A stretch of 64,000 nucleotides of DNA, taken from NCBI RefSeq assembly GCF_003751225.1, contig NZ_RJKE01000001.1:9734001-9798000 (forward strand), given 5' to 3'. The notes beneath the pieces were generated by a model that was given only the letters and a program-made list of their open reading frames with translations, had not been told where the DNA came from and made no database searches. A program made the translations under genes and the position numbers. Positions 1 through 64,000 of the stretch are shown piece by piece. Each line of letters starts with the position of its first letter. The first letter of the stretch is position 1. Source of the DNA: Actinocorallia herbida. Its GTDB lineage: Bacteria; Actinomycetota; Actinomycetes; Streptosporangiales; Streptosporangiaceae.

Positions 1-1232
1 CCGCCGGGCGCGTGATACCTGGCCAGCGCGGGGAACACGGCGCCGACGACGAGCACGAGGACGGCGCAGGCGATCCCGCCGAGGACCCAGGAGACTCCGG
101 CGCCGAAGGCGACCGCCATGAGGCCGGCCCGCAGGTCGCCGAGCCGCGGCCCGCCCGCGACGACGACGGTGAAGATGCCCTGCACGCGGCCGCGCATCTC
201 GTCCGGCGCGTAGGTCTGGAGGATCGTTTGCCGGAAGACCGCCGAGACGAGGTCCGCCACGCCGCCCAAGGCCAGGAACAGGACCGCCAGCCACAGGGAC
301 TGCTGGAGCCCGGCGAGCGCCACCGCGACGCCCCAGGCCGCGACCGCGACGATCAGCGCGAGCCCTTGGCGGCGGACCCTGCCGATCCAGCCGGAGAACA
401 GCCCGCCGAGCACCGCGCCGATCCCGATGGCGGCGTACAGCCAGCCGACGGCCGGGCCGCCGTCCGGGCTGTCGCCGAACCGGGTCTGGGCGAGTTCGGG
501 GAACAGCGCCCGCGGCATCGCCACGCCCATCGCGATGATGTCCACCACGAAGGACAGCAGCAGCACCGGCTGGCTCCGCAGGAACCGCAGCCCGTCGAGG
601 ACCGAGCGCAGGCCCGGGGTGCCGTGGGCGGCCCCCGCCTGCGGCGGGATGGACGGGAGCCGGAAGGCGGCCCAGAGCATGACGGTGAAGAGCACCGCGT
701 CCAGCGCGTAGGCCCACGCATAGGAGCCCGTGGCGAGGATGACGCCCGCGAGGAGCGGCCCGGCGAGGGTCGCGGCCTGCGTGAAGGTGTAGGTGAGGGT
801 GTTCGCCGCGGGGATCTGGGCCGCGTCGAACAGCCGGGGGATGATCGCGCCGCGGGTGGGCGAGGAGACGGCGAAGCCGGTCGACTGAAGGGCGGTGACC
901 AGCATGATGATCCACAGCTGGTCGAGCCGCAGGACCGCCTGGGCGAGCAGGGCGAGCGTGGCGACCCAGGTGAGCACCGAGGACCACATCAGGAGCCTGC
1001 GCCGGTCCATGTGGTCGGCGACGGCGCCGCCCCACAGCCCGAAGACGATCAGGGGCACGAGGGTGACCATGCTGAGCATGCCCACCCAGAAGGACGACGC
1101 GGTCAGGTGCCAGACCTGGACGGGCACCGCGACCCCGGTGACCTGGAAGCCGATGAAGGAGACCCCGTTGCCGATCCACAGCCGCCGGTAGGCGGGATTG
1201 CGGAGGGGGGTGACGTCGAGCAGGAGCTTCAC
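1..1232 (-). CDS. MFS transporter, EntS/MFS_3-like (3' end beyond the window)
   Basis: Reading the minus strand from GTG at 1232 gives about 410 hydrophobic residues starting VKLLLDVTPLRNPAYRRLW and staying open to base 1, so the C-terminus is missing. The opening (Pro-Leu-Arg-Asn then Arg-Arg-Leu-Trp), the loop DHMDRRRLL and repeated 20-residue hydrophobic spans match the MFS_3 group of proton-driven exporters that includes the enterobactin exporter EntS. The substrate is unknown. The GTG overlaps the pdxH stop as GTGA, so the two are probably translated together, though no functional link is obvious. Family call good, substrate not determinable. Confidence 0.85.
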   Translation of the reverse strand, partial: MKLLLDVTPLRNPAYRRLWIGNGVSFIGFQVTGVAVPVQVWHLTASSFWVGMLSMVTLVPLIVFGLWGGAVADHMDRRRLLMWSSVLTWVATLALLAQAVLRLDQLWIIMLVTALQSTGFAVSSPTRGAIIPRLFDAAQIPAANTLTYTFTQAATLAGPLLAGVILATGSYAWAYALDAVLFTVMLWAAFRLPSIPPQAGAAHGTPGLRSVLDGLRFLRSQPVLLLSFVVDIIAMGVAMPRALFPELAQTRFGDSPDGGPAVGWLYAAIGIGAVLGGLFSGWIGRVRRQGLALIVAVAAWGVAVALAGLQQSLWLAVLFLALGGVADLVSAVFRQTILQTYAPDEMRGRVQGIFTVVVAGGPRLGDLRAGLMAVAFGAGVSWVLGGIACAVLVLVVGAVFPALARYHAPG

Positions 1233-1900
1233 GGGGCCAGCCGCTCCCGGAGCCAGCCTTCGCTCTCCCGGGTGTAGCGGAGCCTGTCGTGCAGCCGGTC
1301 GGGGCGGCCCTGCCAGAACTCGACGTAGTCGGGTACCACGAGGTAGCCGCCCCAGAAGTCGGGCACGGGCACGCTGTCCGCTTCCGGCCATCTGCCGGCC
1401 GATTCGGCGAACCGATTCTCCAACTCCGCCCGGTCGGCGATCACCGCCGACTGGTGCGAGGCCCACGCGCCGAGTTGCGACCCGTAAGGCCGAGACCGGA
1501 AGTAGGCGGCCGACTCCTCGGGGGGCAGCGGCTCGCACGACCCGCCGACGATCACCTGCCGGTGGATCGGGTGCCAGGGGAACAGCAGGCTCGCCCGGGG
1601 GTTGGCGGCGAGGTCCCTGCCCTTGCGGGAGGAGTGGTTGGTGAAGAAGCGGAACCCGTCGGTCTTGAAGCCCTTGAGCAGGACGGTCCTCGCGCGGGGT
1701 TCCCCGTCGGCCGAGGCGGTGGCCAGGACCATGGCGTTGGGCTCGGGGAGGCCCGCGCTCACCGCGTCCGCGAACCAGCTCGTGAACAGCGCGAAGGGCT
1801 CCGCGGGCGCGGACTCCTCGGCGAGTTCGCCCCGGTCGTAGGAGATTCTGAGGTGCGCGGGGTCCGCGAGAGAACGATCCACGATGGTCAAGCTTCTCAT
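1229..1900 (-). CDS. pdxH: Pyridoxine/pyridoxamine 5'-phosphate oxidase
   Basis: Makes pyridoxal 5'-phosphate from pyridoxine or pyridoxamine 5'-phosphate with FMN and oxygen, a cytosolic step of vitamin B6 metabolism. The 223-residue product has the family hallmarks: PNAMVLATASADGEPRARTV, then LLKGFKTDGFRFFTNHSSRKG for FMN binding, the PWHPIHRQV segment, RPYGSQLGAWAS, and the C-terminal FWQGRPDRLHDRLRY substrate motif. ATG 1900 gives the usual family length; a longer reading to 2020 would add 40 residues of unlikely composition. A TTG three codons in (1891) has a better spaced GAGG and is an alternative start. It is divergent from citA, the same pairing as in Streptomyces. Confidence 0.95.
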   Translation of the reverse strand: MRSLTIVDRSLADPAHLRISYDRGELAEESAPAEPFALFTSWFADAVSAGLPEPNAMVLATASADGEPRARTVLLKGFKTDGFRFFTNHSSRKGRDLAANPRASLLFPWHPIHRQVIVGGSCEPLPPEESAAYFRSRPYGSQLGAWASHQSAVIADRAELENRFAESAGRWPEADSVPVPDFWGGYLVVPDYVEFWQGRPDRLHDRLRYTRESEGWLRERLAP

Positions 1901-2037
1901 CCTCGGTGCGACGGCCCGGGCATGCGGGGGTAGTGGTCGGCATGAGGGAGGGGTTCCCGGCGGGCCCGCCACGGGTTCCAATGGCCGGGATGCCGAGCGC
2001 AGGGATCCGCCTTGGGGCACCGGAAAGGCAGGGCCGC

Positions 2038-3138
2038 ATGAGTGAGTTCAAGCCAGGGCTGGAGGGCGTGGTCGCCTTCGAGACCGAGATCGCCGAGCCG
2101 GACAAGGAGGGCGGCGCCCTGCGTTACCGGGGCGTCGACATCGAAGGGCTCGTGGGGAAGGTCCCTTACGGCAAGGTCTGGGGCCTGCTCGTGGACGATT
2201 CCTTCGACCCGGGCCTGGCCCCGGCGGAGCCGCATCTGCTGCCGCTGCGGTCCGGGGACGTCCGGGTCGACGTCCAGGCCGCGCTGCCGACCCTGTCGCA
2301 GGTCTACGGGATGCGGCCCCTGCTGGACATCTCGGACGAGGAGGCCCGGGCGGACCTTTCCCGCGTGTCGTCCCTCGCCCTGTCCTTCGCCGCGCAGAGC
2401 GCCCGCGGTCCGGTCCTCCCGGCCGTCCCCCAGCGCGTCGTGGACGCCGCGGACGGGGTCGCCGAGAGGTTCCTGGTCCGCTGGCGGGGCGAGCCGGACC
2501 CGAGTCACGTCAGGGCCCTGGACGCCTACTGGGTCTCCGCCGCCGAGCACGGGCTGAACGCCTCGACCTTCACCGCCCGGGTGATCGCCTCCACCGGCGC
2601 GGACGCCGCGGCCGCCGTCTCCGGGGCGGTCGGCGCGATGTCCGGGCCGCTGCACGGCGGGGCGCCCGCCCGGGTGCTGCCGATGATCGAGGAGGTCGAG
2701 CGGACCGGCGACGCGCGCGGGGTCGTCACCGCGATCATGGACCACGGGGACCGCCTCATGGGGTTCGGCCACCGGGTCTACCGGGCCGAGGACCCCAGGG
2801 CCAGGGTCCTGCGCAGGACCGCCCGGGAACTGGGCGCGCCCCGCTTCGCGGCGGCCAAGGAGCTGGAGGACGCGGCCCTGGCCGTCCTGCGGGAGCGGCG
2901 GCCCGACCGGGCGATCGAGACCAACGTGGAGTTCTGGGCGGCGGTCATCCTGGACTTCGCCGAAGTCCCCACCGCGATGATGCCCGCGATGTTCACCTGC
3001 GGGCGGACCGCGGGGTGGGCGGCGCATATCCTCGAGCAGAAGCGAACGGGCCGCCTCGTCCGTCCCAGCGCGCGTTATGTCGGACCCGGCGACCGTCCGA
3101 TCCATGCCGTGGCGGGCCTTCCGGGCGACGCGGAATAA
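2038..3138 (+). CDS. citA: Citrate synthase 2 (CitA-type)
   Basis: Condenses acetyl-CoA with oxaloacetate to citrate. The 366-residue protein has the short bacterial/archaeal citrate synthase layout: GALRYRGVDIEGLVG near the N-terminus, the histidine motif GPLHGGAPARV, GFGHRVYRAEDPRA with the second catalytic histidine and CoA/oxaloacetate arginines, and a C-terminal RPSARYVGP. The third catalytic position, normally Asp in NVDF, reads Glu in TNVEFWAA; from memory this also occurs in actinobacterial CitA proteins. ATG 2038 follows GGAAAGG at a workable distance. It diverges from pdxH and precedes the DtxR-type regulator. It is probably the secondary citrate synthase, since actinomycetes usually have a main one elsewhere. 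Confidence 0.9.
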   Translation: MSEFKPGLEGVVAFETEIAEPDKEGGALRYRGVDIEGLVGKVPYGKVWGLLVDDSFDPGLAPAEPHLLPLRSGDVRVDVQAALPTLSQVYGMRPLLDISDEEARADLSRVSSLALSFAAQSARGPVLPAVPQRVVDAADGVAERFLVRWRGEPDPSHVRALDAYWVSAAEHGLNASTFTARVIASTGADAAAAVSGAVGAMSGPLHGGAPARVLPMIEEVERTGDARGVVTAIMDHGDRLMGFGHRVYRAEDPRARVLRRTARELGAPRFAAAKELEDAALAVLRERRPDRAIETNVEFWAAVILDFAEVPTAMMPAMFTCGRTAGWAAHILEQKRTGRLVRPSARYVGPGDRPIHAVAGLPGDAE

Positions 3139-3231
3139 CCCGGTCGGCCCAAAACGCTGAACAAAGCCCGGAGACTCGGGCATCCGGGGGGCGGCTGCGA
3201 AGTAGACTGCCAGCTGGAGAGTGGAGGGACC

Positions 3232-3933
3232 TTGAGCTCACACGGACTGATCGACACTACGGAGATGTATCTCCGCACGGTGTTCGAGCTTGAGGAAGAG
3301 GGCATCGTCCCGCTCCGGGCACGGATCGCCGAGCGGCTCTCACAGAGCGGCCCGACCGTGAGCCAGACGGTGGCCAGGATGGAACGCGACGGTCTGCTCC
3401 GCGTCGAGGGCGACCGGCACTTGGTGCTGACCGAATCCGGCCGTGAACTCGCCGTCCGGGTGATGCGCAAGCACCGTCTCGCCGAATGCCTGCTGGTGAA
3501 CGTCATCGGCCTGCCCTGGGAGGACGTGCACGCCGAGGCCTGCCGGTGGGAGCACGTCATGTCCGAGCAGGTGGAGGCCAGGTTGGTCGCCCTGCTGGAC
3601 AACCCGACGGCGTGCCCGCACGGCAATCCGATCCCCGGGCTGGAGGAGCTGGGCGGCCGCGCCGCGGCCTCCGCGGAGCCCGTGACGGCCATGACGACCG
3701 CCGCCACACGTGACGGACAGGCGGCCGTGATCCGGCGGATCGGTGAACAGGTCCAGGCGGATCACGATCAAATGCTTAAACTCAAGCAGATCGGGATACA
3801 ACCCGGACGCGAGGTGACTCTCGCGGTAGGCGACGACGATGGTGTGCGAGTTATCTGTGACGACTCCGGGGACGGTCCTGAGACAGAGCTGCCACGGCGT
3901 ATCGCCGAGCACGTGTTCGTCGCGAAGCTCTGA
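3232..3933 (+). CDS. ideR: Iron-dependent transcriptional repressor, DtxR/IdeR/DmdR family
   Basis: A 233-residue metal-dependent repressor that binds 19-bp iron boxes when loaded with Fe(II) and shuts off siderophore genes. Residues 1-75 form the winged helix (TTEMYLRTVFELEEEG, then QSGPTVSQTVARMERDG). Residues 76-140 form the dimer and metal-binding domain with HRLAE, the Cys in EACRWEHVMSEQVE and CPHGNPIP. Residues 150-233 look like the SH3/FeoA-like tail. The TTG start is chosen because GGAGGG lies 5 bases before it. Its place behind citA matches dmdR1 of Streptomyces. A good iron box before the siderophore importer at 51.5 kb is a likely target. No self-regulating box was seen at its own promoter. 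Confidence 0.93.
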   Translation: MSSHGLIDTTEMYLRTVFELEEEGIVPLRARIAERLSQSGPTVSQTVARMERDGLLRVEGDRHLVLTESGRELAVRVMRKHRLAECLLVNVIGLPWEDVHAEACRWEHVMSEQVEARLVALLDNPTACPHGNPIPGLEELGGRAAASAEPVTAMTTAATRDGQAAVIRRIGEQVQADHDQMLKLKQIGIQPGREVTLAVGDDDGVRVICDDSGDGPETELPRRIAEHVFVAKL

Positions 3934-4011
3934 CATCTTGGCCGACGATCTCCATATTTTTCCCGCCGCATGCTCGGCGTTCATCGTTGAATGGGCGCCG
4001 GAGGTGAGCGG

Positions 4012-6201
4012 ATGAGCCAGTGGAGTGCCGCCGAGGACGGGGCGCGGGCCATGGCCGGAGCACCCGGCTTCGACGCGGAGCTGCCGCCGGAGACGGTCTT
4101 CAGCCAGATGGAGATGGCGGTCATCGTCACGGACCGCTTCAGCAACATCATCTCGATCAACGCCTTCGCCAAGAAGCTGTTCGGCTTCGGCGGCGACGAG
4201 TTCATCGGGCAGAGCGTGCTCTCGCTGGGCATCGCCGAGGAGGACCACGACCAGGCCATGGACCTGGCCAGGCATGTCCTCAAGGGCGGCGTCTGGGAGG
4301 GCACCTTCTGCAACCTGCGCGACGACGGCACGCCCGTGTACACGCGCGCCCAGGCCGTCCCGCTGCGCCATCCGTCGGGCTCGATCGACGGGGTGGCGAT
4401 CTTCGCCCGCGAGGCGCTGCGCAGCAACCAGCGCGAACAGGACAGGTACGGCCTGCTCGACCGCATCGGCACCCGCCTCGCCGCGTCGCTGGAACTCGAC
4501 GTGACGCTGCGCGCGGTCGCCGGCACCCTGGTCCCGCAGTTCGCCGACCACCTGTTCATCGACCTGGTGACCGGCGACAAGCTGGTGCGCAGGGTGGCCG
4601 CGCACGCGCGCGACTGGACGCCCCCGCCCGGCACCTGGGCCGAGCCCGGCGAGCAGGTCGACTACCCCTACGACGACCACGCGGCCAAGGCGATCCGGCG
4701 CAGGGACGCGGTCCTCGCCGAGTCCACGGGCCCGGACAGCGCCTTCGGCGTCACCTCGATGATCGCGGCGCCCCTGGTGGCGCGCGGCGAGGTGCTCGGC
4801 GTGATGAGCCTCGCCCTGTCGAACCTGGGCCGCCGTCCCGACCCGCACTACGACGAGTTCGACCGCACCCTCGTCGGCGCGATCGCGTCCCGGGTGGCGC
4901 TGTCGATCGACAACGCGCTGCTGTTCGAGGAGGAGCGCCAGACCGCGCTCGCCTTCCAGCGCCAGCTCCTGCCGGGCGAGCGACCCCCGGACCTCGACGG
5001 ACTGAAGATCGCCTGGCGGTACGAGCCCGCCCCGCCGCTGGAGTCCCACGGCCAGGGCGTGCAGACCCAGGTCGGCGGCGACTGGTACGACGTGATCCCG
5101 CTCTCGGCCGGCCGGGTCGGCATCGTCATCGGCGACGTGGAGGGCCGCGGGGCCCGTGCCGCGGCCGTCATGGGGCAGCTGCGCGCCGCGCTGCGCGCCT
5201 TCGCCCAGGACGACAAGTCCCCGGCCGACATCATGCGCAAGCTGGACGAGTGGACGCGCGGCATGGCCCGTCCCGACACCCCGCGCCCACCGGTGGTGTC
5301 GTGCAGTTACTTCGTCTACGACGCCTGGTCACGCGAGCTGACCTGGGCCAACGCGGGCCACCACCCGCCCCTGCTGGCCGTCGGCGACATCGTCGGCGAC
5401 CTCGACTTCAGCAGGTCGACCGGCGCGATGCTCGGCATGCGCCACGCGGGCCTCGGCGGCGACGCCGCCTTCGAGGAGGAGACCGTCGTCCTGGCGCCCG
5501 GCAGCATGCTGGTGCTCTACACCGACGGCCTCACCGAGGGACGGCCCAAGGCGGACGGCTCGTTCTTCACCGGCGAGGAGTCCCGCGGCCTCGTGCGGGC
5601 CGCGGTCTCCCGGGCGTCGCGCGGCGATGTCGAGGGCGTCGCGCACGCGGTGTTCTCCGCGGTGCCCGGCGAGATCGACGACGACGTGGCGCTGGTGGTC
5701 ATCCGGACCGCGCCGGAGGAGCTCGCGGTGCGCGAGCGCACCTTCCCGGCAGAGCCGATCATGGTCTCCGAGGCGCGCAGGCTCGCGTCCGACACCTTCA
5801 CCGCCTGGGGCCTGGGCGACGACGCCGCCGAGACCGCCTGCCTGCTGGTGTCGGAGATCGTCACCAACGTCGTCCTGCACGCCACCAACGTCCCCGCCCA
5901 GAAACGCGCCCTGGTCGGCGCTCCCGAACTCTCCTTCGACGAGGACGACTGGGACCTCAGCGGCGGTCTGGGCCGCCCCGAGCCGGTGAAGCCGGAGTTC
6001 CGCCTCCGCCTCCGCCGAGGCGCCCGCGCCCTCTGGGTCGAGGTCTTCGACCCCGACCTCCGCCTCCCCCGCATCCGCAACGCGGGCGAGACCGATGAGG
6101 GCGGCCGCGGCCTGTACCTGGTCGACCAGATCGCCGCCCGCTGGGGCTCGCGCCCCACACCCAACGGCAAGGCCGTCTGGTTCGAGCTGCCGCTCGACTG
6201 A
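4012..6201 (+). CDS. PAS-GAF-SpoIIE phosphatase-HATPase stress signalling protein
   Basis: A 729-residue soluble protein with four modules. A PAS sensor covers about 20-135 (SQMEMAVIVTDRFSNIISIN). A GAF domain covers about 150-310. A PP2C/SpoIIE (RsbU-like) phosphatase covers about 330-550, with GGDWYDVIPL, GDVEGRGARAA and YTDGLTEGR carrying the metal-binding aspartates. An RsbW-like HATPase_c domain covers 560-729, with LLVSEIVTNVVLHA and DEGGRGLYLVDQIA. Such fusions control partner-switching cascades by dephosphorylating an anti-anti-sigma factor and rephosphorylating it. No STAS or sigma gene is adjacent, so the partners are elsewhere. ATG 4012 is preferred over ATG 3991 because GGAGGTGAG precedes it directly. 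Confidence 0.9.
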   Translation: MSQWSAAEDGARAMAGAPGFDAELPPETVFSQMEMAVIVTDRFSNIISINAFAKKLFGFGGDEFIGQSVLSLGIAEEDHDQAMDLARHVLKGGVWEGTFCNLRDDGTPVYTRAQAVPLRHPSGSIDGVAIFAREALRSNQREQDRYGLLDRIGTRLAASLELDVTLRAVAGTLVPQFADHLFIDLVTGDKLVRRVAAHARDWTPPPGTWAEPGEQVDYPYDDHAAKAIRRRDAVLAESTGPDSAFGVTSMIAAPLVARGEVLGVMSLALSNLGRRPDPHYDEFDRTLVGAIASRVALSIDNALLFEEERQTALAFQRQLLPGERPPDLDGLKIAWRYEPAPPLESHGQGVQTQVGGDWYDVIPLSAGRVGIVIGDVEGRGARAAAVMGQLRAALRAFAQDDKSPADIMRKLDEWTRGMARPDTPRPPVVSCSYFVYDAWSRELTWANAGHHPPLLAVGDIVGDLDFSRSTGAMLGMRHAGLGGDAAFEEETVVLAPGSMLVLYTDGLTEGRPKADGSFFTGEESRGLVRAAVSRASRGDVEGVAHAVFSAVPGEIDDDVALVVIRTAPEELAVRERTFPAEPIMVSEARRLASDTFTAWGLGDDAAETACLLVSEIVTNVVLHATNVPAQKRALVGAPELSFDEDDWDLSGGLGRPEPVKPEFRLRLRRGARALWVEVFDPDLRLPRIRNAGETDEGGRGLYLVDQIAARWGSRPTPNGKAVWFELPLD

Positions 6202-6222
6202 GCGGCGGCCCGCCCTCGGCGG

Positions 6223-6903
6223 CTACGCCCCGGCGGGCCGGGCCACGAGATGCGCCCAGGTCTGGGTGAACCACAGCTCGCCGCCGATGACCCGTGGCTT
6301 CGCCCCGGTCTTCGGCCCGCCGTCGACCTCGGCGAGCAGCACCTCGCGCAGCCGTTCGGCGATCGCGGGGCTGGGCGCGGCCTCCAGCCACGGGGCGGCC
6401 GGGCGCTCGACGCTGAGCAGGTCCATCCCGGTGATCCGGGCGCCCGCCCCCTCGACCATGGCCAGCAGTCCGTCTATGCGCGGGATGCTCCGGAATCCGG
6501 GGTCGCGGACGCGTTCCAGGGCGTCGCGGTGGTCGCTGGACAGGTTGGTGCGGGCCAGGTCGGCCAGCACGATCCGGCCCGACGGATGGCAGACGCGCAG
6601 CATCTCGCGCAGGGCGGCGGCCGGGTCGGTCAGGCGGTGCAGGGCGAAACGGGCGGTGACGAGCGAGAACGACCCGTCCGCGAACGGCAGCGCGGACGGA
6701 TCGGCGGGAAACCCCTGTCCCGACGGTTCGGGCCCGATCCCCGCGACGGTGATCCGGCCGACCCGTCCCTCCAGCGCGTGCGCCATCAGGCTCGGTCCGC
6801 ACGCGACGTCGAGGACGTCGTCGTGCGGGGACGGCTCGGCGAAGTCGGCGAGCCGGACGAGGAACGTGGAAAGGGTCCCGGCTGAGGCGGCTGTGGTCGA
6901 CAC
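6223..6903 (-). CDS. Class I SAM-dependent methyltransferase (UbiE/Methyltransf_11-like)
   Basis: A 226-residue cytosolic methyltransferase of unknown substrate. Motif I appears as DDVLDVACGPSLMAHALEG (about residues 28-46), the acidic post-I region is replaced by AGIGPEP, motif II/III is LPFADGSFSLVTARFALHR, and motif IV is PSGRIVLADLART. The order resembles the ubiquinone/menaquinone-type Methyltransf_11 family. The Asp or Glu usually ending beta-2, which binds the SAM ribose, is not obvious here, so activity is slightly uncertain. GTG 6903 follows GGGAGGGAGC. It lies convergent to the stress signalling gene and divergent from nothing close; its role is not determinable from context. Confidence 0.78.
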   Translation of the reverse strand: MSTTAASAGTLSTFLVRLADFAEPSPHDDVLDVACGPSLMAHALEGRVGRITVAGIGPEPSGQGFPADPSALPFADGSFSLVTARFALHRLTDPAAALREMLRVCHPSGRIVLADLARTNLSSDHRDALERVRDPGFRSIPRIDGLLAMVEGAGARITGMDLLSVERPAAPWLEAAPSPAIAERLREVLLAEVDGGPKTGAKPRVIGGELWFTQTWAHLVARPAGA

Positions 6904-6968
6904 GGCGGCTCCCTCCCCAGGGCATGGTCAACACGATGAGACGTAGCCGAGGGCTGGGCGGTTCGCCG

Positions 6969-7127
6969 TTATTTGAGTGTCTCGCCCCACAAGCCGAGGA
7001 CCACGAGCACGAAGACGATGGCGACCGAGCTCGCCATGGGTGCGGGCAGCCGCAGCTTGACCGCTGCCCAGCGGATGCAGAAGGTCGCGAGGATGGCGAG
7101 CAAAACCAGGGTGACGATCCCGTCCAT
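6969..7127 (-). CDS. Small two-helix membrane protein, 52 residues
   Basis: ATG 7127 opens a 52-residue frame with two hydrophobic stretches (VTLVLLAILATFCIRWAAV and MASSVAIVFVLVVLGLW) joined by a short basic loop KLRLPAP, predicting a hairpin in the membrane. The start is supported by a TACTGT hexamer exactly six bases upstream, so the message is probably leaderless. The methyltransferase start lies 66 bases downstream on the same strand, so they could be cotranscribed. The protein is not recognised. Codon composition is like its neighbours. Short length is the main reason for caution. Confidence 0.6.
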   Translation of the reverse strand: MDGIVTLVLLAILATFCIRWAAVKLRLPAPMASSVAIVFVLVVLGLWGETLK

Positions 7128-7133
7128 GCGCCC

Positions 7134-7139
7134 ACAGTA
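7134..7139 (-). promoter_or_regulatory. Probable -10 element (TACTGT) of the 52-residue protein, leaderless
   Basis: On the minus strand TACTGT is followed by six bases and then ATG 7127, with no purine-rich Shine-Dalgarno sequence. This spacing puts the transcription start at or next to the start codon. No clear -35 was seen. Confidence 0.5.
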
Positions 7140-7295
7140 GACGGATTTATCGGCGCTCAGCGGGAGGGGCGCTTGAGAACCGGCTTCGCCGGGGCGCCCC
7201 GCCCGCTGAGCGCGGGTCGGGTCGGGGGAATCTTGACGGCCTGCGGGGATTGTCCCGGAACCGCCGCAGGGTAGGCGTCCGGTCGGGAGGAAGCG

Positions 7296-9311
7296 ATGGG
7301 CGGGCAGACGGGGGAGGCTTCGCGCGGCGGCGTGTGGGTGGTGATCGGCGCGCTGATGCTCGGCATGCTGCTCGGCGCGCTCGACCAGACCATCGTCTCC
7401 ACCGCGCTGCCGACGATCGTCAGCGAGTTCGGCGGGCTGAACCACCTGGCCTGGGTCGTCACCGCCTACCTGCTGGCCAGCACCGCCTCGACGCCGCTGT
7501 GGGGCAAGCTCGGCGACCAGTACGGGCGCAAGCGGCTGTACATCTCCGCGATCATCATCTTCCTCGTCGGGTCGGTGCTGTGCGGCGCGGCCTGGAACAT
7601 GCTGTCGCTCATCGTGTTCCGCGCCTTCCAGGGGCTCGGCGGCGGCGGCCTGATCGTGCTCGGCATGGCGATCGTCGGCGATGTCGTGCCGCCCCGCGAG
7701 CGCGGCAGGTACCAGGGCTTCTTCGGCGGCGTGTTCGGCGTGGCGAGCGTCGCGGGGCCGCTGCTCGGCGGCTTCTTCGTGGACAACCTGACGTGGCGGT
7801 GGGTGTTCTACGTCAACGTGCCGATCGGGGTCGTCGCCCTCGTGCTGGTGTCGGTGGTGCTGCACGGCAAGAAGAACGGGACCCGGCACCGGATCGACTA
7901 CGCGGGCACCGCGGCGATCGCCGGCGCCGCGGTCTGCCTGGTGCTCGGCACGACGTGGGGCGGCACCGAGTACCCGTGGAACTCCCCGGTCATCATCGGG
8001 CTGTTCGCGGCGGCGGTCGTCCTGATCGTCGTCTGGTGGTCCGTGGAGAGGCGGGCCGCCGAGCCCGTGCTCCCGCTGCACCTCTTCCGCAACCCGGTCT
8101 TCTCCGTCGGGGGGTTCCTCGCGTTCGTCATCGGGTTCGCGCTGTTCGGCTCGGTCACCTACTTCGCGGTCTACCTCCAGGTCGTCAAGGGGGAGTCGCC
8201 GACGATGTCGGGGCTCAGCCTGCTGCCGCAGATGGCCGGCGTGCTGGTCGCGTCGATCACGTCGGGGCTGCTGATCACCCGCACGGGCCACTACCGGCCC
8301 TTCCCGATCATCGGGACGGGGCTGATGACCGTCGCGCTGGCGCTGTGCTCGCGGCTGTCGCCCGAGACGTCGGTGCTGGAGCAGAGCCTGTACTTCGCGA
8401 CCCTCGGCGTCGGCCTCGGCTGCGTGATGCAGGTGCTCATCATCGCGGTGCAGAACTCGAGCCCGTACGAGGACCTGGGGGCGGCGACGTCCGGGAACAC
8501 GTTCCTGCGCTCGATCGGCGGCTCGTTCGGCGTCGCGGTGTTCGGGACGATCTTCAGCAACCAGCTCGCGACCAACGTGGCCCAGGCGCTGCGCGGGATC
8601 ACTCTCCCGCCCGGCGTCGATCCGGCGCAGGTCCAGGAGAACTCGGCGGTCCTGCGGCGGCTTCCGGCCCCGCAGGCCGAGGCGATCCTCGGCGCGTACT
8701 CGGACTCCATCCAGACGGTCTTCCTGTGCGCGGTGCCCGTCGCCGCGACCGCGTTCATCGCGAGCTGGTTCCTGCGCGAGGTGCCCCTGAAGACCGCCAC
8801 CCGCGAGGCGGGCATGGGCGAGAGCATGGGCGCGCCCTCGGCCCGGTCGTCGCGCGCGGAACTCGAACTGTGCCTCGCCCGGTTGCTGCGCCGCGACCCC
8901 GAGGCCCGCGTCCTGTACGCCCAGCTCGCGGCGCGCAGCGGCCTCGACCTTCCGGCGGGCAGCATCTGGGCGCTCTGCCGGATCGCCCAGGCGGGCAGCA
9001 TCACCGGCCGCGAGCTGGCCGGGAACGCCGACACCACGCGCTCCCACGGGCGGCACTACGTCGACGAGCTGGTCGCCGAGGGGCTGGTGGACCGCGAGGG
9101 CGAGGTCCTGGCGATCACGAACACCGGCCGCGCGTACGCCGAGCGGGTCTGGGAGACCCGCCGCCGCGGCCTCGACGACCTTCTGGAAGGGTGGGATCCC
9201 GACCGGCATCCCGAGCTCACCGAACTGCTGGACCGGATGAGCAAGGAGTCCCTGGGCACCTCGGGAGACCTCGCGGAGTTGTCCCGGGAGCGCTCCGGGC
9301 TGCCCCGGTAG
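7296..9311 (+). CDS. 14-helix MFS multidrug exporter fused to a C-terminal MarR-like winged helix
   Basis: A 671-residue fusion. Residues 1-500 are a DHA2/EmrB-QacA exporter: LGALDQTIVSTALPTIV in helix 1, LGDQYGRKRLYI in loop 2-3, GPLLGGFFVDNLTWRWVFYV in the antiporter motif region, and about 14 hydrophobic spans. After a linker, residues about 518-650 resemble MarR winged-helix proteins: PAGSIWALCRIAQAGSIT, then ELAGNADTTRSHGRHYVDELVAEGLV, then a wing EGEVLAITNTGRAYAERV. The exporter probably extrudes a drug by proton antiport; the soluble domain would lie in the cytoplasm and could bind DNA or ligand at the membrane. GGGAGGAAGC precedes ATG 7296. A terminator follows. No separate regulator gene is adjacent. 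Confidence 0.88.
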   Translation: MGGQTGEASRGGVWVVIGALMLGMLLGALDQTIVSTALPTIVSEFGGLNHLAWVVTAYLLASTASTPLWGKLGDQYGRKRLYISAIIIFLVGSVLCGAAWNMLSLIVFRAFQGLGGGGLIVLGMAIVGDVVPPRERGRYQGFFGGVFGVASVAGPLLGGFFVDNLTWRWVFYVNVPIGVVALVLVSVVLHGKKNGTRHRIDYAGTAAIAGAAVCLVLGTTWGGTEYPWNSPVIIGLFAAAVVLIVVWWSVERRAAEPVLPLHLFRNPVFSVGGFLAFVIGFALFGSVTYFAVYLQVVKGESPTMSGLSLLPQMAGVLVASITSGLLITRTGHYRPFPIIGTGLMTVALALCSRLSPETSVLEQSLYFATLGVGLGCVMQVLIIAVQNSSPYEDLGAATSGNTFLRSIGGSFGVAVFGTIFSNQLATNVAQALRGITLPPGVDPAQVQENSAVLRRLPAPQAEAILGAYSDSIQTVFLCAVPVAATAFIASWFLREVPLKTATREAGMGESMGAPSARSSRAELELCLARLLRRDPEARVLYAQLAARSGLDLPAGSIWALCRIAQAGSITGRELAGNADTTRSHGRHYVDELVAEGLVDREGEVLAITNTGRAYAERVWETRRRGLDDLLEGWDPDRHPELTELLDRMSKESLGTSGDLAELSRERSGLPR

Positions 9312-9328
9312 GGCCGCGGGACCTACGG

Positions 9329-9358
9329 AAGGCCCTTCGCCCCAGGTCAGGGCCTTTT
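9329..9358 (+). terminator. Rho-independent terminator of the MFS-MarR gene
   Basis: AAGGCCC and GGGCCTTTT form a 7-bp stem around a 14-base loop and end in four T residues, 18 bases after the MFS stop codon. Confidence 0.7.
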
Positions 9359-9449
9359 CTGGCGCCTGTCCAGGGGTTTTCGGGGGTTTTCCGGCCCGTG
9401 TCCGGGGTCACCTTCGACTTGCGGGGTACCGGCGGGTAAGCTATCTCTG

Positions 9450-9466
9450 ACCGAACCCCATTCGGT
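9450..9466. promoter_or_regulatory. Inverted repeat ACCGAA-N5-TTCGGT upstream of the thiolase
   Basis: A perfect 6-bp dyad with a 5-base spacer lies 41 bases before the thiolase start, within the region expected for the promoter. Its size suits a TetR-type or similar dimeric repressor. Which protein would bind is unknown. Confidence 0.4.
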
Positions 9467-9507
9467 TCAATGGGACGGAACCCACCCCTTAGAGCTTTGG
9501 AGGCGCA

Positions 9508-10656
9508 GTGGCCGAGGCGTACATCGTCGGAGCGGTCCGTACCCCCGTCGGGACCAAGAAGGGCGCGCTGGCCGGAGTCCACTCCGCCGACCTCGGCGCC
9601 CACGTGCTCAAGTCCCTCGTCGAGCGCACGGGCATCGACCCGTCCGCGGTCGAGGACGTCATCATGGGCTGTGTCATGCAGGTCGGCATGCAGACCCTCG
9701 ACATCGCGCGCACCGCGTGGCTGTCCGCAGGCCTGCCCGAGAGCGTGCCCGGCGTCACCATCGACCGCCAGTGCGGCTCGTCGCAGCAGTCGATCCACTT
9801 CGCCGCGCAGGGTGTCCTGTCCGGCACCCAGGACCTGGTCATCGCGGCCGGCGTCGAGAACATGGCGGCCGTGCCCATGGGCGCGTCCGTGCCGTTCACC
9901 GCCGACGGCGCCGTCGCGGGCTTCCCGTACGGCGAGGGCTGGGGCGAGCGCTACGGCAAGCAGGAGATCTCCCAGTTCCGCGGTGCCGAGCTGATGGCCG
10001 AGAAGTGGGGCCTGTCCCGTGAGGACCTCGAGGCGTTCGCCCTCGAGTCCAACATCCGCGCGGGCAAGGCCATCGAGGCCGGCTACTTCGACCGCGAGAT
10101 CGCCCCGATCGCGGGCGTCGAGCGCGACCAGTGCGCCCGCCCCGACACCACCCTCGAGAAGATGGCGGGCCTGAAGCCGCTGCGCGAGGGCGGCGTCATC
10201 ACCGCGGCCGTCTCCTCCCAGATCGCGGTCGGCGCGTCCGCGCTGCTCATCGCCTCCGAAGAGGCCGTGCGCACCCACGGACTGACCCCGCGGGCCCGCA
10301 TCCACACCCTCGCCCTCGCGGGCTCGGACCCGGTCTACATGCTGACCGGCCCGATCCCGGCGACCGAGAAGGCCCTCAAGAAGTCGGGCCTGAAGATGGA
10401 CGACATCGACGTCACCGAGATCAACGAGGCGTTCGCCCCGGTCGTCCTCGGCTGGCAGAAGGAGCTCGGCGCCGACCTGGCCAAGGTGAACCCGAACGGC
10501 GGCGCGATCGCCCTCGGCCACCCGCTGGGCGCCACCGGCGGCATCCTCATGGCCAAGCTGCTGCACGAGCTGGAGCGCACCGGCGGCCGCTACGGCCTCC
10601 AGACGATGTGCGAGGGCGGCGGCCAGGCCAACGCCACCATCATCGAGCGCCTCTAG
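9508..10656 (+). CDS. Acetyl-CoA acyltransferase (thiolase II family)
   Basis: A 382-residue cytosolic thiolase that cleaves 3-ketoacyl-CoA with CoA, or joins two acyl-CoA units. The N-terminal half carries the acyl-accepting Cys 89 in DRQCGSSQQS. The C-terminal half has EINEAFAP, GHPLGATGG with the catalytic His near 338, and the second Cys near 368 in CEGGGQANA. The sequence around GCVMQVGMQTLDIARTAWL resembles the actinobacterial FadA group used in fatty acid or steroid side-chain degradation. GTG 9508 has GGAGGCGCA before it. It stands alone between two terminators, so its substrate cannot be read from neighbours. Confidence 0.92.
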   Translation: MAEAYIVGAVRTPVGTKKGALAGVHSADLGAHVLKSLVERTGIDPSAVEDVIMGCVMQVGMQTLDIARTAWLSAGLPESVPGVTIDRQCGSSQQSIHFAAQGVLSGTQDLVIAAGVENMAAVPMGASVPFTADGAVAGFPYGEGWGERYGKQEISQFRGAELMAEKWGLSREDLEAFALESNIRAGKAIEAGYFDREIAPIAGVERDQCARPDTTLEKMAGLKPLREGGVITAAVSSQIAVGASALLIASEEAVRTHGLTPRARIHTLALAGSDPVYMLTGPIPATEKALKKSGLKMDDIDVTEINEAFAPVVLGWQKELGADLAKVNPNGGAIALGHPLGATGGILMAKLLHELERTGGRYGLQTMCEGGGQANATIIERL

Positions 10657-10706
10657 TACGACGACGTTCCCGGCGCGCGAGCACCGGTATCGTGAGCGCA
10701 CACGGC

Positions 10707-10731
10707 GGCCGGGACGGATTCCGTCCCGGCC
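10707..10731 (+). terminator. Hairpin terminator after the thiolase
   Basis: GGCCGGGACGG and CCGTCCCGGCC pair perfectly over 11 bp around a 3-base loop, 50 bases after the thiolase stop. No T run follows, as is common for actinobacterial terminators. Confidence 0.6.
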
Positions 10732-10817
10732 TCCGGGCTTTCACCCCCGCGGTCTTTGTCCGCAGGGCACCATCGCTTCACCAGGGCGAGACGGATTCGC
10801 CGCTAAGGTCGTGACCC

Positions 10818-10985
10818 ATGTCGGACGAGACCACCCCAGCGACCACCCCGGACCCCGGCGCCGCCGCGCCGACCCCCCGCCGCCTGGCGGGCAAGACGCG
10901 CAAGCGGAAGTCGGTGCCCCCGATCCTGCCCGGCGTGGAAGAGGCTGAGGACACCGTTCGGGACGGAGTTGGCGAAACCGCTTGA
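10818..10985 (+). CDS. Possible small basic/proline-rich protein, 55 residues
   Basis: ATG 10818 opens a 55-codon frame with a Thr/Pro/Ala-rich start, a basic centre (AGKTRKRKSVPPILPG) and an acidic end (VEEAEDTVRDGVGE). A weak AAGG lies 9-10 bases upstream. No known family was recognised. It ends 30 bases before the IclR regulator on the same strand and might be cotranscribed with it. The case rests only on composition and position, so it could be non-coding leader DNA. Confidence 0.35.
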   Translation: MSDETTPATTPDPGAAAPTPRRLAGKTRKRKSVPPILPGVEEAEDTVRDGVGETA

Positions 10986-11015
10986 CCGTCCTGCTCGGCA
11001 CGGTGTTCGCTTTGC

Positions 11016-11771
11016 GTGATGAACGAGACACGCAGACCCACGTTGATCGCGTCGGTTCAGCGCGCGCTCCATCTTCTGGAGTGCATCTCCGAGCATCCCT
11101 CCGGGGCGCCGGCCAAGCAGCTCGCCCGCGAGACCACGCTGCCGCTCGCGACGGCCTACCACCTGCTGCGCACGCTCGCCCATGAGGGCTACATCGTCAA
11201 GCTGCCCGACGGGGCCTGGGTCATGGGGGAGCGGGTCGGCGAACTGCACGGCAAAGGCCACGGCCAGGTCGTGCTGAGCCGGGTCCGCCCGATCCTCGAC
11301 GCGCTGCGCAAGACCCTCGGGGCGGCCGCCTACCTCGCCGTGCACGAGGAGGACCGCATCCGGCTCATCGACATCGCCGACTCGCCGCGCACCCCGCGCG
11401 TCGACGAGTGGGTCCGCTTCGACGAGTCGGCGCACGCCACCGCGATCGGCAAGTGCCTGCTCGGCCAGCTCGACGACGAGCACCGCCGCGACTACCTCGC
11501 GCGCCACCCGCTGGTGTCGCTGACCCGCAACACCATCACCGAGCGCGCCAGGCTGGAGCACGCCCTCACCCTGGACGGCCTGTCGGTCGACCGCGAGGAG
11601 TACGCGCTCGGCACGGGCTGCGCCGCGGTGCCCGTCACCGACGCCCAGGGCGTCGTGGTCGGCGCGCTGGGCGTGTCGTGCCGGCCCCAGCGGCTCGGCC
11701 GGGTCGCCGCCGACGCGGCGGTCCTGCGCAGCGCGGCCGCGCAAGTCGGGCGCGCGCTCACGCTCGCCTGA
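11016..11771 (+). CDS. IclR-family transcriptional regulator
   Basis: A 251-residue regulator. Residues 8-70 form the winged helix of IclR proteins (SVQRALHLLECISEHPSGAP, then ETTLPLATAYHLLRTLAHEG). Residues 85-250 form the GAF-like effector domain, with the family segment LDGLSVDREEYALGTGCAAV and a closing VGALGVSC. IclR proteins usually control degradation operons and bind small aromatic or organic acids, but the ligand cannot be inferred here. GTG 11016 and ATG 11019 are both possible starts; neither has a clear ribosome binding site. The closest possible target is the thiolase 360 bases upstream, which is a guess. Confidence 0.9.
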   Translation: MMNETRRPTLIASVQRALHLLECISEHPSGAPAKQLARETTLPLATAYHLLRTLAHEGYIVKLPDGAWVMGERVGELHGKGHGQVVLSRVRPILDALRKTLGAAAYLAVHEEDRIRLIDIADSPRTPRVDEWVRFDESAHATAIGKCLLGQLDDEHRRDYLARHPLVSLTRNTITERARLEHALTLDGLSVDREEYALGTGCAAVPVTDAQGVVVGALGVSCRPQRLGRVAADAAVLRSAAAQVGRALTLA

Positions 11772-11807
11772 AACCCCGGAGGAGGGGCGAGGACCGGGCC
11801 CTGACTG

Positions 11808-11813
11808 TAGGCT
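11808..11813 (+). promoter_or_regulatory. Probable -10 element (TAGGCT), leaderless
   Basis: TAGGCT is followed by seven bases and then GTG 11821. The GGAGGAGGGG further up lies 35 bases before the start, too far to serve as a ribosome binding site, so transcription probably begins at the GTG. Confidence 0.55.
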
Positions 11814-11820
11814 CCATGAC

Positions 11821-12552
11821 GTGTCCGAGAACATCCAGCCGGTCCAGCCCGCCGCGGGCGAAGGCGCCCTCGAGAACCACCTGGGCGGGGACGAGGCGCG
11901 CAACTACCGCAAGTACGAATACGACATGGTCGCGCCGCACGTCGGACGGTCGCTGCTGGAGATCGGGTCGGGACTCGGCCACTTCTCCGAGCAGTTCGCC
12001 GGACGGCTCGACTACCTCGCCGTGAGCGACAACGACCCGTACTGCGTCGAGCAGCTGACCAAGCGGTACGCCGACGACGGCGCCGTGGAGGTGCTCTCGC
12101 TGGCGCTCCCGGCCAAGGTCGAGATCCGCCAGAAGGTCGACACCGTCGTGATGATGAACGTCCTCGAGCACATCGCCGAGGACGTCCAGGCGCTCAAGGA
12201 CCTCGCCGCGGTCGTCGAGCCCGGTGGCCGCATCGTCATCTGGGTGCCCGGCTACATGCAGCTGTACGGGGACTTCGACCGCAAGGTCGGCCACGTCACC
12301 CGGTACACCCCCAAGACGCTCGGCGCGACCATCGCCGGGGCCGGTCTGGAGGCCGAGGTGCTGAAGCCGATCAACTTCCTCGGCGGCATCGCCTGGTGGG
12401 CCGCGGTCCGCCGCGGCGGCGTCGGCTACCCCGACCCGCGCCTGGTCAAGATCTACGACCGGACGGTGATCCCCACCACCCGGTTCATCGAACGGCTGGT
12501 CCGGCCCCCGTTCGGGCAGACCGTCTTCGCGGTCGCCCGCGTCCCGGGATGA
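11821..12552 (+). CDS. Class I SAM-dependent methyltransferase, Methyltransf_23-like
   Basis: A 243-residue methyltransferase. Motif I is LLEIGSGLGHFSEQFAGRL (about residues 43-61), followed by VSDNDPYCVEQL for the SAM ribose acid, MMNVLEHIAEDVQAL and EPGGRIVIWVPG. The later segment YGDFDRKVGHVTRYTPKTL is typical of methyltransferases often found with glycan or lipid-sugar genes in actinomycetes. The C-terminal third (GGIAWWAAVRRGG) is hydrophobic enough to touch the membrane. The substrate is unknown. It starts at a GTG with a leaderless promoter and has no clear operon partner. Confidence 0.82.
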   Translation: MSENIQPVQPAAGEGALENHLGGDEARNYRKYEYDMVAPHVGRSLLEIGSGLGHFSEQFAGRLDYLAVSDNDPYCVEQLTKRYADDGAVEVLSLALPAKVEIRQKVDTVVMMNVLEHIAEDVQALKDLAAVVEPGGRIVIWVPGYMQLYGDFDRKVGHVTRYTPKTLGATIAGAGLEAEVLKPINFLGGIAWWAAVRRGGVGYPDPRLVKIYDRTVIPTTRFIERLVRPPFGQTVFAVARVPG

Positions 12553-12650
12553 CCAGTCGGCACCGGAAACTGTAGGTGATCGGCCGGTGCCGCAGCGCTC
12601 CGGCGGGATACGATGCGCGGAAAACCCCGGACGGAGTCTGAGGTGAGCCG

Positions 12651-14867
12651 GTGCACGAACCATCGCCTGTCGCTGCCGGGAATCTTCCCGCCCCGGCCTC
12701 CCGGCTGATCGGGCGCCGCCGCGAGGTGGCCGACGTCCGCAGGCTGCTCGCCGGGAGCAGACTGCTGACCCTGACCGGGGTCGGCGGCGTAGGCAAGACC
12801 CGGGTGGCGCTCGCGGCGGCCGCCGACCTGGCGGACGCCGCCCCGGACGGGGTCTGGTTCGTCGAACTGTCGGCCCTGCGCGACGAGGGACTGCTCGCCT
12901 ACGCGGTCCGCGCCGGGCTCGGCCTGCGCGACCGTGACCTGCGCGCACCCGTGGCCGTGCTGCGCGACCATCTGTCCGGGCGGCGGGCGCTGCTCGTCCT
13001 CGACACCTGCGAGCACCTGGTCGGCGCGTGCGGCGAACTGGTCTCCGGCCTCCTCGCCGCCGCGCCCGGCCTGCGCGTCCTGGCCACCAGCAGGCAGCCG
13101 CTGCGGGTGCCGGGCGAACGCACCCTGGCGCTCGCGCCGCTGCCGCCGGGCGACCACGCCGTCACCCTCTTCCACACCCTCGCCGCCGAGGCGGACCCCG
13201 GCTTCGACCGGGACCGCGATCTCGCCGTCGCGCTGTGCGAGCGGCTCGACGGGCTGCCCCTGGCCATCGAACTCGCCGCGGTCCGGTTGCGCACCCTCAC
13301 CGTCCGGCAGCTCGTGGCCCGCCTGGACGACAGGTTCCGCCTGCTGGAGGAGCCGGGCCGCGAAGGCAGGCACGGCAATCTGCGGACCGCCGTCGGCTGG
13401 AGCCACGAGCTGTGCGAGCCGCGCGAGCGGCTGCTGTGGGCGCGGTTGTCGGTGTTCAACGGCGACTTCGACCTCGAGGGCGCCGAACACGTCTGCGCCG
13501 ACGGCACCCTGCCCGCCGAGGCGGTGCTCGACGTGCTCGCCGGGCTGGTCGACAAGTCGATCGTCGTCCGGGAGCCGGGCGGGGAGCGGTTCCGGATGCT
13601 CGACACCGTTCGCGAGTACGGCGCGACCTGGCTCGCGGGGCTCGGCGAGGAGCCGGCGCTGCGGCGCAGGCACCGCGACCACTTCCTGGAGATGGCCCGG
13701 CGGTTCGACGAGGGCTGGGCCGGCGCCGAGCAGTACGCCTGGTTCGACCGGATGAACGCCGAGTTCTCCAACCTGCGCGCGGCCCTCGATTTCAGCCTCG
13801 CGGACCCCGAAGAGGAGGAGGCCGGGTACGAGCTCGCCCGGCGGCTGCGGTACCTGTGGGTCGCCTGCGGGTACGTCCGGGAGGGCGCCTACTACCTCGA
13901 CAAGGTGCTGGAGAGGCGCCCGTCGTGCACGGACGTCAGGACGGTCCGGCACTGGCTGTCGGCCTTCCTCGGCGTGCTGCCGCCGGAATCCGTCTTCGGC
14001 CTGTGGGCGGAGGCCTCGGAGCGGGCCGCCCCGGAGGAGCGCGGGTGGTTCGCCTACAACTGCGGGAACGCGCTGTTCACGGTCGGCGACCTGGAGGCGG
14101 CCCTGGGCTGGTACGCCCGCGGCTGCGCGCTGTTCGCCGAGGCCGGTGGCGCCATGCCCGGCCTCGCCCTCAGCATGGTCGGGCACGCCGCCTGCCTGCT
14201 GCGCACGGGCCACCCGGAGAAGGCGATCGTGCTCCTGGAGGAGCAGCGCGCCCTGTGCGCGCGCAGCGGCGACGTCTACGCCCGCTCGTTCGGCGACTGG
14301 ATGCAGGCGATGGCCGAACTCGCGGTGGGCCGGGCCGATCTCGCCGGGGCCCGGTTGCGCGCCGCGGTCGTCGTCAAGCGGAGGTTGTCCGACCACCTGG
14401 GCGTGGCCATGGCCGTCGACGCGTTCGCCGCGATCGCGCTCGCCCAGGACGACCCGGAGAGGGCGGCCGCGCTGCTCGGCGGGGTCCAGCGCATGCGCGA
14501 CGACTACGGGATGGGCCCCGGCCTCACCGAGTACGTCGAGGACAGGGCGGTGTGCGAGGCGAAGACCCGTGAGCTCCTCGGTCCGCGCGCCTTCCACACG
14601 GCCTTCACCGCGGGCACCCGCCGGTCCCTGGACGAGACCGTCGCCTACGCCCTGGGCGACGGTGAGGCGGCTTCGCGGCCCGCGCTGACGCCCCGGCAGC
14701 GGGAGATCGCGCTGCTCGTCGCGGCGGGCCTGTCGAACCGGCAGATCGGCGAGCGGCTGACGATCGCCAAGAAGACCGTCGACTCCCATGTGGAGCAGAT
14801 CCTGAGCAAGCTCGGGTTCGGCTCCCGCGCCCAGGTCGCCGCCTGGATCGGACGCGGCGGGCGATAA
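12651..14867 (+). CDS. LuxR-type regulator with N-terminal STAND/AAA ATPase
   Basis: A 738-residue large regulator. Residues 20-330 form an NB-ARC-like ATPase: Walker A GVGGVGKTRVALAAA near 42, Walker B ALLVLDTCEHL, and CERLDGLPLAIELAAVRLR, typical of actinobacterial STAND regulators. The middle, about 360-640, is helical and TPR-like and probably senses a ligand or protein. The C-terminus, about 678-735, is a LuxR helix-turn-helix (LTPRQREIALLVAAGLSNRQ, then TVDSHVEQILSKLGF). GTG 12651 follows GAGGTGAG, and TACGAT at 12609 is a possible -10. It stands alone; the target and signal are unknown. Confidence 0.9.
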   Translation: MHEPSPVAAGNLPAPASRLIGRRREVADVRRLLAGSRLLTLTGVGGVGKTRVALAAAADLADAAPDGVWFVELSALRDEGLLAYAVRAGLGLRDRDLRAPVAVLRDHLSGRRALLVLDTCEHLVGACGELVSGLLAAAPGLRVLATSRQPLRVPGERTLALAPLPPGDHAVTLFHTLAAEADPGFDRDRDLAVALCERLDGLPLAIELAAVRLRTLTVRQLVARLDDRFRLLEEPGREGRHGNLRTAVGWSHELCEPRERLLWARLSVFNGDFDLEGAEHVCADGTLPAEAVLDVLAGLVDKSIVVREPGGERFRMLDTVREYGATWLAGLGEEPALRRRHRDHFLEMARRFDEGWAGAEQYAWFDRMNAEFSNLRAALDFSLADPEEEEAGYELARRLRYLWVACGYVREGAYYLDKVLERRPSCTDVRTVRHWLSAFLGVLPPESVFGLWAEASERAAPEERGWFAYNCGNALFTVGDLEAALGWYARGCALFAEAGGAMPGLALSMVGHAACLLRTGHPEKAIVLLEEQRALCARSGDVYARSFGDWMQAMAELAVGRADLAGARLRAAVVVKRRLSDHLGVAMAVDAFAAIALAQDDPERAAALLGGVQRMRDDYGMGPGLTEYVEDRAVCEAKTRELLGPRAFHTAFTAGTRRSLDETVAYALGDGEAASRPALTPRQREIALLVAAGLSNRQIGERLTIAKKTVDSHVEQILSKLGFGSRAQVAAWIGRGGR

Positions 14868-15128
14868 GCCTGTTTCGTTGCTGAGACCGCGCGCCATATC
14901 GGGAGTTCTACCGATGCGCGGACGGGTCTCGGTAGCCCAGACTGGATCTCGGCCGCGGAAGGCGGGTCCGCCCCTCCTCAGGACGGGTTCCCCGGACCCC
15001 GTCCCTGCGCGGCCGGCCACAAGTTCCCGTGTGGTCCGACGGCCCGGCGGCCGAGAGACGGGAGGGGGTTTCCCGGCCGCCGGGTCCATACTGGGCTGGT
15101 AGCGCTCCAGCCCCCGGGAGATCAGAAC

Positions 15129-15665
15129 GTGCACCAGCCGCCCCCCGGCGTTCGCGTCCGGCACCGCCGCCCGAGCCCGCGGACGGCTTTCGTGGCGGGG
15201 GTCGCCGTCGGCGCCTGCGCCGTCCTCGCCGGGGTCGGGCTGTTCGCGGTGCTGAGCGATGACGACGAGCGCCGGGAAAGCCGGTCGCCCACCCAGAACC
15301 TCGTCGCCTCCCCGAAGGCGGCCGGCGCCTTCCCCCGGGCCTACTCCGGCACCTGGCGGGGCGCCCTGGCCACCGACGAAAAGGGCTGGGAGGTGCAGCT
15401 CGCGCTCCCCGGAGGGGCGGACACCGGGTCGGTGCAGTACTACCAGAACGGCGAGATCCAGTGCACCGGCACCGTCCGGTACGTCAAGGCGGGCAAGCAC
15501 GAACTCCGCCTCGACGAGCAGACCCCCAACTGCACCCCTAACAAATCCGGCATAGTCCGCCTCACCGCGATCGCCAAGGGCCTCCGCCACCAGTGGTACG
15601 CCGACCAGGACGACCTCGCCGAGAACGCACCCTCCTACGACGGCACCCTCAAAAAGGTGGGCTGA
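15129..15665 (+). CDS. Membrane-anchored hypothetical protein with extracellular beta domain
   Basis: A 178-residue protein not recognised as a named family. Residues 1-20 are Arg/Pro-rich and cytoplasmic, 21-44 are one hydrophobic helix (AFVAGVAVGACAVLAGVGLF), and the rest is predicted outside the cell. The outer part (YSGTWRGAL, QYYQNGEIQCTGTVRYV, HELRLDEQTPNCTPN) has alternating polar and hydrophobic residues and two Cys that could form a disulfide, like a small lipocalin or beta-barrel fold. GTG 15129 has CGGGAGATCA before it. Its stop lies six bases from the convergent phhA stop. Confidence 0.7.
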   Translation: MHQPPPGVRVRHRRPSPRTAFVAGVAVGACAVLAGVGLFAVLSDDDERRESRSPTQNLVASPKAAGAFPRAYSGTWRGALATDEKGWEVQLALPGGADTGSVQYYQNGEIQCTGTVRYVKAGKHELRLDEQTPNCTPNKSGIVRLTAIAKGLRHQWYADQDDLAENAPSYDGTLKKVG

Positions 15666-15671
15666 GCGCCC

Positions 15672-16553
15672 TCAGGCGCGCGTCAGGGACCTGATGGAGT
15701 CGTCGGTGCAGGTGTCCCAGAAGGTACCGGCGACGTCTTCCAGGTGGTCCAGGGACTCGGCGCGGAAGAGGTCGGTCTGGTATTTGGTGATGTCGTAGTC
15801 GGTGGCGCCCATGACGCGCAGGTCCAGCGGGTGGACGTCCATCGAGCGGAACTCCTCGATCTCGCCGTAGGACGACAGGATTCCTGCGCCGTACGCCTTG
15901 AGTTCGGCTCCTTCGGCGATCACCCCGAACTCCATGGTGAACCAGAAGACCCTGGAGACGAACTCCAGCGCCTCGGGCGTCTCCACCCGTCGCGCCGCCT
16001 TGCCGGCGGCCCGGTACAGCGCCGCGTACCGGTCGGACGCGAGCGCGTTGCCGTGGCCGAGCACCTCGTGCAGGACGTCGGGCTCCGGCGTGTAGAAGGG
16101 CGTGCTGTGGTGCCGGATGTACTGCGTGGCGTGGAAGAGGGAATCCGCCAGCGAGCCGTAGAACTCCCGCAGAGGCACCAGCCCGGCAGCGGGCAGGTAT
16201 CCGAACCCGGTGAGCGGCCGTAGGCCGTCGGTGACCTCCTGGAGCTGCGGAATGCGGTCCGCGGGCAGCCCGAGCCGCGCCTTGGCCGCGAGGTACTCCG
16301 CGGCCGCGTACCGCCGGTGCTTGGCGTCGAGCTCCGCCGACACCAGCCGCCAGACCTCGTGCTCCTCGTCGGTGTAGGTCGCCTCGGGCAGCGGATCGCC
16401 CTTGCGGTACTCCAGCGCCAGCCGGGCGATCGCGTTCCGCCGCTCCCGGTAAACCGGATCGGCGAACCCCGGGTGATCGCGGCCGAGTTCGACCGTCACC
16501 CCGCCGTGCTCGTCCTGCTTGACGGGTGCGAAGTACTGAGCTTCCTCGAACAT
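15672..16553 (-). CDS. phhA: Phenylalanine 4-monooxygenase
   Basis: Hydroxylates phenylalanine to tyrosine with a tetrahydropterin, non-heme iron and oxygen. The 293-residue protein is the single-domain bacterial form without a regulatory ACT domain. The iron ligands are visible: His 162 and His 167 in LHEVLGH, and Glu 208 in FWFTMEFG. Pterin and substrate residues lie in GFGYLPAAGLVPLREF and IRHHSTPFYTPEPDV. ATG 16553 follows AGAGGGGGTG. No pterin carbinolamine dehydratase or tyrosine degradation gene is adjacent. An inverted repeat in the shared upstream region with deoC may regulate it. Confidence 0.95.
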   Translation of the reverse strand: MFEEAQYFAPVKQDEHGGVTVELGRDHPGFADPVYRERRNAIARLALEYRKGDPLPEATYTDEEHEVWRLVSAELDAKHRRYAAAEYLAAKARLGLPADRIPQLQEVTDGLRPLTGFGYLPAAGLVPLREFYGSLADSLFHATQYIRHHSTPFYTPEPDVLHEVLGHGNALASDRYAALYRAAGKAARRVETPEALEFVSRVFWFTMEFGVIAEGAELKAYGAGILSSYGEIEEFRSMDVHPLDLRVMGATDYDITKYQTDLFRAESLDHLEDVAGTFWDTCTDDSIRSLTRA

Positions 16554-16584
16554 GTTGCTTCACCCCCTCTTTGGTGATTCCCCT

Positions 16585-16614
16585 AAACCTCCCGGCTGAG
16601 TCGTCGAGAGGTTT
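16585..16614. promoter_or_regulatory. Inverted repeat AAACCTC-N16-GAGGTTT between phhA and deoC
   Basis: Perfect 7-bp arms separated by 16 bases sit in the 127-base region between the divergent phhA and deoC genes, 32 bases upstream of phhA. Size and position suit a dimeric regulator of phhA. No candidate regulator is adjacent. Confidence 0.45.
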
Positions 16615-16680
16615 GTCCGGATCTCCGCAGTTCGGGGGGCAGATTTGGCCGGAGCGCCCGGATGGCGGATGCTGTGTCAG

Positions 16681-17586
16681 GTGACGAGTACCACAGAGCT
16701 TCGGCGGGTCCTGTACGGGCTGCCGGGAGTCGACGAGTTCGGGGCGCGGGCGCGCGCCGCGCGGTTGGCCACCCGGTCGGTCAAGAACGAGTCGAAGGCC
16801 GCGGCGATCGACCTGGCGATCTCCATGGTCGACCTGACCACCCTGGAGGGCGCCGACACCCCCGGCAAGGTCAGGGCGCTGTGCGGGAAGGCCGTGCACA
16901 CGGCGCCCGGCGCGCCGACCGTCGGGGCCGTCTGCGTCTACCCCGACCTGGTGAAGGTCGCGGTCGAGGCGCTCGCGGACACCGGCGTCGGCATCGCCTC
17001 GGTCGCGACCGCGTTCCCGTCCGGCCGGGCGCCGCTCGCGGTGAAGCTCGCCGACACCCGGCAGGCCGTCCTGGACGGCGCCACCGAGATCGACATGGTG
17101 ATCGACCGGGGCGCCTACCTCGCGGGCGACTACGCGAAGGTCTTCGACGAGATCACCGCGGTGAAGGACGCGTGCGGCGACGCCCATCTCAAGGTCATCC
17201 TGGAGACGGGCGAACTGGCCACCTACGACAACGTGCGCAGGGCGTCCTGGCTGGCGATGCTCGCGGGGGCCGACTTCATCAAGACCTCCACCGGCAAGAT
17301 CCAGCCCGCGGCGACCGCGCCCGTCGTGCTGGTGATGCTGGAGGCGGTCCGGGACTTCGCCGCCGAGCGCGGCAGGATCGTCGGGGTGAAGCCCGCGGGC
17401 GGCATCCGCACCACCAAGGACGCGCTCAAGATGCTCGTCCAGGTGCGCGAGGTCGCCGGGCCGCGCTGGCTCGACCCCGCCCTGTTCCGGATCGGCGCGT
17501 CGAGCCTGCTCAACGACCTGCTCATGCAGCGGGAGAAGCTCGCCACCGGCGTCTACTCCGGCCCCGACTACTTCTCCCTGGACTGA
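16681..17586 (+). CDS. deoC: Deoxyribose-phosphate aldolase
   Basis: Splits 2-deoxyribose 5-phosphate into acetaldehyde and glyceraldehyde 3-phosphate in deoxynucleoside breakdown. The 301-residue product has the TIM-barrel motifs DLTTLEG, EIDMVIDRGAYLAG with the catalytic Asp, the second Lys region HLKVILETGEL, the Schiff-base Lys in GADFIKTSTGK, and GVKPAGGIRT. GTG 16681 gives the usual N-terminus; ATG 16669 is an alternative. It is 3 bases from an aldehyde dehydrogenase, which would oxidise the acetaldehyde released, so the operon is a deoxyribose degradation unit as in other actinomycetes. Confidence 0.95.
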   Translation: MTSTTELRRVLYGLPGVDEFGARARAARLATRSVKNESKAAAIDLAISMVDLTTLEGADTPGKVRALCGKAVHTAPGAPTVGAVCVYPDLVKVAVEALADTGVGIASVATAFPSGRAPLAVKLADTRQAVLDGATEIDMVIDRGAYLAGDYAKVFDEITAVKDACGDAHLKVILETGELATYDNVRRASWLAMLAGADFIKTSTGKIQPAATAPVVLVMLEAVRDFAAERGRIVGVKPAGGIRTTKDALKMLVQVREVAGPRWLDPALFRIGASSLLNDLLMQREKLATGVYSGPDYFSLD

Positions 17587-17589
17587 TCA

Positions 17590-19020
17590 ATGACCTTCGC
17601 CGACGGCTACGCGCCCGCGCCCGAGTCGACCTCCGTGGTGGACCTGCGCGCGGACTACGGCCTGTTCATCGACGGCGCGTTCACCGCCGCCAAGGAGACC
17701 TTCGAGACGGTCAACCCGGCCACCGAGGAGGTGCTCGCCGAGGTGGCCCTGGCCGGGGCCGAGGACGTCGACCGGGCCGTCGCCGCCGCCCGGACCGCCT
17801 TCGAGAACGTCTGGGGGCCGATGCCGGGGGCCGAACGGGCCAAGTACCTGTTCCGGATCGCCCGGCTGATCCAGGAGCGCTCGCGCGAACTCGCCGTCCT
17901 GGAGTCGCTCGACAACGGCAAGCCCATCCGGGAGACCCGCGACTTCGACCTTCCGCAGGTCGCGGCGCACTTCTTCTACCACGCGGGCTGGGCCGACAAG
18001 CTGGAGCACGCCGGGTACGGCACCACCCCGCTGGGCGTCGCCGCGCAGGTCATCCCGTGGAACTTCCCGCTGCTCATGCTGGCCTGGAAGATCGCCCCGG
18101 CGCTGGCGTGCGGCAACACCGTGGTGCTCAAGCCCGCCGAGACGACCCCGCTGACCGCCCTGGCCTTCGCGGAGATCTGCCGCCAGGCCGAGCTGCCCCC
18201 GGGCGTCGTCAACATCGTGACGGGCGCGGGGGAGACGGGCCGGCTGCTCGTGGAGCACCCGGGCGTCGACAAGGTCGCCTTCACCGGGTCCACCGCGGTC
18301 GGCAAGAGCATCGCCAGGTCGGTCGCGGGCACGTCCAAGCGGCTCGGCCTGGAGCTGGGCGGCAAGGGCGCCAACATCGTCTTCGACGACGCCCCGCTGG
18401 ACGAGGCGGTCGAGGGGATCGTCAACGCGATCTTCTTCAACCAGGGGCACGTGTGCTGCGCCGGGTCGCGGCTGCTGGCGCAGGAGTCGGTGGCCGAGGA
18501 GCTGCTGGCCCGGCTGCGCGCCAGGATGGCGACGCTGGTCGTCGGCGACCCCCTGGACAAGAACACCGACGTCGGCGCGATCAACTCCGCCGCGCAGCTC
18601 GCCCGCATCCGGGAGCTGGTCGACGCGGGCACCGCCGAGGGCGCCGAGGTGTGGGCGCCCTCGTGCGACCTGCCCGAGCGCGGCTTCTGGTTCGCCCCGA
18701 CGGTCTTCACCGAGGTCGCGGCGAGCCACCGGATCGCCCGCGAGGAGATCTTCGGGCCCGTCCTGTCGGTGCTGACGTTCCGTACCCCCGCCGAGGCCGT
18801 CGAGAAGGCCAACAACACCCCCTACGGGCTGTCCGCGGGCATCTGGACGGAGAAGGGCTCCCGGATCCTCGCGGTGGCCGACAAGCTCCGTGCGGGCGTC
18901 GTGTGGGCCAACACGTTCAACCAGTTCGACCCGGCGTCGCCGTTCGGCGGGTTCAAGGAGTCCGGTCACGGGCGCGAGGGCGGTAGGCAGGGGCTGGAGG
19001 CCTACCTTGCCCAGAGTTGA
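17590..19020 (+). CDS. NAD(P)-dependent aldehyde dehydrogenase
   Basis: A 476-residue full-length aldehyde dehydrogenase. It contains the cofactor motif FTGSTAVGKSIA, the general base Glu in LELGGKGANIVF, the catalytic Cys region NQGHVCCAGSRLL and the late EIFGPVLSVLTF. Placed three bases after deoC, it most likely oxidises acetaldehyde from the aldolase to acetate; this is inference from context. It starts at ATG 17590 with no strong ribosome binding site, suggesting translational coupling to deoC. It overlaps the following truncated homologue by 14 bases. Confidence 0.93.
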   Translation: MTFADGYAPAPESTSVVDLRADYGLFIDGAFTAAKETFETVNPATEEVLAEVALAGAEDVDRAVAAARTAFENVWGPMPGAERAKYLFRIARLIQERSRELAVLESLDNGKPIRETRDFDLPQVAAHFFYHAGWADKLEHAGYGTTPLGVAAQVIPWNFPLLMLAWKIAPALACGNTVVLKPAETTPLTALAFAEICRQAELPPGVVNIVTGAGETGRLLVEHPGVDKVAFTGSTAVGKSIARSVAGTSKRLGLELGGKGANIVFDDAPLDEAVEGIVNAIFFNQGHVCCAGSRLLAQESVAEELLARLRARMATLVVGDPLDKNTDVGAINSAAQLARIRELVDAGTAEGAEVWAPSCDLPERGFWFAPTVFTEVAASHRIAREEIFGPVLSVLTFRTPAEAVEKANNTPYGLSAGIWTEKGSRILAVADKLRAGVVWANTFNQFDPASPFGGFKESGHGREGGRQGLEAYLAQS

Positions 19021-19969
19021 CAAGAAGCGGCGCGCGAAGGCGCGCCGTGCCGAGGAGCGCAAGGATGCGGCCGGGAGTGCGACGGCGCCCGCGCCGCCGC
19101 GAGACGAAGGGAACGGCGGGCCGATGCGGCTGGCAGTGCGCAAGACCTACAAGCTGTTCATCGGCGGGGCCTTCCCGCGATCGGAGTCCGGCAGGTCCTT
19201 CGTGGTGAACGACGCGCGCGGGGAGTTCCTCGCCCATGCCGCGCACGCCTCGCGCAAGGACGTCCGCGACGCCGTCGTGGCGGCCCGCAAGGCGGCCGAC
19301 GGCTGGGCGGCCCGCACGGGCTACAACCGCGGCCAGATCCTCTACCGGATCGCCGAGATGCTGGAGGGCAGGCGCGCCCAGTTCGTCGAGGAGCTGCGCG
19401 CGGGCGGCCTGGCGCGTGAGGCCGCGGAGGCAGAGGTGGACGCCGCGGTGGACCGCTGGGTCTGGTACGCGGGCTGGACCGACAAGATCGCGGCGGTCGC
19501 CGGCGGGACGAACCCGGTCGCCGGGCCGTTCCTCAACGTCTCCGCGCCGGTGCCCACGGGCGTCGTCGGGGTGCTCGCGCCGCGGGACGCGCCGCTGCTC
19601 GGCCTGGTGTCGGTGCTCGCGCCCGTCATCGCGACGGGCAGCACCGCGGTGGTCGTCGCCGACGCGCCGCTCCCGGCCGTCACGTTCGCCGAGGTGCTGG
19701 CGACCTCCGACCTGCCGGGCGGTGTCGTCAACATCCTGACCGGCGTGCGCGAGGAACTGGCGCCGTGGCTGGCCGGGCACATGGACGTCAACGCGATCGA
19801 CCTCGCGGGCGCGTCCCCGGAACTCGCCGCCGACTGCGAGCGCGCCGCCGCGGGCAACCTCAAGCGCGTCCTGCGCCCCGCCGAGGAGGACTGGACCGCC
19901 GATCCCGGTACCCGCCGCATGACCGCGGTCCTGGAGACGCGCACGGTCTGGCACCCGCTGGGCGTCTGA
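19007..19969 (+). CDS. Half-length aldehyde dehydrogenase homologue lacking the catalytic domain
   Basis: A 320-residue protein that aligns with only the cofactor-binding part of the upstream aldehyde dehydrogenase (KLFIGGAFPRSESGRSFVV, then NVSAPVPTGVVGVLAPRDAP, then LPGGVVNILTGV). It ends soon after, and neither the catalytic Cys nor the Glu-Leu-Gly-Gly motif is present. TTG 19007 is chosen because GGAGG lies six bases upstream inside the previous gene; this adds a highly basic N-terminus (VDKKRRAKARRAEERK). The reading frame is intact with normal codon use, so it is not a fresh pseudogene. It may form a mixed complex with the full-length enzyme or regulate it. A terminator follows. Confidence 0.85.
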   Translation: MPRVDKKRRAKARRAEERKDAAGSATAPAPPRDEGNGGPMRLAVRKTYKLFIGGAFPRSESGRSFVVNDARGEFLAHAAHASRKDVRDAVVAARKAADGWAARTGYNRGQILYRIAEMLEGRRAQFVEELRAGGLAREAAEAEVDAAVDRWVWYAGWTDKIAAVAGGTNPVAGPFLNVSAPVPTGVVGVLAPRDAPLLGLVSVLAPVIATGSTAVVVADAPLPAVTFAEVLATSDLPGGVVNILTGVREELAPWLAGHMDVNAIDLAGASPELAADCERAAAGNLKRVLRPAEEDWTADPGTRRMTAVLETRTVWHPLGV

Positions 19970-19995
19970 CCGGACCCGGCGAAGGTCGTCCCGCC

Positions 19996-20034
19996 CCGGT
20001 GCCCGGCCGCGCTCATCGCGCGGCCGGGCACCGG
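19996..20034 (+). terminator. Strong hairpin terminator of the deoC operon
   Basis: CCGGTGCCCGGCCGCG pairs perfectly with its complement (16 bp, 17 with the closing C-G) around a 5-base loop, 27 bases after the half-length aldehyde dehydrogenase. No T run follows. Confidence 0.7.
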
Positions 20035-20261
20035 GTGCGCGCCGTGTTCGTCCCGGTGCGGCCGCGCCGTCCGGCGTGCGCGCGCCGGACAAAAACCGTG
20101 GCGGCTTGATGCGCTGTTTTCCGCTACGCCGCGTGGGCTGTCCGCGTGATGGCGGTTGTCTCCGTCGTGGGCGCGGCGTGGGTATTTTGCCGTTCTGCGG
20201 TTTAAAGCCGCAGGTCACGGGCTATCTCCCCGGTACCTGATCACTACGGGGGGATGGATCA

Positions 20262-21386
20262 GTGGCTACCAATACAACGAGGCGTGCGACCACTCGCCGT
20301 AGTTCTACGACGAAGCGCACGTCCGCCGCCACGAAGACGGCAGCAAGGAAACCCGCGGCCAAGCGCACCAGCGCCGCCGCCAAGACGACGGGCACCCGCG
20401 TCACCTCGCGGACCACCGCGTCCCGTGCGGGCGCCGCGACCCGCACCACGGCCAAGCGGACGACCGCGGCGGCGCGCAAGCCCGCCACCCGCTCGACCAC
20501 CACGCGGACGACGGCGGCGCGCAAGCCCGCGACCCGCACGGCCGCGGCCCGCAAGCCCGCGACCCGCACCACGGCGGCCCGCAGCACCACGACGCGCGCC
20601 ACGACGACCAGGGCGGCCGCCGGCCTGACGCCCGCGAGGGCCGCCACCAAGGTGAACTCCGCGGCGACCAAGATGACCTCGGCCACCACCAAGCTGACGG
20701 CCGCGGCCACCAGGGCCGGGACCTCGGCCAAGTCGATGAACACCGCGATGACCGCGATGAAGTCGGCGACGAAGTCGATGGCGACGGCCGCCAAGGCGAT
20801 GTCGGACGCGGCCAAGGCGCTCAAGACCGTCAAGGCCACCTCGGGCACCGCCGCCCGCGCGACGACGGCTCGTGCCACCGGCACCCGCGCCGCCGCCAAG
20901 ACCACGACCCGCGCGGCCGGCACCCGCACGGCCGCGGCGCGCAAGCCCGCAGCGACCCGGGCGACCGGCACCCGGGCGGCGTCCACCCGGACCGCGGCGG
21001 CGCGCAAGCCCGCGACCCGTACGACCGCGACGCGGGCCGCGGGCACCCGGGCCACCGGCACCAAGACCACGACCCGGGCCGCCTCGACGACGCGCAAGGC
21101 CGCGACCACGGGCACCCGCAAGCCTGCGGCCACCCGGGCGAAGACCACTACGCGCGCCGCCTCTACCCGCACCACCGCGGCGCGCAAGCCCGCCGCGACC
21201 CGCTCGCGCGCGGCCACCGCCACGACGACGCGCAGCCCCGTCGTGCGGACCCGCGGCACCCGCCGCACCGAGGCGCACGAGATCGTGCCGGGCGACCCCG
21301 AGGTCATCAAGGAGGAGATGGCGGAGGCCAATGACGGCGAGTCCACGGTCCTGCGCGGCCTCTCCGGCCTTTTCAGCCGCACCTGA
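20262..21386 (+). CDS. Ala/Thr/Arg/Lys repeat protein, histone H1-like DNA-binding protein
   Basis: A 374-residue very basic, low-complexity protein with no globular domain recognised. Residues 1-125 and about 196-330 are built of short repeats such as AARKPATRTT and TTTRAAGTR, like histone H1 or HupS-type tails. Between them, about 126-195, lies a distinct segment free of Arg clusters (MTSATTKLTAAATRAG, AMTAMKSATKSMATAAKAM) that should form one long amphipathic helix. The last 35 residues are acidic (IVPGDPEVIKEEMAEAND). This suggests a nucleoid protein that dimerises through its centre. GTG 20262 follows GGGGGGATG. A 15-bp hairpin follows the gene. Confidence 0.75.
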   Translation: MATNTTRRATTRRSSTTKRTSAATKTAARKPAAKRTSAAAKTTGTRVTSRTTASRAGAATRTTAKRTTAAARKPATRSTTTRTTAARKPATRTAAARKPATRTTAARSTTTRATTTRAAAGLTPARAATKVNSAATKMTSATTKLTAAATRAGTSAKSMNTAMTAMKSATKSMATAAKAMSDAAKALKTVKATSGTAARATTARATGTRAAAKTTTRAAGTRTAAARKPAATRATGTRAASTRTAAARKPATRTTATRAAGTRATGTKTTTRAASTTRKAATTGTRKPAATRAKTTTRAASTRTTAARKPAATRSRAATATTTRSPVVRTRGTRRTEAHEIVPGDPEVIKEEMAEANDGESTVLRGLSGLFSRT

Positions 21387-21420
21387 AGGCGTCTGCGGAT
21401 CTGAAGACGCCGGCGCGTCC

Positions 21421-21457
21421 CGCGCGGCCCCCGCCCCTCCAAGGCGGGGGCCGCGCG
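21421..21457 (+). terminator. 15-bp perfect hairpin terminator
   Basis: CGCGCGGCCCCCGCC and its exact complement flank a 7-base loop, 35 bases after the histone-like gene. It has no T tail. Confidence 0.7.
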
Positions 21458-21539
21458 GCGTTCCGGGCGGTGGGCGGGGGTAAAGGCTTGGCGTGGGCGG
21501 TGTGGCGGGGTTGCGGTGGGCGGAGGGCGGCCTAGCGTC

Positions 21540-22214
21540 ATGATCATGCGCCTGGGGATCGCCGCCGTCGGATCTGTGACCGTGCTGCTCACGCTGGTGC
21601 CGGGGGGATCGGCGGCGGCCGAGACCGGGTTCCACGACGCGGGCAGGGACGTGCGGGTCCTCCAGAGGCGGCTGAAGGAGCTCGGGTACGCGCCGGGCCG
21701 CGTCAACGGCCGGTACGGCAAGGAGACCCGCTCGGCGGTCTGGGCGTTCCAGAAGGTCAACGGGATCAAGCCGTCCGCGAGGATCGGCGCCAAGACCCGC
21801 CGCGCGCTCTGGCACCCGCGCAGGATCCGCCCGCTCGTCCCGGCGCACGGGCGCAGGGTCGAGATCCGCCTTCGGCCGCAGATCCTCGTCGTGTGGGAGG
21901 GCCGCAGACCCGTCCTCATCAGTCACGTCTCGACCGGCGCCAACAGGTCCTACTGCGACCACGGCGTGTGCGGCTTCGCCCGGACCCCGACCGGCGACTT
22001 CCGGGTGACCCGCCGCGTCAAGGGCTGGCACACCGGGCGGCTCGGGGCCATGTACTACCCGGCGTACTTCGTCGGCGGCATCGCCATGCACGGCTCCACG
22101 GAGGTCCCGGCGCGGCACGCGTCGCACGGCTGCATCCGCATCCCCCTGCACAACGCCAAGCGCATCTACAAGATGGCTCCCGTCGGCACCCCGGTGTACG
22201 TCAGGAAGCGCTGA
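21540..22214 (+). CDS. L,D-transpeptidase with N-terminal peptidoglycan-binding domain
   Basis: A secreted 224-residue protein. Residues 1-30 form a signal peptide (MRLGIAAVGSVTVLLTLVPG with Ala-rich cleavage region). Residues 36-85 are a PG_binding_1 repeat (VRVLQRRLKELGYAPGRVNG, YGKETRSAVWAFQKVNG). Residues 100-224 are a YkuD catalytic domain ending in HGSTEVPARHASHGCIRIP with the nucleophile Cys. It would make 3-3 cross-links in peptidoglycan outside the membrane or attach proteins to it. GGAGGG lies somewhat far from ATG 21540; ATG 21546 is also possible. It is convergent with the sensor kinase, with three bases between the stops. Confidence 0.9.
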   Translation: MIMRLGIAAVGSVTVLLTLVPGGSAAAETGFHDAGRDVRVLQRRLKELGYAPGRVNGRYGKETRSAVWAFQKVNGIKPSARIGAKTRRALWHPRRIRPLVPAHGRRVEIRLRPQILVVWEGRRPVLISHVSTGANRSYCDHGVCGFARTPTGDFRVTRRVKGWHTGRLGAMYYPAYFVGGIAMHGSTEVPARHASHGCIRIPLHNAKRIYKMAPVGTPVYVRKR

Positions 22215-22217
22215 GCG

Positions 22218-23573
22218 TCACCCTGCCGCCCTCGGAAGCCGGACGACGAACCGGGAACCCGTGTCGGCGTCCGCGGCCGTCACGGAGCCGTTGTGGGCGC
22301 GCGCGATCTGGCGGCAGATGGCCAGGCCGAGTCCACTGCCCCCGGTGTCCTTGCTGCGGGAGGCGTCGAGGCGGGTGAACCTGTCGAAGATCGCCTCGCG
22401 CATCTCCGGCGGCACGGTGTCGCCGTCGTTGACGACCTCGAGGACGGCCTGCATCCCGTCCGGGCGGACCCGCACGACCACCCGGTCCTTGGCGTGCCGG
22501 ACCGCGTTGTCCAGCAGGTTCGTGAACAGCCTGGCCAGGTGGACGCGCACGCCCGTCACCAGCACCGGCTGCGCGTCGATCCGGACCCGCGGGTCCTCCG
22601 GCCGCCGCGCGATCTCCGCGCGGACCAGCTCGGCGAGGTCCACCGGCTCCTTGCCCACCTCGGTGCCCGCGTCGAGCCGGCTCAGCACGAGCAGGTCCTC
22701 CACCAGCGCCGACAGCCGGTCGAGGCCCGCCGTCAGCTTCTCCGCGGTCTCCGGCCAGTCGGCCTCGTCGGGGTAGAGCATCGCCCCGTCCAGCTCGGCG
22801 CGCATCGCGGTGATGGGGGAGCGCAGGTCGTGCGAGGCGTTGGCGGTGAACTCGCGCTCCCGGTCGATCGTGGCCTCCAGCCGGGCGAGCGCCAGGTTCG
22901 CGGCCTTGGTCATCGCGCGCAGTTCGTCGTCGTGCTCCGGCACCGGGAGCCGCATGCCGCGGCCGCGGCCCTCGCCGATGTCGCGGGCGATCCGGGTCGC
23001 CTGCGCGCGGATATCGGTGATGGGCTCCATCGCGACCCGGACGGTGTGCGCCGCGCCCGCCGCGGTGAGCGCGACGAGCATCAGGGCGACCACCCCGAGC
23101 TGGGCGACGTAGGAAGGGCTGATGTACCAGGGGACGGGGTCGTCGATGACGTAGATGAACCAGTCGCCCTGGTCCTCGAAGACCCGCAGGGCCACGACCG
23201 ACCTGCAGCCCGGCGTCAACGTCCCGCAGACCGTCTCGGACTGGTGCGGGTTCGCCATCGACGGCGTGAGAGAGGAGACCCGGGGCAGTGCGGCGAGGTT
23301 CCCGGTGCCCGCCACGACCTTTCCCTGGGCGTTGACGACCTGGAGCCCGTCCACGTCGGAGAGCGGCCCGACCTTCGGGATCTCCTCGGGCAGTGTGTCC
23401 CGCTTGATCAGCTGGATGACGCCGAGGGCGGAGTTGGCGACGTTCTCCCGGCGCAGCTCGACGACCCGGCTGCGCAGCACGAGCGTGAGCAGGATGCCCA
23501 TGCCGAGACAGAGCAGGGCGGTGACCGTCGCCGCGAGAACCGTCAGCCGGGTCCGGATGGACCAGCGGTTCAC
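22218..23573 (-). CDS. Sensor histidine kinase with no adjacent response regulator
   Basis: A 451-residue membrane kinase. Helix 1 is near residues 10-32, an extracellular loop covers about 35-155 with two Cys (ETVCGTLTPGCRSV) that may form a disulfide, helix 2 is near 158-180, followed by HAMP, HisKA (FTANASHDLRSPITAMRAEL with the phosphorylated His), the N box LLDNAVRHAKD and the G box GGSGLGLAICRQIA. It resembles PrrB/MprB-type kinases. GTG 23573 is preferred, since the longer reading begins inside the argS terminator hairpin. Its partner regulator must be elsewhere or be lost. Confidence 0.88.
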   Translation of the reverse strand: MNRWSIRTRLTVLAATVTALLCLGMGILLTLVLRSRVVELRRENVANSALGVIQLIKRDTLPEEIPKVGPLSDVDGLQVVNAQGKVVAGTGNLAALPRVSSLTPSMANPHQSETVCGTLTPGCRSVVALRVFEDQGDWFIYVIDDPVPWYISPSYVAQLGVVALMLVALTAAGAAHTVRVAMEPITDIRAQATRIARDIGEGRGRGMRLPVPEHDDELRAMTKAANLALARLEATIDREREFTANASHDLRSPITAMRAELDGAMLYPDEADWPETAEKLTAGLDRLSALVEDLLVLSRLDAGTEVGKEPVDLAELVRAEIARRPEDPRVRIDAQPVLVTGVRVHLARLFTNLLDNAVRHAKDRVVVRVRPDGMQAVLEVVNDGDTVPPEMREAIFDRFTRLDASRSKDTGGSGLGLAICRQIARAHNGSVTAADADTGSRFVVRLPRAAG

Positions 23574-23633
23574 CCTGCACCCCCCGTGGTCGCCTGGGCA
23601 TGCCGTGCACGGGGGATCTAACATCCAGTAAAA

Positions 23634-23674
23634 CACGCGAGTGCACCCGGTTAATCACCGGGTGCACTCGCGTG
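23634..23674 (-). terminator. Rho-independent terminator of argS
   Basis: An 18-bp perfect stem (CACGCGAGTGCACCCGGT and complement) with a 5-base loop is followed on the minus strand by TTTTA. It lies 6 bases after the argS stop and separates argS from the kinase gene. Confidence 0.9.
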
Positions 23675-23679
23675 ATCAC

Positions 23680-25434
23680 TCACATCCGCTCGGGGACCGT
23701 GATGCCCAGCAGGCCGAGGCCGGTGACCAGCGTGTTCAGGGCCAGGGCGCACAGGGCGAGGCGCGGCTCCCGCACCTCCGCTGGGACAGGGCCGTCCGGG
23801 CCCTTGACCACGGGGCAGTTCTCGTAGAACCCGGTGAGGGCGTCGGCGACGCCGTACAGGTAGGCGGCGAGCTTGTGCGGCGCCACGTCCTCGATCATCG
23901 CGTCGATCGCCGCGCCGAAGCCCAGCAGGTGCAGCGCGAGGGCGCGCTCGGCCGGGTGGGTGATGACGATCGGGCTGTCGACGGCCTCGGGGCTGCTGCC
24001 CGCGAGCCGGAAGATCGACCTGATCCGGGCGGCGGCGTACTGGAGGTACGGGCCGGTGTTGCCGGTGAGGGCGATCATCCGGTCGAAGTCGAACACGTAC
24101 TCGCTGTCGCGGGCCACCGACAGGTCGGCGTACTTGACCGCGCCGATCCCGACGGCCTGGGCGATCTCGGCCTGGGTCGCCGCGTCGTACCCGCGGTCCT
24201 CGATGACCTTGGCGGCCCGCTCGACCGCCTCCTCCAGCAGCTGGGCGAGCTTGATCGGCTTGCCCGAGCGGGTCCGCAGGATCTTGCCGTCGGTGCCCAG
24301 CACGTTGCCGATGCCCGCGTGGAACGGCTGGGTCCGGCCCAGCCATCCGGCCTTCTCGACGGTCTCGTAGACCATCTTCAGGTGCAGCGCCTGCGGGACG
24401 CCGATCACGTAGACCACGCGGTCGGCGTGCAGGGTCTGGGCGCGGTACCGCAGCGCGGCGAGGTCGGTGGTGGCGTAGCCGTAGCCGCCGTCGCTCTTGC
24501 GGATGATCAGCGGCACCGGCTTGCCCTCGCGGCCGATGTGGCCCTCGAGGAAGACGCACAGGGCGCCGTCGTCGACGACCGCGATGCCCTGCTCGTACAG
24601 GTCGTCGCAGACCGCGCCGAGCATGTCGTTGTACTTGCTCTCGCCCGCGAGGTCGGCGTCGGCGAGGGTGACGTCGAGCTCGGCGTAGATCTTGTTGAAG
24701 TACACCTTCGACATGTCGACCATGCGCCGCCAGATCGTCAGCGTGGCCTGGTCGCCGGACTGGAGCAGCACCACCCGGCGCCGGGCGCGGGTGGCGAAGT
24801 CGCCGTGGCCTTCGCCCTTCTCACTGGCGTCGAACTTGGCGCGGGCGGCCTGGTAGAAGACGTTCGGGTCGGTCCGCAGCTCGGCCGCGGCCTCCTCCTC
24901 GCCGATCTCCAGCAGGTGCTCGATGAGCATGCCGAAGGGGGTGCCCCAGTCTCCGATGTGGTTCTGCCGGATGACGTGGTGGCCCCGGAACTCCGCGGCC
25001 CGGCAGAACGCGTCGCCGACGACCGTGGTGCGCAGGTGCCCGACGTGCATCTCCTTGGCCACGTTCGGCGCGGAGTAGTCGACCGGGACGACCTGCGGCC
25101 GGTCGGTCACCGGGACGCCGACCCGCGGGTCGCCGACCATCGGGGTGGCCTGGCCGGCGATCCACTCGTCGGCCAGGGTCAGGTTGATGAAGCCGGGTCC
25201 GGAGACCTCCACGGCCGAGCACAGGCCCGCGACGTCGAGCCGCTTGACGATCTCGTCCGCGACGTCCCGGGGTCGCTCGCCCAGCTTCTTGGCCAAGGGC
25301 AGCGCCACGTTGGCTTGAAGGTCGGCGAACTGGGACGGCCGGATCACCGGGTCGGTGTGCGCGTACTCGACGCCGTAGGCGTCGACGATCGCGGCCTGCA
25401 CCCGGGCGGCGAGGACGAGCTGTGGATCGGACAT
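23680..25434 (-). CDS. argS: Arginyl-tRNA synthetase
   Basis: Charges tRNA-Arg with arginine using ATP. The 584-residue class I synthetase shows the N-terminal Arg-tRNA-binding domain (about 1-95), the HIGH-type signature in NVAKEMHVGHLRTTVVGD near 125-141, the catalytic Rossmann fold, YATTDLAALRYR, and the all-helical anticodon-binding domain with the DALTAG-type tail (LAAYLYGVADALTGFYENC). As in many ArgRS enzymes the KMSK loop is degenerate (LRTRSGKPIKL). ATG 25434 is in the right place for a full-length protein. It forms its own transcript, ended by a strong terminator. A tRNA-Arg(CCT) gene lies at 38.2 kb. Confidence 0.97.
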   Translation of the reverse strand: MSDPQLVLAARVQAAIVDAYGVEYAHTDPVIRPSQFADLQANVALPLAKKLGERPRDVADEIVKRLDVAGLCSAVEVSGPGFINLTLADEWIAGQATPMVGDPRVGVPVTDRPQVVPVDYSAPNVAKEMHVGHLRTTVVGDAFCRAAEFRGHHVIRQNHIGDWGTPFGMLIEHLLEIGEEEAAAELRTDPNVFYQAARAKFDASEKGEGHGDFATRARRRVVLLQSGDQATLTIWRRMVDMSKVYFNKIYAELDVTLADADLAGESKYNDMLGAVCDDLYEQGIAVVDDGALCVFLEGHIGREGKPVPLIIRKSDGGYGYATTDLAALRYRAQTLHADRVVYVIGVPQALHLKMVYETVEKAGWLGRTQPFHAGIGNVLGTDGKILRTRSGKPIKLAQLLEEAVERAAKVIEDRGYDAATQAEIAQAVGIGAVKYADLSVARDSEYVFDFDRMIALTGNTGPYLQYAAARIRSIFRLAGSSPEAVDSPIVITHPAERALALHLLGFGAAIDAMIEDVAPHKLAAYLYGVADALTGFYENCPVVKGPDGPVPAEVREPRLALCALALNTLVTGLGLLGITVPERM

Positions 25435-25506
25435 GTTCCAAGGTTAGCGACCTCGCGCGGGCCGCTCGACTGGATATCCACAGGGCGGGGACGATCTTTC
25501 CCGCGC

Positions 25507-27888
25507 TTACCGGCGCGTGAGCCGCCGCAGGTAATTCAGGGCCAGGTCATACCAATCCCGGCGCAGCGCATGAGACAGCAGCAGGCCGGCCACTACCGCG
25601 ATCAGCAGGGCTATCGCGTCATTGTGCGCGTTCTGATGCTGGAGCGCGAAGAACTCCCGCAATCCGGGCACCGCGAGCACCACGAGGAACGCCGTGCCCA
25701 TCGTCACCACGAGCGCCACCCGCCACCAGGTGTAGGGCCGCGCGATGAGCGCCAGCACCCACAGCGACAGCAGGAACAGCGCGAACGTCGCGGTCGTGCT
25801 GTCCTGGGCGAACTCGGTGCTGGGGTCGTCGATGGCCAGGAGGTACCCGGCGAACGTCGCGCCGCCGAGCGCCAGCCCCGCCGGGACCGCGAACCGCAGC
25901 ACCCGCGGCACGAACCCGGGACGGGCCCGCTCCAGGTTCGGCGCGAGCGCGAGGACGAACGCGGGGATCCCGATGGTCAGCGCGCTGATGAGCGTCAGGT
26001 GCCGGGGCAGGAACGGAAACCGGACTCCGACGACCCCGACCAGCACCGACAGCAGGATCGAGTAGACCGTCTTGGTCAGGAAGAGGTTCGCGACCCGCTC
26101 GATGTTCCCCAGCACCCGCCGCCCCTCGGCGACCACGTGCGGGAGCGTGGCGAAGCTGTCGTCCAGCAGCACGACCTTGGCCACCGCGCGGGTCGCCCCG
26201 CTGCCCGATCCCATGGCGACGCCCAGATCGGCGTCCTTGAGCGCCAGCACGTCGTTGACGCCGTCGCCCGTCATCGCCACCGTGTGGCCGCGCGCTTGGA
26301 GCGCCCGGACCATCGCCCGCTTCTGCTGCGGAGACACCCTTCCGAAGACCGTGTGCTTCTCCAGGACGTCCTGGATGTCGGTCTCGGTGATCTCCCGGGC
26401 GTCATAGGGGCGGTCCGCCCCCGGCACGCCCAAGGACGCCGCGATGGCGCCGACGCTGACGGGGTCGTCCCCCGAGAGCACCTTCACCGCCACGCCTTCG
26501 CGCGCGAAGTACGCGAGCGCGCCCTTCGCCTCGGGCCTGATCCGCTGCCCCAGGACGATCAGAGCCGCGGGCTCCAGGGCCGCAGACTCCGCGAACACCG
26601 CGGAGTCGCGCGCCAGATCCGCCAGGCGCCCTTCGGGGCCGTGGACGAGGGCGAGGATCCGCCGCCCCGTCGCGCCCAGCCTCCCCGCCTCCTTCAGCGC
26701 CGCGGAGCCCGGCGCCAGCAGGACGTCGGGGGCGCCGAGGACCCAGTCGCCGTGCTCCCCGAAGGAGGTGCCGCTCCACTTGCGGGCGCTGGAGAACGGC
26801 ACGATCTCGCCCGCCTCCCACGGAGCCCCGGACTCGTCCGGAAGCGAAGCCGCGATGGCCGTCAGCGTCGGGTTGGGTGAAGGGTCCGCGGCCACCAGCG
26901 CGCGCAGGGCCCGGTCCACGGGCAGCCCCGCTTTCAGCGGGACGACCTCCTCCAGGTCCATCCCGGGCTCGGTGAGCGTCCCCGTCTTGTCCAGGCAGAG
27001 CACGTCCACCCGGGCCAGCCCCTCGATCGCGGGCAGCTCCTGGACGAGGCAGCGCCGCCGCCCCAGCCGCACCACCCCGACGGCGAAGGCGATGCTCGTC
27101 ATCAGCACCAGCCCTTCCGGCACCATCGTGACGACCCCGGCGACCGCCCCCACGACCGCCTCGGACAGGCTCCGGGTCGACAGGAACTGGCTGATCGTGA
27201 GGAGCACCCCCACGGGCACCAGAAGCCAGGTCACGTACTTGAGGAACCTGTTGATCCCCGCCTGGAGCTCGGACTTCGCGAGCTTGAAGCGGCTCGCCTC
27301 CGCCACCAGCCGCGCCGCGTAAGCCTCCCCGCCCACCTTCCGCGCGACGAACGAGCCGCCGCCGGCGACCACGAAGCTCCCCGACAGCATCTCGTCGCCC
27401 GGCAGCTTCGCCACCGGCTCCGCCTCGCCCGTCAGCAGCGACTCGTCGACCTCCAGCGCCCGGGAGTCCACCACGGGGCCGTCCACGACGATCCGGTCCC
27501 CGGCCCGGACGACCACCAGGTCGTCCTGGACCACCGTGGCCTGCGCGACCTCGGTCGTCCGGCCGTCCCGCACCACCCGCACCCGCTGCTCGCCCAGCAC
27601 CGCGAGCCGGTCCAGCGTCCGCTTCGCCCGCAGCTCCTGGACGATCCCGATCAGCGTGTTGGCCAGGATGATCCCGCCGAACAGGCCGTCCCGCCAGTCC
27701 CCGAACACCAGCACCAGCACGAACAGGGTGCCGATCAGCGCGTTGAACCGGGTGAGCACGTTCGCCCGCGCGATCTCCCCGACGCTGCGGCTGCTGCGCC
27801 GCGGCACCCGGTTGACCAGGCCCGCGGCCCCGCGCTCGGCGACCTCCGCGGCGGTGAGGCCGGTCGCCGACCGCTCGGCGAGGGTCAC
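25507..27888 (-). CDS. ctpE: P-type cation ATPase, CtpE-like
   Basis: A 793-residue P-type ATPase. Features in order: actuator motif VDESLLTGEAEPV, helix-4 ion-site motif MVPEGLVLMTSIAFAVGV, phosphorylation site CLDKTGTLTEPG, hinge MTGDGVNDVLALKDADLGVAMG, and six C-terminal membrane helices. The PEGL in helix 4 and the flanking sequence match actinobacterial CtpE, which has been linked to calcium uptake and cell surface integrity in mycobacteria. The exact ion here is inferred. GTG 27888 overlaps the plsX stop as GTGA, so it is translationally coupled to a phospholipid gene. Confidence 0.88.
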   Translation of the reverse strand: MTLAERSATGLTAAEVAERGAAGLVNRVPRRSSRSVGEIARANVLTRFNALIGTLFVLVLVFGDWRDGLFGGIILANTLIGIVQELRAKRTLDRLAVLGEQRVRVVRDGRTTEVAQATVVQDDLVVVRAGDRIVVDGPVVDSRALEVDESLLTGEAEPVAKLPGDEMLSGSFVVAGGGSFVARKVGGEAYAARLVAEASRFKLAKSELQAGINRFLKYVTWLLVPVGVLLTISQFLSTRSLSEAVVGAVAGVVTMVPEGLVLMTSIAFAVGVVRLGRRRCLVQELPAIEGLARVDVLCLDKTGTLTEPGMDLEEVVPLKAGLPVDRALRALVAADPSPNPTLTAIAASLPDESGAPWEAGEIVPFSSARKWSGTSFGEHGDWVLGAPDVLLAPGSAALKEAGRLGATGRRILALVHGPEGRLADLARDSAVFAESAALEPAALIVLGQRIRPEAKGALAYFAREGVAVKVLSGDDPVSVGAIAASLGVPGADRPYDAREITETDIQDVLEKHTVFGRVSPQQKRAMVRALQARGHTVAMTGDGVNDVLALKDADLGVAMGSGSGATRAVAKVVLLDDSFATLPHVVAEGRRVLGNIERVANLFLTKTVYSILLSVLVGVVGVRFPFLPRHLTLISALTIGIPAFVLALAPNLERARPGFVPRVLRFAVPAGLALGGATFAGYLLAIDDPSTEFAQDSTTATFALFLLSLWVLALIARPYTWWRVALVVTMGTAFLVVLAVPGLREFFALQHQNAHNDAIALLIAVVAGLLLSHALRRDWYDLALNYLRRLTRR

Positions 27889-29048
27889 GCGCCGTCGCCG
27901 GGGGGCTGTTCGCGCGGCTCCGGCACCGGCTCCCTGATCTCGGCTCTGAGATCCGGCCTCGTCTCGGTGGACCTGCCCTCGACGGCTTTACCGTCCCCCT
28001 TCGCCTCCGGGTGGTGCCCGAACCGGAATCGCGACGGCTTGGCCGCCGCCCCCAGCTGGTCCTTCACCCGGTCGATCAGCCTGCCCTCCGACAGGTCGAA
28101 CGCCAGCTTGCAGGCCGCGGCGATCGCCTTGGCCGTCGCCGCCCCGTGCGCGACCACCACCGCCCCGTTCAGGCCGAGCAGCACCCCGCCGCCGTAGGTG
28201 TCGCTGTCGAACCGGTCGGTGAGCGCGTGCAGCTCCCGGCGCTGGAGCACCGCCCCCAGCTTCGCGGTGCGGCTCGACGACAGCGCCCGCTTCAGCTCGC
28301 CCACCGCGACGCGCAAGGTGCCCTCCATCGTCTTCAGCGCGATGTTGCCGGTGAACCCGTCGGCGACGATCACATCGACGCTGCCGCGCAGCAGGTCGTG
28401 GCCCTCGATGTTGCCCGCGAACTCCAGCGGGGACGCCGCGAGCAGCTCATGGGCCTTCTTCGTCAGTTTGTTGCCCTTGCCGGGCTCCGCCCCGATCGTC
28501 AGCAGGCCCACCCTCGGCCTTTCGATCCCGAGCCGGATCTGCGCGAACGCCGTCCCCAGATGCGCGAACTGCACGAGCATCTCCGGCTTGGCGTCGGCGG
28601 TCGCGCCCGCGTCCAGCAGGACCGTCGGGCGCGGGATCGTCGGCAGGGTGACCGCCAGCGCGGGCCGCAGGATGCCGTGCTGGGTCTTGAGCCGGACCGC
28701 GGAGGTCGCCACCACGCCCGCGGTCGAGCCCGCCGACACCAGCGCGCCCGCCTTGCCGTGCTTGATCAGCTCGCACGCGATCGCGATGGTCGAGCGCGGT
28801 TTGCGCCAGGACGCCAGCGCGCCCTCGCCCATCTCGAGCGACTCGTCGGTGTGCACGATCGACAGCCCGGCGGCGGCACGACCGCCGAGATCGCCGGCAC
28901 CGTACTCGGCGAGCAGGGCCCGGATCCGCCGGGCCGGGCCCACCAGGATCAGCGGCACTCCGTGGTCCCTGGCCGCCGCGACGGCGCCGGCCACCACCTC
29001 CCGGGGCGCGTGGTCTCCTCCCATGCAGTCCAGCACCACCGGCAGCAA
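27885..29048 (-). CDS. plsX: Phosphate acyltransferase PlsX
   Basis: Converts acyl-ACP to acyl-phosphate for phospholipid synthesis at the inner face of the membrane. The 387-residue protein begins VVLDCMGGDHAPREVVAGAV, typical of PlsX, and contains ALVSAGSTAGVV, LDAGATADAKPEMLVQFAHL, ADGFTGNIALKTMEG and TYGGGVLLGLNGAVVVAHG. A charged extension of about 45 residues follows the usual family end. TTG 29048 is chosen because AAGGAGAGG lies four bases upstream. Unusually it is not joined to fabD/fabF or rpmF here but is coupled to a P-type ATPase gene downstream. Confidence 0.93.
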   Translation of the reverse strand: MLPVVLDCMGGDHAPREVVAGAVAAARDHGVPLILVGPARRIRALLAEYGAGDLGGRAAAGLSIVHTDESLEMGEGALASWRKPRSTIAIACELIKHGKAGALVSAGSTAGVVATSAVRLKTQHGILRPALAVTLPTIPRPTVLLDAGATADAKPEMLVQFAHLGTAFAQIRLGIERPRVGLLTIGAEPGKGNKLTKKAHELLAASPLEFAGNIEGHDLLRGSVDVIVADGFTGNIALKTMEGTLRVAVGELKRALSSSRTAKLGAVLQRRELHALTDRFDSDTYGGGVLLGLNGAVVVAHGAATAKAIAAACKLAFDLSEGRLIDRVKDQLGAAAKPSRFRFGHHPEAKGDGKAVEGRSTETRPDLRAEIREPVPEPREQPPGDGA

Positions 29049-29071
29049 CGGGCCTCTCCTTCACGTCTGAC

Positions 29072-29455
29072 CTAATCGGCCGCGCAGTCCGCCCCCAGGC
29101 AGGAGGCGTTCTTCACCAGAGGCCGTCCGCCCACGAGAATCGTGTAGTACTCGCGCGCGGACTTCGCCAGCGCCGCCCCGAAGACCTGGACCGGCTTCTT
29201 GGCCGTCGTCTCCCCGGTGCATTTGACCAGCAGCTTCTCCGCGGAAGCGCCTTCCATACTCTCGCAGACCAGTTCACCGGCGAGCGGCTGCCCCCGGGTG
29301 CCGAGTTCGGCCTTCGCCGCGGAGGGCACCGCCTTCAGCATCGCGGCCTGGTTCTCGTAGCGGTGCCCGCCGCCCTTGAGCAGGACGACGGCGAGGACGG
29401 CGGCGCCGGCGCACGCGGCCACGGCGACGGCGATGGCGAGGATCTTCTTGTTCAC
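29072..29455 (-). CDS. Membrane-anchored or secreted hypothetical protein
   Basis: A 127-residue protein starting at GTG 29455, preceded by GAAGGTGA. Residues 4-25 are hydrophobic (ILAIAVAVAACAGAAVLAVV), either an anchor or a signal. The rest is outside: four Cys (VCESMEG, VKCTGE, ASCLGADC) could form two disulfides. The pattern resembles small DUF4333-like exported domains of actinobacteria, but the match is too weak to name. It ends 23 bases before the plsX start on the same strand, so the two may share a transcript. Confidence 0.65.
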   Translation of the reverse strand: MNKKILAIAVAVAACAGAAVLAVVLLKGGGHRYENQAAMLKAVPSAAKAELGTRGQPLAGELVCESMEGASAEKLLVKCTGETTAKKPVQVFGAALAKSAREYYTILVGGRPLVKNASCLGADCAAD

Positions 29456-29690
29456 GCTCGATGATGTCACCTTCGCAGTCGGTCACCACACGCGAAGACG
29501 ATCATCTTTTCCGGCCCATTGCCCGGCCGATAGCCGATTGATAGCGGCCCGGTGCATCGTGGGATCACCTGTTTCGTCACCTTGCAGCCGGGTCGGAGTA
29601 GGGACGCACACGGGCGGTCGTCCCGGGGCGATGACTTCGACCGCACCGGGCCGGGGCGAGCGCCCGTGTGCCCGTTCCCCGTGACCCCGA

Positions 29691-30203
29691 TCAGATCCCG
29701 TAGGTCGCCACGAGGTACCCGCGGCCCAGGGTGTGCGCGGTGATGTTGAAGCCCACCTGCGCGGCCGGGGCCTCCGCCGGGACGCCCAGGGACGGTACGT
29801 CGAGCGCGTGGACCGCGAAGACATAGCGGTGGGCAGGGCCGGGGGGCGGCCCCGCGCCCCCGAACGCGTTGTCGCCGTAGTCGTTGCGGCCCTGGATCCC
29901 GATCGGGTCCTCGGCCTTGATCCCCGCGGGCAGCTCCGTCACGTGCGCCGGGACGTCCCACAGCAGCCAGTGCCAGAAGCCCGAGCCGGTGGGCGCGTCA
30001 GGGTCGTAGACGGTGATCGCGAAGCTCCGGGTGCCTTCGGGGAACCCCGACCAGGCGAGCCCCGGCGAGACGTTCCCGCCGGAGTGGCCCCAGCCGTCGA
30101 AGACCTGGGCGGCGGAGAGGGTCCCCCCGTCGGTGACGTCGGTGCTCGTCACCTCGAAGGACGGGACCTCCGGGAGGAAGTCGAACGGAAGTGGTGCGGG
30201 CAT
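29691..30203 (-). CDS. YbhB/YbcL family (phosphatidylethanolamine-binding/RKIP-like) protein
   Basis: A 170-residue cytosolic protein of the PEBP fold. The ligand-pocket motifs are clear: VYDPDAPTGSGFWHWLLWDV, the GGNVSP segment, and HRYVFAVHALD near the C-terminus. Bacterial members bind small anionic ligands and have no settled function. ATG 30203 is chosen because ATGGAGG lies eight bases upstream. That Shine-Dalgarno sequence is in the 3' arm of a 14-bp hairpin, which may restrict translation and also terminates the upstream ABC transporter transcript. Confidence 0.9.
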   Translation of the reverse strand: MPAPLPFDFLPEVPSFEVTSTDVTDGGTLSAAQVFDGWGHSGGNVSPGLAWSGFPEGTRSFAITVYDPDAPTGSGFWHWLLWDVPAHVTELPAGIKAEDPIGIQGRNDYGDNAFGGAGPPPGPAHRYVFAVHALDVPSLGVPAEAPAAQVGFNITAHTLGRGYLVATYGI

Positions 30204-30206
30204 GAG

Positions 30207-30239
30207 AGTGGCCTCCATCATCCGGTGATGGAGGCCACT
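30207..30239 (-). terminator. 14-bp hairpin: ABC operon terminator overlapping the ybhB ribosome binding site
   Basis: AGTGGCCTCCATCA and its exact complement pair around TCCGG, eight bases after the ABC ATPase stop on the minus strand. The downstream arm contains the GGAGG used by the YbhB gene starting at 30203. No T run follows on the minus strand. Confidence 0.65.
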
Positions 30240-30247
30240 TTAGTGAG

Positions 30248-31072
30248 CTATTTGTTGATCGCCTCGGTGTACGCGGCGATCACTTCTTCCGGCGTGCCGT
30301 CCATGACGAGCTGGCCGTCGTCGAGCCACAGCACCCGGTTGCAGGTCTCGGCCACGACGTCGAGCTGGTGGGCGACGAGGAACACCGCGCCGGCGTTCTT
30401 GCGCAGCTCCTCGATCTTGCGCTTGCTGCGCCGCCGGAACTTGGCGTCGCCGGTGGCCAGCGCCTCGTCGATGAGCAGCACGTCGTGGGTGCGCGCGGAC
30501 GCGATCGCGAACCGCAGCCGCGCCCCCATGCCCGAGGAGTAGGTGTTCATCGGGTACTTGATGAACCCCTTGCGCAGTCCGGCGAACTGCACGATCTCCT
30601 GGTACTTCTCCTTGGTCTCGTCCGGCGTGAGGCCCATCGCCAGGCAGCCCAGGATGATGTTGCGCTCGCCCGTGAGGTCCTTCATCAGCGCCGCGCCCAC
30701 GCCCAGCAGGGACGGCTGGCCGTCGGTGAAGACGCCGCCCGTCGCCGGGGGCAGCAGCCCCGCGACGGCCTTCAGCAGCGTCGACTTGCCGGATCCGTTA
30801 GTGCCGATGACGCCGATCGCGTCGCCCTTGTAGGCCACGAAGGACACGCCGCGGACGGCGTGGATCTCCGTCATCTGCGGACGGCTACGGCCGCGCAGGA
30901 GACGGCCGAGGGCGCTCGCCCCGGTGCCCTTCTCCTTGACGGTCCCGTAGACCTTGTACTTGATGTGCAGGTCGTCGACGACCACGATCGGCTGCCGGGT
31001 GGGGTCGATGACCACCGGCGGCGGAACGTGGTTCACCTGCTCTTTCTCGGCCACGTCGACACCCCTACCCAC
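30248..31072 (-). CDS. ABC exporter ATPase, Wzt/TagH type
   Basis: A 274-residue ATPase that powers export of a lipid-linked polysaccharide. It has Walker A GVIGTNGSGKSTLLKAVAG, an ABC signature changed to TYSSGMGARLRFAIA, Walker B VLLIDEALATGDAKFRRRS and the switch His in VAHQLD; these variants are typical of the TagH/Wzt subfamily. There is no C-terminal carbohydrate-binding domain, as in TagH-short forms. GTG 31072 overlaps the permease stop by eight bases and follows AGGAGAGG; GTG 31054 is an alternative. No glycosyltransferases are adjacent, so the glycan is unknown. Confidence 0.9.
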   Translation of the reverse strand: MGRGVDVAEKEQVNHVPPPVVIDPTRQPIVVVDDLHIKYKVYGTVKEKGTGASALGRLLRGRSRPQMTEIHAVRGVSFVAYKGDAIGVIGTNGSGKSTLLKAVAGLLPPATGGVFTDGQPSLLGVGAALMKDLTGERNIILGCLAMGLTPDETKEKYQEIVQFAGLRKGFIKYPMNTYSSGMGARLRFAIASARTHDVLLIDEALATGDAKFRRRSKRKIEELRKNAGAVFLVAHQLDVVAETCNRVLWLDDGQLVMDGTPEEVIAAYTEAINK

Positions 31073-32039
31073 GTCCGTACCTCTCCTCGGCCCGGTAGAA
31101 CCAGTAGAAGCCGCCGACGAGCACGACGACGGACCAGGCGATCGCGTAGATCCACAGCAGGCCCGGGTCGCTCATGGCGACCTGCGGGTCGGTCTGCGCG
31201 ACATAGGCGGGCAGCAGGGCCTGCCGCGCCAGCTCGACGAACACGTAACCGGGGTTGGCCTCGAGGATGTCGGTGATCCAGGGGTTCTCCTTGATGAAGT
31301 CCGAGCGCTCCGAGAGGCTCGCGACCGAGAAGATGACCCCGGAGGCGTACAGCCAGGTCCGGTTGATGAACGGGATGAGCTGGGAGATGTCGCGGGAGAA
31401 CGCGCCGAGCCTGGCGACGATCAGGCCGAGGCCGACGTTGAACAGCAGCTGCAGCAGCACGACCGGGATGATCATCAGCCAGCTCAGGGCGGGCATGACG
31501 CCGAAGGCCATCACCAGGGCGAACAGGACGCCCAGGGCGACCATCGCCTGCTGGAACTCCACGACCGTGTAGGCCAGGGGGAGCGAGGCCCGCGGGAAGT
31601 GCAGCGCGCGGATCAGCGAGAGGTTCGTGCCCACCGACTTGGCGCCCGAAGTGACCGAGCGCTGAGAGAAGGAGAACAGGAAGACGCCGGTGACCAGCCA
31701 GGGGACATAGTCCGGGATGCCCTTATGGGTCCCGAGCAGCAGCCCGAAGATGAGAAAGTAGACACCGGCGTTGAGGATCGGCGTCAGAACCTGCCAAAGC
31801 TGCCCGAGCCTTGACGAGGTGTACATGGCCTTGCTCTTGGATGAGGCGAACATCCAGATGAAATGCCGCCGGCCCCAGAGCCGGCTCAGATAGAGACCCA
31901 GAGGGGGGCGCGCGGCGCTCTGGGTCAGGCCATGGCGAGCGGCGAACGCGGCTAGTGACTCGCCGGACTTCCCTTGGGATGCGGGGGGTGCCGTGAGACT
32001 GCCGGTGGGGCCGCTTGCGGGCCGTTCCGGGTGACTCAT
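31065..32039 (-). CDS. ABC exporter permease, Wzm/TagG type
   Basis: A 324-residue permease of the ABC2 family that forms the channel for polysaccharide or teichoic-acid-like export. After a cytoplasmic stretch comes the family signature region (FASSKSKAMYTSSRLGQLWQ), then six hydrophobic helices with PWLVTGVFLFSFSQRSV and LIPFINRTWLYASGVIFS. ATG 32039 lies seven bases after a minus-strand TAGGCT, pointing to a leaderless transcript. The pair is divergent from proS. In actinobacteria such pairs export arabinogalactan or teichoic acid precursors; which one is inference. Confidence 0.92.
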   Translation of the reverse strand: MSHPERPASGPTGSLTAPPASQGKSGESLAAFAARHGLTQSAARPPLGLYLSRLWGRRHFIWMFASSKSKAMYTSSRLGQLWQVLTPILNAGVYFLIFGLLLGTHKGIPDYVPWLVTGVFLFSFSQRSVTSGAKSVGTNLSLIRALHFPRASLPLAYTVVEFQQAMVALGVLFALVMAFGVMPALSWLMIIPVVLLQLLFNVGLGLIVARLGAFSRDISQLIPFINRTWLYASGVIFSVASLSERSDFIKENPWITDILEANPGYVFVELARQALLPAYVAQTDPQVAMSDPGLLWIYAIAWSVVVLVGGFYWFYRAEERYGRG

Positions 32040-32046
32040 GGCGCTG

Positions 32047-32052
32047 AGCCTA
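32047..32052 (-). promoter_or_regulatory. Probable -10 (TAGGCT) of the ABC exporter operon, leaderless
   Basis: Minus-strand TAGGCT, seven bases, then ATG 32039, without a Shine-Dalgarno sequence. No convincing -35 was identified. Confidence 0.55.
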
Positions 32053-32153
32053 TTGCAGGTACAGGCGCGCATGGGACATTAGCCGACATGTGATCCGCCC
32101 CCGGTAGATCTTTCCTTCGACGGCCTGGTCAGACCGTTATGTCGGAGTTGTGA

Positions 32154-33716
<1,563 letters not shown>

Positions 33717-33733
33717 TCGCCTTGTGAACGACA

Positions 33734-33769
33734 CGAAGGCCGGTCCCCGGTTGCGGGGGCCGGCCTTCG
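33734..33769. terminator. Bidirectional hairpin terminator between proS and the aminopeptidase
   Basis: CGAAGGCCGGTCCCC pairs with GGGGGCCGGCCTTCG with one G-T wobble around a short loop. It lies between two convergent stop codons (33716 and 33785). Confidence 0.75.
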
Positions 33770-33784
33770 GCGTCTCGTCGGGGG

Positions 33785-35413
33785 TCAGACGGGCTTGAGG
33801 ACCTCGGTGAGCTCCTTGAGGTGCTGGAGGGGATTGCTGGAGGGGGCGCCGGTCCGCCAGATCTCAGGGGCCGGGATGGGCGTCCCCGCGCAGGAGCGGT
33901 CGGCCTTGGGGTAGACGCCGTCGATCAGGTACGCGTCGACGATCTTGTCGACGCAGGCGTTGCCCGAGGCGTACATGCCGTGGTCGCCCTCGTTCTTGAC
34001 CGTCACCAGCCGGGAGTTCTTGAACCGCTGGTGCGCCTTCACCGCGCCCTCGTAGGGCGTCGCGGGGTCGTTGCGCGACTGGACCAGCAGCATCTTCGGC
34101 AGGCCCTTGCCCGGCCGCTTGAGCGGGATGCCCGCGGGCCGGTTCCAGGCCGCGCACGGATCACTGATCACGCTGTAGCCGATCAGCGGGTGCTTCGCCC
34201 CGATCTGTGCGGTCTTCGCCGCGTGCTGGGCGGGGGTCCCGGTGAACTTGGTGTCGTTGCACTGGGTGCCGTAGAACGTCGCGATCTCGCTCGTCGACGG
34301 ATCGACGACGCTGTGCAGCTCGGCCGGCAGCCTGCGCGCGGGGTTCGCGAGGATCCCGGACAGCGTCTGGAGGTCCATCGCGAGCGAGGTGAACTGGAAC
34401 TTCGCGTAGATCGAGAAGGCGATCATGTCGTCGAGGTCGCTGGGGTAGAGCGTGAACGTGTACCCGTCGACGGTCTCGACATCGACGCCGCCCAGCTTGC
34501 CGATCTCCGTACGGATCGCCTCATAGCGGGCGACGACGTCGGCCGCGGTCGCGCCCAGGCCGAACACGGCGTTGTGCTTGGCCGCCCACTTGGCGAAGTC
34601 CTGGGCGAACCTGCGCTGGAAGCCCACCGGCTGGAGGTAGTTGTGCTGCTGCCAGGACCCGGCGAACTGCACGACCGAGTCGAGCACGAACCGTCCGGTC
34701 CGCTTGGGGTAGGCCGCGGCGTAGTGCGCGCCAAGCCAGGTGCCCGCCGAGTAGCCCAGCCAGTTGATCTTGCCGACCGCGGCGCCCTTCGACGTCCGCA
34801 GGGACCGCCGGACGTACTCGAGGTCCCGGACGGTCTGGGCCGTCGTCACATAACGGGAAGGCAGCCCGCCGCCCTTCTGGCACGCCTTGGCGAGCTTCGT
34901 GCCGTAGCCCAGCATCAGCTCGGTGTTCGCGGCGGAGCGGTTCCTGGCGTCGGTCGGGGGCTCCGGCAGCTCCTGGCACAGGGCCTGCGCGCTGTAGCCG
35001 GTGCCGCGCACGTCGATGCCGATGATGTCCTGGGCGTCCATCAGCCGGTTGCGCTTGGCGTCGACGAACAGGAGCGGAGTCAGCAGCCCCCCGGCGCCCG
35101 GACCGCCCGGGTTGGTGAACAGGACGCCCTTCGGCTTGGCGCGCGCCTTGAGCCGGCTGATCGCGATCGTGATCTTGGGGCCGTTCGGCTTGGCCCAGTC
35201 GCGCGGGACCTTCACCTTGGCGCACTGGAGCCTGGCGTACTTGGCCGCGGCGTTGGTGAAGCACTTCTGCCAGGAGAGCTTCTGCGCGGGGAGCCTGACG
35301 GCGGTGTCGGCCGCGGGGGAGGGGGCGGGGGGCGGATCCGCGAGCGCGGGACCCACTCCGAGGGAGAGGACGCTCGCGAGTGAGGCGGCCACCACAAGGG
35401 CACGACGGCGCAT
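33785..35413 (-). CDS. Secreted tripeptidyl aminopeptidase (alpha/beta hydrolase, SlpD/Tap-like)
   Basis: A 542-residue exported serine peptidase that releases N-terminal di- or tripeptides. Residues 1-26 form a signal peptide with Arg-rich start (MRRRALVVAASLASVLSLGV). The catalytic Ser is in WLGYSAGTWLG, the Asp in QSRNDPATPYEG and the His in EGDHGMYASG; GGPGAGG near the oxyanion site is typical of this family. The C-terminal TAP-like domain follows. Four or more Cys suggest disulfides. ATG 35413 gives a clean signal peptide. In Streptomyces such enzymes work with secreted proteases to mature or recycle proteins. Confidence 0.9.
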   Translation of the reverse strand: MRRRALVVAASLASVLSLGVGPALADPPPAPSPAADTAVRLPAQKLSWQKCFTNAAAKYARLQCAKVKVPRDWAKPNGPKITIAISRLKARAKPKGVLFTNPGGPGAGGLLTPLLFVDAKRNRLMDAQDIIGIDVRGTGYSAQALCQELPEPPTDARNRSAANTELMLGYGTKLAKACQKGGGLPSRYVTTAQTVRDLEYVRRSLRTSKGAAVGKINWLGYSAGTWLGAHYAAAYPKRTGRFVLDSVVQFAGSWQQHNYLQPVGFQRRFAQDFAKWAAKHNAVFGLGATAADVVARYEAIRTEIGKLGGVDVETVDGYTFTLYPSDLDDMIAFSIYAKFQFTSLAMDLQTLSGILANPARRLPAELHSVVDPSTSEIATFYGTQCNDTKFTGTPAQHAAKTAQIGAKHPLIGYSVISDPCAAWNRPAGIPLKRPGKGLPKMLLVQSRNDPATPYEGAVKAHQRFKNSRLVTVKNEGDHGMYASGNACVDKIVDAYLIDGVYPKADRSCAGTPIPAPEIWRTGAPSSNPLQHLKELTEVLKPV

Positions 35414-35563
35414 GGTCGGGGGGTACTCCTCGGATGGGGGGAGAGCGAGCACCGAAAAAACCGGCAAATCCCGCAAAAGATCCGAGAATCCTAGGGCTAG
35501 AAGCTCCTCACAGTCCCGCCCCGCGGTCTCCGTTGGCTAACGGATCGCCCCTGGACAGCGGTA

Positions 35564-35587
35564 AGGCCGGTCCGATCGGACCGGCCT
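35564..35587 (-). terminator. Palindromic terminator after the ECF sigma gene
   Basis: A 24-base perfect palindrome (half-site AGGCCGGTCCGA) lies 25 bases beyond the sigma gene stop on the minus strand. It closes that transcript before the aminopeptidase gene. Confidence 0.7.
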
Positions 35588-35611
35588 CGGCGTTCGTCGT
35601 GCTCCGGGGTG

Positions 35612-36184
35612 TCAGGCGGCCCTTGCGCGCGGGACCCCCGGCTGATGGGCGGCGAGCGCCGTGCGCAGCTGCTTGCGGCCGCGGTGCAGCCGGGACATCA
35701 CCGTGCCGATGGGAGTGCCCATCATCTCGGCGATCTCCTTGTAGGCGTAGCCCTCGACGTCGGCGAGGTAGACGGCGTTCCGGAAATCCGCGGGCAGATC
35801 GCGCAGTGCCGCGACCACGTCGGCGTCGGGGATGCGGTCGAGTGCCTCGTGTTCGGCCGACCGCAGCCCGGAGACCGACGACTCGGTCTGTGCGAGCTGC
35901 CACTCCTCGAGCTCGTCCGAGCCGGTGCGCTGCGGCTCGCGCTGCTTCTTGCGGTAGGAGTTGATGAAGTTGTTGGTGAGGATCCGGTGCAGCCAGGCCT
36001 TGAGATTCGTACCCTCCTGGAACTGATGGAAGTTCACATAGGCCTTGGTCAGTGTCTCCTGGACCAGGTCCTCGGCGTCGGCGCTGTTGCGCGTCATGCG
36101 CACCGCGCTGGCGTAAAGGGGATCGACCAAGGGCAGTACGTCCCGCTCGTAGCGTTCGGTCTTCTCTGTCATCGTGGTCGTCAT
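35612..36184 (-). CDS. ECF RNA polymerase sigma factor, SigR/SigH-like (ECF12)
   Basis: A 190-residue group 4 sigma factor. Region 2 spans about 15-85 ([20 protein letters not shown], then [20 protein letters not shown]). Region 4 spans about 115-175 ([20 protein letters not shown], then [20 protein letters not shown]). The sequence is very close to SigR of Streptomyces and SigH of mycobacteria, which answer thiol-oxidative stress. Those are normally followed at once by the zinc anti-sigma gene rsrA; here a terminator and an unrelated peptidase follow. ATG 36184 is preferred behind AGGAGGG; ATG 36172 is possible. Confidence 0.92.
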
Positions 36185-36261
36185 CAACCCTCCTCTTCGC
36201 CCCGGTCGCCGTTTCGGCGCGTACCTCTCATCCAGTCCACCACTGGGAGGGTGACCGACCT

Positions 36262-36312
36262 ACAAAAGAGGGGTAAAAAGCTTCAAATTATGATTTATCA
36301 GACAAAAATCTT
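36262..36312. other. AT-rich patch upstream of the ECF sigma gene
   Basis: About 50 bases of mostly A and T (ACAAAAGAG, GTAAAAAGC, AAATTATGATTTATC) contrast with the GC-rich surroundings. It lies 78-128 bases before the sigma start in the 295-base divergent region with the HTH regulator. The rest of the region shows no gene. It probably holds promoters. Confidence 0.4.
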
Positions 36313-36479
36313 GGCCTGGGGCGGCGTCTCAACGGGGAAACGGCGTTCCATGGACGTCGCACCGCGCTTTCGGTAGGCTTCCGCGGGCGTGCATCTGCAC
36401 GTGCACCGGTGATCGGCCGCGTTGGGCGCGCGATCCGAGCCGGCGGGTCACCTCGGGGCGGTGGAGGGCGGTCGGCAGA

Positions 36480-37313
36480 TTGAGTTCCGGTTCGATGACC
36501 CGTCGCATCCAGCTCGGCGGACGTCTGCGCAGGCTCCGCGAGGCCGGCGGCATCACCCGGGCCGACGCGGGCTACGCGATCCGCTCGTCCGAGTCGAAGA
36601 TCAGTCGGATGGAGCTGGGCCGGGTCGGCTTCAAGGAACGCGACATCGCCGACCTCCTCACCCTCTACGGCGTCACCGACGAGGCGCAGCGCCTCCCCAT
36701 CCTCGAACTCGCCGCCGAGGCCAACCGCCCCGGCTGGTGGCAGGAGTACTCCGACCTCATCCCCCCGTGGATGACGACCTACCTGGGGCTGGAGGAGGCC
36801 GCTTCCCTCCTGCGGGTCTTCGCTCCCCAGTTCGTCCCGGACCTCCTCCAGACCGAGGACTACGCCCGCGCCCTCCTGCGCGTCTCCCACCCCAAGGCCT
36901 CCGAAGCCGAACTGGAAGCCCGTGTCACCGTGGTCCGCCGCCGCCAGCAGGCCTTCTTCCGCCCCGACGGTCCCCGCCTCTGGGCCGTCCTGGACGAATC
37001 GGTCCTCCTTCGCCCCGTCGGCTCCCCCGAAATCCACAAGGCCCAACTGGCCCACCTCCTGACGCTGAAGGGGGTGATCCTGCAAATCCTCCCCTTCTCC
37101 GCAGGAGCCCACCCCGCCACTTCAGGCCCCTTCACCCTCCTCCGCTTCCCCCACCCCGACCTCCCCGACACCGCCTTCACCCACACCCTCACCACCTCCA
37201 CCCACCACGACACCCCCACCTCCCTGGACACCCACCTCCAGACCATGGAGCACCTCTGCGTCCTGGCCCACCCCCCCGCCACCACCCCCGCCCACCTGAC
37301 CCCCCACCTGTGA
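36480..37313 (+). CDS. HTH (XRE) regulator with DUF5753 domain
   Basis: A 277-residue regulator of a family expanded in filamentous actinomycetes. Residues 8-70 form the helix-turn-helix (QLGGRLRRLREAGGITRADA, SSESKISRMELGRVGF). Residues 90-270 are DUF5753 (LRVFAPQFVPDLLQTEDYAR, ILPFSAGAHPATSGPFTLLR). Such proteins usually pair with a DUF397 gene; here that partner looks decayed. TTG 36480 follows GGAGGG; ATG 36495 is possible. The last 230 bases are strikingly C-rich on the coding strand, giving a Thr/His/Pro-rich tail (THTLTTSTHHDTPTSL). Confidence 0.88.
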   Translation: MSSGSMTRRIQLGGRLRRLREAGGITRADAGYAIRSSESKISRMELGRVGFKERDIADLLTLYGVTDEAQRLPILELAAEANRPGWWQEYSDLIPPWMTTYLGLEEAASLLRVFAPQFVPDLLQTEDYARALLRVSHPKASEAELEARVTVVRRRQQAFFRPDGPRLWAVLDESVLLRPVGSPEIHKAQLAHLLTLKGVILQILPFSAGAHPATSGPFTLLRFPHPDLPDTAFTHTLTTSTHHDTPTSLDTHLQTMEHLCVLAHPPATTPAHLTPHL

Positions 37314-37450
37314 CCCCCGACGACTCCCCGAGCGCCTGGCGGAGATCGAGTTCGGTTCACGGGCTCGTCGGAGGAAGGACTGAGGAGCGCTCAAGAGGTG
37401 ATCGCGGCGCTGGACGTCGTCGACATCGAGCCATACGAGCCTCCTACTGA
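37310..37450 (+). pseudogene. Probable remnant of a DUF397 partner gene
   Basis: A GTG overlaps the HTH regulator stop as GTGA, exactly as the two intact DUF397 genes in this window overlap their regulators. The frame begins VTPDDSPSAWRRSSSVHG, recalling the DUF397 start (Trp-Arg-Lys-Ser-Ser), and then turns into an Arg-rich stretch with no Cys-Val-Glu-Val or SKNP motif before TGA at 37448. No other frame restores them. A frameshift or deletion is the simplest reading; a diverged short protein is possible. Confidence 0.45.
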
Positions 37451-37532
37451 CAGGACGCCCTCCGAACCATCAGACCCTTCGCCTTCGCCGCAGGCCGGCG
37501 GAGCGTGTCGCCGAATCTCCCGGACGCCCCGG

Positions 37533-37994
37533 CTAGACCCGGTCGGCGGACACCGTGAGCCCGACCGGGAGCCGGTCGACCTCGCTCCAGACAGGGGAGC
37601 CCCGTAGGGATTCGCACCAGTTCGTCAGGTCTTCGCCGCTGTCGTGAAAGAACCACGCGCTGTATGTCCCGAGCCTCTCCAGGGCAGGGGCCGCCTCGTA
37701 CTCCAGATCGCATCGGACATGGAGGTAATGGTCGTGCCCGCCATCGGAGTCGGTGAGCTCGAACTGCCCGGTGAAGTTCAGGACGAACGTCCTCGCTCCG
37801 GCGACCGCGTGCGTTCCGTACTGGAAGAGCAGGCCATCGGCATCGGGAACCTCCGCGACGTCGTAGCGGAGCCGCGCGAACCGCAGAAAAGCCCGCCAGG
37901 CGGTGTCGGCCGACATACCGCCGACGACCTCGGCGGATTCGATCTCACGACGAAGCCCGCCGATCGCGTTCCACACCGCAGGCGGCTTCGCCAT
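37533..37994 (-). CDS. Hypothetical cytosolic protein, 153 residues
   Basis: Not recognised. ATG 37994 is selected because AGGAGAT lies six bases upstream. The protein is acidic and soluble with features such as WRAFLRFARLRYDVAEVPD, DGLLFQYGTHAV, FVLNFTGQFELTD and YSAWFFHDSGEDL. The mix of aromatic and acidic residues looks like an immunity or SUKH-like small domain, but no clear match can be claimed. It lies alone, convergent with the HTH-DUF5753 region and near tRNA-Arg. Confidence 0.7.
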   Translation of the reverse strand: MAKPPAVWNAIGGLRREIESAEVVGGMSADTAWRAFLRFARLRYDVAEVPDADGLLFQYGTHAVAGARTFVLNFTGQFELTDSDGGHDHYLHVRCDLEYEAAPALERLGTYSAWFFHDSGEDLTNWCESLRGSPVWSEVDRLPVGLTVSADRV

Positions 37995-38223
37995 CACCGG
38001 ATCTCCTGCCGACACGGCCGACAGCGTAACCCCCACCCCGCCGTCGCCCCATCACGGATGCCCGAAGATCACGGCGGCCTCCCGGCCCACCCGGCCGCGG
38101 CGGCCGCCGAAGGCGATCCCGCCCGCCCAGGACGTCCTCGCGTGGCACTCCGTGACGCACGACGAAACCCCCGCCTTCCAACATTCGCGCTGGTAGGACG
38201 GGGGTTTTCGCTGTTCAAGGAAG

Positions 38224-38296
38224 CGGCCCCGAGAGGATTCGAACCTCCGACACACGGTTTAGGAAACCGATGCTCTATCCCCTGAGCTACGGGGCC
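38224..38296 (-). tRNA. tRNA-Arg(CCT)
   Basis: The minus strand folds into a full cloverleaf: acceptor GGCCCCG with CGGGGCC, D-arm GCTC, anticodon stem CGGTT/AACCG around loop TCCTAAA with anticodon CCT, T-arm GGAGG-TTCGAAT-CCTCT, discriminator G. It reads AGG codons. CCA is not encoded. Confidence 0.95.
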
Positions 38297-38472
38297 GTGC
38301 CGGGTGTGAGGAACTCGGCGGGGGAAAGCTTACAGGGTTTGGCGGGGGTGTGGCTGCCGGGTTCGGGGCGGGGGAGGGGCGGAAGCGGGGGCGCGGAACG
38401 GGTCGGGGCTTGGGTGAGGGAGTAGTAGGGTTCGGGCGTTGTTGTTTGGGAGACGTTCGTCGGAGGGGACCT

Positions 38473-39519
38473 GTGCCGACCTCTCGGTTTGTGAGGCTGG
38501 TGTGGGCGGCGGTGGCGTCGTTGTTGCTCATTGTGGTCGTGGGGTCGCCGGGAGTGGCGGCGGTGAAGCCGTCGATCGATCAGGTGGAGGGGCTGCGGAA
38601 AGAGGCGACCAAGGCGCGGAACGAGCTTCAGGGGCTGGACCAGGAGCTCAAGGATCTGCGTAAGGACGTCAAGCAGTCCAAGAAGAAGCTCAGGGGGACG
38701 TTGTCGGAGCTCGCGGAGGCCGACGCGGAGTTCGAGAAGATCCGGGGGCCGCTCGCGCAGCTCGCCAACTCGGCTTATCAGGCGCCGGCCGCGTCCGGGC
38801 CGCTGTCGATCTTCGGGCCGGGAGGGGCGGAGGCCGCACTGCACGGTTCCGCCGATGTGGCGTTCCTCGCGGGGGCCGACGAGGCGCTGCTCGACACGGC
38901 GGAGGAGCTCAGGGAGCGCAGGGAAGGGCTCGCCGACGACGCGCAGAACCTCCAGTCGCAGACCAACCTCGACCAGGCGAAGATCAAGAAACAGCAGAAG
39001 ACGCTGTTCAAGCGGATCGAGGAGCTGAACGGCCAGCTCACCAAGATGCTGAAGAACCTCGACCTCGACCGCGACACCGAGCTGACGCTGATGTGCGACA
39101 CGAGCCTCGTCGAGGACTCCACGAAGTTCCCCAATGGCCTCATCCCCGGCAAGTACCTCTGCAAGGTCCCGCAGAAGGGCTACCTGCTGCGCGCGGACGC
39201 GGCCCTGGCGTTCGTGAAGCTCAACGCGGCCTACAAGAAGCGGTTCGGCGTGGACATGTGCGTCCGGGACGCCTACCGGGATCTGGCCGAGCAGCAGCGC
39301 CTCTACTACGAGAGGCCCGGCTTCGCGGCGATTCCCGGGCACAGTAACCACGGTCTCGGCCAGGCGCTCGACCTGTGCGGCGGGGTGCAGACGTCGGGGT
39401 CGCTCCAGTTCAACTGGCTGGAAGCCAACGCGGGCACCTACGGTTGGTTCCACCCGTCCTGGGCCTACAGCAGCCCGTTCGAGCCGTGGCACTGGGAGTT
39501 CGGCACCGAGGACCGCTGA
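38473..39519 (+). CDS. Secreted coiled-coil protein with M15 (VanY-type) peptidase domain
   Basis: A 348-residue exported protein. Residues 1-33 form a signal peptide or anchor (FVRLVWAAVASLLLIVVVG). Two coiled coils follow (about 36-100, EGLRKEATKARNELQGLDQE; and about 140-205, EELRERREGLADDAQ). Residues about 215-348 are a D-alanyl-D-alanine carboxypeptidase domain with zinc ligands in HSNHGLGQALDLCGG and in EPWHWEFG. It would trim peptidoglycan stem peptides. GTG 38473 follows GGAGGGGACCT. The coiled-coil plus peptidase layout resembles RipA/FtsX-type partners, so contact with a membrane complex is possible. Confidence 0.9.
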   Translation: MPTSRFVRLVWAAVASLLLIVVVGSPGVAAVKPSIDQVEGLRKEATKARNELQGLDQELKDLRKDVKQSKKKLRGTLSELAEADAEFEKIRGPLAQLANSAYQAPAASGPLSIFGPGGAEAALHGSADVAFLAGADEALLDTAEELRERREGLADDAQNLQSQTNLDQAKIKKQQKTLFKRIEELNGQLTKMLKNLDLDRDTELTLMCDTSLVEDSTKFPNGLIPGKYLCKVPQKGYLLRADAALAFVKLNAAYKKRFGVDMCVRDAYRDLAEQQRLYYERPGFAAIPGHSNHGLGQALDLCGGVQTSGSLQFNWLEANAGTYGWFHPSWAYSSPFEPWHWEFGTEDR

Positions 39520-39613
39520 CGTCCTTCCGGGGCGGGTCGGGGCCTGGAAACGCCGAATGCGCACATCCCCGGAGGGACATGCGCATTTCTTCAGGCGCCG
39601 GCCGCCCCGTCCG

Positions 39614-39940
39614 TCAAGCGGACGGGGTGCTGGACGCGCTGGACGACGAGGAGGTCGACGGGGTCGAGGACGACGACTCGGCCTTGGCCGGGGCCGAGGA
39701 CTCGGTCTTCGTCTCGGTCTTCTTCTCCGCGGAGGTCGTCGCCGGGGTCGTGGACTTGCCGGAGCCGCGGCTGTCGTTGCGGTAGAAGCCGGAGCCCTTG
39801 AACACGATGCCCACGGCGGAGAAGACCTTGCGGAGGTTGCCGCCGCAGTTGGGGCACTCGGTCAGGGCGTCGTCGGAGAACTTCTGGACGACTTCCAGCC
39901 CCTCGCCGCAATCAGCGCACGCGTACTGGTACGTGGGCAC
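39614..39940 (-). CDS. FmdB-family zinc ribbon protein
   Basis: A 108-residue small protein. Residues 1-45 are the FmdB-type zinc ribbon with two Cys pairs (YACADCGEGL and CPNCGG) and the following KVFSAVGIVFKGSGFY. Residues 55-108 are a Ser/Thr/Ala/Lys tail without structure. FmdB-like proteins are thought to regulate transcription or bind metal, but the role is unproved. GTG 39940 is chosen over 39946 because AAGGAG is then five bases upstream. It lies downstream of the antiporter gene, separated by a hairpin. Confidence 0.88.
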   Translation of the reverse strand: MPTYQYACADCGEGLEVVQKFSDDALTECPNCGGNLRKVFSAVGIVFKGSGFYRNDSRGSGKSTTPATTSAEKKTETKTESSAPAKAESSSSTPSTSSSSSASSTPSA

Positions 39941-39957
39941 GGTCACTCCTTCGCAAC

Positions 39958-39992
39958 ACTATTGGCACTCGGCATCGCCGACTGCCAATAGT
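39958..39992 (-). terminator. Long imperfect hairpin after the antiporter gene
   Basis: ACTATTGGCA and TGCCAATAGT form a 10-bp outer stem; after one C-C mismatch TCGGC and GCCGA form a 5-bp inner stem with a 3-base loop. It begins four bases after the antiporter stop and ends 18 bases before the FmdB start. Confidence 0.65.
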
Positions 39993-39996
39993 ACGT

Positions 39997-41511
39997 CTAG
40001 TCTCCGCGCTCTCCGAACCAGCCCGCCAGCTTGCCCCGCCTGCTCACCGCGCGCAGCCGCCGTTCCGCCTCGTCGCGGTCCTCTGCGGTGGTGACGACCA
40101 GGAGCTGGTCGCCGCCTTGCAGGACGGTGTGGTCACCGGGGACGAAGCTGTGCTTTTCCACCAGATGACCTGCGCCGACGGTCTCCCGGAGCACCATCGT
40201 GATCTGTGCGCCCTTGGGCAGCCGGAGTTCGAAGACCTCCACGCCGGAGAGCTTGGAGTCGTCGGGGATCTTGACCTGGAGAAGGTCGGCCTTCAGTTCC
40301 TCCAGCGGGGCCGCCTCGACGCCGAGGTCGGTCGCGTGGGCCTCGTCGGTGATCTTCAGCAGCTTGGCCAGGAAGGGCAGGGTCGGCCCCTGCATCATGG
40401 TGAAGATCACCACGATGATGAAGACCGCGGAGAACAGCGCGTCCGCGCCCGCGACGTGCTCGGTCATCGGCACCGTGGCGAAGATGATCGGGACGGCGCC
40501 GCGCAGGCCCGCCCACGACAGGAACGCCTTCTCGCGCCAGCTCACCCCGAACCCGGTCGTGGCGACGAGGACGGACAGCGGACGGGCGACGAAGGAAAGG
40601 ATGAGCCCGGCGACGACCCCGAAGACGAGCTGTCCGGGCAGCTCGGAAGGCGAGGCGAGGAGGCCGAGCATGATGAACAGCCCGATCTGGGCGAGCCAGG
40701 CGACGCCTTCGGCGAAGCCGAGGGTCGCGGGCCGGTGCGGCAGCTTGGAGTTGCCGAGGACGAGCGCGCCCAGGTAGCAGGCGAGGAAGCCCGACGCGTG
40801 CAGCATGGTCGCACCGCCGTAGGCGGCGAATCCGAGCGACATCACGGCGAGCGGGTAGAGGCCGGACGCCGGGAGGGCGACCCCGCGCAGGACCCGCGCG
40901 CCCGCCCAGCCGATGGCGAGGCCGACGAGCCCGCCGACGATGAGCTCGTAGAAGAGGACCCCGAAGAGTTCTCCCGGGCCCGTCGCGTCGTGCTCGACGC
41001 TGCTGAGCATGACGACGAGGATGACGACGGGCGCGTCGTTGAAGCCGGATTCCGCTTCCAGCATGCCGGCGAGCCGAGGCGGCAGCGGGAGCCTGCGCAG
41101 CACGGAGAAGACCGCCGCCGAGTCCGTCGGGGCGAGGACGGCGCCGAGCAGCAGCGCGATGCGCCAGTCGGCGCCGAGCAGGTAGTGCGTGGCCGCGGCG
41201 ACGATGACGATGCTGAGCGAGGTGCCGACGATGGCGAGCGACAGCGCGGCCGGGACGCCGCCGCGCACGTGCCGCCAGTTGGTGGTGAGGCCGCCTTCGA
41301 TGAGGATGATGACGAGGGCGGTGAGCCCGAGGGTCTGCGCGAGCTGGGCGTCGTCGAACTGGATGCCGATCGGCCCGGATTCGCCGAGGAGGAGCCCGAG
41401 GCCGAGGTAGGCGAGCAGACTCGGCAGACCGAGCCGGTACGACAGCCGGACCGCCACGATCGCCACAAGGACCATCACCGCGCCGAACGCGAGCCACTCG
41501 TCAAGCCCCAC
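39997..41511 (-). CDS. CPA1-type K+(Na+)/H+ antiporter with RCK_C domain
   Basis: A 504-residue antiporter like CvrA/NhaP2. Residues 1-385 carry 12 or so membrane helices with APTDSAAVFSVLRRL and EAESGFNDAPVVILV, which include the ion-binding Asp pair, and WAGLRGAVPIIFATVP. Residues about 405-490 form an RCK_C (TrkA-C) domain with DHTVLQGGDQLLVVTT that likely senses nucleotide or ions. GTG 41511 has GGAGGTGATCT before it. It likely exports K+ or Na+ in exchange for protons. It is transcribed away from the hydroxyacid dehydrogenase with 60 bases between. Confidence 0.92.
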   Translation of the reverse strand: MGLDEWLAFGAVMVLVAIVAVRLSYRLGLPSLLAYLGLGLLLGESGPIGIQFDDAQLAQTLGLTALVIILIEGGLTTNWRHVRGGVPAALSLAIVGTSLSIVIVAAATHYLLGADWRIALLLGAVLAPTDSAAVFSVLRRLPLPPRLAGMLEAESGFNDAPVVILVVMLSSVEHDATGPGELFGVLFYELIVGGLVGLAIGWAGARVLRGVALPASGLYPLAVMSLGFAAYGGATMLHASGFLACYLGALVLGNSKLPHRPATLGFAEGVAWLAQIGLFIMLGLLASPSELPGQLVFGVVAGLILSFVARPLSVLVATTGFGVSWREKAFLSWAGLRGAVPIIFATVPMTEHVAGADALFSAVFIIVVIFTMMQGPTLPFLAKLLKITDEAHATDLGVEAAPLEELKADLLQVKIPDDSKLSGVEVFELRLPKGAQITMVLRETVGAGHLVEKHSFVPGDHTVLQGGDQLLVVTTAEDRDEAERRLRAVSRRGKLAGWFGERGD

Positions 41512-41571
41512 AGATCACCTCCGTCGGGCAATTATCCCGAACGGATCAGGAGGGATGAGACGTCGTGGCGT

Positions 41572-42555
41572 TCAGGGGGCGGCCGGGCGGCGGATGACGC
41601 GGGGGCCGAGGCCGTTCAGGACGTGCTGGACCGGCTCTCCTCGGACGAGCCGGGTGAGGTTGGCCACGACCTCGCCGATGATGGCGATCTGGGCCTGACC
41701 GCTGGCGCCCGCGGCGTGCGGGGACAGCAGGACGTTCTCCTGGGCGCGCAGCGGATCGCCGGCGGGCGGCGGCTCGGTCTCGAAGACGTCGAGGGCGGCG
41801 CCCCCGAGCGCGCCGGACTCCAGCGCGGCGAGCACCGCGGCGTCGGGGACGATGCCGCCGCGCGCGACGTTGACCAGCAGCGCGCCCGGTGGCAGCAGCG
41901 CGAGTTCGCGGGGGCCGAGGAGCCCGGCGGTCTCGGGGGCGAGCGGCAGCGCGACGACGAGGATGTCGCTGACGGCGAGGAGTTCTTCCAGCGGCAGGTA
42001 GGCGGCGACGGATTCCGGCTTGGGCGTGCGGCTCCAGTAGGAGACCCGGCAGCCCAGCGCGCTGAACAGCCGCGCGGCCTCGGCCCCGATGGCCCCTTGG
42101 CCGACGATCCCGACGCGCTGGGCGTGCAGTTCGCGGCCGCCGATCTCCAGCTGCGGCCAGCCGCCCTCGCGCATCCGCCGGTCGGCCCAGGCGAGCCTGC
42201 GGCAGAGCGCGAACGCCGCGCCGACGGCCCACTCGGCGACGGCCCGGGTGTTGGCGCCCGGCGTGTTGGCGACGGCGACGCCGGCCCGGGTCAGCGCGTC
42301 GAGGTCGCAGCTGTCGACGCCGACCTGCGGCATCTGCACGAACACCAGGCGCGGCGCGGCGGCGACCGCGGCGGCGTCCATGGCCAGCGCGCCGGTGAAG
42401 TCGCCGACGACGGCGTCGGCTTCGGCGAGCGCCTCGTGCAGGCCCGCGGTGTCACGGGTGCGCGGCACGACGAACTCGGCGTGCGCCCTCACCTCGGCGA
42501 ACAGGGCGTCGATGAGCTCCACCGGCAGCGGCGGCAGCGCCGCGATCCTCCACAT
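41572..42555 (-). CDS. D-2-hydroxyacid dehydrogenase family protein
   Basis: A 327-residue NAD(P)-dependent oxidoreductase that reduces 2-oxoacids or the reverse. The cofactor motif is GIVGQGAIGAEAARLFSALG. The catalytic Arg lies in VNVARGGIVPDAAVL, the Glu near DVFETEPPPAGD and the His in SPHAAGASGQAQ. The substrate is not predictable. ATG 42555 is the start because TAGGGT lies exactly seven bases upstream, which indicates a leaderless transcript. That -10 overlaps the stop of the cyclo-ligase gene, so the gene has its own promoter despite the tight spacing. Confidence 0.9.
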   Translation of the reverse strand: MWRIAALPPLPVELIDALFAEVRAHAEFVVPRTRDTAGLHEALAEADAVVGDFTGALAMDAAAVAAAPRLVFVQMPQVGVDSCDLDALTRAGVAVANTPGANTRAVAEWAVGAAFALCRRLAWADRRMREGGWPQLEIGGRELHAQRVGIVGQGAIGAEAARLFSALGCRVSYWSRTPKPESVAAYLPLEELLAVSDILVVALPLAPETAGLLGPRELALLPPGALLVNVARGGIVPDAAVLAALESGALGGAALDVFETEPPPAGDPLRAQENVLLSPHAAGASGQAQIAIIGEVVANLTRLVRGEPVQHVLNGLGPRVIRRPAAP

Positions 42556-42562
42556 GGACCGC

Positions 42563-42568
42563 ACCCTA
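42563..42568 (-). promoter_or_regulatory. Probable -10 (TAGGGT) of the hydroxyacid dehydrogenase, leaderless
   Basis: Minus-strand TAGGGT, seven bases, then ATG 42555. The TAG of this hexamer is also the stop codon of the cyclo-ligase gene. Confidence 0.55.
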
Positions 42569-43171
42569 GGGGACGGCGCCGACGTTTCCCGGCCCTGTCC
42601 CCAGCCTGTGGAAACCCGATGGCGTGGCGACCGCGCGGACCGGGACGTCGTGCGGCTCGGCGGGCACCTCTTCGAGGAACTCGGCGTCGTAGACGACCCC
42701 GACCGTCAGGATCGCGGGGCCGACGCGGGCCAGCGCCCGGTCGTAGAACCCCCCGCCGCGGCCGAGCCTCCTGCCGTGCCGGTCGACGGCGAGGGCCGGG
42801 ACGAGGACGACGTCGGTGGCCTTGATCGCGTCGACGCCACGTACCGGCTCCGTGGGCTCCAGAAGGCCGTAGGGGCCCTCGCGCAGTGAATCCGGTCCTT
42901 CGTACGAGGCCCAGTCCAATTCCCCGTCAGGGCGGACGACAGGGAGGAGTACGTACGATCCACGCTTCCAGAGCGCGAACAGCAGGCTTCTCGTGCCCGG
43001 TTCGTTACCGACTGAGACATATGCTGCGATTGACGAAGCCATCTCCAGCTCGGGGACCGTGAGGAGGACGTCGCGTATCGCGGAGCTTGCCTGGTCTTGT
43101 TCGAGACTGGGTATGACACTCCTCGCATGACGTATATGGGTTCGCAACGAGGGCTTAACGTCTTCCTGCAC
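42566..43171 (-). CDS. 5-formyltetrahydrofolate cyclo-ligase
   Basis: Converts 5-formyl-THF to 5,10-methenyl-THF with ATP, returning folate to one-carbon metabolism. The 201-residue protein shows the family layout: an N-terminal basic helix (RTHIRHARSVI), the substrate segment YVSVGNEPGTRSLLFALW, and the ATP/Mg motif GRRLGRGGGFYDRAL. A small C-terminal extension follows VRAVATPSGFHRL. GTG 43171 has GAAGGGAG upstream. It is divergent from galU with 34 bases between starts, so their promoters overlap. Confidence 0.92.
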   Translation of the reverse strand: MQEDVKPSLRTHIRHARSVIPSLEQDQASSAIRDVLLTVPELEMASSIAAYVSVGNEPGTRSLLFALWKRGSYVLLPVVRPDGELDWASYEGPDSLREGPYGLLEPTEPVRGVDAIKATDVVLVPALAVDRHGRRLGRGGGFYDRALARVGPAILTVGVVYDAEFLEEVPAEPHDVPVRAVATPSGFHRLGTGPGNVGAVP

Positions 43172-43192
43172 CCGACACTCCCTTCAGTTGAC

Positions 43193-43198
43193 TAGGGT
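43193..43198 (+). promoter_or_regulatory. Probable -10 (TAGGGT) of galU, leaderless
   Basis: TAGGGT, seven bases (TTTTCCT), then ATG 43206, without a Shine-Dalgarno sequence. Confidence 0.55.
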
Positions 43199-43205
43199 TT
43201 TTCCT

Positions 43206-44111
43206 ATGGCCGACATCTCACCCGTAACCAAGGCAGTGGTTCCCGCAGCAGGACTCGGCACCCGATTCTTGCCCGCGACCAAGGCGACGCCCAAGGAAAT
43301 GCTGCCGATCGTGGACAAGCCCGCGATCCAGTACGTCGTCGAAGAGGCCGTGTCCGCAGGGCTCTCCGACGTCCTCATGATCACCGGTCGGTCGAAACGC
43401 TCCATCGAGGACCACTTCGACCGCGCGTACGAGCTGGAAGAGGCCCTCCGGCACAAGGGCGACACCGCGCGGCTCGCCTCCATCCAGGAGTCCGCCGAGC
43501 TGGCGCAGATCCACTACGTCCGCCAGGGCGAGCCCAAGGGCCTCGGCCACGCCGTGCACTGCGCCGCCCAGCATGTCGGCAACGAGCCCTTCGCGGTCCT
43601 GCTCGGCGACGACCTCATCGGCTCCAGCGACCCGCTGCTCAAGCGCATGATCGAGGTGCGCCAGCAGTACGGAGGCAGCGTCGTGGCCCTCATGGAGGTG
43701 CCCGCCGACCAGGTCTACAAGTTCGGCTGCGCCGCCATCTCCGCCAACGTCGAGGACGACGTCGTCGAGGTCACCGACCTGGTCGAGAAGCCCTCCGTCG
43801 AGGACGCCCCGAGCAACTGGATCGTCATCGGCCGCTACGTCCTGGACCCCGAGGTCTTCGACGTCCTGGCCAAGACCCCGCCCGGCCGCGGTGGTGAGAT
43901 CCAGCTCACCGACGCACTGCGCACGCTCGCGACGATGCCCTCGGAGAACGGCGGCGGCGTCCGCGGCGTGCTGTTCCGCGGCAACCGCTTCGACACCGGC
44001 GACAAGCTCGACTACCTGCGCACGGTCGTGCAGTTCGCGGCCGAGCGGGAGGACCTCGGCGCCGACTTCCTGGGCTGGCTCCAGGAGTTCGTGGCCGACC
44101 GCTCTTCGTGA
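43206..44111 (+). CDS. galU: UTP-glucose-1-phosphate uridylyltransferase
   Basis: Makes UDP-glucose from UTP and glucose 1-phosphate, feeding cell-wall and capsule glycans. The 301-residue protein has the nucleotide loop AVVPAAGLGTRFLPATKATP, the Lys in KEMLPIVDKPAIQYVVEEAV, GEPKGLGHAV and the metal-binding LLGDDLI. ATG 43206 is the start because the upstream hexamer sits seven bases before it. It heads a run galU-moeA-moaC-mogA-acetyltransferase-sepX that is also seen in Streptomyces. Confidence 0.96.
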   Translation: MADISPVTKAVVPAAGLGTRFLPATKATPKEMLPIVDKPAIQYVVEEAVSAGLSDVLMITGRSKRSIEDHFDRAYELEEALRHKGDTARLASIQESAELAQIHYVRQGEPKGLGHAVHCAAQHVGNEPFAVLLGDDLIGSSDPLLKRMIEVRQQYGGSVVALMEVPADQVYKFGCAAISANVEDDVVEVTDLVEKPSVEDAPSNWIVIGRYVLDPEVFDVLAKTPPGRGGEIQLTDALRTLATMPSENGGGVRGVLFRGNRFDTGDKLDYLRTVVQFAAEREDLGADFLGWLQEFVADRSS

Positions 44112-44142
44112 AAAGCGCCTCCGGCGTGAAATACATGGGGGC

Positions 44143-45342
44143 ATGAGAAGCGTCTCCGACCACCTCGCCGCGATCGTCGCCCGGCTCACGCCCCTGCCCC
44201 CGCTGGAGCTTCCGCTGCTGGAGGCGGCCGGGACGGTGCTCGCCGAGGAAGTGTCCGCATCCGTGGACCTCCCCCCGTTCGACAACTCCGCGATGGACGG
44301 TTACGCCGTGTGCGCGTCCGACCTCGCCACGCTCCCCGTGACGCTACCCGTCGTCGCCGACATTCCCGCGGGAGACCTCGCGGCGACGGGTATCGGCCCG
44401 GGTTCCGCGGCGCGCATCATGACCGGCGCCCCGCTCCCGGACGGCGCCGACACCGTCGTCCAGGTCGAGTGGACCGACGGCGGAGCGCGCGAGGTGCGGA
44501 TCGACCGGGGCGCCCCGGTCGGGACCAGCATCCGGAGGGCGGGCGACGACGTGCGGCGCGGCGACGTGGTCCTGGTGGCGGGCACGCCGCTGGGCGCTCC
44601 CCAGATCGGCATCGCGGCCTCGGCGGGCCGCGCCCGCCTGCGGGTGCGGCCCCGCCCCCGGGTCGTCGTCATGTCCACCGGCGACGAGCTGCGCGACCCG
44701 GGGACCCCGCTGGCGCACGGCCAGATCTGGGACTCCAACAGCTTCATGCTGGCCGCCGCCATCACCGAGGCGGGCGGCGTCGCGGTGCGGAAGTCCTTCG
44801 TGCGCGACGATCCCGACACCGTCAAGGCGACCCTCGACGAGCAGCTCGCGCACGCCGACGTCGTCATCACGACCGGCGGTGTGTCCATGGGCGCGTACGA
44901 CGTCGTCAAGGAGGTGCTCTCCCGAGGGGGAGAGGTCGAGTTCGAGAAGGTCGCGATGCGGCCCGGCAAGCCGCAGGGCTTCGGCCTCCTCGACGGGAGA
45001 GTCCCCATCTTCACCCTTCCCGGCAACCCGGTCAGCGCTTACGTGTCGTTCCAGGTGTTCGTCCGTCCGGCGCTGCGCTACCTCCAGGGACTCGCGCCCG
45101 AAGGGCTCCCGTCCGTGACGGCGGTCTCCGAGACGCCGTTGACCGGGGTCGTAGGACTCCAGCAGTACCTGCGCGCCGAGCTGACGTTCGCCGACGGCAG
45201 GTACAGGGTCCGGCCGGCCTCCGCGCAGGGTTCGCACCAGACGGCGGCGCTCGCCTCCGCGTCCGGCCTCATCGTCCTTCCGGCCGATGTGGCGGAGCTT
45301 CCTGCGGGTGCCGAGATCGAAGTCCTTAGGCTGCCCTCGTGA
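44143..45342 (+). CDS. moeA: Molybdopterin molybdotransferase MoeA
   Basis: Inserts molybdate into adenylated molybdopterin. The 399-residue protein follows the MoeA order: DLPPFDNSAMDGYAV, then PAGDLAATGIGPGSAARIM, TGAPLPDGADTVV, MSTGDELRDPGTPL, and GGVSMGAYDVVKEVL with the domain 3 catalytic loop; LPGNPVSAYVSFQ near the end. A short gap of 31 bases separates it from galU. It ends in a GTGA overlap with moaC, so these are coupled. In the same operon moaC and mogA make and adenylate the pterin. Confidence 0.95.
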   Translation: MRSVSDHLAAIVARLTPLPPLELPLLEAAGTVLAEEVSASVDLPPFDNSAMDGYAVCASDLATLPVTLPVVADIPAGDLAATGIGPGSAARIMTGAPLPDGADTVVQVEWTDGGAREVRIDRGAPVGTSIRRAGDDVRRGDVVLVAGTPLGAPQIGIAASAGRARLRVRPRPRVVVMSTGDELRDPGTPLAHGQIWDSNSFMLAAAITEAGGVAVRKSFVRDDPDTVKATLDEQLAHADVVITTGGVSMGAYDVVKEVLSRGGEVEFEKVAMRPGKPQGFGLLDGRVPIFTLPGNPVSAYVSFQVFVRPALRYLQGLAPEGLPSVTAVSETPLTGVVGLQQYLRAELTFADGRYRVRPASAQGSHQTAALASASGLIVLPADVAELPAGAEIEVLRLPS

Positions 45343-45884
45343 AGTTCTCCCATCTCGACTCCTCTGGCGCGGCCCGCATGGTCGACGTCTCGGCCAAGGA
45401 CGTGACGGTCCGCACCGCCACGGCCCGCGGCTTCGTCCGGCTGTCCGCCGAATGCGTCACCGCCCTGCGCGACAACGCGGTCCCGAAGGGCGACGCGCTG
45501 GCCGTCGCCCGCATCGCCGGGATCATGGGCGCGAAGAAGACGTCCGACCTCGTGCCGATGTGCCACCCGATCCCCATCCACGGCGTGAAGGTCGACCTGG
45601 AGGTGACCGACGAAGGGGTCGCCATCGAGGCGTTCGCCAAGACGGCGGACAGGACCGGCATAGAGATGGAGGCCCTCACTTCCGTCACCGTGGCGGCCCT
45701 CGCCCTGATCGATATGGTCAAGGCGGTCGATCCCGCCGCGGTCATCACCGACGTCCGGGTCGTGGAGAAGACCGGAGGCAAGACCGGGACCTGGAACCGG
45801 CCGGCCGACGAGGCCGACGAAGAAGCCGACGAAGCCGAAGAAGCCGAAGAAGCCGACGAAGCCGACGAAGACAAGGACACATGA
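45339..45884 (+). CDS. moaC: Cyclic pyranopterin monophosphate synthase MoaC with acidic tail
   Basis: Converts the cyclic GTP product of MoaA to cyclic pyranopterin monophosphate. Residues 1-158 are a normal MoaC: ARMVDVSAKDVTVRTATARG, GDALAVARIAGIMGAKKTSD, the catalytic MCHPIPIHGVKVDL and EMEALTSVTVAALALIDMVK. Residues 159-181 are an extra acidic run of Asp, Glu and Ala made from repeated GAAGCC and GACGAA units, probably arising by slippage. GTG 45339 overlaps moeA; ATGA links it to mogA. A moaA gene is not in this window. Confidence 0.95.
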   Translation: MKFSHLDSSGAARMVDVSAKDVTVRTATARGFVRLSAECVTALRDNAVPKGDALAVARIAGIMGAKKTSDLVPMCHPIPIHGVKVDLEVTDEGVAIEAFAKTADRTGIEMEALTSVTVAALALIDMVKAVDPAAVITDVRVVEKTGGKTGTWNRPADEADEEADEAEEAEEADEADEDKDT

Positions 45885-46369
45885 CCGTGCGCGCGCTTGC
45901 CGTGACCATCTCCACCCGCGCGGCGGGCGGCGTCTACGAGGACCGCTCCGGCCCGCTGCTCGCCGAACTCCTGCGCGAGTGGGGCTGCCAGGTGGAGGGC
46001 CCCCGCGTCGTCCCCGACGGGGAGGCCGTCCTGACGGTGCTCAGGCAGGCCGTCGAGGACGCCTACGACGTCGTCGTGACCTCCGGGGGCACCGGCCTCA
46101 CCCCGACCGACCAGACGCCTGAGATGACCCGTGCGGTGCTGGAACGGGAGATCCCGGGCATCGCCGAGGCGATCCGGCAGCGCGGGTCCGTCGCGACCGC
46201 GATCCTCTCCCGGGGCCTGGCGGGGACCGCCGGGCGCACCCTCATCGTCAACCTTCCCGGCTCGACGGGCGGGGTCCGCGAGGGCATGGCGGTGCTCGGC
46301 CCGGTGCTCTCCCACGCCGTCTCGCAGATCCACGGTGGAGACCATCCGCGCCCGACGGATGGCGGATAG
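45881..46369 (+). CDS. mogA: Molybdopterin adenylyltransferase, MogA/MoaB family
   Basis: Adenylates molybdopterin before molybdate insertion by MoeA. The 162-residue protein has VTSGGTGLTPTDQTPEMTRA with the nucleotide-binding Gly run, an Asp in EDAYDVV, and VNLPGSTGGVREGMAVL. It overlaps moaC by ATGA. Actinobacterial members are often named MoaB; the activity is the same class. It is followed by an acetyltransferase after 18 bases. Confidence 0.92.
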   Translation: MTVRALAVTISTRAAGGVYEDRSGPLLAELLREWGCQVEGPRVVPDGEAVLTVLRQAVEDAYDVVVTSGGTGLTPTDQTPEMTRAVLEREIPGIAEAIRQRGSVATAILSRGLAGTAGRTLIVNLPGSTGGVREGMAVLGPVLSHAVSQIHGGDHPRPTDGG

Positions 46370-46387
46370 GCCCTTCGCCGCGCAATC

Positions 46388-47011
46388 ATGGTGATTGTGG
46401 AACGGATGCGAGGCTGGCCGGTCACGTTGACCGAAGGGCCGGTGGGGTTGCGGCCCCTGCGGTTGCGGGACGCGGCGACATGGCGGGACGTCAGGGTGCG
46501 CAACGCCGAGTGGCTGCGGCCCTGGGAGCCCACCAACCCCGAGACGCCGCTGTTCCGCAGCGGTCTCGGCCCGTACTACAGCATGATCCACACGATGCGG
46601 CGGGAAGCGCGCAACGGGCTCTCGCTGCCCTGGGTCGTCACCTACGACGACGTCTTCGTGGGGCAGATCACGGTCGGCGCGATCGTGTGGGGCTCGGCCC
46701 GCAGCGCCCAGGTCGGCTACTGGGTCGACCGCGCCTACGCCGGGCGCGGCATCACCCCGACCGCCGTCGCCCTCGCCGTCGATCACGCCTTCTTCACCGT
46801 CGGGCTGCACCGGGTGGAGGCCGCGATCCGGCCCGAGAACGCCGCGTCCCGGCGGGTCGTGGAGAAGCTCGGCTTCCGCGACGAGGGGGTGCGCCGTCGC
46901 CAGCTGCACATCGACGGGGCGTGGCGCGACCACATCTGCTACGCCCTGACGTCTGAGGACGTACCGGACGGACTGGCCGCCCGATGGCGGGCGAGGAGCG
47001 CACGGCACTAA
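46388..47011 (+). CDS. GNAT N-acetyltransferase, RimJ/RimL type
   Basis: A 207-residue acetyltransferase. The acetyl-CoA loop is QVGYWVDRAYAGRGITPTA, with HRVEAAIRPENAASRRVVEK and GFRDEGVRRRQLHIDGAWRD downstream, typical of RimJ/RimL enzymes that acetylate the N-terminus of ribosomal or other proteins. The substrate here is unknown. ATG 46388 is 18 bases after mogA. Its place between mogA and sepX is conserved in other actinomycetes. Confidence 0.9.
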   Translation: MVIVERMRGWPVTLTEGPVGLRPLRLRDAATWRDVRVRNAEWLRPWEPTNPETPLFRSGLGPYYSMIHTMRREARNGLSLPWVVTYDDVFVGQITVGAIVWGSARSAQVGYWVDRAYAGRGITPTAVALAVDHAFFTVGLHRVEAAIRPENAASRRVVEKLGFRDEGVRRRQLHIDGAWRDHICYALTSEDVPDGLAARWRARSARH

Positions 47012-47213
47012 CGGCAAACCCCGGATGATCCTCACGATCGAGAAAACTTCGCTCAAGAACGGGTCATCACTGGAGAGATCTCACGACACACCGCCCCCAG
47101 TGCTCGTCAAGACCTGACCCCGGTCCTACCGTCACGGACGTGAGCATGCCAACTTCCCGGAGCCGCATCGCTCCCGGGAGTGCTCGCCCAGAGCCGGTCC
47201 GGGAGGGATGTCG

Positions 47214-47900
47214 ATGAGCAGCACCCTCCTTTACCTGGCGATCGTCGCCGTCTGGGCCGTGGTGCTCGTGCCGATGTGGCTGCACCGCGACTCCGACGCG
47301 TCCTCCGGCTTCACCCGGCTGCTGGGCCGCCGCCCCCAGGCCGCCGAGTACGACGACTATCCGTTCGAGCAGGGCGAGGCCGAGTCCGTCGAGGTCACGG
47401 GCCGGAAGCCCGGATTCCAGGCCCCGGAGCCGACGGTCGAGGCCGCCGGATCCGAGGAGCCGGACGACGACCTGGACGTCCCCGAGCCCGTCCGCCGCCC
47501 CGCCCGTCAGCCGCTCACCCATGGCCACCGCCGCGCCCGCCGCTCGGCCGTCATAGCCCGCCGCCGCCGCAACACCACGACCCTCACCCTCTTCACCGCG
47601 GTCTCGCTCCTCTCCGCGCTCTTCACCCTCGCCCCCTGGTGGATCGCCCTCCCACCGTTCCTTCTCTTCGCCGCCCATCTGGCCCTCCTGCGCACCGCCA
47701 CCCGCATCGACGCGGTCCGCGCGGCCGAGCGCCGCGCCGACGCGGCGGCCGACGCCGCGGCCCGCCGCGCCGCGGAGGCGGCGGCCCGCCAGGCCGCGGC
47801 ACTCCGCCCGAACGCCGACATCCTCCCCTTCGCCGCGCGCCCCGAGCCCGTCGAGGTCTTCGACCAGTTCGCCGACCAGCCGAGGGCCGTCGGCAACTGA
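47214..47900 (+). CDS. sepX: Divisome membrane protein SepX/GlpR
   Basis: A 228-residue membrane protein matching SepX of Streptomyces (GlpR/GLP in corynebacteria), which helps organise division septa. It starts with an N-terminal helix (TLLYLAIVAVWAVVLVPMWL) followed by HRDSDASSGFTRLLGRR. A long acidic linker leads to a basic run (RRARRSAVIARRRR) and two more helices near 125-165, then an Ala/Arg-rich coiled tail. ATG 47214 is preferred to 47208 because GGGAGGG then has normal spacing. Position after the acetyltransferase agrees with the Streptomyces order. Confidence 0.85.
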   Translation: MSSTLLYLAIVAVWAVVLVPMWLHRDSDASSGFTRLLGRRPQAAEYDDYPFEQGEAESVEVTGRKPGFQAPEPTVEAAGSEEPDDDLDVPEPVRRPARQPLTHGHRRARRSAVIARRRRNTTTLTLFTAVSLLSALFTLAPWWIALPPFLLFAAHLALLRTATRIDAVRAAERRADAAADAAARRAAEAAARQAAALRPNADILPFAARPEPVEVFDQFADQPRAVGN

Positions 47901-47934
47901 ATCCCTCCGGGCCGGGGCCGGCCGGGTGGCCGCC

Positions 47935-48594
47935 TCAGCCGGGAAGCGGGGGCGCGTCGGGGGAGTCGCCATCGCCGTCGCCGAACCCGTCGCCGTCCTC
48001 GTCCTCGTCCACCAGGGGATCGGGGGCCTGCCAGGTCGCCACGACGAGCGGCAGCAGGGCGTGCGTCCCCAGCAGGGCGAACAGGATGAGGAACAGCGCG
48101 GCGGCCGGGATCCGCGAGTCCCGTCCCTCGTTGGCGAACATCGTCACGACGAGGGCGACGGCCATGACGACGGTCGTGCACCGGTGCGCGGTCGAGAACG
48201 CGCGGAGCCTGGCGGTCCGCTCCCGTTCGTCGAGTTCCCGCTCGGGCCGCGACGTCATGCCGCGGGTGAGCGCGATGAGCGCGCCGCCCAGCGGGAAGCC
48301 CGCCACCAGCAGCACGCCGAGGATGACGAAGTTGACGATCATCGCGGTGTCGCTCGGGGCCAGCACCCAGGAGGCCGCGGCGTCCGCCCAGAGCAGTGCC
48401 AGGCAGGCGCCGCCCGCGACCGCCAGCGCGCGCCGCGTGCGCCGCTTGCGGTACCGCGCGGGCATGCGCTGGTCCAGCTCCGCGTCCAGGACGCGCATGC
48501 TCTCCGCGCGCCGAAGGCGTGCCTTCGCCTTCTGCTCGTGCCACCAGGAGGGGCCTCGGTGGTCGTGGTTCGCCTGCCGTTCTTCGTGCGTCAT
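47935..48594 (-). CDS. Four-helix membrane protein of a small HTH operon
   Basis: A 219-residue membrane protein not assigned to a named family. Residues 1-60 are charged (RQANHDHRGPSWWHEQKAKA), then four hydrophobic spans occur around 66-85, 92-112, 140-155 and 170-190. The tail is rich in Asp and Gly (VDEDEDGDGFGDGDGD), which might bind calcium. ATG 48594 overlaps the stop of the upstream HTH gene as ATGA and follows GGGAG. Such small XRE plus membrane protein pairs are widespread; their function is unknown. Confidence 0.75.
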   Translation of the reverse strand: MTHEERQANHDHRGPSWWHEQKAKARLRRAESMRVLDAELDQRMPARYRKRRTRRALAVAGGACLALLWADAAASWVLAPSDTAMIVNFVILGVLLVAGFPLGGALIALTRGMTSRPERELDERERTARLRAFSTAHRCTTVVMAVALVVTMFANEGRDSRIPAAALFLILFALLGTHALLPLVVATWQAPDPLVDEDEDGDGFGDGDGDSPDAPPLPG

Positions 48595-48839
48595 GAAGTG
48601 CTCCCGATCCGTGGGAAGGGTTCGAGGGAGAAGATCACCTCGACGGGGACCTCGAAGTAGGCGGCGATGCGCAGGGCCAGGTGAAGGCTGGGGCTGTACT
48701 CGCCGCGCTCTAGATAGCCGATGGTCTGGTAGTGGACGCCGAGGGCGGTGGCGAGGTCGCGGCGCGAGACGCCGCGCTCGGCCCGCAGCATCGGGATCCG
48801 GTTGTGGACGGTTCCTTCGTCCTTCCTGCCGACGGACAT
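48591..48839 (-). CDS. Small XRE-type HTH regulator
   Basis: An 82-residue protein that is essentially one helix-turn-helix: RIPMLRAERGVSRRDLATAL, then GVHYQTIGYLERGEYSPSLH and VPVEVIFSLEPF. Such short regulators usually repress their own operon with a membrane protein, as here (ATGA overlap). ATG 48839 follows GAGG; ATG 48851 is possible. It is divergent from the AraC gene with a 126-base gap that probably holds promoters for both. Confidence 0.9.
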   Translation of the reverse strand: MSVGRKDEGTVHNRIPMLRAERGVSRRDLATALGVHYQTIGYLERGEYSPSLHLALRIAAYFEVPVEVIFSLEPFPRIGSTS

Positions 48840-48953
48840 CACGCCTCGCATCTCTTCGATCGTTGATAGCAGTTGTACTACATTCCATCGCAGATTCACA
48901 ATGAGATGGGAGGGGTGTGGGTGCTGAGGTGGAGGTACGCCCCTGATGTCGTT

Positions 48954-48959
48954 TAACTT
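48954..48959 (+). promoter_or_regulatory. Probable -10 (TAACTT) of the AraC gene, leaderless
   Basis: TAACTT is followed by six bases and ATG 48966 without a Shine-Dalgarno sequence. Confidence 0.45.
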
Positions 48960-48965
48960 CCTGTC

Positions 48966-49760
48966 ATGACCGTCATGAGCAGGGAGACCCGCACGCTGCC
49001 CGCGCTCGCGGCCGGGCCGGTCGAGGTCCCGTTCGTGATCCTGGGCTGGCGCGAGCTCATCGCCCGCGACACGACCTGGAACGAGCACTCCCATCCGTTC
49101 CACGAGCTGCTGTGGAACGAGCGGGGCGCGTCCACCGCGGTCGTGGGCGAGCGGGTCTGGACGATCACGCCGACGCTCGGCATGTGGATGCCCGCCGGGG
49201 TGCTGCACTCGGGCTCGGCGATCGCCGGAACGCTGTGCCGCGCGAACTTCTTCGGCTTCGGCACGATGACGCCGCTCGCCGACGCGCCCGTCGCCGTCGA
49301 GATCACCCCGCTGCTGCGGCTCCTGCTGGAACGCCTCGCCGACGGGTCGCTGCCGGACCGCTCGCGTGCGGTGACCGAGGCGATGGTCCTCGACGTCCTC
49401 GCGCCGTCGCCGCGTGAGCTGCTGCTCCAGATGCCCACGTCGGACCTCCTGCGCCCCATCGCCGACGCGATCCGCGAAGTCCCCGGAGACCAGCGCACCC
49501 TGACGGACTGGGCCCGCCACCTCGGCGTCAGCCCCCGCACCCTCACCCGCGCCTTCAACACCGAGACCGGCACGAGTTTCGCCCGCTGGGTCGCCGCGGT
49601 CCGCGCCCAGCACGCGGTGGCACTCCTCACCCGCGGTTGGGAGGTCGACGTCGTCGCCGAGGAGGTCGGCTACCGCTCCGCCAGCGCCTTCGGCGCCGCC
49701 TTCCGCCGCACCACCGGCCTCACCCCGGGCACCTTCCGCTGCGCGGACACGGCGAGCTAG
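48966..49760 (+). CDS. AraC-family transcriptional regulator with cupin domain
   Basis: A 264-residue regulator. Residues 15-100 form a cupin (NEHSHPFHELLWNERG, MWMPAGVLHSG) that binds a small ligand. Residues about 160-262 form the double helix-turn-helix (RTLTDWARHLGVSPRTLTRA, VDVVAEEVGYRSASAFGAAF, RTTGLTPGTFR). Targets are unknown; similar regulators often control an adjacent exporter or oxidoreductase, but none is beside it. Its TAG stop shares the tetramer CTAG with the stop of the convergent DUF397 gene. Confidence 0.9.
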   Translation: MTVMSRETRTLPALAAGPVEVPFVILGWRELIARDTTWNEHSHPFHELLWNERGASTAVVGERVWTITPTLGMWMPAGVLHSGSAIAGTLCRANFFGFGTMTPLADAPVAVEITPLLRLLLERLADGSLPDRSRAVTEAMVLDVLAPSPRELLLQMPTSDLLRPIADAIREVPGDQRTLTDWARHLGVSPRTLTRAFNTETGTSFARWVAAVRAQHAVALLTRGWEVDVVAEEVGYRSASAFGAAFRRTTGLTPGTFRCADTAS

Positions 49761-49948
49761 CGCTCACCGCGCAGCCCCCGCGCGAGGACGCGCAAGGCCG
49801 TACGGCCGAACGTGAGGTGCGCGTTCCCAGGATTCTTGGAGTCCCGGATCGCGATGGCGGAGCCGCGTTCCACCAGCTCGACACAAGCCCCAGAGCCGTC
49901 GCTGCGGCTGCTCTTGCGCCAAGCCGGGGTCGGGTCGGGTGTGCTCAC
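49757..49948 (-). CDS. DUF397 protein
   Basis: A 63-residue protein of the DUF397 family, which in Streptomyces development is seen as the partner of HTH-DUF5753 regulators. The hallmarks are present: AWRKSSRSDGSGACVELVER near the start and AIAIRDSKNPGNAHLTFGRT near the end. GTG 49948 overlaps the upstream regulator stop as GTGA. In studied pairs the small protein binds and counteracts the DNA-binding protein; that is inferred here. Confidence 0.93.
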   Translation of the reverse strand: MSTPDPTPAWRKSSRSDGSGACVELVERGSAIAIRDSKNPGNAHLTFGRTALRVLARGLRGER

Positions 49949-50757
49949 TTGCCCTCCGAGATCAAATGGATCAGCCGCGCGGACTCTCGCGCGGACAGAG
50001 CGGTCGCCCTGATCCGGTTGAAGAGTACGGCGAGAAGACCTACTTCGCGGAAGTCGGAGACGATCTGGCCGTGACCTCCGGCCGCGTCCAGGTAGGCGAC
50101 GTCAGGCTCATCCTCGAAGGAGAGGAGGTGGAACCCCGCAGCGGTGAAAGCGGGCTCTTCCCTGGGCACGATCTGGATGGATATCTTTGGATTCTCCAGG
50201 CGGTCGAGCAGGTGTTTGCACTGCTGTTCCTTGAGTGCCTTGGGCAGATCCCTCAGTACCGCCTCGCGCATGACCAGCGTGAACCAGGGTGCGTCCGGCC
50301 TGTCGAGCAGCCGCTGACGTTCCATGCGGATGGCGACCAATTCGTCGGTCTGCTCAGGCCGCTCGGCGGACTGGTGCATGAGGCGTGCCAAGTCCTCCGT
50401 CTGCATGAGCCCCGTGATCACAACGGGCTCGAACACGCTGATCCTGTTGGCGGACTGCTCCGCGTCGATGATCGGGCGATAGCCCCGGGGGATCAGGCCC
50501 TGTTTGCGGGCGTCGTCGAAGCGGTTCCACAGGCGGCGGAAGCTGCCGCCGGTCGCGAAGTAGGTGTCGAGGTCGTCGGCCAGGGCCGAAGACGCGGAGC
50601 TCTTCAGGGTCTCGACCTTGTCGAGCCACTGGCGGGTGCAGCCGAGGACCTCGGCGAGCTTGGCGCGGGACATGTCGGCGGCCTCTCTGCGCGCCGTCAG
50701 CTCGTCTGCGAAGGCTCTTTGCAGGCCCGATGTCTCGCTGCCTCCTACGGCCGTCAT
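49945..50757 (-). CDS. HTH (XRE) regulator with DUF5753 domain
   Basis: A 270-residue regulator. The helix-turn-helix lies at about 15-70 (QRAFADELTARREAADMSRA, KLAEVLGCTRQWLDKVE). DUF5753 covers about 95-265 (ISVFEPVVITGLMQTEDLAR, VREEPAFTAAGFHLLSFEDE shape with IQIVPREEP). It is the first gene of the pair with DUF397. Upstream lies a set of GGTTGC repeats spaced roughly by a DNA turn, a possible autoregulatory site. ATG 50757 has a GAGG nearby. Target genes other than itself are unknown. Confidence 0.92.
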   Translation of the reverse strand: MTAVGGSETSGLQRAFADELTARREAADMSRAKLAEVLGCTRQWLDKVETLKSSASSALADDLDTYFATGGSFRRLWNRFDDARKQGLIPRGYRPIIDAEQSANRISVFEPVVITGLMQTEDLARLMHQSAERPEQTDELVAIRMERQRLLDRPDAPWFTLVMREAVLRDLPKALKEQQCKHLLDRLENPKISIQIVPREEPAFTAAGFHLLSFEDEPDVAYLDAAGGHGQIVSDFREVGLLAVLFNRIRATALSARESARLIHLISEGK

Positions 50758-50774
50758 CCTCGGCTCCTTCGGTC

Positions 50775-50877
50775 GGTTGCGGCTGGTTGCCTGCTGGTTG
50801 CCTGCCGGTTGCGTGGTCGGCGTCGGCGGGTTGCGGGTTGCGTGCGTCGGGGGTGCGTGCGGCGCTCGCGCGGTTGC
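50775..50877. repeat. Seven GGTTGC repeats upstream of the HTH-DUF397 pair
   Basis: GGTTGC begins at 50775, 50785, 50796, 50807, 50829, 50836 and 50872. The first five steps of 10, 11, 11 and 22 bases follow helical turns, placing the copies on one DNA face. They lie 18-120 bases before the regulator start (GCAACC on its strand). Confidence 0.7.
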
Positions 50878-50967
50878 GTCACAGGGGGTGCTTGTTGCGT
50901 AGCCGACGGTAACCCCGGCATGCCAGGCTCGTCAGCGAAACGCCGGAGACCTGAGAAAGGGACGTGC

Positions 50968-51189
50968 ATGAGCGATTCGCTGGACCTCGCGAAGCTGCGG
51001 GGCGAGTACCCCGCGTGGATGATCCGGCCGACCGCCCAGGGGGCGTCGTTCATGGCGACGCGCGCCGACCGGTACGACCTCAGCTCGCAGGAGCTGGGCG
51101 CCGGTCTGGCCATGACGCTCATCGAGGACGACGTCGAGGGGCTGGCCGAGGCGCTGGCGGGGCAGGCGCGGATCGAGAGTGCGCGATGA
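50968..51189 (+). CDS. Small hypothetical protein, 73 residues
   Basis: ATG 50968 opens a 73-residue acidic protein (YPAWMIRPTAQGASFMATRA, then LGAGLAMTLIEDDVEGLAEA). The shape, with a Trp-containing start and an acidic end, is often found next to HTH-DUF397 genes in actinomycetes, where it is annotated as hypothetical. GAGAAAGGGACG precedes it. It overlaps the next gene by ATGA, so the two make an operon. It is divergent from the HTH regulator; the GGTTGC repeats lie between them and may control both. Confidence 0.7.
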   Translation: MSDSLDLAKLRGEYPAWMIRPTAQGASFMATRADRYDLSSQELGAGLAMTLIEDDVEGLAEALAGQARIESAR

Positions 51190-51398
51190 GCCTTCGCATC
51201 CTCGACTTCCTGGAGGCGGTCGTGGCGACGCCGTTCGGGCTCGCCGGGGCGGTCGCGCTGGCGGCGGTGGCCGGGCTGTTCTCCGTCATGTTGGGGGCCG
51301 TGGTCTATGAGGACCTTCAGCCGAAGGGGCGGCATCATCGGGCGCGGCGTTCTCGTCGCGATGGGAGTGTCCCGATCGCGATATCGGGTGTCTCATAA
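51186..51398 (+). CDS. Small membrane protein, 70 residues
   Basis: ATG 51186 overlaps the preceding stop. The 70-residue protein has one membrane helix (FGLAGAVALAAVAGLFSVML) and a basic C-terminal tail (RHHRARRSRRDG) that would be cytoplasmic. It is not recognised. Its coupling to the 73-residue gene suggests a joint role. It ends 40 bases before the iron box. Confidence 0.6.
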   Translation: MSLRILDFLEAVVATPFGLAGAVALAAVAGLFSVMLGAVVYEDLQPKGRHHRARRSRRDGSVPIAISGVS

Positions 51399-51439
51399 GC
51401 TTGATTGCGACAACTCGGTCATTTCTCCTAGGGTTCAGC

Positions 51440-51458
51440 CAAGGCAAGGCTTACCTAA
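51440..51458 (+). promoter_or_regulatory. Iron box (DtxR/IdeR/DmdR operator)
   Basis: CAAGGCAAGGCTTACCTAA matches the 19-base consensus TTAGGTTAGGCTAACCTAA at 14 positions, with the right half nearly perfect. It lies 95 bases before the siderophore-binding lipoprotein gene. The iron regulator at 3232 is the natural binder. Confidence 0.85.
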
Positions 51459-51552
51459 CTCGGGGCCTGCCGGGACGACGGTGCACCGCTCTGCGGAAGA
51501 GTCCCGCGACACGCGAGGGCCGGCACCCAGTGGACTGATAAGTGGAGTACGG

Positions 51553-52587
51553 ATGAAGCGCCCCCTCGGCCGAGTCCTCGTGACGGCCGCCCTTCTGGCC
51601 GGTGTCGCGGGTTGCGGCGGATCCTCGGACACCAAGGACGACAACGCGAGCGCCGCCCCCGCGGCCGCCTCCTACCCGATCACGATCGAGCACGCGCTCG
51701 GCACGACGACGATCACCGAGAAGCCCGAGCGCGTCGCGACCGTCAACTGGGCCAACCACGAGGTGCCGCTGGCCCTCGGCGTCGTCCCGGTCGGCATGGC
51801 CGCCGCGAACTTCGGCGACGACGACAAGGACGGCCTCCTGCCCTGGGTCAAGGAGCGCCTCGACGAGCTCAAGGCCGAGACCCCCGTGCTGTTCGACGAG
51901 ACCGACGGCATCGACTTCGAGGCCGTCGCCGACACGAACCCCGACGTGATCCTCGCCGCCTACTCGGGCCTCACCCAGCAGGACTACGACACCCTCAGCG
52001 ACATCGCCCCCGTCGTCGCCTACCCCGAGATCGCCTGGGGCACCGCGTGGCGCGACAGCATCAAGCTGAACAGCAAGGCGATGGGCATGGAGGCCGAGGG
52101 CGACAAGCTCATCACCTCGATCGAGGGCGAGATCACCGAGGTCGTGGGCAAGTACCCGCAGCTCAAGGACAAGTCGATCATGTTCATGACGCATGTCGAC
52201 CCGGGTGACGTCAGCGAGATCGGCTTCTACACCAGGGCCGACACCCGCACCCTCTTCTTCGAGGACCTCGGCCTGAAGGTCGCCGACAGCATCGTCGAGG
52301 CGTCGAAGGACGGCCAGTTCGCCGGAACCATCAGCGCCGAGCAGATCGACGTGTTCGACGACGTCGACATCATCACCGGCTACGACTCCGCCGAGGGCGG
52401 CCTCCTGGACATCTTCCAGAAGGACGCGCTCCTGTCGAAGATCCCGGCCATCGAGCGCGGCTCGGCCTACCTGCTCCCCAGCACCGAGCCCCTCGGCACC
52501 GCCGCCAACCCGACTCCCCTCTCCATCTCGTGGGTCCTTGAGGACTACGTCAAGGCCCTCGCCGGCGCCGCCGACAAGGTCAAATGA
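51553..52587 (+). CDS. Iron-siderophore ABC importer, substrate-binding lipoprotein
   Basis: A 344-residue lipoprotein. The signal ends in the lipobox LLAGVAGC, with lipid attached to the Cys near residue 20. The mature part is a FecB/FhuD-type bi-lobed binding protein (KPERVATVNWANHEVPLALG, DTNPDVILAAYSG, GSAYLLPSTEP). It captures a ferric siderophore outside the membrane and passes it to the two permeases that follow. ATG 52584 of the next gene overlaps its stop. The iron box upstream predicts induction by iron shortage. No siderophore biosynthesis genes are adjacent, so it may use a foreign or distantly encoded siderophore. Confidence 0.95.
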   Translation: MKRPLGRVLVTAALLAGVAGCGGSSDTKDDNASAAPAAASYPITIEHALGTTTITEKPERVATVNWANHEVPLALGVVPVGMAAANFGDDDKDGLLPWVKERLDELKAETPVLFDETDGIDFEAVADTNPDVILAAYSGLTQQDYDTLSDIAPVVAYPEIAWGTAWRDSIKLNSKAMGMEAEGDKLITSIEGEITEVVGKYPQLKDKSIMFMTHVDPGDVSEIGFYTRADTRTLFFEDLGLKVADSIVEASKDGQFAGTISAEQIDVFDDVDIITGYDSAEGGLLDIFQKDALLSKIPAIERGSAYLLPSTEPLGTAANPTPLSISWVLEDYVKALAGAADKVK

Positions 52588-53627
52588 CCGCGGTGGACGC
52601 ATCGCGCGCGCCGGACACCGCCATCGTGCGGCGTCCGGCGCGCGTGCGCGTGCTCTGGCTGGTGGTCGGGCTCGTGGTGCTGGGCGCGGTCATGTTCGCG
52701 TCGGTCGCCTTCGGGTCGCGGGTCGTCGGGTGGGACGACGTGTGGGCGGGGCTCGGCGGGGCCACCGGGACGCTGGAGGAGGCCTCGGTCGCCAAACGGG
52801 TGCCGCGGACGCTCCTCGCGGTCCTGATCGGGGCGGCGCTCGCGCTCGCGGGAGCGGTCATGCAGGGCGTGACGCGCAACCCGCTGGCCGACCCGGGCAT
52901 CCTCGGCGTGAACATGGGGGCTTCCCTCACCGTCGTCGTCGCCGTCGCGTTCTTCGGGCTCGGCTCGCCGACCGGGTACATCTGGGTCGCGATGGCCGGG
53001 GCCGGGGCGTCGGCGGTGTTCGTCTACGTCGTCGGGTCGCTCGGCCGGGGCGGCGCGACTCCGCTCAAGCTCGCGCTCGCCGGGACGGCCACCTCGGCCG
53101 CCTTCGCCTGCCTCGTCAGCGCCGTCGTGCTGCCCCGCAACGACATCGCCGAGAGCTTCCGGCTCTGGCAGATCGGCGGCGTCGGCGGTGGATCCTACGA
53201 GCGGATCGGGCAGGTGCTGCCGTTCCTGATCGCCGGATTCCTGATCTGCCTGCTGTCCGCGCGCGGCCTGAACTCCCTGGCCCTCGGCGACGAACTCGCC
53301 GCGGGACTCGGCGAACGCGTCGCCGTCATCCGGGGCTGCGCCGCGCTCGGCGCGGTCGTGCTGTGCGGGTCCGCGACGGCCGTCGCAGGGCCGATCGCGT
53401 TCGTCGGGCTCGTCGTCCCGCACGCCTGCCGGCTCCTCGTCGGAGTCGACCACCGGTGGCTGCTGCCGTTCTCCGCGATCACCGGCGCCGCCCTGCTCAC
53501 CGCCGCCGACGTCGTCGGCCGCGTCGTGGCCCGGCCGCAGGACATCGAGGTCGGCATCATCACCGCGCTGATCGGCGCGCCGTTCTTCATCCACATCGTC
53601 CGCCGTCAGAAGGTGCGTGAGCTGTGA
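52584..53627 (+). CDS. FecCD-family iron-siderophore permease, first subunit
   Basis: A 347-residue permease with about ten helices. Typical segments are KRVPRTLLAVLIGAALALAG, QGVTRNPLADPGILGVNMGA, the coupling region GDELAAGLGERVAVIRG and GPIAFVGLVVPHACRLLVG. It forms the channel with the next gene product. It starts at ATG overlapping the lipoprotein stop and ends in a GTGA overlap with the second permease. Confidence 0.95.
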   Translation: MTAVDASRAPDTAIVRRPARVRVLWLVVGLVVLGAVMFASVAFGSRVVGWDDVWAGLGGATGTLEEASVAKRVPRTLLAVLIGAALALAGAVMQGVTRNPLADPGILGVNMGASLTVVVAVAFFGLGSPTGYIWVAMAGAGASAVFVYVVGSLGRGGATPLKLALAGTATSAAFACLVSAVVLPRNDIAESFRLWQIGGVGGGSYERIGQVLPFLIAGFLICLLSARGLNSLALGDELAAGLGERVAVIRGCAALGAVVLCGSATAVAGPIAFVGLVVPHACRLLVGVDHRWLLPFSAITGAALLTAADVVGRVVARPQDIEVGIITALIGAPFFIHIVRRQKVREL

Positions 53628-54679
53628 GCGCCCCAGCCCTGGCAGCGCCGCCCGCCGTCGTCAAGGCCGTCGCCGAAGGCCGCCGCAGGCGCGCGGCGCG
53701 GCGGCGGGCCGTCATCGGCCTGCTCGCCGCCCTCGTCGCCCTCGGGTTCGCGGTGACGCTGATGGTCGGCCGGACGTTCTACCCGCCCGGAGACGTATGG
53801 CGGGTCGTCCTCGGCGAACAGGTGCCGGGCGCGACCTTCACCGTCGGACGTCTCCGGCTGCCGCGCGGCGTCCTGGCCGTCGTCGCCGGGTTCAGCTTCG
53901 GCATCGCGGGCGTGACCTTCCAGACGATGCTCCGCAACCCGCTCGCCAGCCCCGACATCATCGGCATCAGCTCCGGCGCGAGCGCGGCGGCGGCCATCGC
54001 GATCGTGTCGTGGTCGCTGGGCGGCGCCCAGGTGTCGGTCATCGCGATCGTCTCCGCCCTCGTCGTCGCGCTGCTCGTGTACACGCTGGCGTTCCGCGAC
54101 GGGGTCGTCGGCACCCGCCTGATCCTCATCGGCATCGGCATCTCCGCGATGCTCGACAGCGTCACCTCCTACGTGCTGTCCGAGGCCGCCGAATGGGACC
54201 TCGCCGAGGCGACCCGCTGGCTGACCGGCAGCCTCAACGGAGTCGGCTGGGAGCAGACCGTCCCCGCCTTGGTCGTGCTCCTCGCCCTGGCGCCGGTCCT
54301 GCTGGCGAAGGCGCGCGACCTGAACTCGCTGCAGCTCGGCGACGACACCGCCTCGGCCCTCGGCGTTCGGGTCGAACGCGCCCGGATCGTCCTGATCGTC
54401 GCTGCCGTCTGCCTCATCGCGTTCGCCACCGCGGCGTCCGGCCCCATCGCCTTCGTCGCCTTCCTTTCCGGGCCCATCGCGGCCCGTCTCGTCGGCGCGG
54501 GCGGCTCGCTGCTGGTGCCCGCAGGGCTCGTCGGCGCCCTACTCGTGCTCTCCGCCGACTTCATCGGCCAGTACGCCTTCGACGTCCGCTACCCCGTCGG
54601 CGTCGTCACCGGCGTCCTCGGCGCCCCCTACCTCGTCTACCTGATCGTCCGTTCGCATCGGGCGGGAGGCTCGCTATGA
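53624..54679 (+). CDS. FecCD-family iron-siderophore permease, second subunit
   Basis: A 351-residue permease paralogous to the previous one: RLPRGVLAVVAGFSFGIAG, QTMLRNPLASPDIIGISSGA, LGDDTASALGVRVERAR and GPIAFVAFLSGPIAARLVG. It differs in having a proline-poor basic start (KAVAEGRRRRAARRRAVIG). GTG 53624 overlaps the first permease stop. It ends in an ATGA overlap with the ATPase gene. Confidence 0.95.
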   Translation: MSAPALAAPPAVVKAVAEGRRRRAARRRAVIGLLAALVALGFAVTLMVGRTFYPPGDVWRVVLGEQVPGATFTVGRLRLPRGVLAVVAGFSFGIAGVTFQTMLRNPLASPDIIGISSGASAAAAIAIVSWSLGGAQVSVIAIVSALVVALLVYTLAFRDGVVGTRLILIGIGISAMLDSVTSYVLSEAAEWDLAEATRWLTGSLNGVGWEQTVPALVVLLALAPVLLAKARDLNSLQLGDDTASALGVRVERARIVLIVAAVCLIAFATAASGPIAFVAFLSGPIAARLVGAGGSLLVPAGLVGALLVLSADFIGQYAFDVRYPVGVVTGVLGAPYLVYLIVRSHRAGGSL

Positions 54680-55494
54680 CCACATCCCACACCCTCGCCG
54701 CCGAGAACCTCGCGCTCGGCTACGGCGACCGCCTCGTCGTGGAGTCCCTCGACCTCGCGATCCCGCCCGGCCGGATCACCGTCATCGTGGGCGCGAACGC
54801 CTGCGGGAAGTCGACGCTCCTGCGCTCGCTGTCCCGGCTGCTCCCGCCCCGTGAAGGCCGCGTCGTCCTGGACGGCAAGGAGGTGCACCGGATGAACGCC
54901 AAGGAACTGGCCCGTACGCTCGGGCTCCTTCCGCAGTCGCCGGTGGCCCCGGAGGGCATCACCGTGCTCGACCTCGTAGGACGCGGCCGCCACCCCCATC
55001 AAGGGATCTTCTCCCGGTGGAACGACAAGGACGATGTCGCCGTGGCCGCCGCCTTGGAGGCCACCCAGACGACCGACCTTGCCGACCGGGCCGTCGACGA
55101 GCTCTCCGGCGGGCAGCGCCAGCGCGTCTGGATCGCCATGGCCCTCGCCCAGCAGACCGACCTCCTGCTCCTGGACGAGCCGACGACCTTCCTCGACGCG
55201 AGCCACCAGGTCGAGGTCCTCGACCTGCTGACCGACCTCAACCGCGACCGCGGCACCACGATCGTCATGGTCCTGCACGACCTCAACCTCGCCGCCCGCT
55301 ACGCCGACCACCTCATCGCCCTCGCCGACGGTGGACTCCACTCCGCCGGCACCCCGGACGAGGTCCTGACCGAGGAATGCGTCCGCACGGTCTTCGGCCT
55401 GGACAGCCGCATCATCGAGGACCCGGTCTCCGGCCGGCCCCTGATGCTCCCGATCGGCCGCCACCACATCCTTGCGGAGGCTCCCGGCGCCTAG
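54676..55494 (+). CDS. Iron-siderophore ABC importer ATPase
   Basis: A 272-residue ATPase of the FepC/FhuC type. Walker A is VIVGANACGKSTLLRSLSRL, the signature is ELSGGQRQRVWIAMALAQQ, Walker B is LLLLDEPTTFLDASHQ, and the switch His is in VLHDLNLAARYADH. It completes the four-gene importer. The TAG stop shares a CTAG with the stop of the convergent TetR gene. Confidence 0.96.
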   Translation: MTTSHTLAAENLALGYGDRLVVESLDLAIPPGRITVIVGANACGKSTLLRSLSRLLPPREGRVVLDGKEVHRMNAKELARTLGLLPQSPVAPEGITVLDLVGRGRHPHQGIFSRWNDKDDVAVAAALEATQTTDLADRAVDELSGGQRQRVWIAMALAQQTDLLLLDEPTTFLDASHQVEVLDLLTDLNRDRGTTIVMVLHDLNLAARYADHLIALADGGLHSAGTPDEVLTEECVRTVFGLDSRIIEDPVSGRPLMLPIGRHHILAEAPGA

Positions 55495-56105
55495 CCCTCG
55501 ACGGGTTCGCTCTCCGGGCCGAGAAGGGCGTCTATGACGTCGCGGAGCGGGCCCCGAAGGGCGTCGGGCGTGGCGTCGCGCAAGGGCTGGAGGCCGACGG
55601 CCGAGCGTATGACGGCGACGCCCACGCCGAGGGCCACCAGGAGCTCCGCGCGAAGCAGCCTCTCCGGGTCCTTCTCGGGGCCGGTCCCCGAGCCGTCGAG
55701 GATCTGGCGGGTGAAGTCCTGGAGGGCGGCGCGGCGCAGGGCGTCGACCTGTTCGTCGCCGGAGACGCGCAGCAGCATCAGCACGGGGTGCTCGCCGAAC
55801 TCGGGCCAGGCGTCGGCGGAGAGCTGGCGGCTCAGCGCGTCGGCGAGGCGCGCACGGTCGCCGGGGACCCCGGCCGGGCCGCCGAGCGCGCGTGGCGTGC
55901 TCGCGATGGCCGCCTTGAACAGGCCCTCTTTGGAGTCGAAGTAGCGCTTGATGAGCGCGAGGTTGACCCCAGCGTCGGCGGCGACCTCCCGCAGCGTCGT
56001 CCCGTCGTAGCCGAGCCGCGTGAACCTGCGGCGCGCGGCCTCCAGGAGCGCCTGGCGCGTGGCGGCGGCATCGCGCCTACGGGGCGCTCCGGATGCGTCG
56101 GCCAT
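55491..56105 (-). CDS. TetR-family transcriptional regulator
   Basis: A 204-residue repressor. Residues 10-60 carry the helix-turn-helix (RQALLEAARRRFTRLGYDGT, TLREVAADAGVNLALIKRYF). The C-terminal ligand domain resembles the TetR_C_16-type (SRQLSADAWPEFGEHPVLML). It is divergent from the isochorismatase-fold hydrolase and probably represses it through the repeats around that promoter. ATG 56105 follows a GGAGG seven bases upstream. Confidence 0.9.
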   Translation of the reverse strand: MADASGAPRRRDAAATRQALLEAARRRFTRLGYDGTTLREVAADAGVNLALIKRYFDSKEGLFKAAIASTPRALGGPAGVPGDRARLADALSRQLSADAWPEFGEHPVLMLLRVSGDEQVDALRRAALQDFTRQILDGSGTGPEKDPERLLRAELLVALGVGVAVIRSAVGLQPLRDATPDALRGPLRDVIDALLGPESEPVEG

Positions 56106-56166
56106 CGGACGTCCTCCTTTCGCGCGACGGACCGGGCATGAGCATAGCCGCAGCCTTTCCGGTCAA

Positions 56167-56229
56167 GTAATCATCCGTTGACATACCCGCCCGGGCGGCG
56201 CTAACGTGCGCAAGTCATCAACTGATTAC
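56167..56229. promoter_or_regulatory. Long inverted repeat GTAATCA ... TGATTAC around the hydrolase promoter
   Basis: Perfect 7-bp arms at 56167-56173 and 56223-56229 flank the promoter. Nested GTCAA at 56162 and TTGAC at 56178 form a second dyad with an 11-base spacer. These are candidate binding sites for the adjacent TetR regulator. Confidence 0.5.
56178..56207 (+). promoter_or_regulatory. Sigma-70 type promoter of the isochorismatase-fold hydrolase
   Basis: TTGACA at 56178 and TAACGT at 56202 are separated by 18 bases, a near-consensus housekeeping promoter, about 50 bases before the TTG start. The -35 lies within a dyad that a TetR repressor could cover. Confidence 0.7.
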
Positions 56230-56260
56230 ATAGTTCAGCCCAGGTCGGAGGCGTATTCCG

Positions 56261-56803
56261 TTGGCCCAGCAGGCCCTCCTCGTCATGGACGTCCAGCGCG
56301 TCGTCGTCGCCCGCTTCCCCGACCCGGCGTACCTGCCGCGGCTCCAGGAGGCCATCGCGAAGGCGCGTGCCGCGGGGCTCCCCGTCATCTACGTGACCGT
56401 CGGCTTCCGCCCCGGCTACCCCGAGGTCGCTCCGCAGAACCGGATGTTCGGCGGCCTCAAGCGCATGCCCTCCGCCCCCGACCCCGCCCTCAGCGACGTC
56501 CATCCCGACGTCGCCCCCGAGCCCGGCGACCCCATCGTCGTCAAGCGCCGCGTCAGCGCCTTCTCCGGCAGCGACCTGGACCTCCTCCTGCGCGCCCAGG
56601 GCATCACCCACCTCGTCCTGACCGGCATCGCCACCGGTGGCGTCGTCCTCTCCACCCTCCGCGAGGCCGCCGACCTCGACTACACCCTCACCGTCCTCGC
56701 CGACGCCTGCCTGGACGCCGACCCCGAAGTCCACACCGTCCTCACCACCAAGGTCTTCCCCATGCAGGCCGACGTCATGGACACCGCCACCTGGGCGCCC
56801 TGA
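56261..56803 (+). CDS. Isochorismatase-fold hydrolase without the usual nucleophilic Cys
   Basis: A 180-residue protein of the cysteine hydrolase/isochorismatase family. The catalytic Asp is in LLVMDVQRVV and the Lys in PIVVKRRVSAFSGSDLD. Where amidase-type members carry Cys (TGIATxxCV), the sequence reads TGIATGGVVLSTLREA, so the nucleophile is absent. PhzD-type isochorismatases also lack Cys and cleave a vinyl ether, so that chemistry is possible. TTG 56261 follows GGAGGCGTA. Divergent TetR control suggests response to a small molecule. Confidence 0.88.
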   Translation: MAQQALLVMDVQRVVVARFPDPAYLPRLQEAIAKARAAGLPVIYVTVGFRPGYPEVAPQNRMFGGLKRMPSAPDPALSDVHPDVAPEPGDPIVVKRRVSAFSGSDLDLLLRAQGITHLVLTGIATGGVVLSTLREAADLDYTLTVLADACLDADPEVHTVLTTKVFPMQADVMDTATWAP

Positions 56804-56907
56804 CCGAACCGCGCTCAACCGAGCGGGCAGTCGCCGACGGGGCCGGCGGCCGCCCGCTCGTCACGTGGACGGCCGGTCGTCCGGCAAGATGCGGGACTTG
56901 GTGCTGG

Positions 56908-56962
56908 GAAATATGTCATATGGCGCATTTCCGGTATTTTTTGGATTTGATTATTTGTTATC
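56908..56962. other. AT-rich island upstream of the kinase-GUN4 gene
   Basis: About 55 bases rich in A and T (AAATATGTCATATGG, GGTATTTTTTGGATTTGATT) stand out from the GC-rich genome in the 216-base gap before 57020. TACGAT at 56982 may be a -10. An open frame through it lacks a ribosome binding site and was not called. Confidence 0.5.
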
Positions 56963-57019
56963 GGGGTGGGATTCGGTCGTTTACGATGAGAGGGGATTTG
57001 AGGTTATTGGGGAGGCGGG

Positions 57020-58414
57020 GTGGAGCCGTTGTGGGTGGGAGATCCGGAGGTTATCGGTCCTTATCGGCTGGTGGGGCGGTTGGGGGAGGGGGGAATGGGG
57101 GTCGTCTTCCTCGGCCGACGGGTCGGGTCGGCGGGCGGATGGGACGCGGTCAAGCAGATCGCCGGGGAACGGAGCGGCGATCCGCAGTACCGGCGGAGGT
57201 TCGCGCGTGAGGTGCAGGCGGCGCGGCGGGTGCGGGGGCGGTACACGGCGGAGGTGCTGGACGCCGATCCCGGGGCCAGGCGGCCGTGGATGGCCACGCA
57301 GTTCGTCCAGGGGCCGTCCCTGCGCGACGCGGTGCTGCACCACGGGCCGCTCAGCCCGTGGAACGTGCGGAGGCTGGGCGCCGACCTCGTGCGGGGCCTC
57401 TCCGCCGTCCACGCGGCGCGGCTGGTGCACCGGGACCTGAAGCCCGGGAACATCCTGCTCGCCGCCGACCGGGCGGTCATCATCGACTTCGGCGTCGCGC
57501 GGTTCACCGACGCGAGCACCCTCACGGCGGACGGAAGACAACCGGGAACGCCTGCCTATATGTCACCGGAACAGGTGAAAGGCCACACCCGCGACATCAC
57601 TCATGCTTCGGACGTCTTCTCGCTGGGCTCGGTGCTCACCTTCGCCGCGACGGGCGGGACGCCTTTCGAACGGGAGGCGCGTGAGGCGGTGCAATACGCG
57701 ATCGTCAATGAACCCCCACGGCTGGACGGACTCACCGGCGAACTGCACGGAATCGTCGCGGCGTGCCTCGCGCCGGTCCCGGCCGACCGCCCTGCGCTCG
57801 GCGAACTGCTCGCCCTCCTGGACGCCGCCGACATCCCCAAGGGCTGGCCCCCGCCCGTCCAGGAGATGATCACCGCCCTCGATCCGACCAGGACCGCGCC
57901 GGCCGAGACCGTCCAGGAATCTCCCGCCGTGGGGGAAGGGCTGGACGAGTTGCGCCGCCTCCTCGCCGAAGGCCGGCACACCGAGGCGGACGGCCGGACG
58001 ACCGAGGTGCTCCTGGAGGCCGCCGGACGGGGAACCCAGGGCTGGCTCCGCGAGGAAGGCGCCAAGGACGTCCCCGCCGAGCTGCTCAACGAGCTCGACG
58101 CGCTGTGGGCGGCGGCCGCGCCGGCCTGGGGATTCCGGGCGCAGCTCGCCCGCCTCGCCGCCGAAGGCCTCGGCGGCTCGCGCGACTTTCGCAAGATCGC
58201 CCTCGCGCTGGGCTGGCGCCGCGACGGCGACGACCCCTACCCGCCCTATCCGGCCTTCGCCCGGCGAGCCGATGACTCCGGCCCGTTCTACCCCACCCTG
58301 CGCAGCCCGCGCCGCGAGGAGGCGCAGAGCCAGGACCAGGGCTGGTTCCGGGTCTGGACCACGAACGTGCTGGCCGTCCACGCCCGCCTCCGCAGATGGG
58401 AGAGATCGCTGTGA
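57020..58414 (+). CDS. Ser/Thr protein kinase fused to a GUN4-like domain
   Basis: A 464-residue cytosolic protein. Residues 14-270 are a Hanks-type kinase: Gly loop GRLGEGGMGVVFLGRR, Lys 45 in WDAVKQI, catalytic HRDLKPGN at 137-144, DFG 156-158 and GTPAYMSPEQ. No transmembrane helix or PASTA repeat follows. Residues about 308-430 match the GUN4 fold in order: LRRLLAEGRHTEADGRTTEV, AAGRGTQGWL, LLNELDALWAAA, WGFRAQLARLA, LALGWR, and a late aromatic/Pro loop. In phototrophs GUN4 binds porphyrins. GTG 57020 follows GGGGAGGCGG. Its stop overlaps the SPFH gene as GTGA, so the two act together. Confidence 0.85.
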   Translation: MEPLWVGDPEVIGPYRLVGRLGEGGMGVVFLGRRVGSAGGWDAVKQIAGERSGDPQYRRRFAREVQAARRVRGRYTAEVLDADPGARRPWMATQFVQGPSLRDAVLHHGPLSPWNVRRLGADLVRGLSAVHAARLVHRDLKPGNILLAADRAVIIDFGVARFTDASTLTADGRQPGTPAYMSPEQVKGHTRDITHASDVFSLGSVLTFAATGGTPFEREAREAVQYAIVNEPPRLDGLTGELHGIVAACLAPVPADRPALGELLALLDAADIPKGWPPPVQEMITALDPTRTAPAETVQESPAVGEGLDELRRLLAEGRHTEADGRTTEVLLEAAGRGTQGWLREEGAKDVPAELLNELDALWAAAAPAWGFRAQLARLAAEGLGGSRDFRKIALALGWRRDGDDPYPPYPAFARRADDSGPFYPTLRSPRREEAQSQDQGWFRVWTTNVLAVHARLRRWERSL

Positions 58415-59979
58415 TCGTGTTCCTGGCCCTGCTCGTCCTCGCGTTCGCCGCCGCAGCCGTGGTCACGGGGACGCGGACGGTGCCCGACGGCCATGTCGGT
58501 CTCGTCGTCCGCCGGTTCGGCATCCGCTCGAACCGGGACGACCCCCGGGTGAGTCACCTCGACGGTCCAGGGCCCCAGGCGGGCATCCTGAACGAGAACA
58601 CCCGCACCTGGCTGCCATGGGGTCTCTACGACGTCCGGTTCGTTCCGCAGACGTACGTCCCCATAGGCACCGTCGGCCTCGTCGTCGCCAAGGCGGGGGC
58701 GCAGCGTCCGCCGCACGAGCCGCTCGCCGCGTACGTCGAGTGCGACCGCTTCCAGGACGGCGCGCGCTTCCTGGCCGGCGGCGGCCAGCGCGGGCCGCAG
58801 CTCGAGGTGCTCACCAGCGGCCACTACGCCATCAACCCGTTCATCTTCGATGTCCTCACCGTCGAAACGCTCGGCGGCGAGGAGCGGGAGGGCATCGTCG
58901 CCGCCGACCTGCGCGAGGTCGACGTCAAGGTCGGCGAGACCGGGGTGGTGATCACCCGCCTGGGGCAGCGCCCGCCCGGCGACTGGAACGAGACGGGGCG
59001 CGGCGTCGGCGGGCACTGGGGCTTCCAGCTCCCCTGGCGGTTCCTGGAGGGCGGCGGCCAGGTCGGCGTCCAGAGCGAGACGCTGGACGAAGGGGGCACC
59101 TACGCGATCAATCCGTGGTTCGCGCACGTGGTGAAGATCCCTTCGCGGGTGCTGGTGCTGCAGTGGACGGCCGAGCGGAGGTCCGCCGACAACCTGGACG
59201 CCTCGCTCGACCAGATCGTCCTGGACGTCCAGGGCCACACGGTCCGGATGAGCCTCAAGCAGACGCTGCGCATCCCGCCCGAGGCGGCGCCCCGGCTCGT
59301 CCGCCGCTTCGGGGACCTGGGCGGCGGGGCCAGCGCGCGCGCCGCCGCCGGCCGGATCCCCGTCCAGCAGTTCGTGGAGAAGGAGCTGGGCGCCGCGGTC
59401 GTCGGCTACTTCCGCGGGATCGCGGCCACGTACCGGATCCAGGAGTTCATCACCCGCTACAACGAGGTGGGCCTCGAACTGAAGGACCACGTCCGCCAGG
59501 CGCTCGGCCCGACCGGGGTGATCGCGCTGGAGACGACGCTCGAGGAGTTCGAGTGCGACGAACCCGAGGTCAACAGGATGCGCCGGGAGATCGCCCTGGT
59601 CGCCGAGAAGCGGCGCAAGGAGGAGGCCCTGACCGAGCTGCTCAACCTCCGCCGCGACAACGAGCGCATCATCGTGGACATCGAGGCCCAGAAGCTCCGC
59701 CTGCGCGACGAGGAGAACCGCGTCTCCCACGACGAGCAGCGCCGGCTCATCGAACTGTTCGGCAAGGAGCACGTCCAGCTCGAACGCGTCCTGGCGCTCT
59801 TGGCGGACATCCCCGTCCCCGACGTCGTCATGGGCGACGCGACCGGCCTGGGCAGCGGCATCCCCCTGGCCAACATCAAGGATCTCGTCCTCAACCTCGC
59901 CCGCCGCGCCAACCACACCGTCGACCCCCACCCGGACTACACCGAACTGGAAGCCACCGAACTGGAGGACGAAACCTGA
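58411..59979 (+). CDS. Membrane-anchored SPFH (band 7) protein with three tandem N-terminal modules
   Basis: A 522-residue protein. Residues 1-20 are a membrane helix (VFLALLVLAFAAAAVV). Three similar modules follow, each opening like an SPFH domain: VPDGHVGLVVRRFG, VPIGTVGLVVAKAG and VKVGETGVVITRLG. Modules two and three also share GGGQ and YAINP segments. Residues about 240-380 form the SPFH core and about 385-455 a charged coiled coil (EKRRKEEALTELLNLRRDNE). Such proteins make membrane scaffolds. GTG 58411 is chosen for its GTGA overlap with the kinase and GGGAGAG upstream; ATG 58396 is possible. Confidence 0.85.
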   Translation: MIVFLALLVLAFAAAAVVTGTRTVPDGHVGLVVRRFGIRSNRDDPRVSHLDGPGPQAGILNENTRTWLPWGLYDVRFVPQTYVPIGTVGLVVAKAGAQRPPHEPLAAYVECDRFQDGARFLAGGGQRGPQLEVLTSGHYAINPFIFDVLTVETLGGEEREGIVAADLREVDVKVGETGVVITRLGQRPPGDWNETGRGVGGHWGFQLPWRFLEGGGQVGVQSETLDEGGTYAINPWFAHVVKIPSRVLVLQWTAERRSADNLDASLDQIVLDVQGHTVRMSLKQTLRIPPEAAPRLVRRFGDLGGGASARAAAGRIPVQQFVEKELGAAVVGYFRGIAATYRIQEFITRYNEVGLELKDHVRQALGPTGVIALETTLEEFECDEPEVNRMRREIALVAEKRRKEEALTELLNLRRDNERIIVDIEAQKLRLRDEENRVSHDEQRRLIELFGKEHVQLERVLALLADIPVPDVVMGDATGLGSGIPLANIKDLVLNLARRANHTVDPHPDYTELEATELEDET

Positions 59980-60074
59980 CCCCCGCCCCCACCCCCACCA
60001 GAACCGCCCCACCCCACGGCCAACGCCCGATGCGCCAACCACTCCGGATGTTTGCTAAGGTTAACCCGTTCCTA

Positions 60075-60148
60075 GGGGATGTAGCGCAGTCCGGTAGCGC
60101 ACTTCGTTCGCATCGAAGGGGTCAGGGGTTCGAATCCCCTCATCTCCA
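60075..60148 (+). tRNA. tRNA-Ala(CGC)
   Basis: A full cloverleaf: acceptor GGGGATG with CATCTCC containing the G3-U70 pair that marks alanine tRNAs, D-arm GCGC, anticodon stem CTTCG/CGAAG around TTCGCAT with anticodon CGC, T-arm AGGGG-TTCGAAT-CCCCT, discriminator A. It reads GCG. CCA is not fully encoded. It marks the start of an accessory-looking stretch. Confidence 0.95.
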
Positions 60149-60160
60149 CCTGAGGTAAAG

Positions 60161-60210
60161 AAGCCCCCGAGGGCCGTGACCAGCGGAAACGCTACGGCCC
60201 CGGGGGCTTT
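60161..60210 (+). terminator. Rho-independent terminator of tRNA-Ala
   Basis: AAGCCCCCG-A-GGGCCGT pairs with ACGGCCCCGGGGGCTT with one bulged A, and an inner AGCG-GAAA-CGCT extends it; TTTC follows. It begins 12 bases after the tRNA. Confidence 0.8.
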
Positions 60211-60355
60211 CTCATGCCATCCTTTGCGGATTCCTGTTGCATTCCTGTCGGATTCCCGACGTCTTTCGTCCCCACTCCGTCCCCACTCGTCCCCGGGGAA
60301 TCGGACAACACGGACAACACAGGGGCCAGCATTGTGTGACTTGGCTCACCTTGCC

Positions 60356-60361
60356 TAGGGT
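60356..60361 (+). promoter_or_regulatory. Probable promoter of the DUF574 methyltransferase, leaderless
   Basis: TAGGGT is followed by six bases and ATG 60368. A partial -35 TTGTGT at 60332 has an 18-base spacer. No Shine-Dalgarno sequence is present. Confidence 0.55.
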
Positions 60362-60367
60362 CACTGC

Positions 60368-61156
60368 ATGGACGACCCGTACCCCCCGCACGAAATCGAC
60401 ACCAGCCTCAACAGCGTCGCCGGCATGACCGACGCAGCCCGCGGCGGCCGCAACCGCAGCCGAGACCACCAGACCGTCGCCGAGTTCGCACGGCGCTGGC
60501 CCAAAGTCCCCGGCGCGGCGCCCGATGACGAGGAGTTCCCGTTCAGGTCTGTCAGCCACATCGTCAGTCAGACCGGCGTCGACCAGTTCTTGAACCTGGG
60601 CGCGGGCAAGCCGCTGAAGGAGGGCAAGAACCTTCACGACCTGTTCCCCGGGCAGTGGCTGCACACCGATGCGGACCCTGAGATCCGCGCTGTCGGCGGC
60701 GCCCTGTTCAACAGCGCCACCACCGCCTACCTGGAGGCCGACAGCCGCGACGTCGACGTCATCCTCGGCTCACCGGAGGCTCAGCGGATCCTCGACCTCA
60801 CCCGGCCCGTATGCGTCCTGGCGTCCAACCTCTGGCACTACGTGCCCGGAGACGAGCCCCTGCAGGCGACGAAGGCCTACATGGACGCCGTGCCCTCAGG
60901 AAGCTCCCTCGTCCTCGCGCATGCCTGCCTCGACGGCCTTGACCCGGAGCTCCTGGACGGGCTCAACGCGGTCTTCGCCGGGACGTTCGCTGGGGGGATT
61001 TGGCCGCGGACCGGAGGGGAGATCCGCGGCTTCCTCGACGGCCTGGAGGTACTAGACCCTGGCCTGGTGCCGCCTCAGCACTGGCGGCCCGACCACGCGC
61101 CGGCGGTGGAGGAGCGGAGCCTCCCGGTGCTCGGCGCAGTGGCCATCAAGTCCTGA
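60368..61156 (+). CDS. DUF574-type SAM-dependent methyltransferase
   Basis: A 262-residue member of the Methyltransf_19 (DUF574) family that is abundant in filamentous actinomycetes. It starts with the usual DTSLNSVAGMTDAARGGRNR and has FLNLGAGKPLKEGKNLHDLF as motif I, HTDADPEIRAVGGALFNSA, and VCVLASNLWHYVPGDEPLQA. Targets are unknown; these genes often sit beside HTH-DUF397 pairs, as here. Its end overlaps the convergent DUF397 gene by 11 bases. Confidence 0.9.
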   Translation: MDDPYPPHEIDTSLNSVAGMTDAARGGRNRSRDHQTVAEFARRWPKVPGAAPDDEEFPFRSVSHIVSQTGVDQFLNLGAGKPLKEGKNLHDLFPGQWLHTDADPEIRAVGGALFNSATTAYLEADSRDVDVILGSPEAQRILDLTRPVCVLASNLWHYVPGDEPLQATKAYMDAVPSGSSLVLAHACLDGLDPELLDGLNAVFAGTFAGGIWPRTGGEIRGFLDGLEVLDPGLVPPQHWRPDHAPAVEERSLPVLGAVAIKS

Positions 61157-61340
61157 GGCTGCCCAAGAAGCGACCCCAGGCGGCGGGAGCAACACAGAGC
61201 TTCCCGCCGCTTGGGTTCTTCGAATCGCGGATCAGCACGTCGCGGGCCCTGCGAGGGGCATCGACGATCGCCCCGACCTCAACGCAATTGCCTTCGCCGC
61301 TCGCGGAAGCCTTCCGCCATCCAGTGAAAATTGCGCTCAT
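61146..61340 (-). CDS. DUF397 protein
   Basis: A 64-residue protein with the DUF397 pattern: GWRKASASGEGNCVEVGAIV and VLIRDSKNPSGGKLCVAPAA. ATG 61340 overlaps the HTH regulator stop by ATGA. The central insertion DAPRRARD is a little longer than in the copy at 49757. It is predicted to act with the HTH regulator. Confidence 0.93.
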   Translation of the reverse strand: MSAIFTGWRKASASGEGNCVEVGAIVDAPRRARDVLIRDSKNPSGGKLCVAPAAWGRFLGSLRT

Positions 61341-62215
61341 CCCCCTAGCTCACCCATCCATCCTTTGAGTAGTTCTCTTGTCTTTTCCCGATCAAGCGCA
61401 GCCCTCGTGGTAGCGATGAAGAGATTAGAGTAAGAGGCTACTTGCTGTGGATCATCGAACCAGGCATTGGTCTGCGTGAGAAGTTCGACATTGACAGTCT
61501 CGGGATCGGTCGGAACGCGAGATGAGAAGATCGTAAACGGCTCCGAGGCGCGCATCGCCCCCGACTTGAACGGGCTCACCAGAACTTGCACGTTAGGGAG
61601 CCAAGAGCATTCGATCAGGTGGGCTATCTGCTCCCTCATCACGGGGACTCCGCCGACAAGACGCCTGATCGCAGCCTCGTCAATGATCGCCCACAGGCTC
61701 TCTAGCTTGTGCTCTCCGCGCAATAGGCGACGCTGGCGTTCAAGGCGGAGCGCGATGAGAGCTTCCCGTTTCTCGGGCGCAGTGTCCTCGTAGACATCAA
61801 TCTGGGCTTCCATATATGAACGGCATTGCAGGAGGCCGGGGATGAGCCGGGGCTCCCATGTGCGGATCTCTGCGGCCTCGTCTTCGCTTCGCAAATGGGT
61901 GATGAAGCCGGGTGTCAGGGCTGGCTGGTATTCGTCGCGGTCCCACCAGTCGGGCTGGCGGGCGTCGGCGACGAGCTGGGCGATGCGGTCCCGCTCGGCC
62001 TGGTCGTGAACACCGAGCTCATCGAGCAGGTCCAGGATGCCGCCGCTTGCCCCGCTGAGCATCGGCTTGATGACGTCGCCGGCCTCCCAGCGGATGATCT
62101 TCTTGGGGTGCCAGCCGCAGGCCTCGGCCACGTCCTCGGGAGTTCGTCCGGTCGCTTGTCGGAGCTCCTCAAGGGCTTTGCCGAGGCGTCTCCGTCTCAT
62201 GTTACGTGTCGGCAT
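61337..62215 (-). CDS. HTH (XRE) regulator with DUF5753 domain
   Basis: A 292-residue regulator. Helix-turn-helix about 8-65 (KALEELRQATGRTPEDVAEA, WHPKKIIRWEAGDV). DUF5753 about 105-285 (RTWEPRLIPGLLQCRSYMEA, VQVLVSPFKSGAMRASEPFT). Codon use near the 3' end is less GC-rich than in core genes (runs such as GAGTAGTTCTCTTG), suggesting acquisition. ATG 62215 or 62200 may be the start. A 7-bp dyad 30 bases upstream is a likely operator. Confidence 0.92.
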   Translation of the reverse strand: MPTRNMRRRRLGKALEELRQATGRTPEDVAEACGWHPKKIIRWEAGDVIKPMLSGASGGILDLLDELGVHDQAERDRIAQLVADARQPDWWDRDEYQPALTPGFITHLRSEDEAAEIRTWEPRLIPGLLQCRSYMEAQIDVYEDTAPEKREALIALRLERQRRLLRGEHKLESLWAIIDEAAIRRLVGGVPVMREQIAHLIECSWLPNVQVLVSPFKSGAMRASEPFTIFSSRVPTDPETVNVELLTQTNAWFDDPQQVASYSNLFIATTRAALDREKTRELLKGWMGELGG

Positions 62216-62244
62216 GTATCGCTCGTTTCACCAGAAGTAGCCGG

Positions 62245-62262
62245 ATCTGTCCCTAGACAGAT
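62245..62262. promoter_or_regulatory. Inverted repeat ATCTGTC-N4-GACAGAT
   Basis: A perfect 7-bp dyad with a 4-base spacer begins 30 bases upstream of the HTH-DUF5753 start. Its size and location suggest the autoregulatory operator of that gene. Confidence 0.5.
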
Positions 62263-62326
62263 TTTCAGCTGCGGTGCATAGTAGGGCATGCCGTCAGGAT
62301 TCGGAGATCCGCCGGAAATCCGGGAA

Positions 62327-62387
62327 AGACGCGGCGAGCCAGGCCCCTTCACCAGGGACTCCTCGTGGCCCGAGAGGCTCGCCGCGT
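62327..62387. repeat. 13-bp perfect inverted repeat, possible structured RNA
   Basis: GACGCGGCGAGCC at 62327 pairs with GGCTCGCCGCGTC at 62375 around a 35-base loop that can pair further (GGCCC with GGGCC-type segments). It lies in a gene-free stretch. It could be a small RNA, attenuator or a protein-binding site. Confidence 0.5.
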
Positions 62388-62643
62388 CTGCCGGGAACTC
62401 TACTCCCTGGGAGATTCTCACCGAAGGCGCCTGCCTGTCCTGGTAGGGCCATGCGTCCCAAACACGCCGTACATGCACGCGTGGTGACCAGGCCAAACCC
62501 TCTCCAGAGCCACATTCCGGCCAGCACGATCGTGCATGCACGGTTGATCCGCAAGACGTAGCCTGCCAGCCCCTGCCAAGATGCAGCCACAGCGCGGGTC
62601 CAGATGCCCCCCAGCCGACCCGCCCGGCGGCCAGGAGCAGCTC

Positions 62644-63411
62644 GTGCAGGAGAGCCCCCAGCAGCACCCCACCAAGCCACGTCAACGCCGGCCGACCGCC
62701 CTCCCGGCCATCGTCGGCGTTGCCCTGCTCGGCATAGTCGGGATCGGCGCGATCTTCTACCAAGCCTCCGCGACGAGCGACACCCCCACCACCCCACCCA
62801 GCCCCACGCGTGAGCTGGACGCGCTCCTCGACCCCGCTAGCGAGCCAGTTACCCTCCCTGAAAAGGAAAGAGCGTTCGTCGATGCCGTGCGAGCCGCCGG
62901 TGACGACGAGATCTACGAGGCATACCTCGGTACGGACGGTCCCGTCGGAGACCTCAGCCTCGCCAACGAAGGCCGGGAGGTTTGCGGCCAGCCGCGCTAT
63001 GTCGACAGCGCGCTTACCGAAGGCGAATCCGACCTCGACTCCAGGCGGCCGACCCTCGAAGGCTGGATCGAAGACCCGCCCGATGGCCTGGGCCAAACCG
63101 CGGTCGAGGTGCTGTGCCCGAAGTACAGCAAGATGCTGATGAAGGCACTTGGCGGCTTCGACGACGGCCAGTACGAGGTCACCGCAGAGCAGCCTGACGA
63201 CGAGATCGGGAGCTTCCGCACCACGATCCGGCCCGGCACCTACCGGACCGTCGGCAAGGCTTCGGACTGCTACTGGGAGCGGTCGACCTCGAGTGGCGGT
63301 CGGCTGGCGAACGACTTCGTGACGAACGCGCCGGGCGGGGTGACGGTGACGGTCCTGGCCAGCGATGGAGGGTTCACCTCCGAGGGCTGCGGCTACTGGG
63401 TGAAGGCCTGA
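62644..63411 (+). CDS. Membrane-anchored hypothetical protein
   Basis: A 255-residue protein. GTG 62644 is selected because AGGAG is six bases upstream. Residues about 20-40 form one membrane helix (ALPAIVGVALLGIVGIGAIF). The outer part has a DUF732-like segment (LPEKERAFVDAVRAAGDDEI, EVCGQPRYVDSALTEGESDL) followed by a small beta domain (RPGTYRTVGKASDCYWERST, SDGGFTSEGCGYWVKA) with Cys that may pair. Similar C-terminal domains occur in actinobacterial exported proteins. The function is unknown. It lies in the tRNA-linked accessory region. Confidence 0.75.
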   Translation: MQESPQQHPTKPRQRRPTALPAIVGVALLGIVGIGAIFYQASATSDTPTTPPSPTRELDALLDPASEPVTLPEKERAFVDAVRAAGDDEIYEAYLGTDGPVGDLSLANEGREVCGQPRYVDSALTEGESDLDSRRPTLEGWIEDPPDGLGQTAVEVLCPKYSKMLMKALGGFDDGQYEVTAEQPDDEIGSFRTTIRPGTYRTVGKASDCYWERSTSSGGRLANDFVTNAPGGVTVTVLASDGGFTSEGCGYWVKA

Positions 63412-63430
63412 GCTGGGCACTGGACTCCCT

Positions 63431-64000
63431 TCACGCGGTCTCCTGACCTTCGCACTGGGCGGCGGGATCGGTGTAGGGGAGCGGGCGGCACCCGTCCTCG
63501 GCGGCGAGGGAGGCCTCGCGTTCCTGCCAGACCTCAGGGGAGAAAGCGAGGACCTCGCCAAGGGCTGAGGGCCTGCGCGTGCGGGCGCTGCTCTGCTGGT
63601 TCTTGCGCTCCCGCTCTGTGCGGCCCCGGGCCAAGTACTGCTCCAGGAGCGCCCGGCCCGCAGCGTCGTCGGCATCGTGATCGGCGGCGACGGAGGGGCT
63701 GGGCTGCGCCCTGGCGGTCTTGATCCCGCAGAGCAGGCAGCCTCCGCCAACCGGATCGACGGAGTCACGGTGTCCGCATGAAGGCCGCTCGCGGACGAGA
63801 GGCCGGGCACGCAGCTCGGCGAGGCGGCGGGGGAAGTCCTCCTGCCCTGCAGGGGTGCTCATCCAGGCGACGAGATTGCGGATGCCGTCGCGCCGGGCGA
63901 GGGCCAGGACCGCAGTCACCTCCTCGGCGGTGCCGCTGTGCTCGGACATGAGCCGTGTGGTGAGCCGGTCTGGGCTGAGGGGTCGGTCCTCAAGATCGTC
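63431..64000 (-). CDS. Hypothetical protein with a zinc-binding-like Cys/His motif (5' end uncertain)
   Basis: ATG 63949 gives 172 residues, but the frame stays open to base 64000 with plausible coding sequence (EDRPLSPDRLTTRL), so the true start may be outside the window. The centre has SCGHRDSVDPVGGGCLLCG, a possible zinc site. The rest is charged and helical (LARGRTERERKNQQSSARTR). No family was recognised. It is convergent with the anchored protein at 62644, with 20 bases between stops. Confidence 0.6.
   Translation of the reverse strand, partial: DDLEDRPLSPDRLTTRLMSEHSGTAEEVTAVLALARRDGIRNLVAWMSTPAGQEDFPRRLAELRARPLVRERPSCGHRDSVDPVGGGCLLCGIKTARAQPSPSVAADHDADDAAGRALLEQYLARGRTERERKNQQSSARTRRPSALGEVLAFSPEVWQEREASLAAEDGCRPLPYTDPAAQCEGQETA

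Follow-up and report, generated by a model that had tools for sequence, protein, structure and literature searches.

Why should a gene that joins a protein kinase to GUN4, a domain known from chlorophyll synthesis, overlap the gene of an SPFH membrane protein in a bacterium that seems to live without light harvesting? This is the question raised by the window, by which we mean the whole 64,000-nucleotide stretch analysed, where a Ser/Thr kinase-GUN4 fusion gene (57020..58414, + strand, 464 aa, GTG start) runs into the gene of a 527-aa SPFH/Band 7 membrane protein (58396..59979, + strand, alternative start GTG 58411). The stop codon of the first gene (TGA, 58412-58414) overlaps the second with either start, ATG 58396 or the in-frame GTG 58411, and the GTGA overlap described in an earlier note on this DNA is thus real. 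The same note had taken the host for a non-phototroph, which agrees with the 0 matches of the reaction-centre family PF00124 in the genome; these soil bacteria appear to be non-photosynthetic.

The protein kinase domain occupies residues 15-264 (57062..57811, + strand; PF00069 E 3.4e-35) and contains the glycine loop (GEGGMG at 22), the VAIK-type lysine (K45), and the HRD (HRDLKPGN, 137), DFG (156) and APE-type (SPE, 182) motifs. With these motifs present it is an intact Hanks-type Ser/Thr kinase, as the note had read it. The residues behind it, which had been described as being in GUN4 order and for which a comparison with PF05419 had been proposed, form a true GUN4-family domain at 308-411 (57941..58252, + strand; E 4.5e-10, 40.3 bits against a Pfam cut-off of 29.2). 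A constant C-terminal tail follows (residues 412-464, 58253..58411, + strand), in which P425, T426, P430, E433, W442 and W446 are identical in all 39 rows of our alignment of related loci and R428 in 38 of them. When the 39-row profile of GUN4 and tail was compared with PDB sequences we obtained six matches up to E 1: five are GUN4 entries (E 6.9e-11 to 5.5e-7), and the sixth is unrelated (E 0.1). Moreover, 35 of the 38 proteins scanned from these loci (L108 was left out) score above the PF05419 cut-off, with L061 and L117 under it and L131 giving no match.

The SPFH protein shows both features by which we assign it to its family, a Band_7 domain above the cut-off (residues 224-406, 59065..59613, + strand; PF01145 E 3.3e-9, 37.5 bits against 23.6) and an N-terminal hydrophobic segment, presumed transmembrane (residues 4-22, 58405..58461, + strand; mean hydropathy 3.12 over 19 residues), and its earlier description as a membrane-anchored SPFH protein therefore stands. 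Five Lys or Arg residues lie in the 25 residues after this segment and zero in the three before it, assuming the ATG 58396 start, counts that would suit a topology of one N-terminal helix with the bulk of the protein in the cytosol. The label "triple-module" is also fair, the modules being judged by eye; they are repeated, and several relatives have an extra copy, visible as overlapping local matches. With stomatin, prohibitin and QmcA the window protein has in common the Band 7 domain, a charged, helical-looking stretch after it (again by eye) and the membrane anchor, but it differs from them in its long repeated N-terminal modules, and the similarity to PDB sequences is weak: 9 of 13 profile matches up to E 1 are stomatin, prohibitin or QmcA and four are unrelated, with a best E of 0.00097 and all others at 0.12 or above. 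By analogy the protein may oligomerise. A PADLOC scan of three SPFH proteins (window, L062 and L121) gave no family match, and a PHROGs search, which returned kinase families and a "lipoprotein" family across the Band 7 part, was uninformative.

Is the pairing more than an accident of one genome? Among 341 family genomes we found a strong GUN4+tail match in 18 and the SPFH protein in 22 (presence threshold E <= 1e-20), and in 18/18 of the former the SPFH gene is present, adjacent and in the same gene order, as against 4/323 of the others (Fisher p 1.9e-26), so that the pairing is not due to chance. A single SPFH sequence gave zero matches when searched against genome contigs, and it was the SPFH profile search that found the loci. 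Every one of the 39 distinct loci has its GUN4 gene directly 5' of SPFH on the same strand, with SPFH homology beginning at most 24 nt from its stop at 28 of them, and the reverse search from SPFH finds an adjoining GUN4 gene at 30 of 34 actinobacterial loci. The co-occurrence survey suggested in the note thus shows the two genes to be neighbours in relatives. Farther out, a PF05419 search of our phylum sample found GUN4 in the window's own genome only. The two proteins also diverge in parallel (Mantel r 0.80, a value reached in 0 of 5000 permutations), which linked inheritance alone could produce.

What varies is the N-terminus. Across the 39 loci GUN4 with its tail and the SPFH protein are constant, and the domain in front is a double TIR (26 loci), a single TIR (6), a kinase (1), a caspase (1) or a trypsin–VMAP-M8–TIR arrangement (1), with two N-termini without family assignment and two cut by a contig end; the Pfam families involved are Pkinase, TIR_2, Peptidase_C14 and Trypsin_2 with VMAP-M8. 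Consistent with this, in eight relatives the SPFH-adjacent gene aligns to the window protein only after about residue 289. Some of the N-termini match PADLOC models for defence TIRs, a caspase and the LmuA protease. On the SPFH tree the six N-terminal states need 5 changes, the minimum possible for six states, where L059 and L099 were labelled "cyclase?". The N-terminal motifs of these two presumably resemble those of class III cyclases, but a cyclase was supported neither by Pfam or PDB profile searches nor by hhalign comparison with four cyclases of the window's own genome (P 0.45 and 0.15; reversed control 0.28), and we leave them unassigned. At the N-terminus the kinase is thus one option among several that can replace each other, and kinase signalling, which the note had proposed for the pair, is rejected as its core function since a kinase occurs at only 1/39 loci. 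A companion TIR open reading frame, apparently membrane-anchored, lies nearby at 23 of 26 double-TIR loci compared with none of the 11 loci whose effector is of another kind. As a separate observation at the level of motifs, many double-TIR proteins have lost one glutamate in their second TIR, from which we draw no conclusion on catalysis.

The genomic setting is that of a variable region. The pair lies in a 12.1-kb presence/absence stretch (47901..60049, no strand; blastn vs L150), where a genome of the same genus (G016) has 30 bp by blastn, and its edge is a tRNA-Ala(CGC) gene directly downstream (60075..60150, + strand). At the same tRNA site G075 carries kinase-TPR, NB-ARC-like and NACHT-WD40 genes; the 12-kb stretch of the window also carries ordinary genes (an ABC importer and regulators). 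We considered tRNA att-site mobility of the window cassette and rejected it, the last 22 tRNA bases being single-copy in the window, with no att pair; in G075 the 3' end of the tRNA recurs over 46 bp at a distance of 6 kb, on the opposite side of the tRNA. Within 5 kb, besides the companion TIR, no neighbour cluster is common to more than 4 of the 39 loci, and in this survey, which for 12 family loci extended to as much as 20 kb, no third gene conserved with the kinase version was found.

Taken together, we think it somewhat probable that these loci are two-gene, membrane-coupled conflict cassettes made of a GUN4+tail adaptor, an SPFH membrane protein and a variable effector. Patchy presence, the location in a 12-kb stretch that comes and goes next to a tRNA gene, and the immune-type genes that a relative carries there are compatible with a conflict role, in defence or programmed death, and together with effector exchange they make the link to defence that the note had proposed plausible through guilt by association. 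The SPFH protein would be anchored by its single N-terminal helix and would form a multimeric, cytosol-facing platform, as stomatins and prohibitins do, onto which GUN4 and its tail would dock the fused effector. The trigger might be a signal from the membrane or from infection, or else a GUN4 ligand; the effectors, once clustered or released by it, would phosphorylate, cleave NAD or nucleotides, or proteolyse, leading to growth stop or cell death. As a whole the loci resemble a system for immunity or self-destruction that has yet to be described. More tentatively, we can picture a new kind of bacterial immune signalosome, in which an SPFH membrane cage holds a death-domain-like GUN4 adaptor with plug-in TIR, caspase, trypsin or kinase effectors, joined in the commonest subtype by the third, apparently membrane-anchored TIR. 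If the cassette reading is true, GUN4 moves from chlorophyll synthesis to bacterial immunity or programmed death, the SPFH protein gains a concrete partner and job, and a single compact chassis accepts a kinase, TIR, caspase or protease as its effector. The laboratory strain Streptomyces clavuligerus ATCC 27064 bears a three-gene version (TIR, TIR-GUN4, SPFH) on the large plasmid, which makes the system directly testable.

Other readings of the pair must be weighed against the conflict cassette. The SPFH protein could be an antidote that restrains an inactive GUN4-effector at the membrane, its loss or disturbance freeing the effector; the distribution is lopsided in the way one would predict for a toxin and its antidote, with strong GUN4+tail never found without SPFH (0/18) and SPFH without GUN4 in 4 of the 22 SPFH-bearing genomes. 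However, the effector gene precedes SPFH, there is no small labile partner, and in G068 and G099, two of the four genomes that have SPFH alone, the SPFH protein is diverged and truncated at its C-terminus, as if selection were lost, which makes this explanation unlikely. We find it rather improbable that GUN4 is a heme or porphyrin sensor switching the kinase or another enzyme at an SPFH membrane patch. True GUN4 homology speaks for it, as does the position aligned with Synechocystis F196, which by sequence alignment only is F in 31/39 and L in 8/39, and upstream in the window there is an ABC importer whose binding protein is of the siderophore type (Peripla_BP_2). The position aligned with R214, however, holds no conserved arginine among the 39 in the same alignment (the near-invariant R428 lies three residues before it), the effector repertoire is that of death and defence proteins, and a general link to the importer was rejected, with this importer shared by 0/12 other family loci and clusters that include it shared by at most 2/39 loci within 5 kb. 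Many bacteria use SPFH proteins to organise patches of membrane, and of the 295 other genomes in the phylum sample 17 have distant SPFH relatives without GUN4, but ordinary membrane-stress or raft signalling by a flotillin-like scaffold that organises a signalling enzyme, with no conflict role, is very doubtful given the patchy presence (18/341) and the exchange of unrelated effectors with TIR, caspase and trypsin partners.

How does the proposed conflict cassette compare with known systems? PD-T4-6 is a single-gene system; its PADLOC model PDLC04062 aligns to window residues 86-400, across kinase and GUN4 parts (E 5.7e-31), and is also matched, via GUN4 alone, by kinase-less proteins of our set. 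Kinase-GUN4 fusions as such are already known: a Nostoc fusion with GUN4 C-terminal, as in the window protein, was described in 2005 (PMC1262709), and a 2007 paper (PMC2176072) added several more from cyanobacteria. The fusions of GUN4 to kinase, caspase, trypsin and TIR in cyanobacteria (PMC1262709, PMC2176072, PMC3501461, PMC7159879) use the same enzyme types as here and are thought to report on chlorophyll synthesis or photosynthesis status, whereas our loci are actinobacterial, have a distinct constant tail and have the SPFH gene adjoining at 39/39. A further comparison is with Kaur et al. 2020 (PMC7159879) and its follow-up (PMC8195603), in whose passages considered here GUN4 is called cyanobacterial; GUN4 partners and conflict-system effectors in the 2020 paper include kinases, caspases, trypsins and TIR, and its systems include the VMAP ternary systems and a two-gene membrane "System 4". 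The core there is vWA-MoxR-VMAP or EACC1, neither of which appeared beside the effector here by neighbour clustering without profiles of their own, whereas the core here is GUN4 and SPFH. Common to both are a constant core with swappable effectors, the effector types, Band7, a membrane link and actinobacterial hosts, and a VMAP-M8 domain is present at one of our loci; the trait that marks such systems, an unchanging core to which unrelated effectors from a shared repertoire are fitted in exchange for one another, is also what we find at the GUN4-SPFH loci.

We find that the kinase-GUN4 gene of the window and the SPFH gene behind it form a genuine, conserved cassette in which the effector is swapped on a GUN4-SPFH chassis. 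The first ORF (57020-58414, forward strand, 464 residues) encodes a complete Hanks kinase (PF00069, residues 15-264, E 3.4e-35) with all catalytic motifs intact, followed by a GUN4 domain that the profile check recovered above the curated cut-off (PF05419, residues 308-411, E 4.5e-10). Its stop overlaps the second ORF (58396-59979, forward strand), which has a hydrophobic N-terminal segment and a Band_7 domain, so that the fusion and its coupling to a membrane-anchored SPFH gene stand as the earlier note had read them. The window gene is the single PF05419 match in the whole 9.8-Mb Actinocorallia herbida genome, and the photosynthetic reaction-centre family PF00124 has no match in that genome, in keeping with the non-phototrophic host the note assumed. 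The intergenic stretch 5' of the kinase gene (56804-57019) has a G+C of 0.60 versus 0.71 for the window and is likely its promoter region.

Among 341 genomes of the family Streptosporangiaceae, two profiles each built from nine family loci out of earlier searches gave 20 matches for GUN4 plus its constant C-terminal tail (18 strong, 2 weak) and SPFH matches in 22 genomes (E <= 1e-20), and both genes were present in 18/18 genomes with a strong GUN4+tail match (Fisher p 1.9e-26). In the two weak matches (G034 and G167) TIR is joined to a GUN4 domain that is more canonical (98 and 92 bits), and no SPFH match lies within 20 kb; TIR-GUN4 proteins of 92-98 bits without an SPFH neighbour lie in the family at L069 9481-10773 and L070 8784-10463. 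One genome, G610, has a second SPFH homologue (C475:28208-29908), its sole GUN4+tail match being on a different contig. Beyond the family the GUN4 module is rare: PF05419 matched 0/295 other genomes of a phylum sample, and the A3 profile matched 2/315 other genomes of a class sample, both with a TIR-like domain (called by a profile of single-TIR proteins) plus GUN4 adjoining SPFH. In named genome contigs the SPFH profile found 35 loci, of which the weak Gallionellaceae match was excluded; the other 34 are actinobacterial (Streptomyces, Lentzea, Saccharothrix, Actinocrispum, Parafrankia, Actinomadura, Nonomuraea and others), with a GUN4 gene directly upstream in 30. Once 11 duplicate loci (9 with GUN4) were removed, the pair was represented by 39 distinct loci, 18 of them in the family and 21 elsewhere. 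The GUN4 gene is 5' and SPFH 3' on the same strand in 39/39, which bears out the proposed neighbourhood in relatives, and the distance from GUN4 stop to the start of SPFH homology is <=24 nt in 28/39 and <=280 nt in all.

Relatives of the SPFH protein without GUN4 count against strict pairing. Four family genomes (G068, G099, G537, G572) have SPFH without GUN4+tail, and in the first two (loci L129, L130) the SPFH gene is truncated and no GUN4 gene lies beside it. At L100 and L121 the SPFH protein is longer and has no GUN4 match; its extra C-terminal region of ~200 residues (genes at L100 7953-10160 and L121 7743-10082), in which Pfam found no match, is perhaps an alternative adaptor. More distant SPFH relatives occur in 17/295 other genomes of the phylum sample, none of the 17 with a PF05419 match, and flotillin-like relatives on Rhizobium plasmids match part of the protein. 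Because such relatives occur without GUN4, this kind of SPFH protein is of greater age or broader spread than the pair.

The N-terminal effector varies while the GUN4-SPFH chassis is constant. Alignment of eight family relatives to the window protein is limited to GUN4+tail, and among the 38 of 39 GUN4 proteins scanned with Pfam (L108 was not included) 26 carry two TIR domains, six carry one, and a kinase (window), a caspase (L066) and a trypsin-VMAP-M8-TIR arrangement (L117, Streptosporangium saharense) occur once each. The N-termini of L059 and L099 have no Pfam match, and those of L123 and L108 are cut off by a contig end. PF05419 exceeded its cut-off in 35/38; L061 and L117 fell below it and L131 had no match, and all three match the GUN4+tail profile. 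An SPFH tree of 43 rows, made by a quick method and with L066 and L121 on long branches, places the window together with L059 and L099 (99% SH-aLRT); BLAST finds no match between the N-terminal domain of these two and the window kinase. On this tree at least five changes are required to account for the six effector states, the minimum possible for that number of states. Distances of GUN4+tail and SPFH correlate (Mantel r 0.80, reached by 0 of 5000 permutations), which shows joint descent more than contact, since the permutation ignores shared ancestry. In many double-TIR proteins (e.g. L062, L063) the second TIR has M or K at a glutamate of the single-TIR motif WVEREI, a position that is E in L104, L105, L109, L111 and L114.

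A profile of nine companion free-standing TIR ORFs matched in 24/39 loci: 23/26 with a double TIR, and L108, whose N-terminus is cut. Where the effector is a kinase, caspase, trypsin or single TIR, or is unassigned, it matched in 0/11 loci. The seeds of this profile come from double-TIR loci and L108, which biases it toward them. The companion ORF lies within 1.5 kb in nearly all, many copies have a hydrophobic N-terminal stretch by eye, and at L135 and L136 the match is a long open frame overlapping the pair. Large plasmids of Streptomyces clavuligerus carry GUN4+tail in 16/16 records, and two that were read have the order TIR, TIR-GUN4, SPFH, with two TIR domains by eye in the TIR-GUN4 protein. 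At L115 the gene ahead of the double TIR-GUN4 gene (4708-6264) encodes a C-terminal TIR domain behind a putative, by motifs cyclase-like, N-terminus.

The pair sits beside a tRNA in a variable stretch. Window 44001-47900 is largely collinear with the same-genus genome G016, after which tRNA-Ala follows at 30 bp in G016 and beyond 12.1 kb in the window, the extra DNA, which holds the pair, being either an insertion in the window or a deletion in G016. Among its genes are those for a periplasmic binding protein and a regulator of the AraC type; permease, ATPase, TetR and isochorismatase-like genes were recognised there by reading only. Within it, an ABC importer operon (51307-55494) comprises a Peripla_BP_2 protein by Pfam and, by reading, two permease-like ORFs and an ATPase. 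In G075, the second of the two same-genus genomes covered, this tRNA-Ala(CGC) looks like a hotspot (L149 1600-13400): one flank carries a kinase-TPR gene together with a TPR gene whose NB-ARC match is below threshold, and the opposite flank carries an integrase-like ORF (labelled by eye) and a NACHT-WD40 gene, with a 46-bp repeat of the tRNA end marking the boundary. A regulator-like gene lies at window 61337-62215, and related genes occur close to L059, L061 and L099, three further pair loci; it probably belongs to a family common in actinobacteria and not to the cassette.

Regarding tetrapyrroles, Synechocystis F196 and R214 are given as porphyrin contacts in PMC8967248. By PDB alignments F196 corresponds to window F413, a position occupied by F in 31 of the 39 rows and by L in the other 8. 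In the tail, the counterpart of the GHLP segment is [G/P]F[F/Y]P. R214 would fall six residues past the proline of that motif, where the 39-row alignment has no conserved residue; a near-invariant arginine (R428, 38/39) precedes this position by three residues. Porphyrin binding may persist in a changed form or be lost.

SPFH proteins, among them stomatin, prohibitin and QmcA, assemble into large rings or cages on the membrane, and clustering switches on TIR and caspase effectors elsewhere. Searched against the PDB up to E 1, the SPFH profile matched 13 sequences, nine of stomatin, prohibitin or QmcA kinds and four others, the best a stomatin (E 0.00097) and the only one below 0.1. Since K/R-rich sequence trails the hydrophobic segment in most of the 39, the positive-inside rule would place the SPFH body on the cytosolic side, where docking by GUN4 would be possible. 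Given rings or cages, this topology and activation by clustering, we infer that an SPFH platform would act through a GUN4 adaptor on the effector, with the conserved tail after GUN4 as best candidate for the docking surface.

Full-text searches, in literature that leaves most subscription journals and all of bioRxiv outside, showed no description of the GUN4-SPFH pair among the listings and passages covered. In the parts consulted, Kaur et al. 2020 (PMC7159879) place GUN4 in their systems in cyanobacteria only, and the 2021 follow-up (PMC8195603) calls it cyanobacteria-specific. The former also reports VMAP systems that contain Band7 domains, and a membrane system of two genes built on another core. 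The cassette corresponds to none of the named effector-swapping conflict systems, and its architecture supports membership in the broad class to which they belong.
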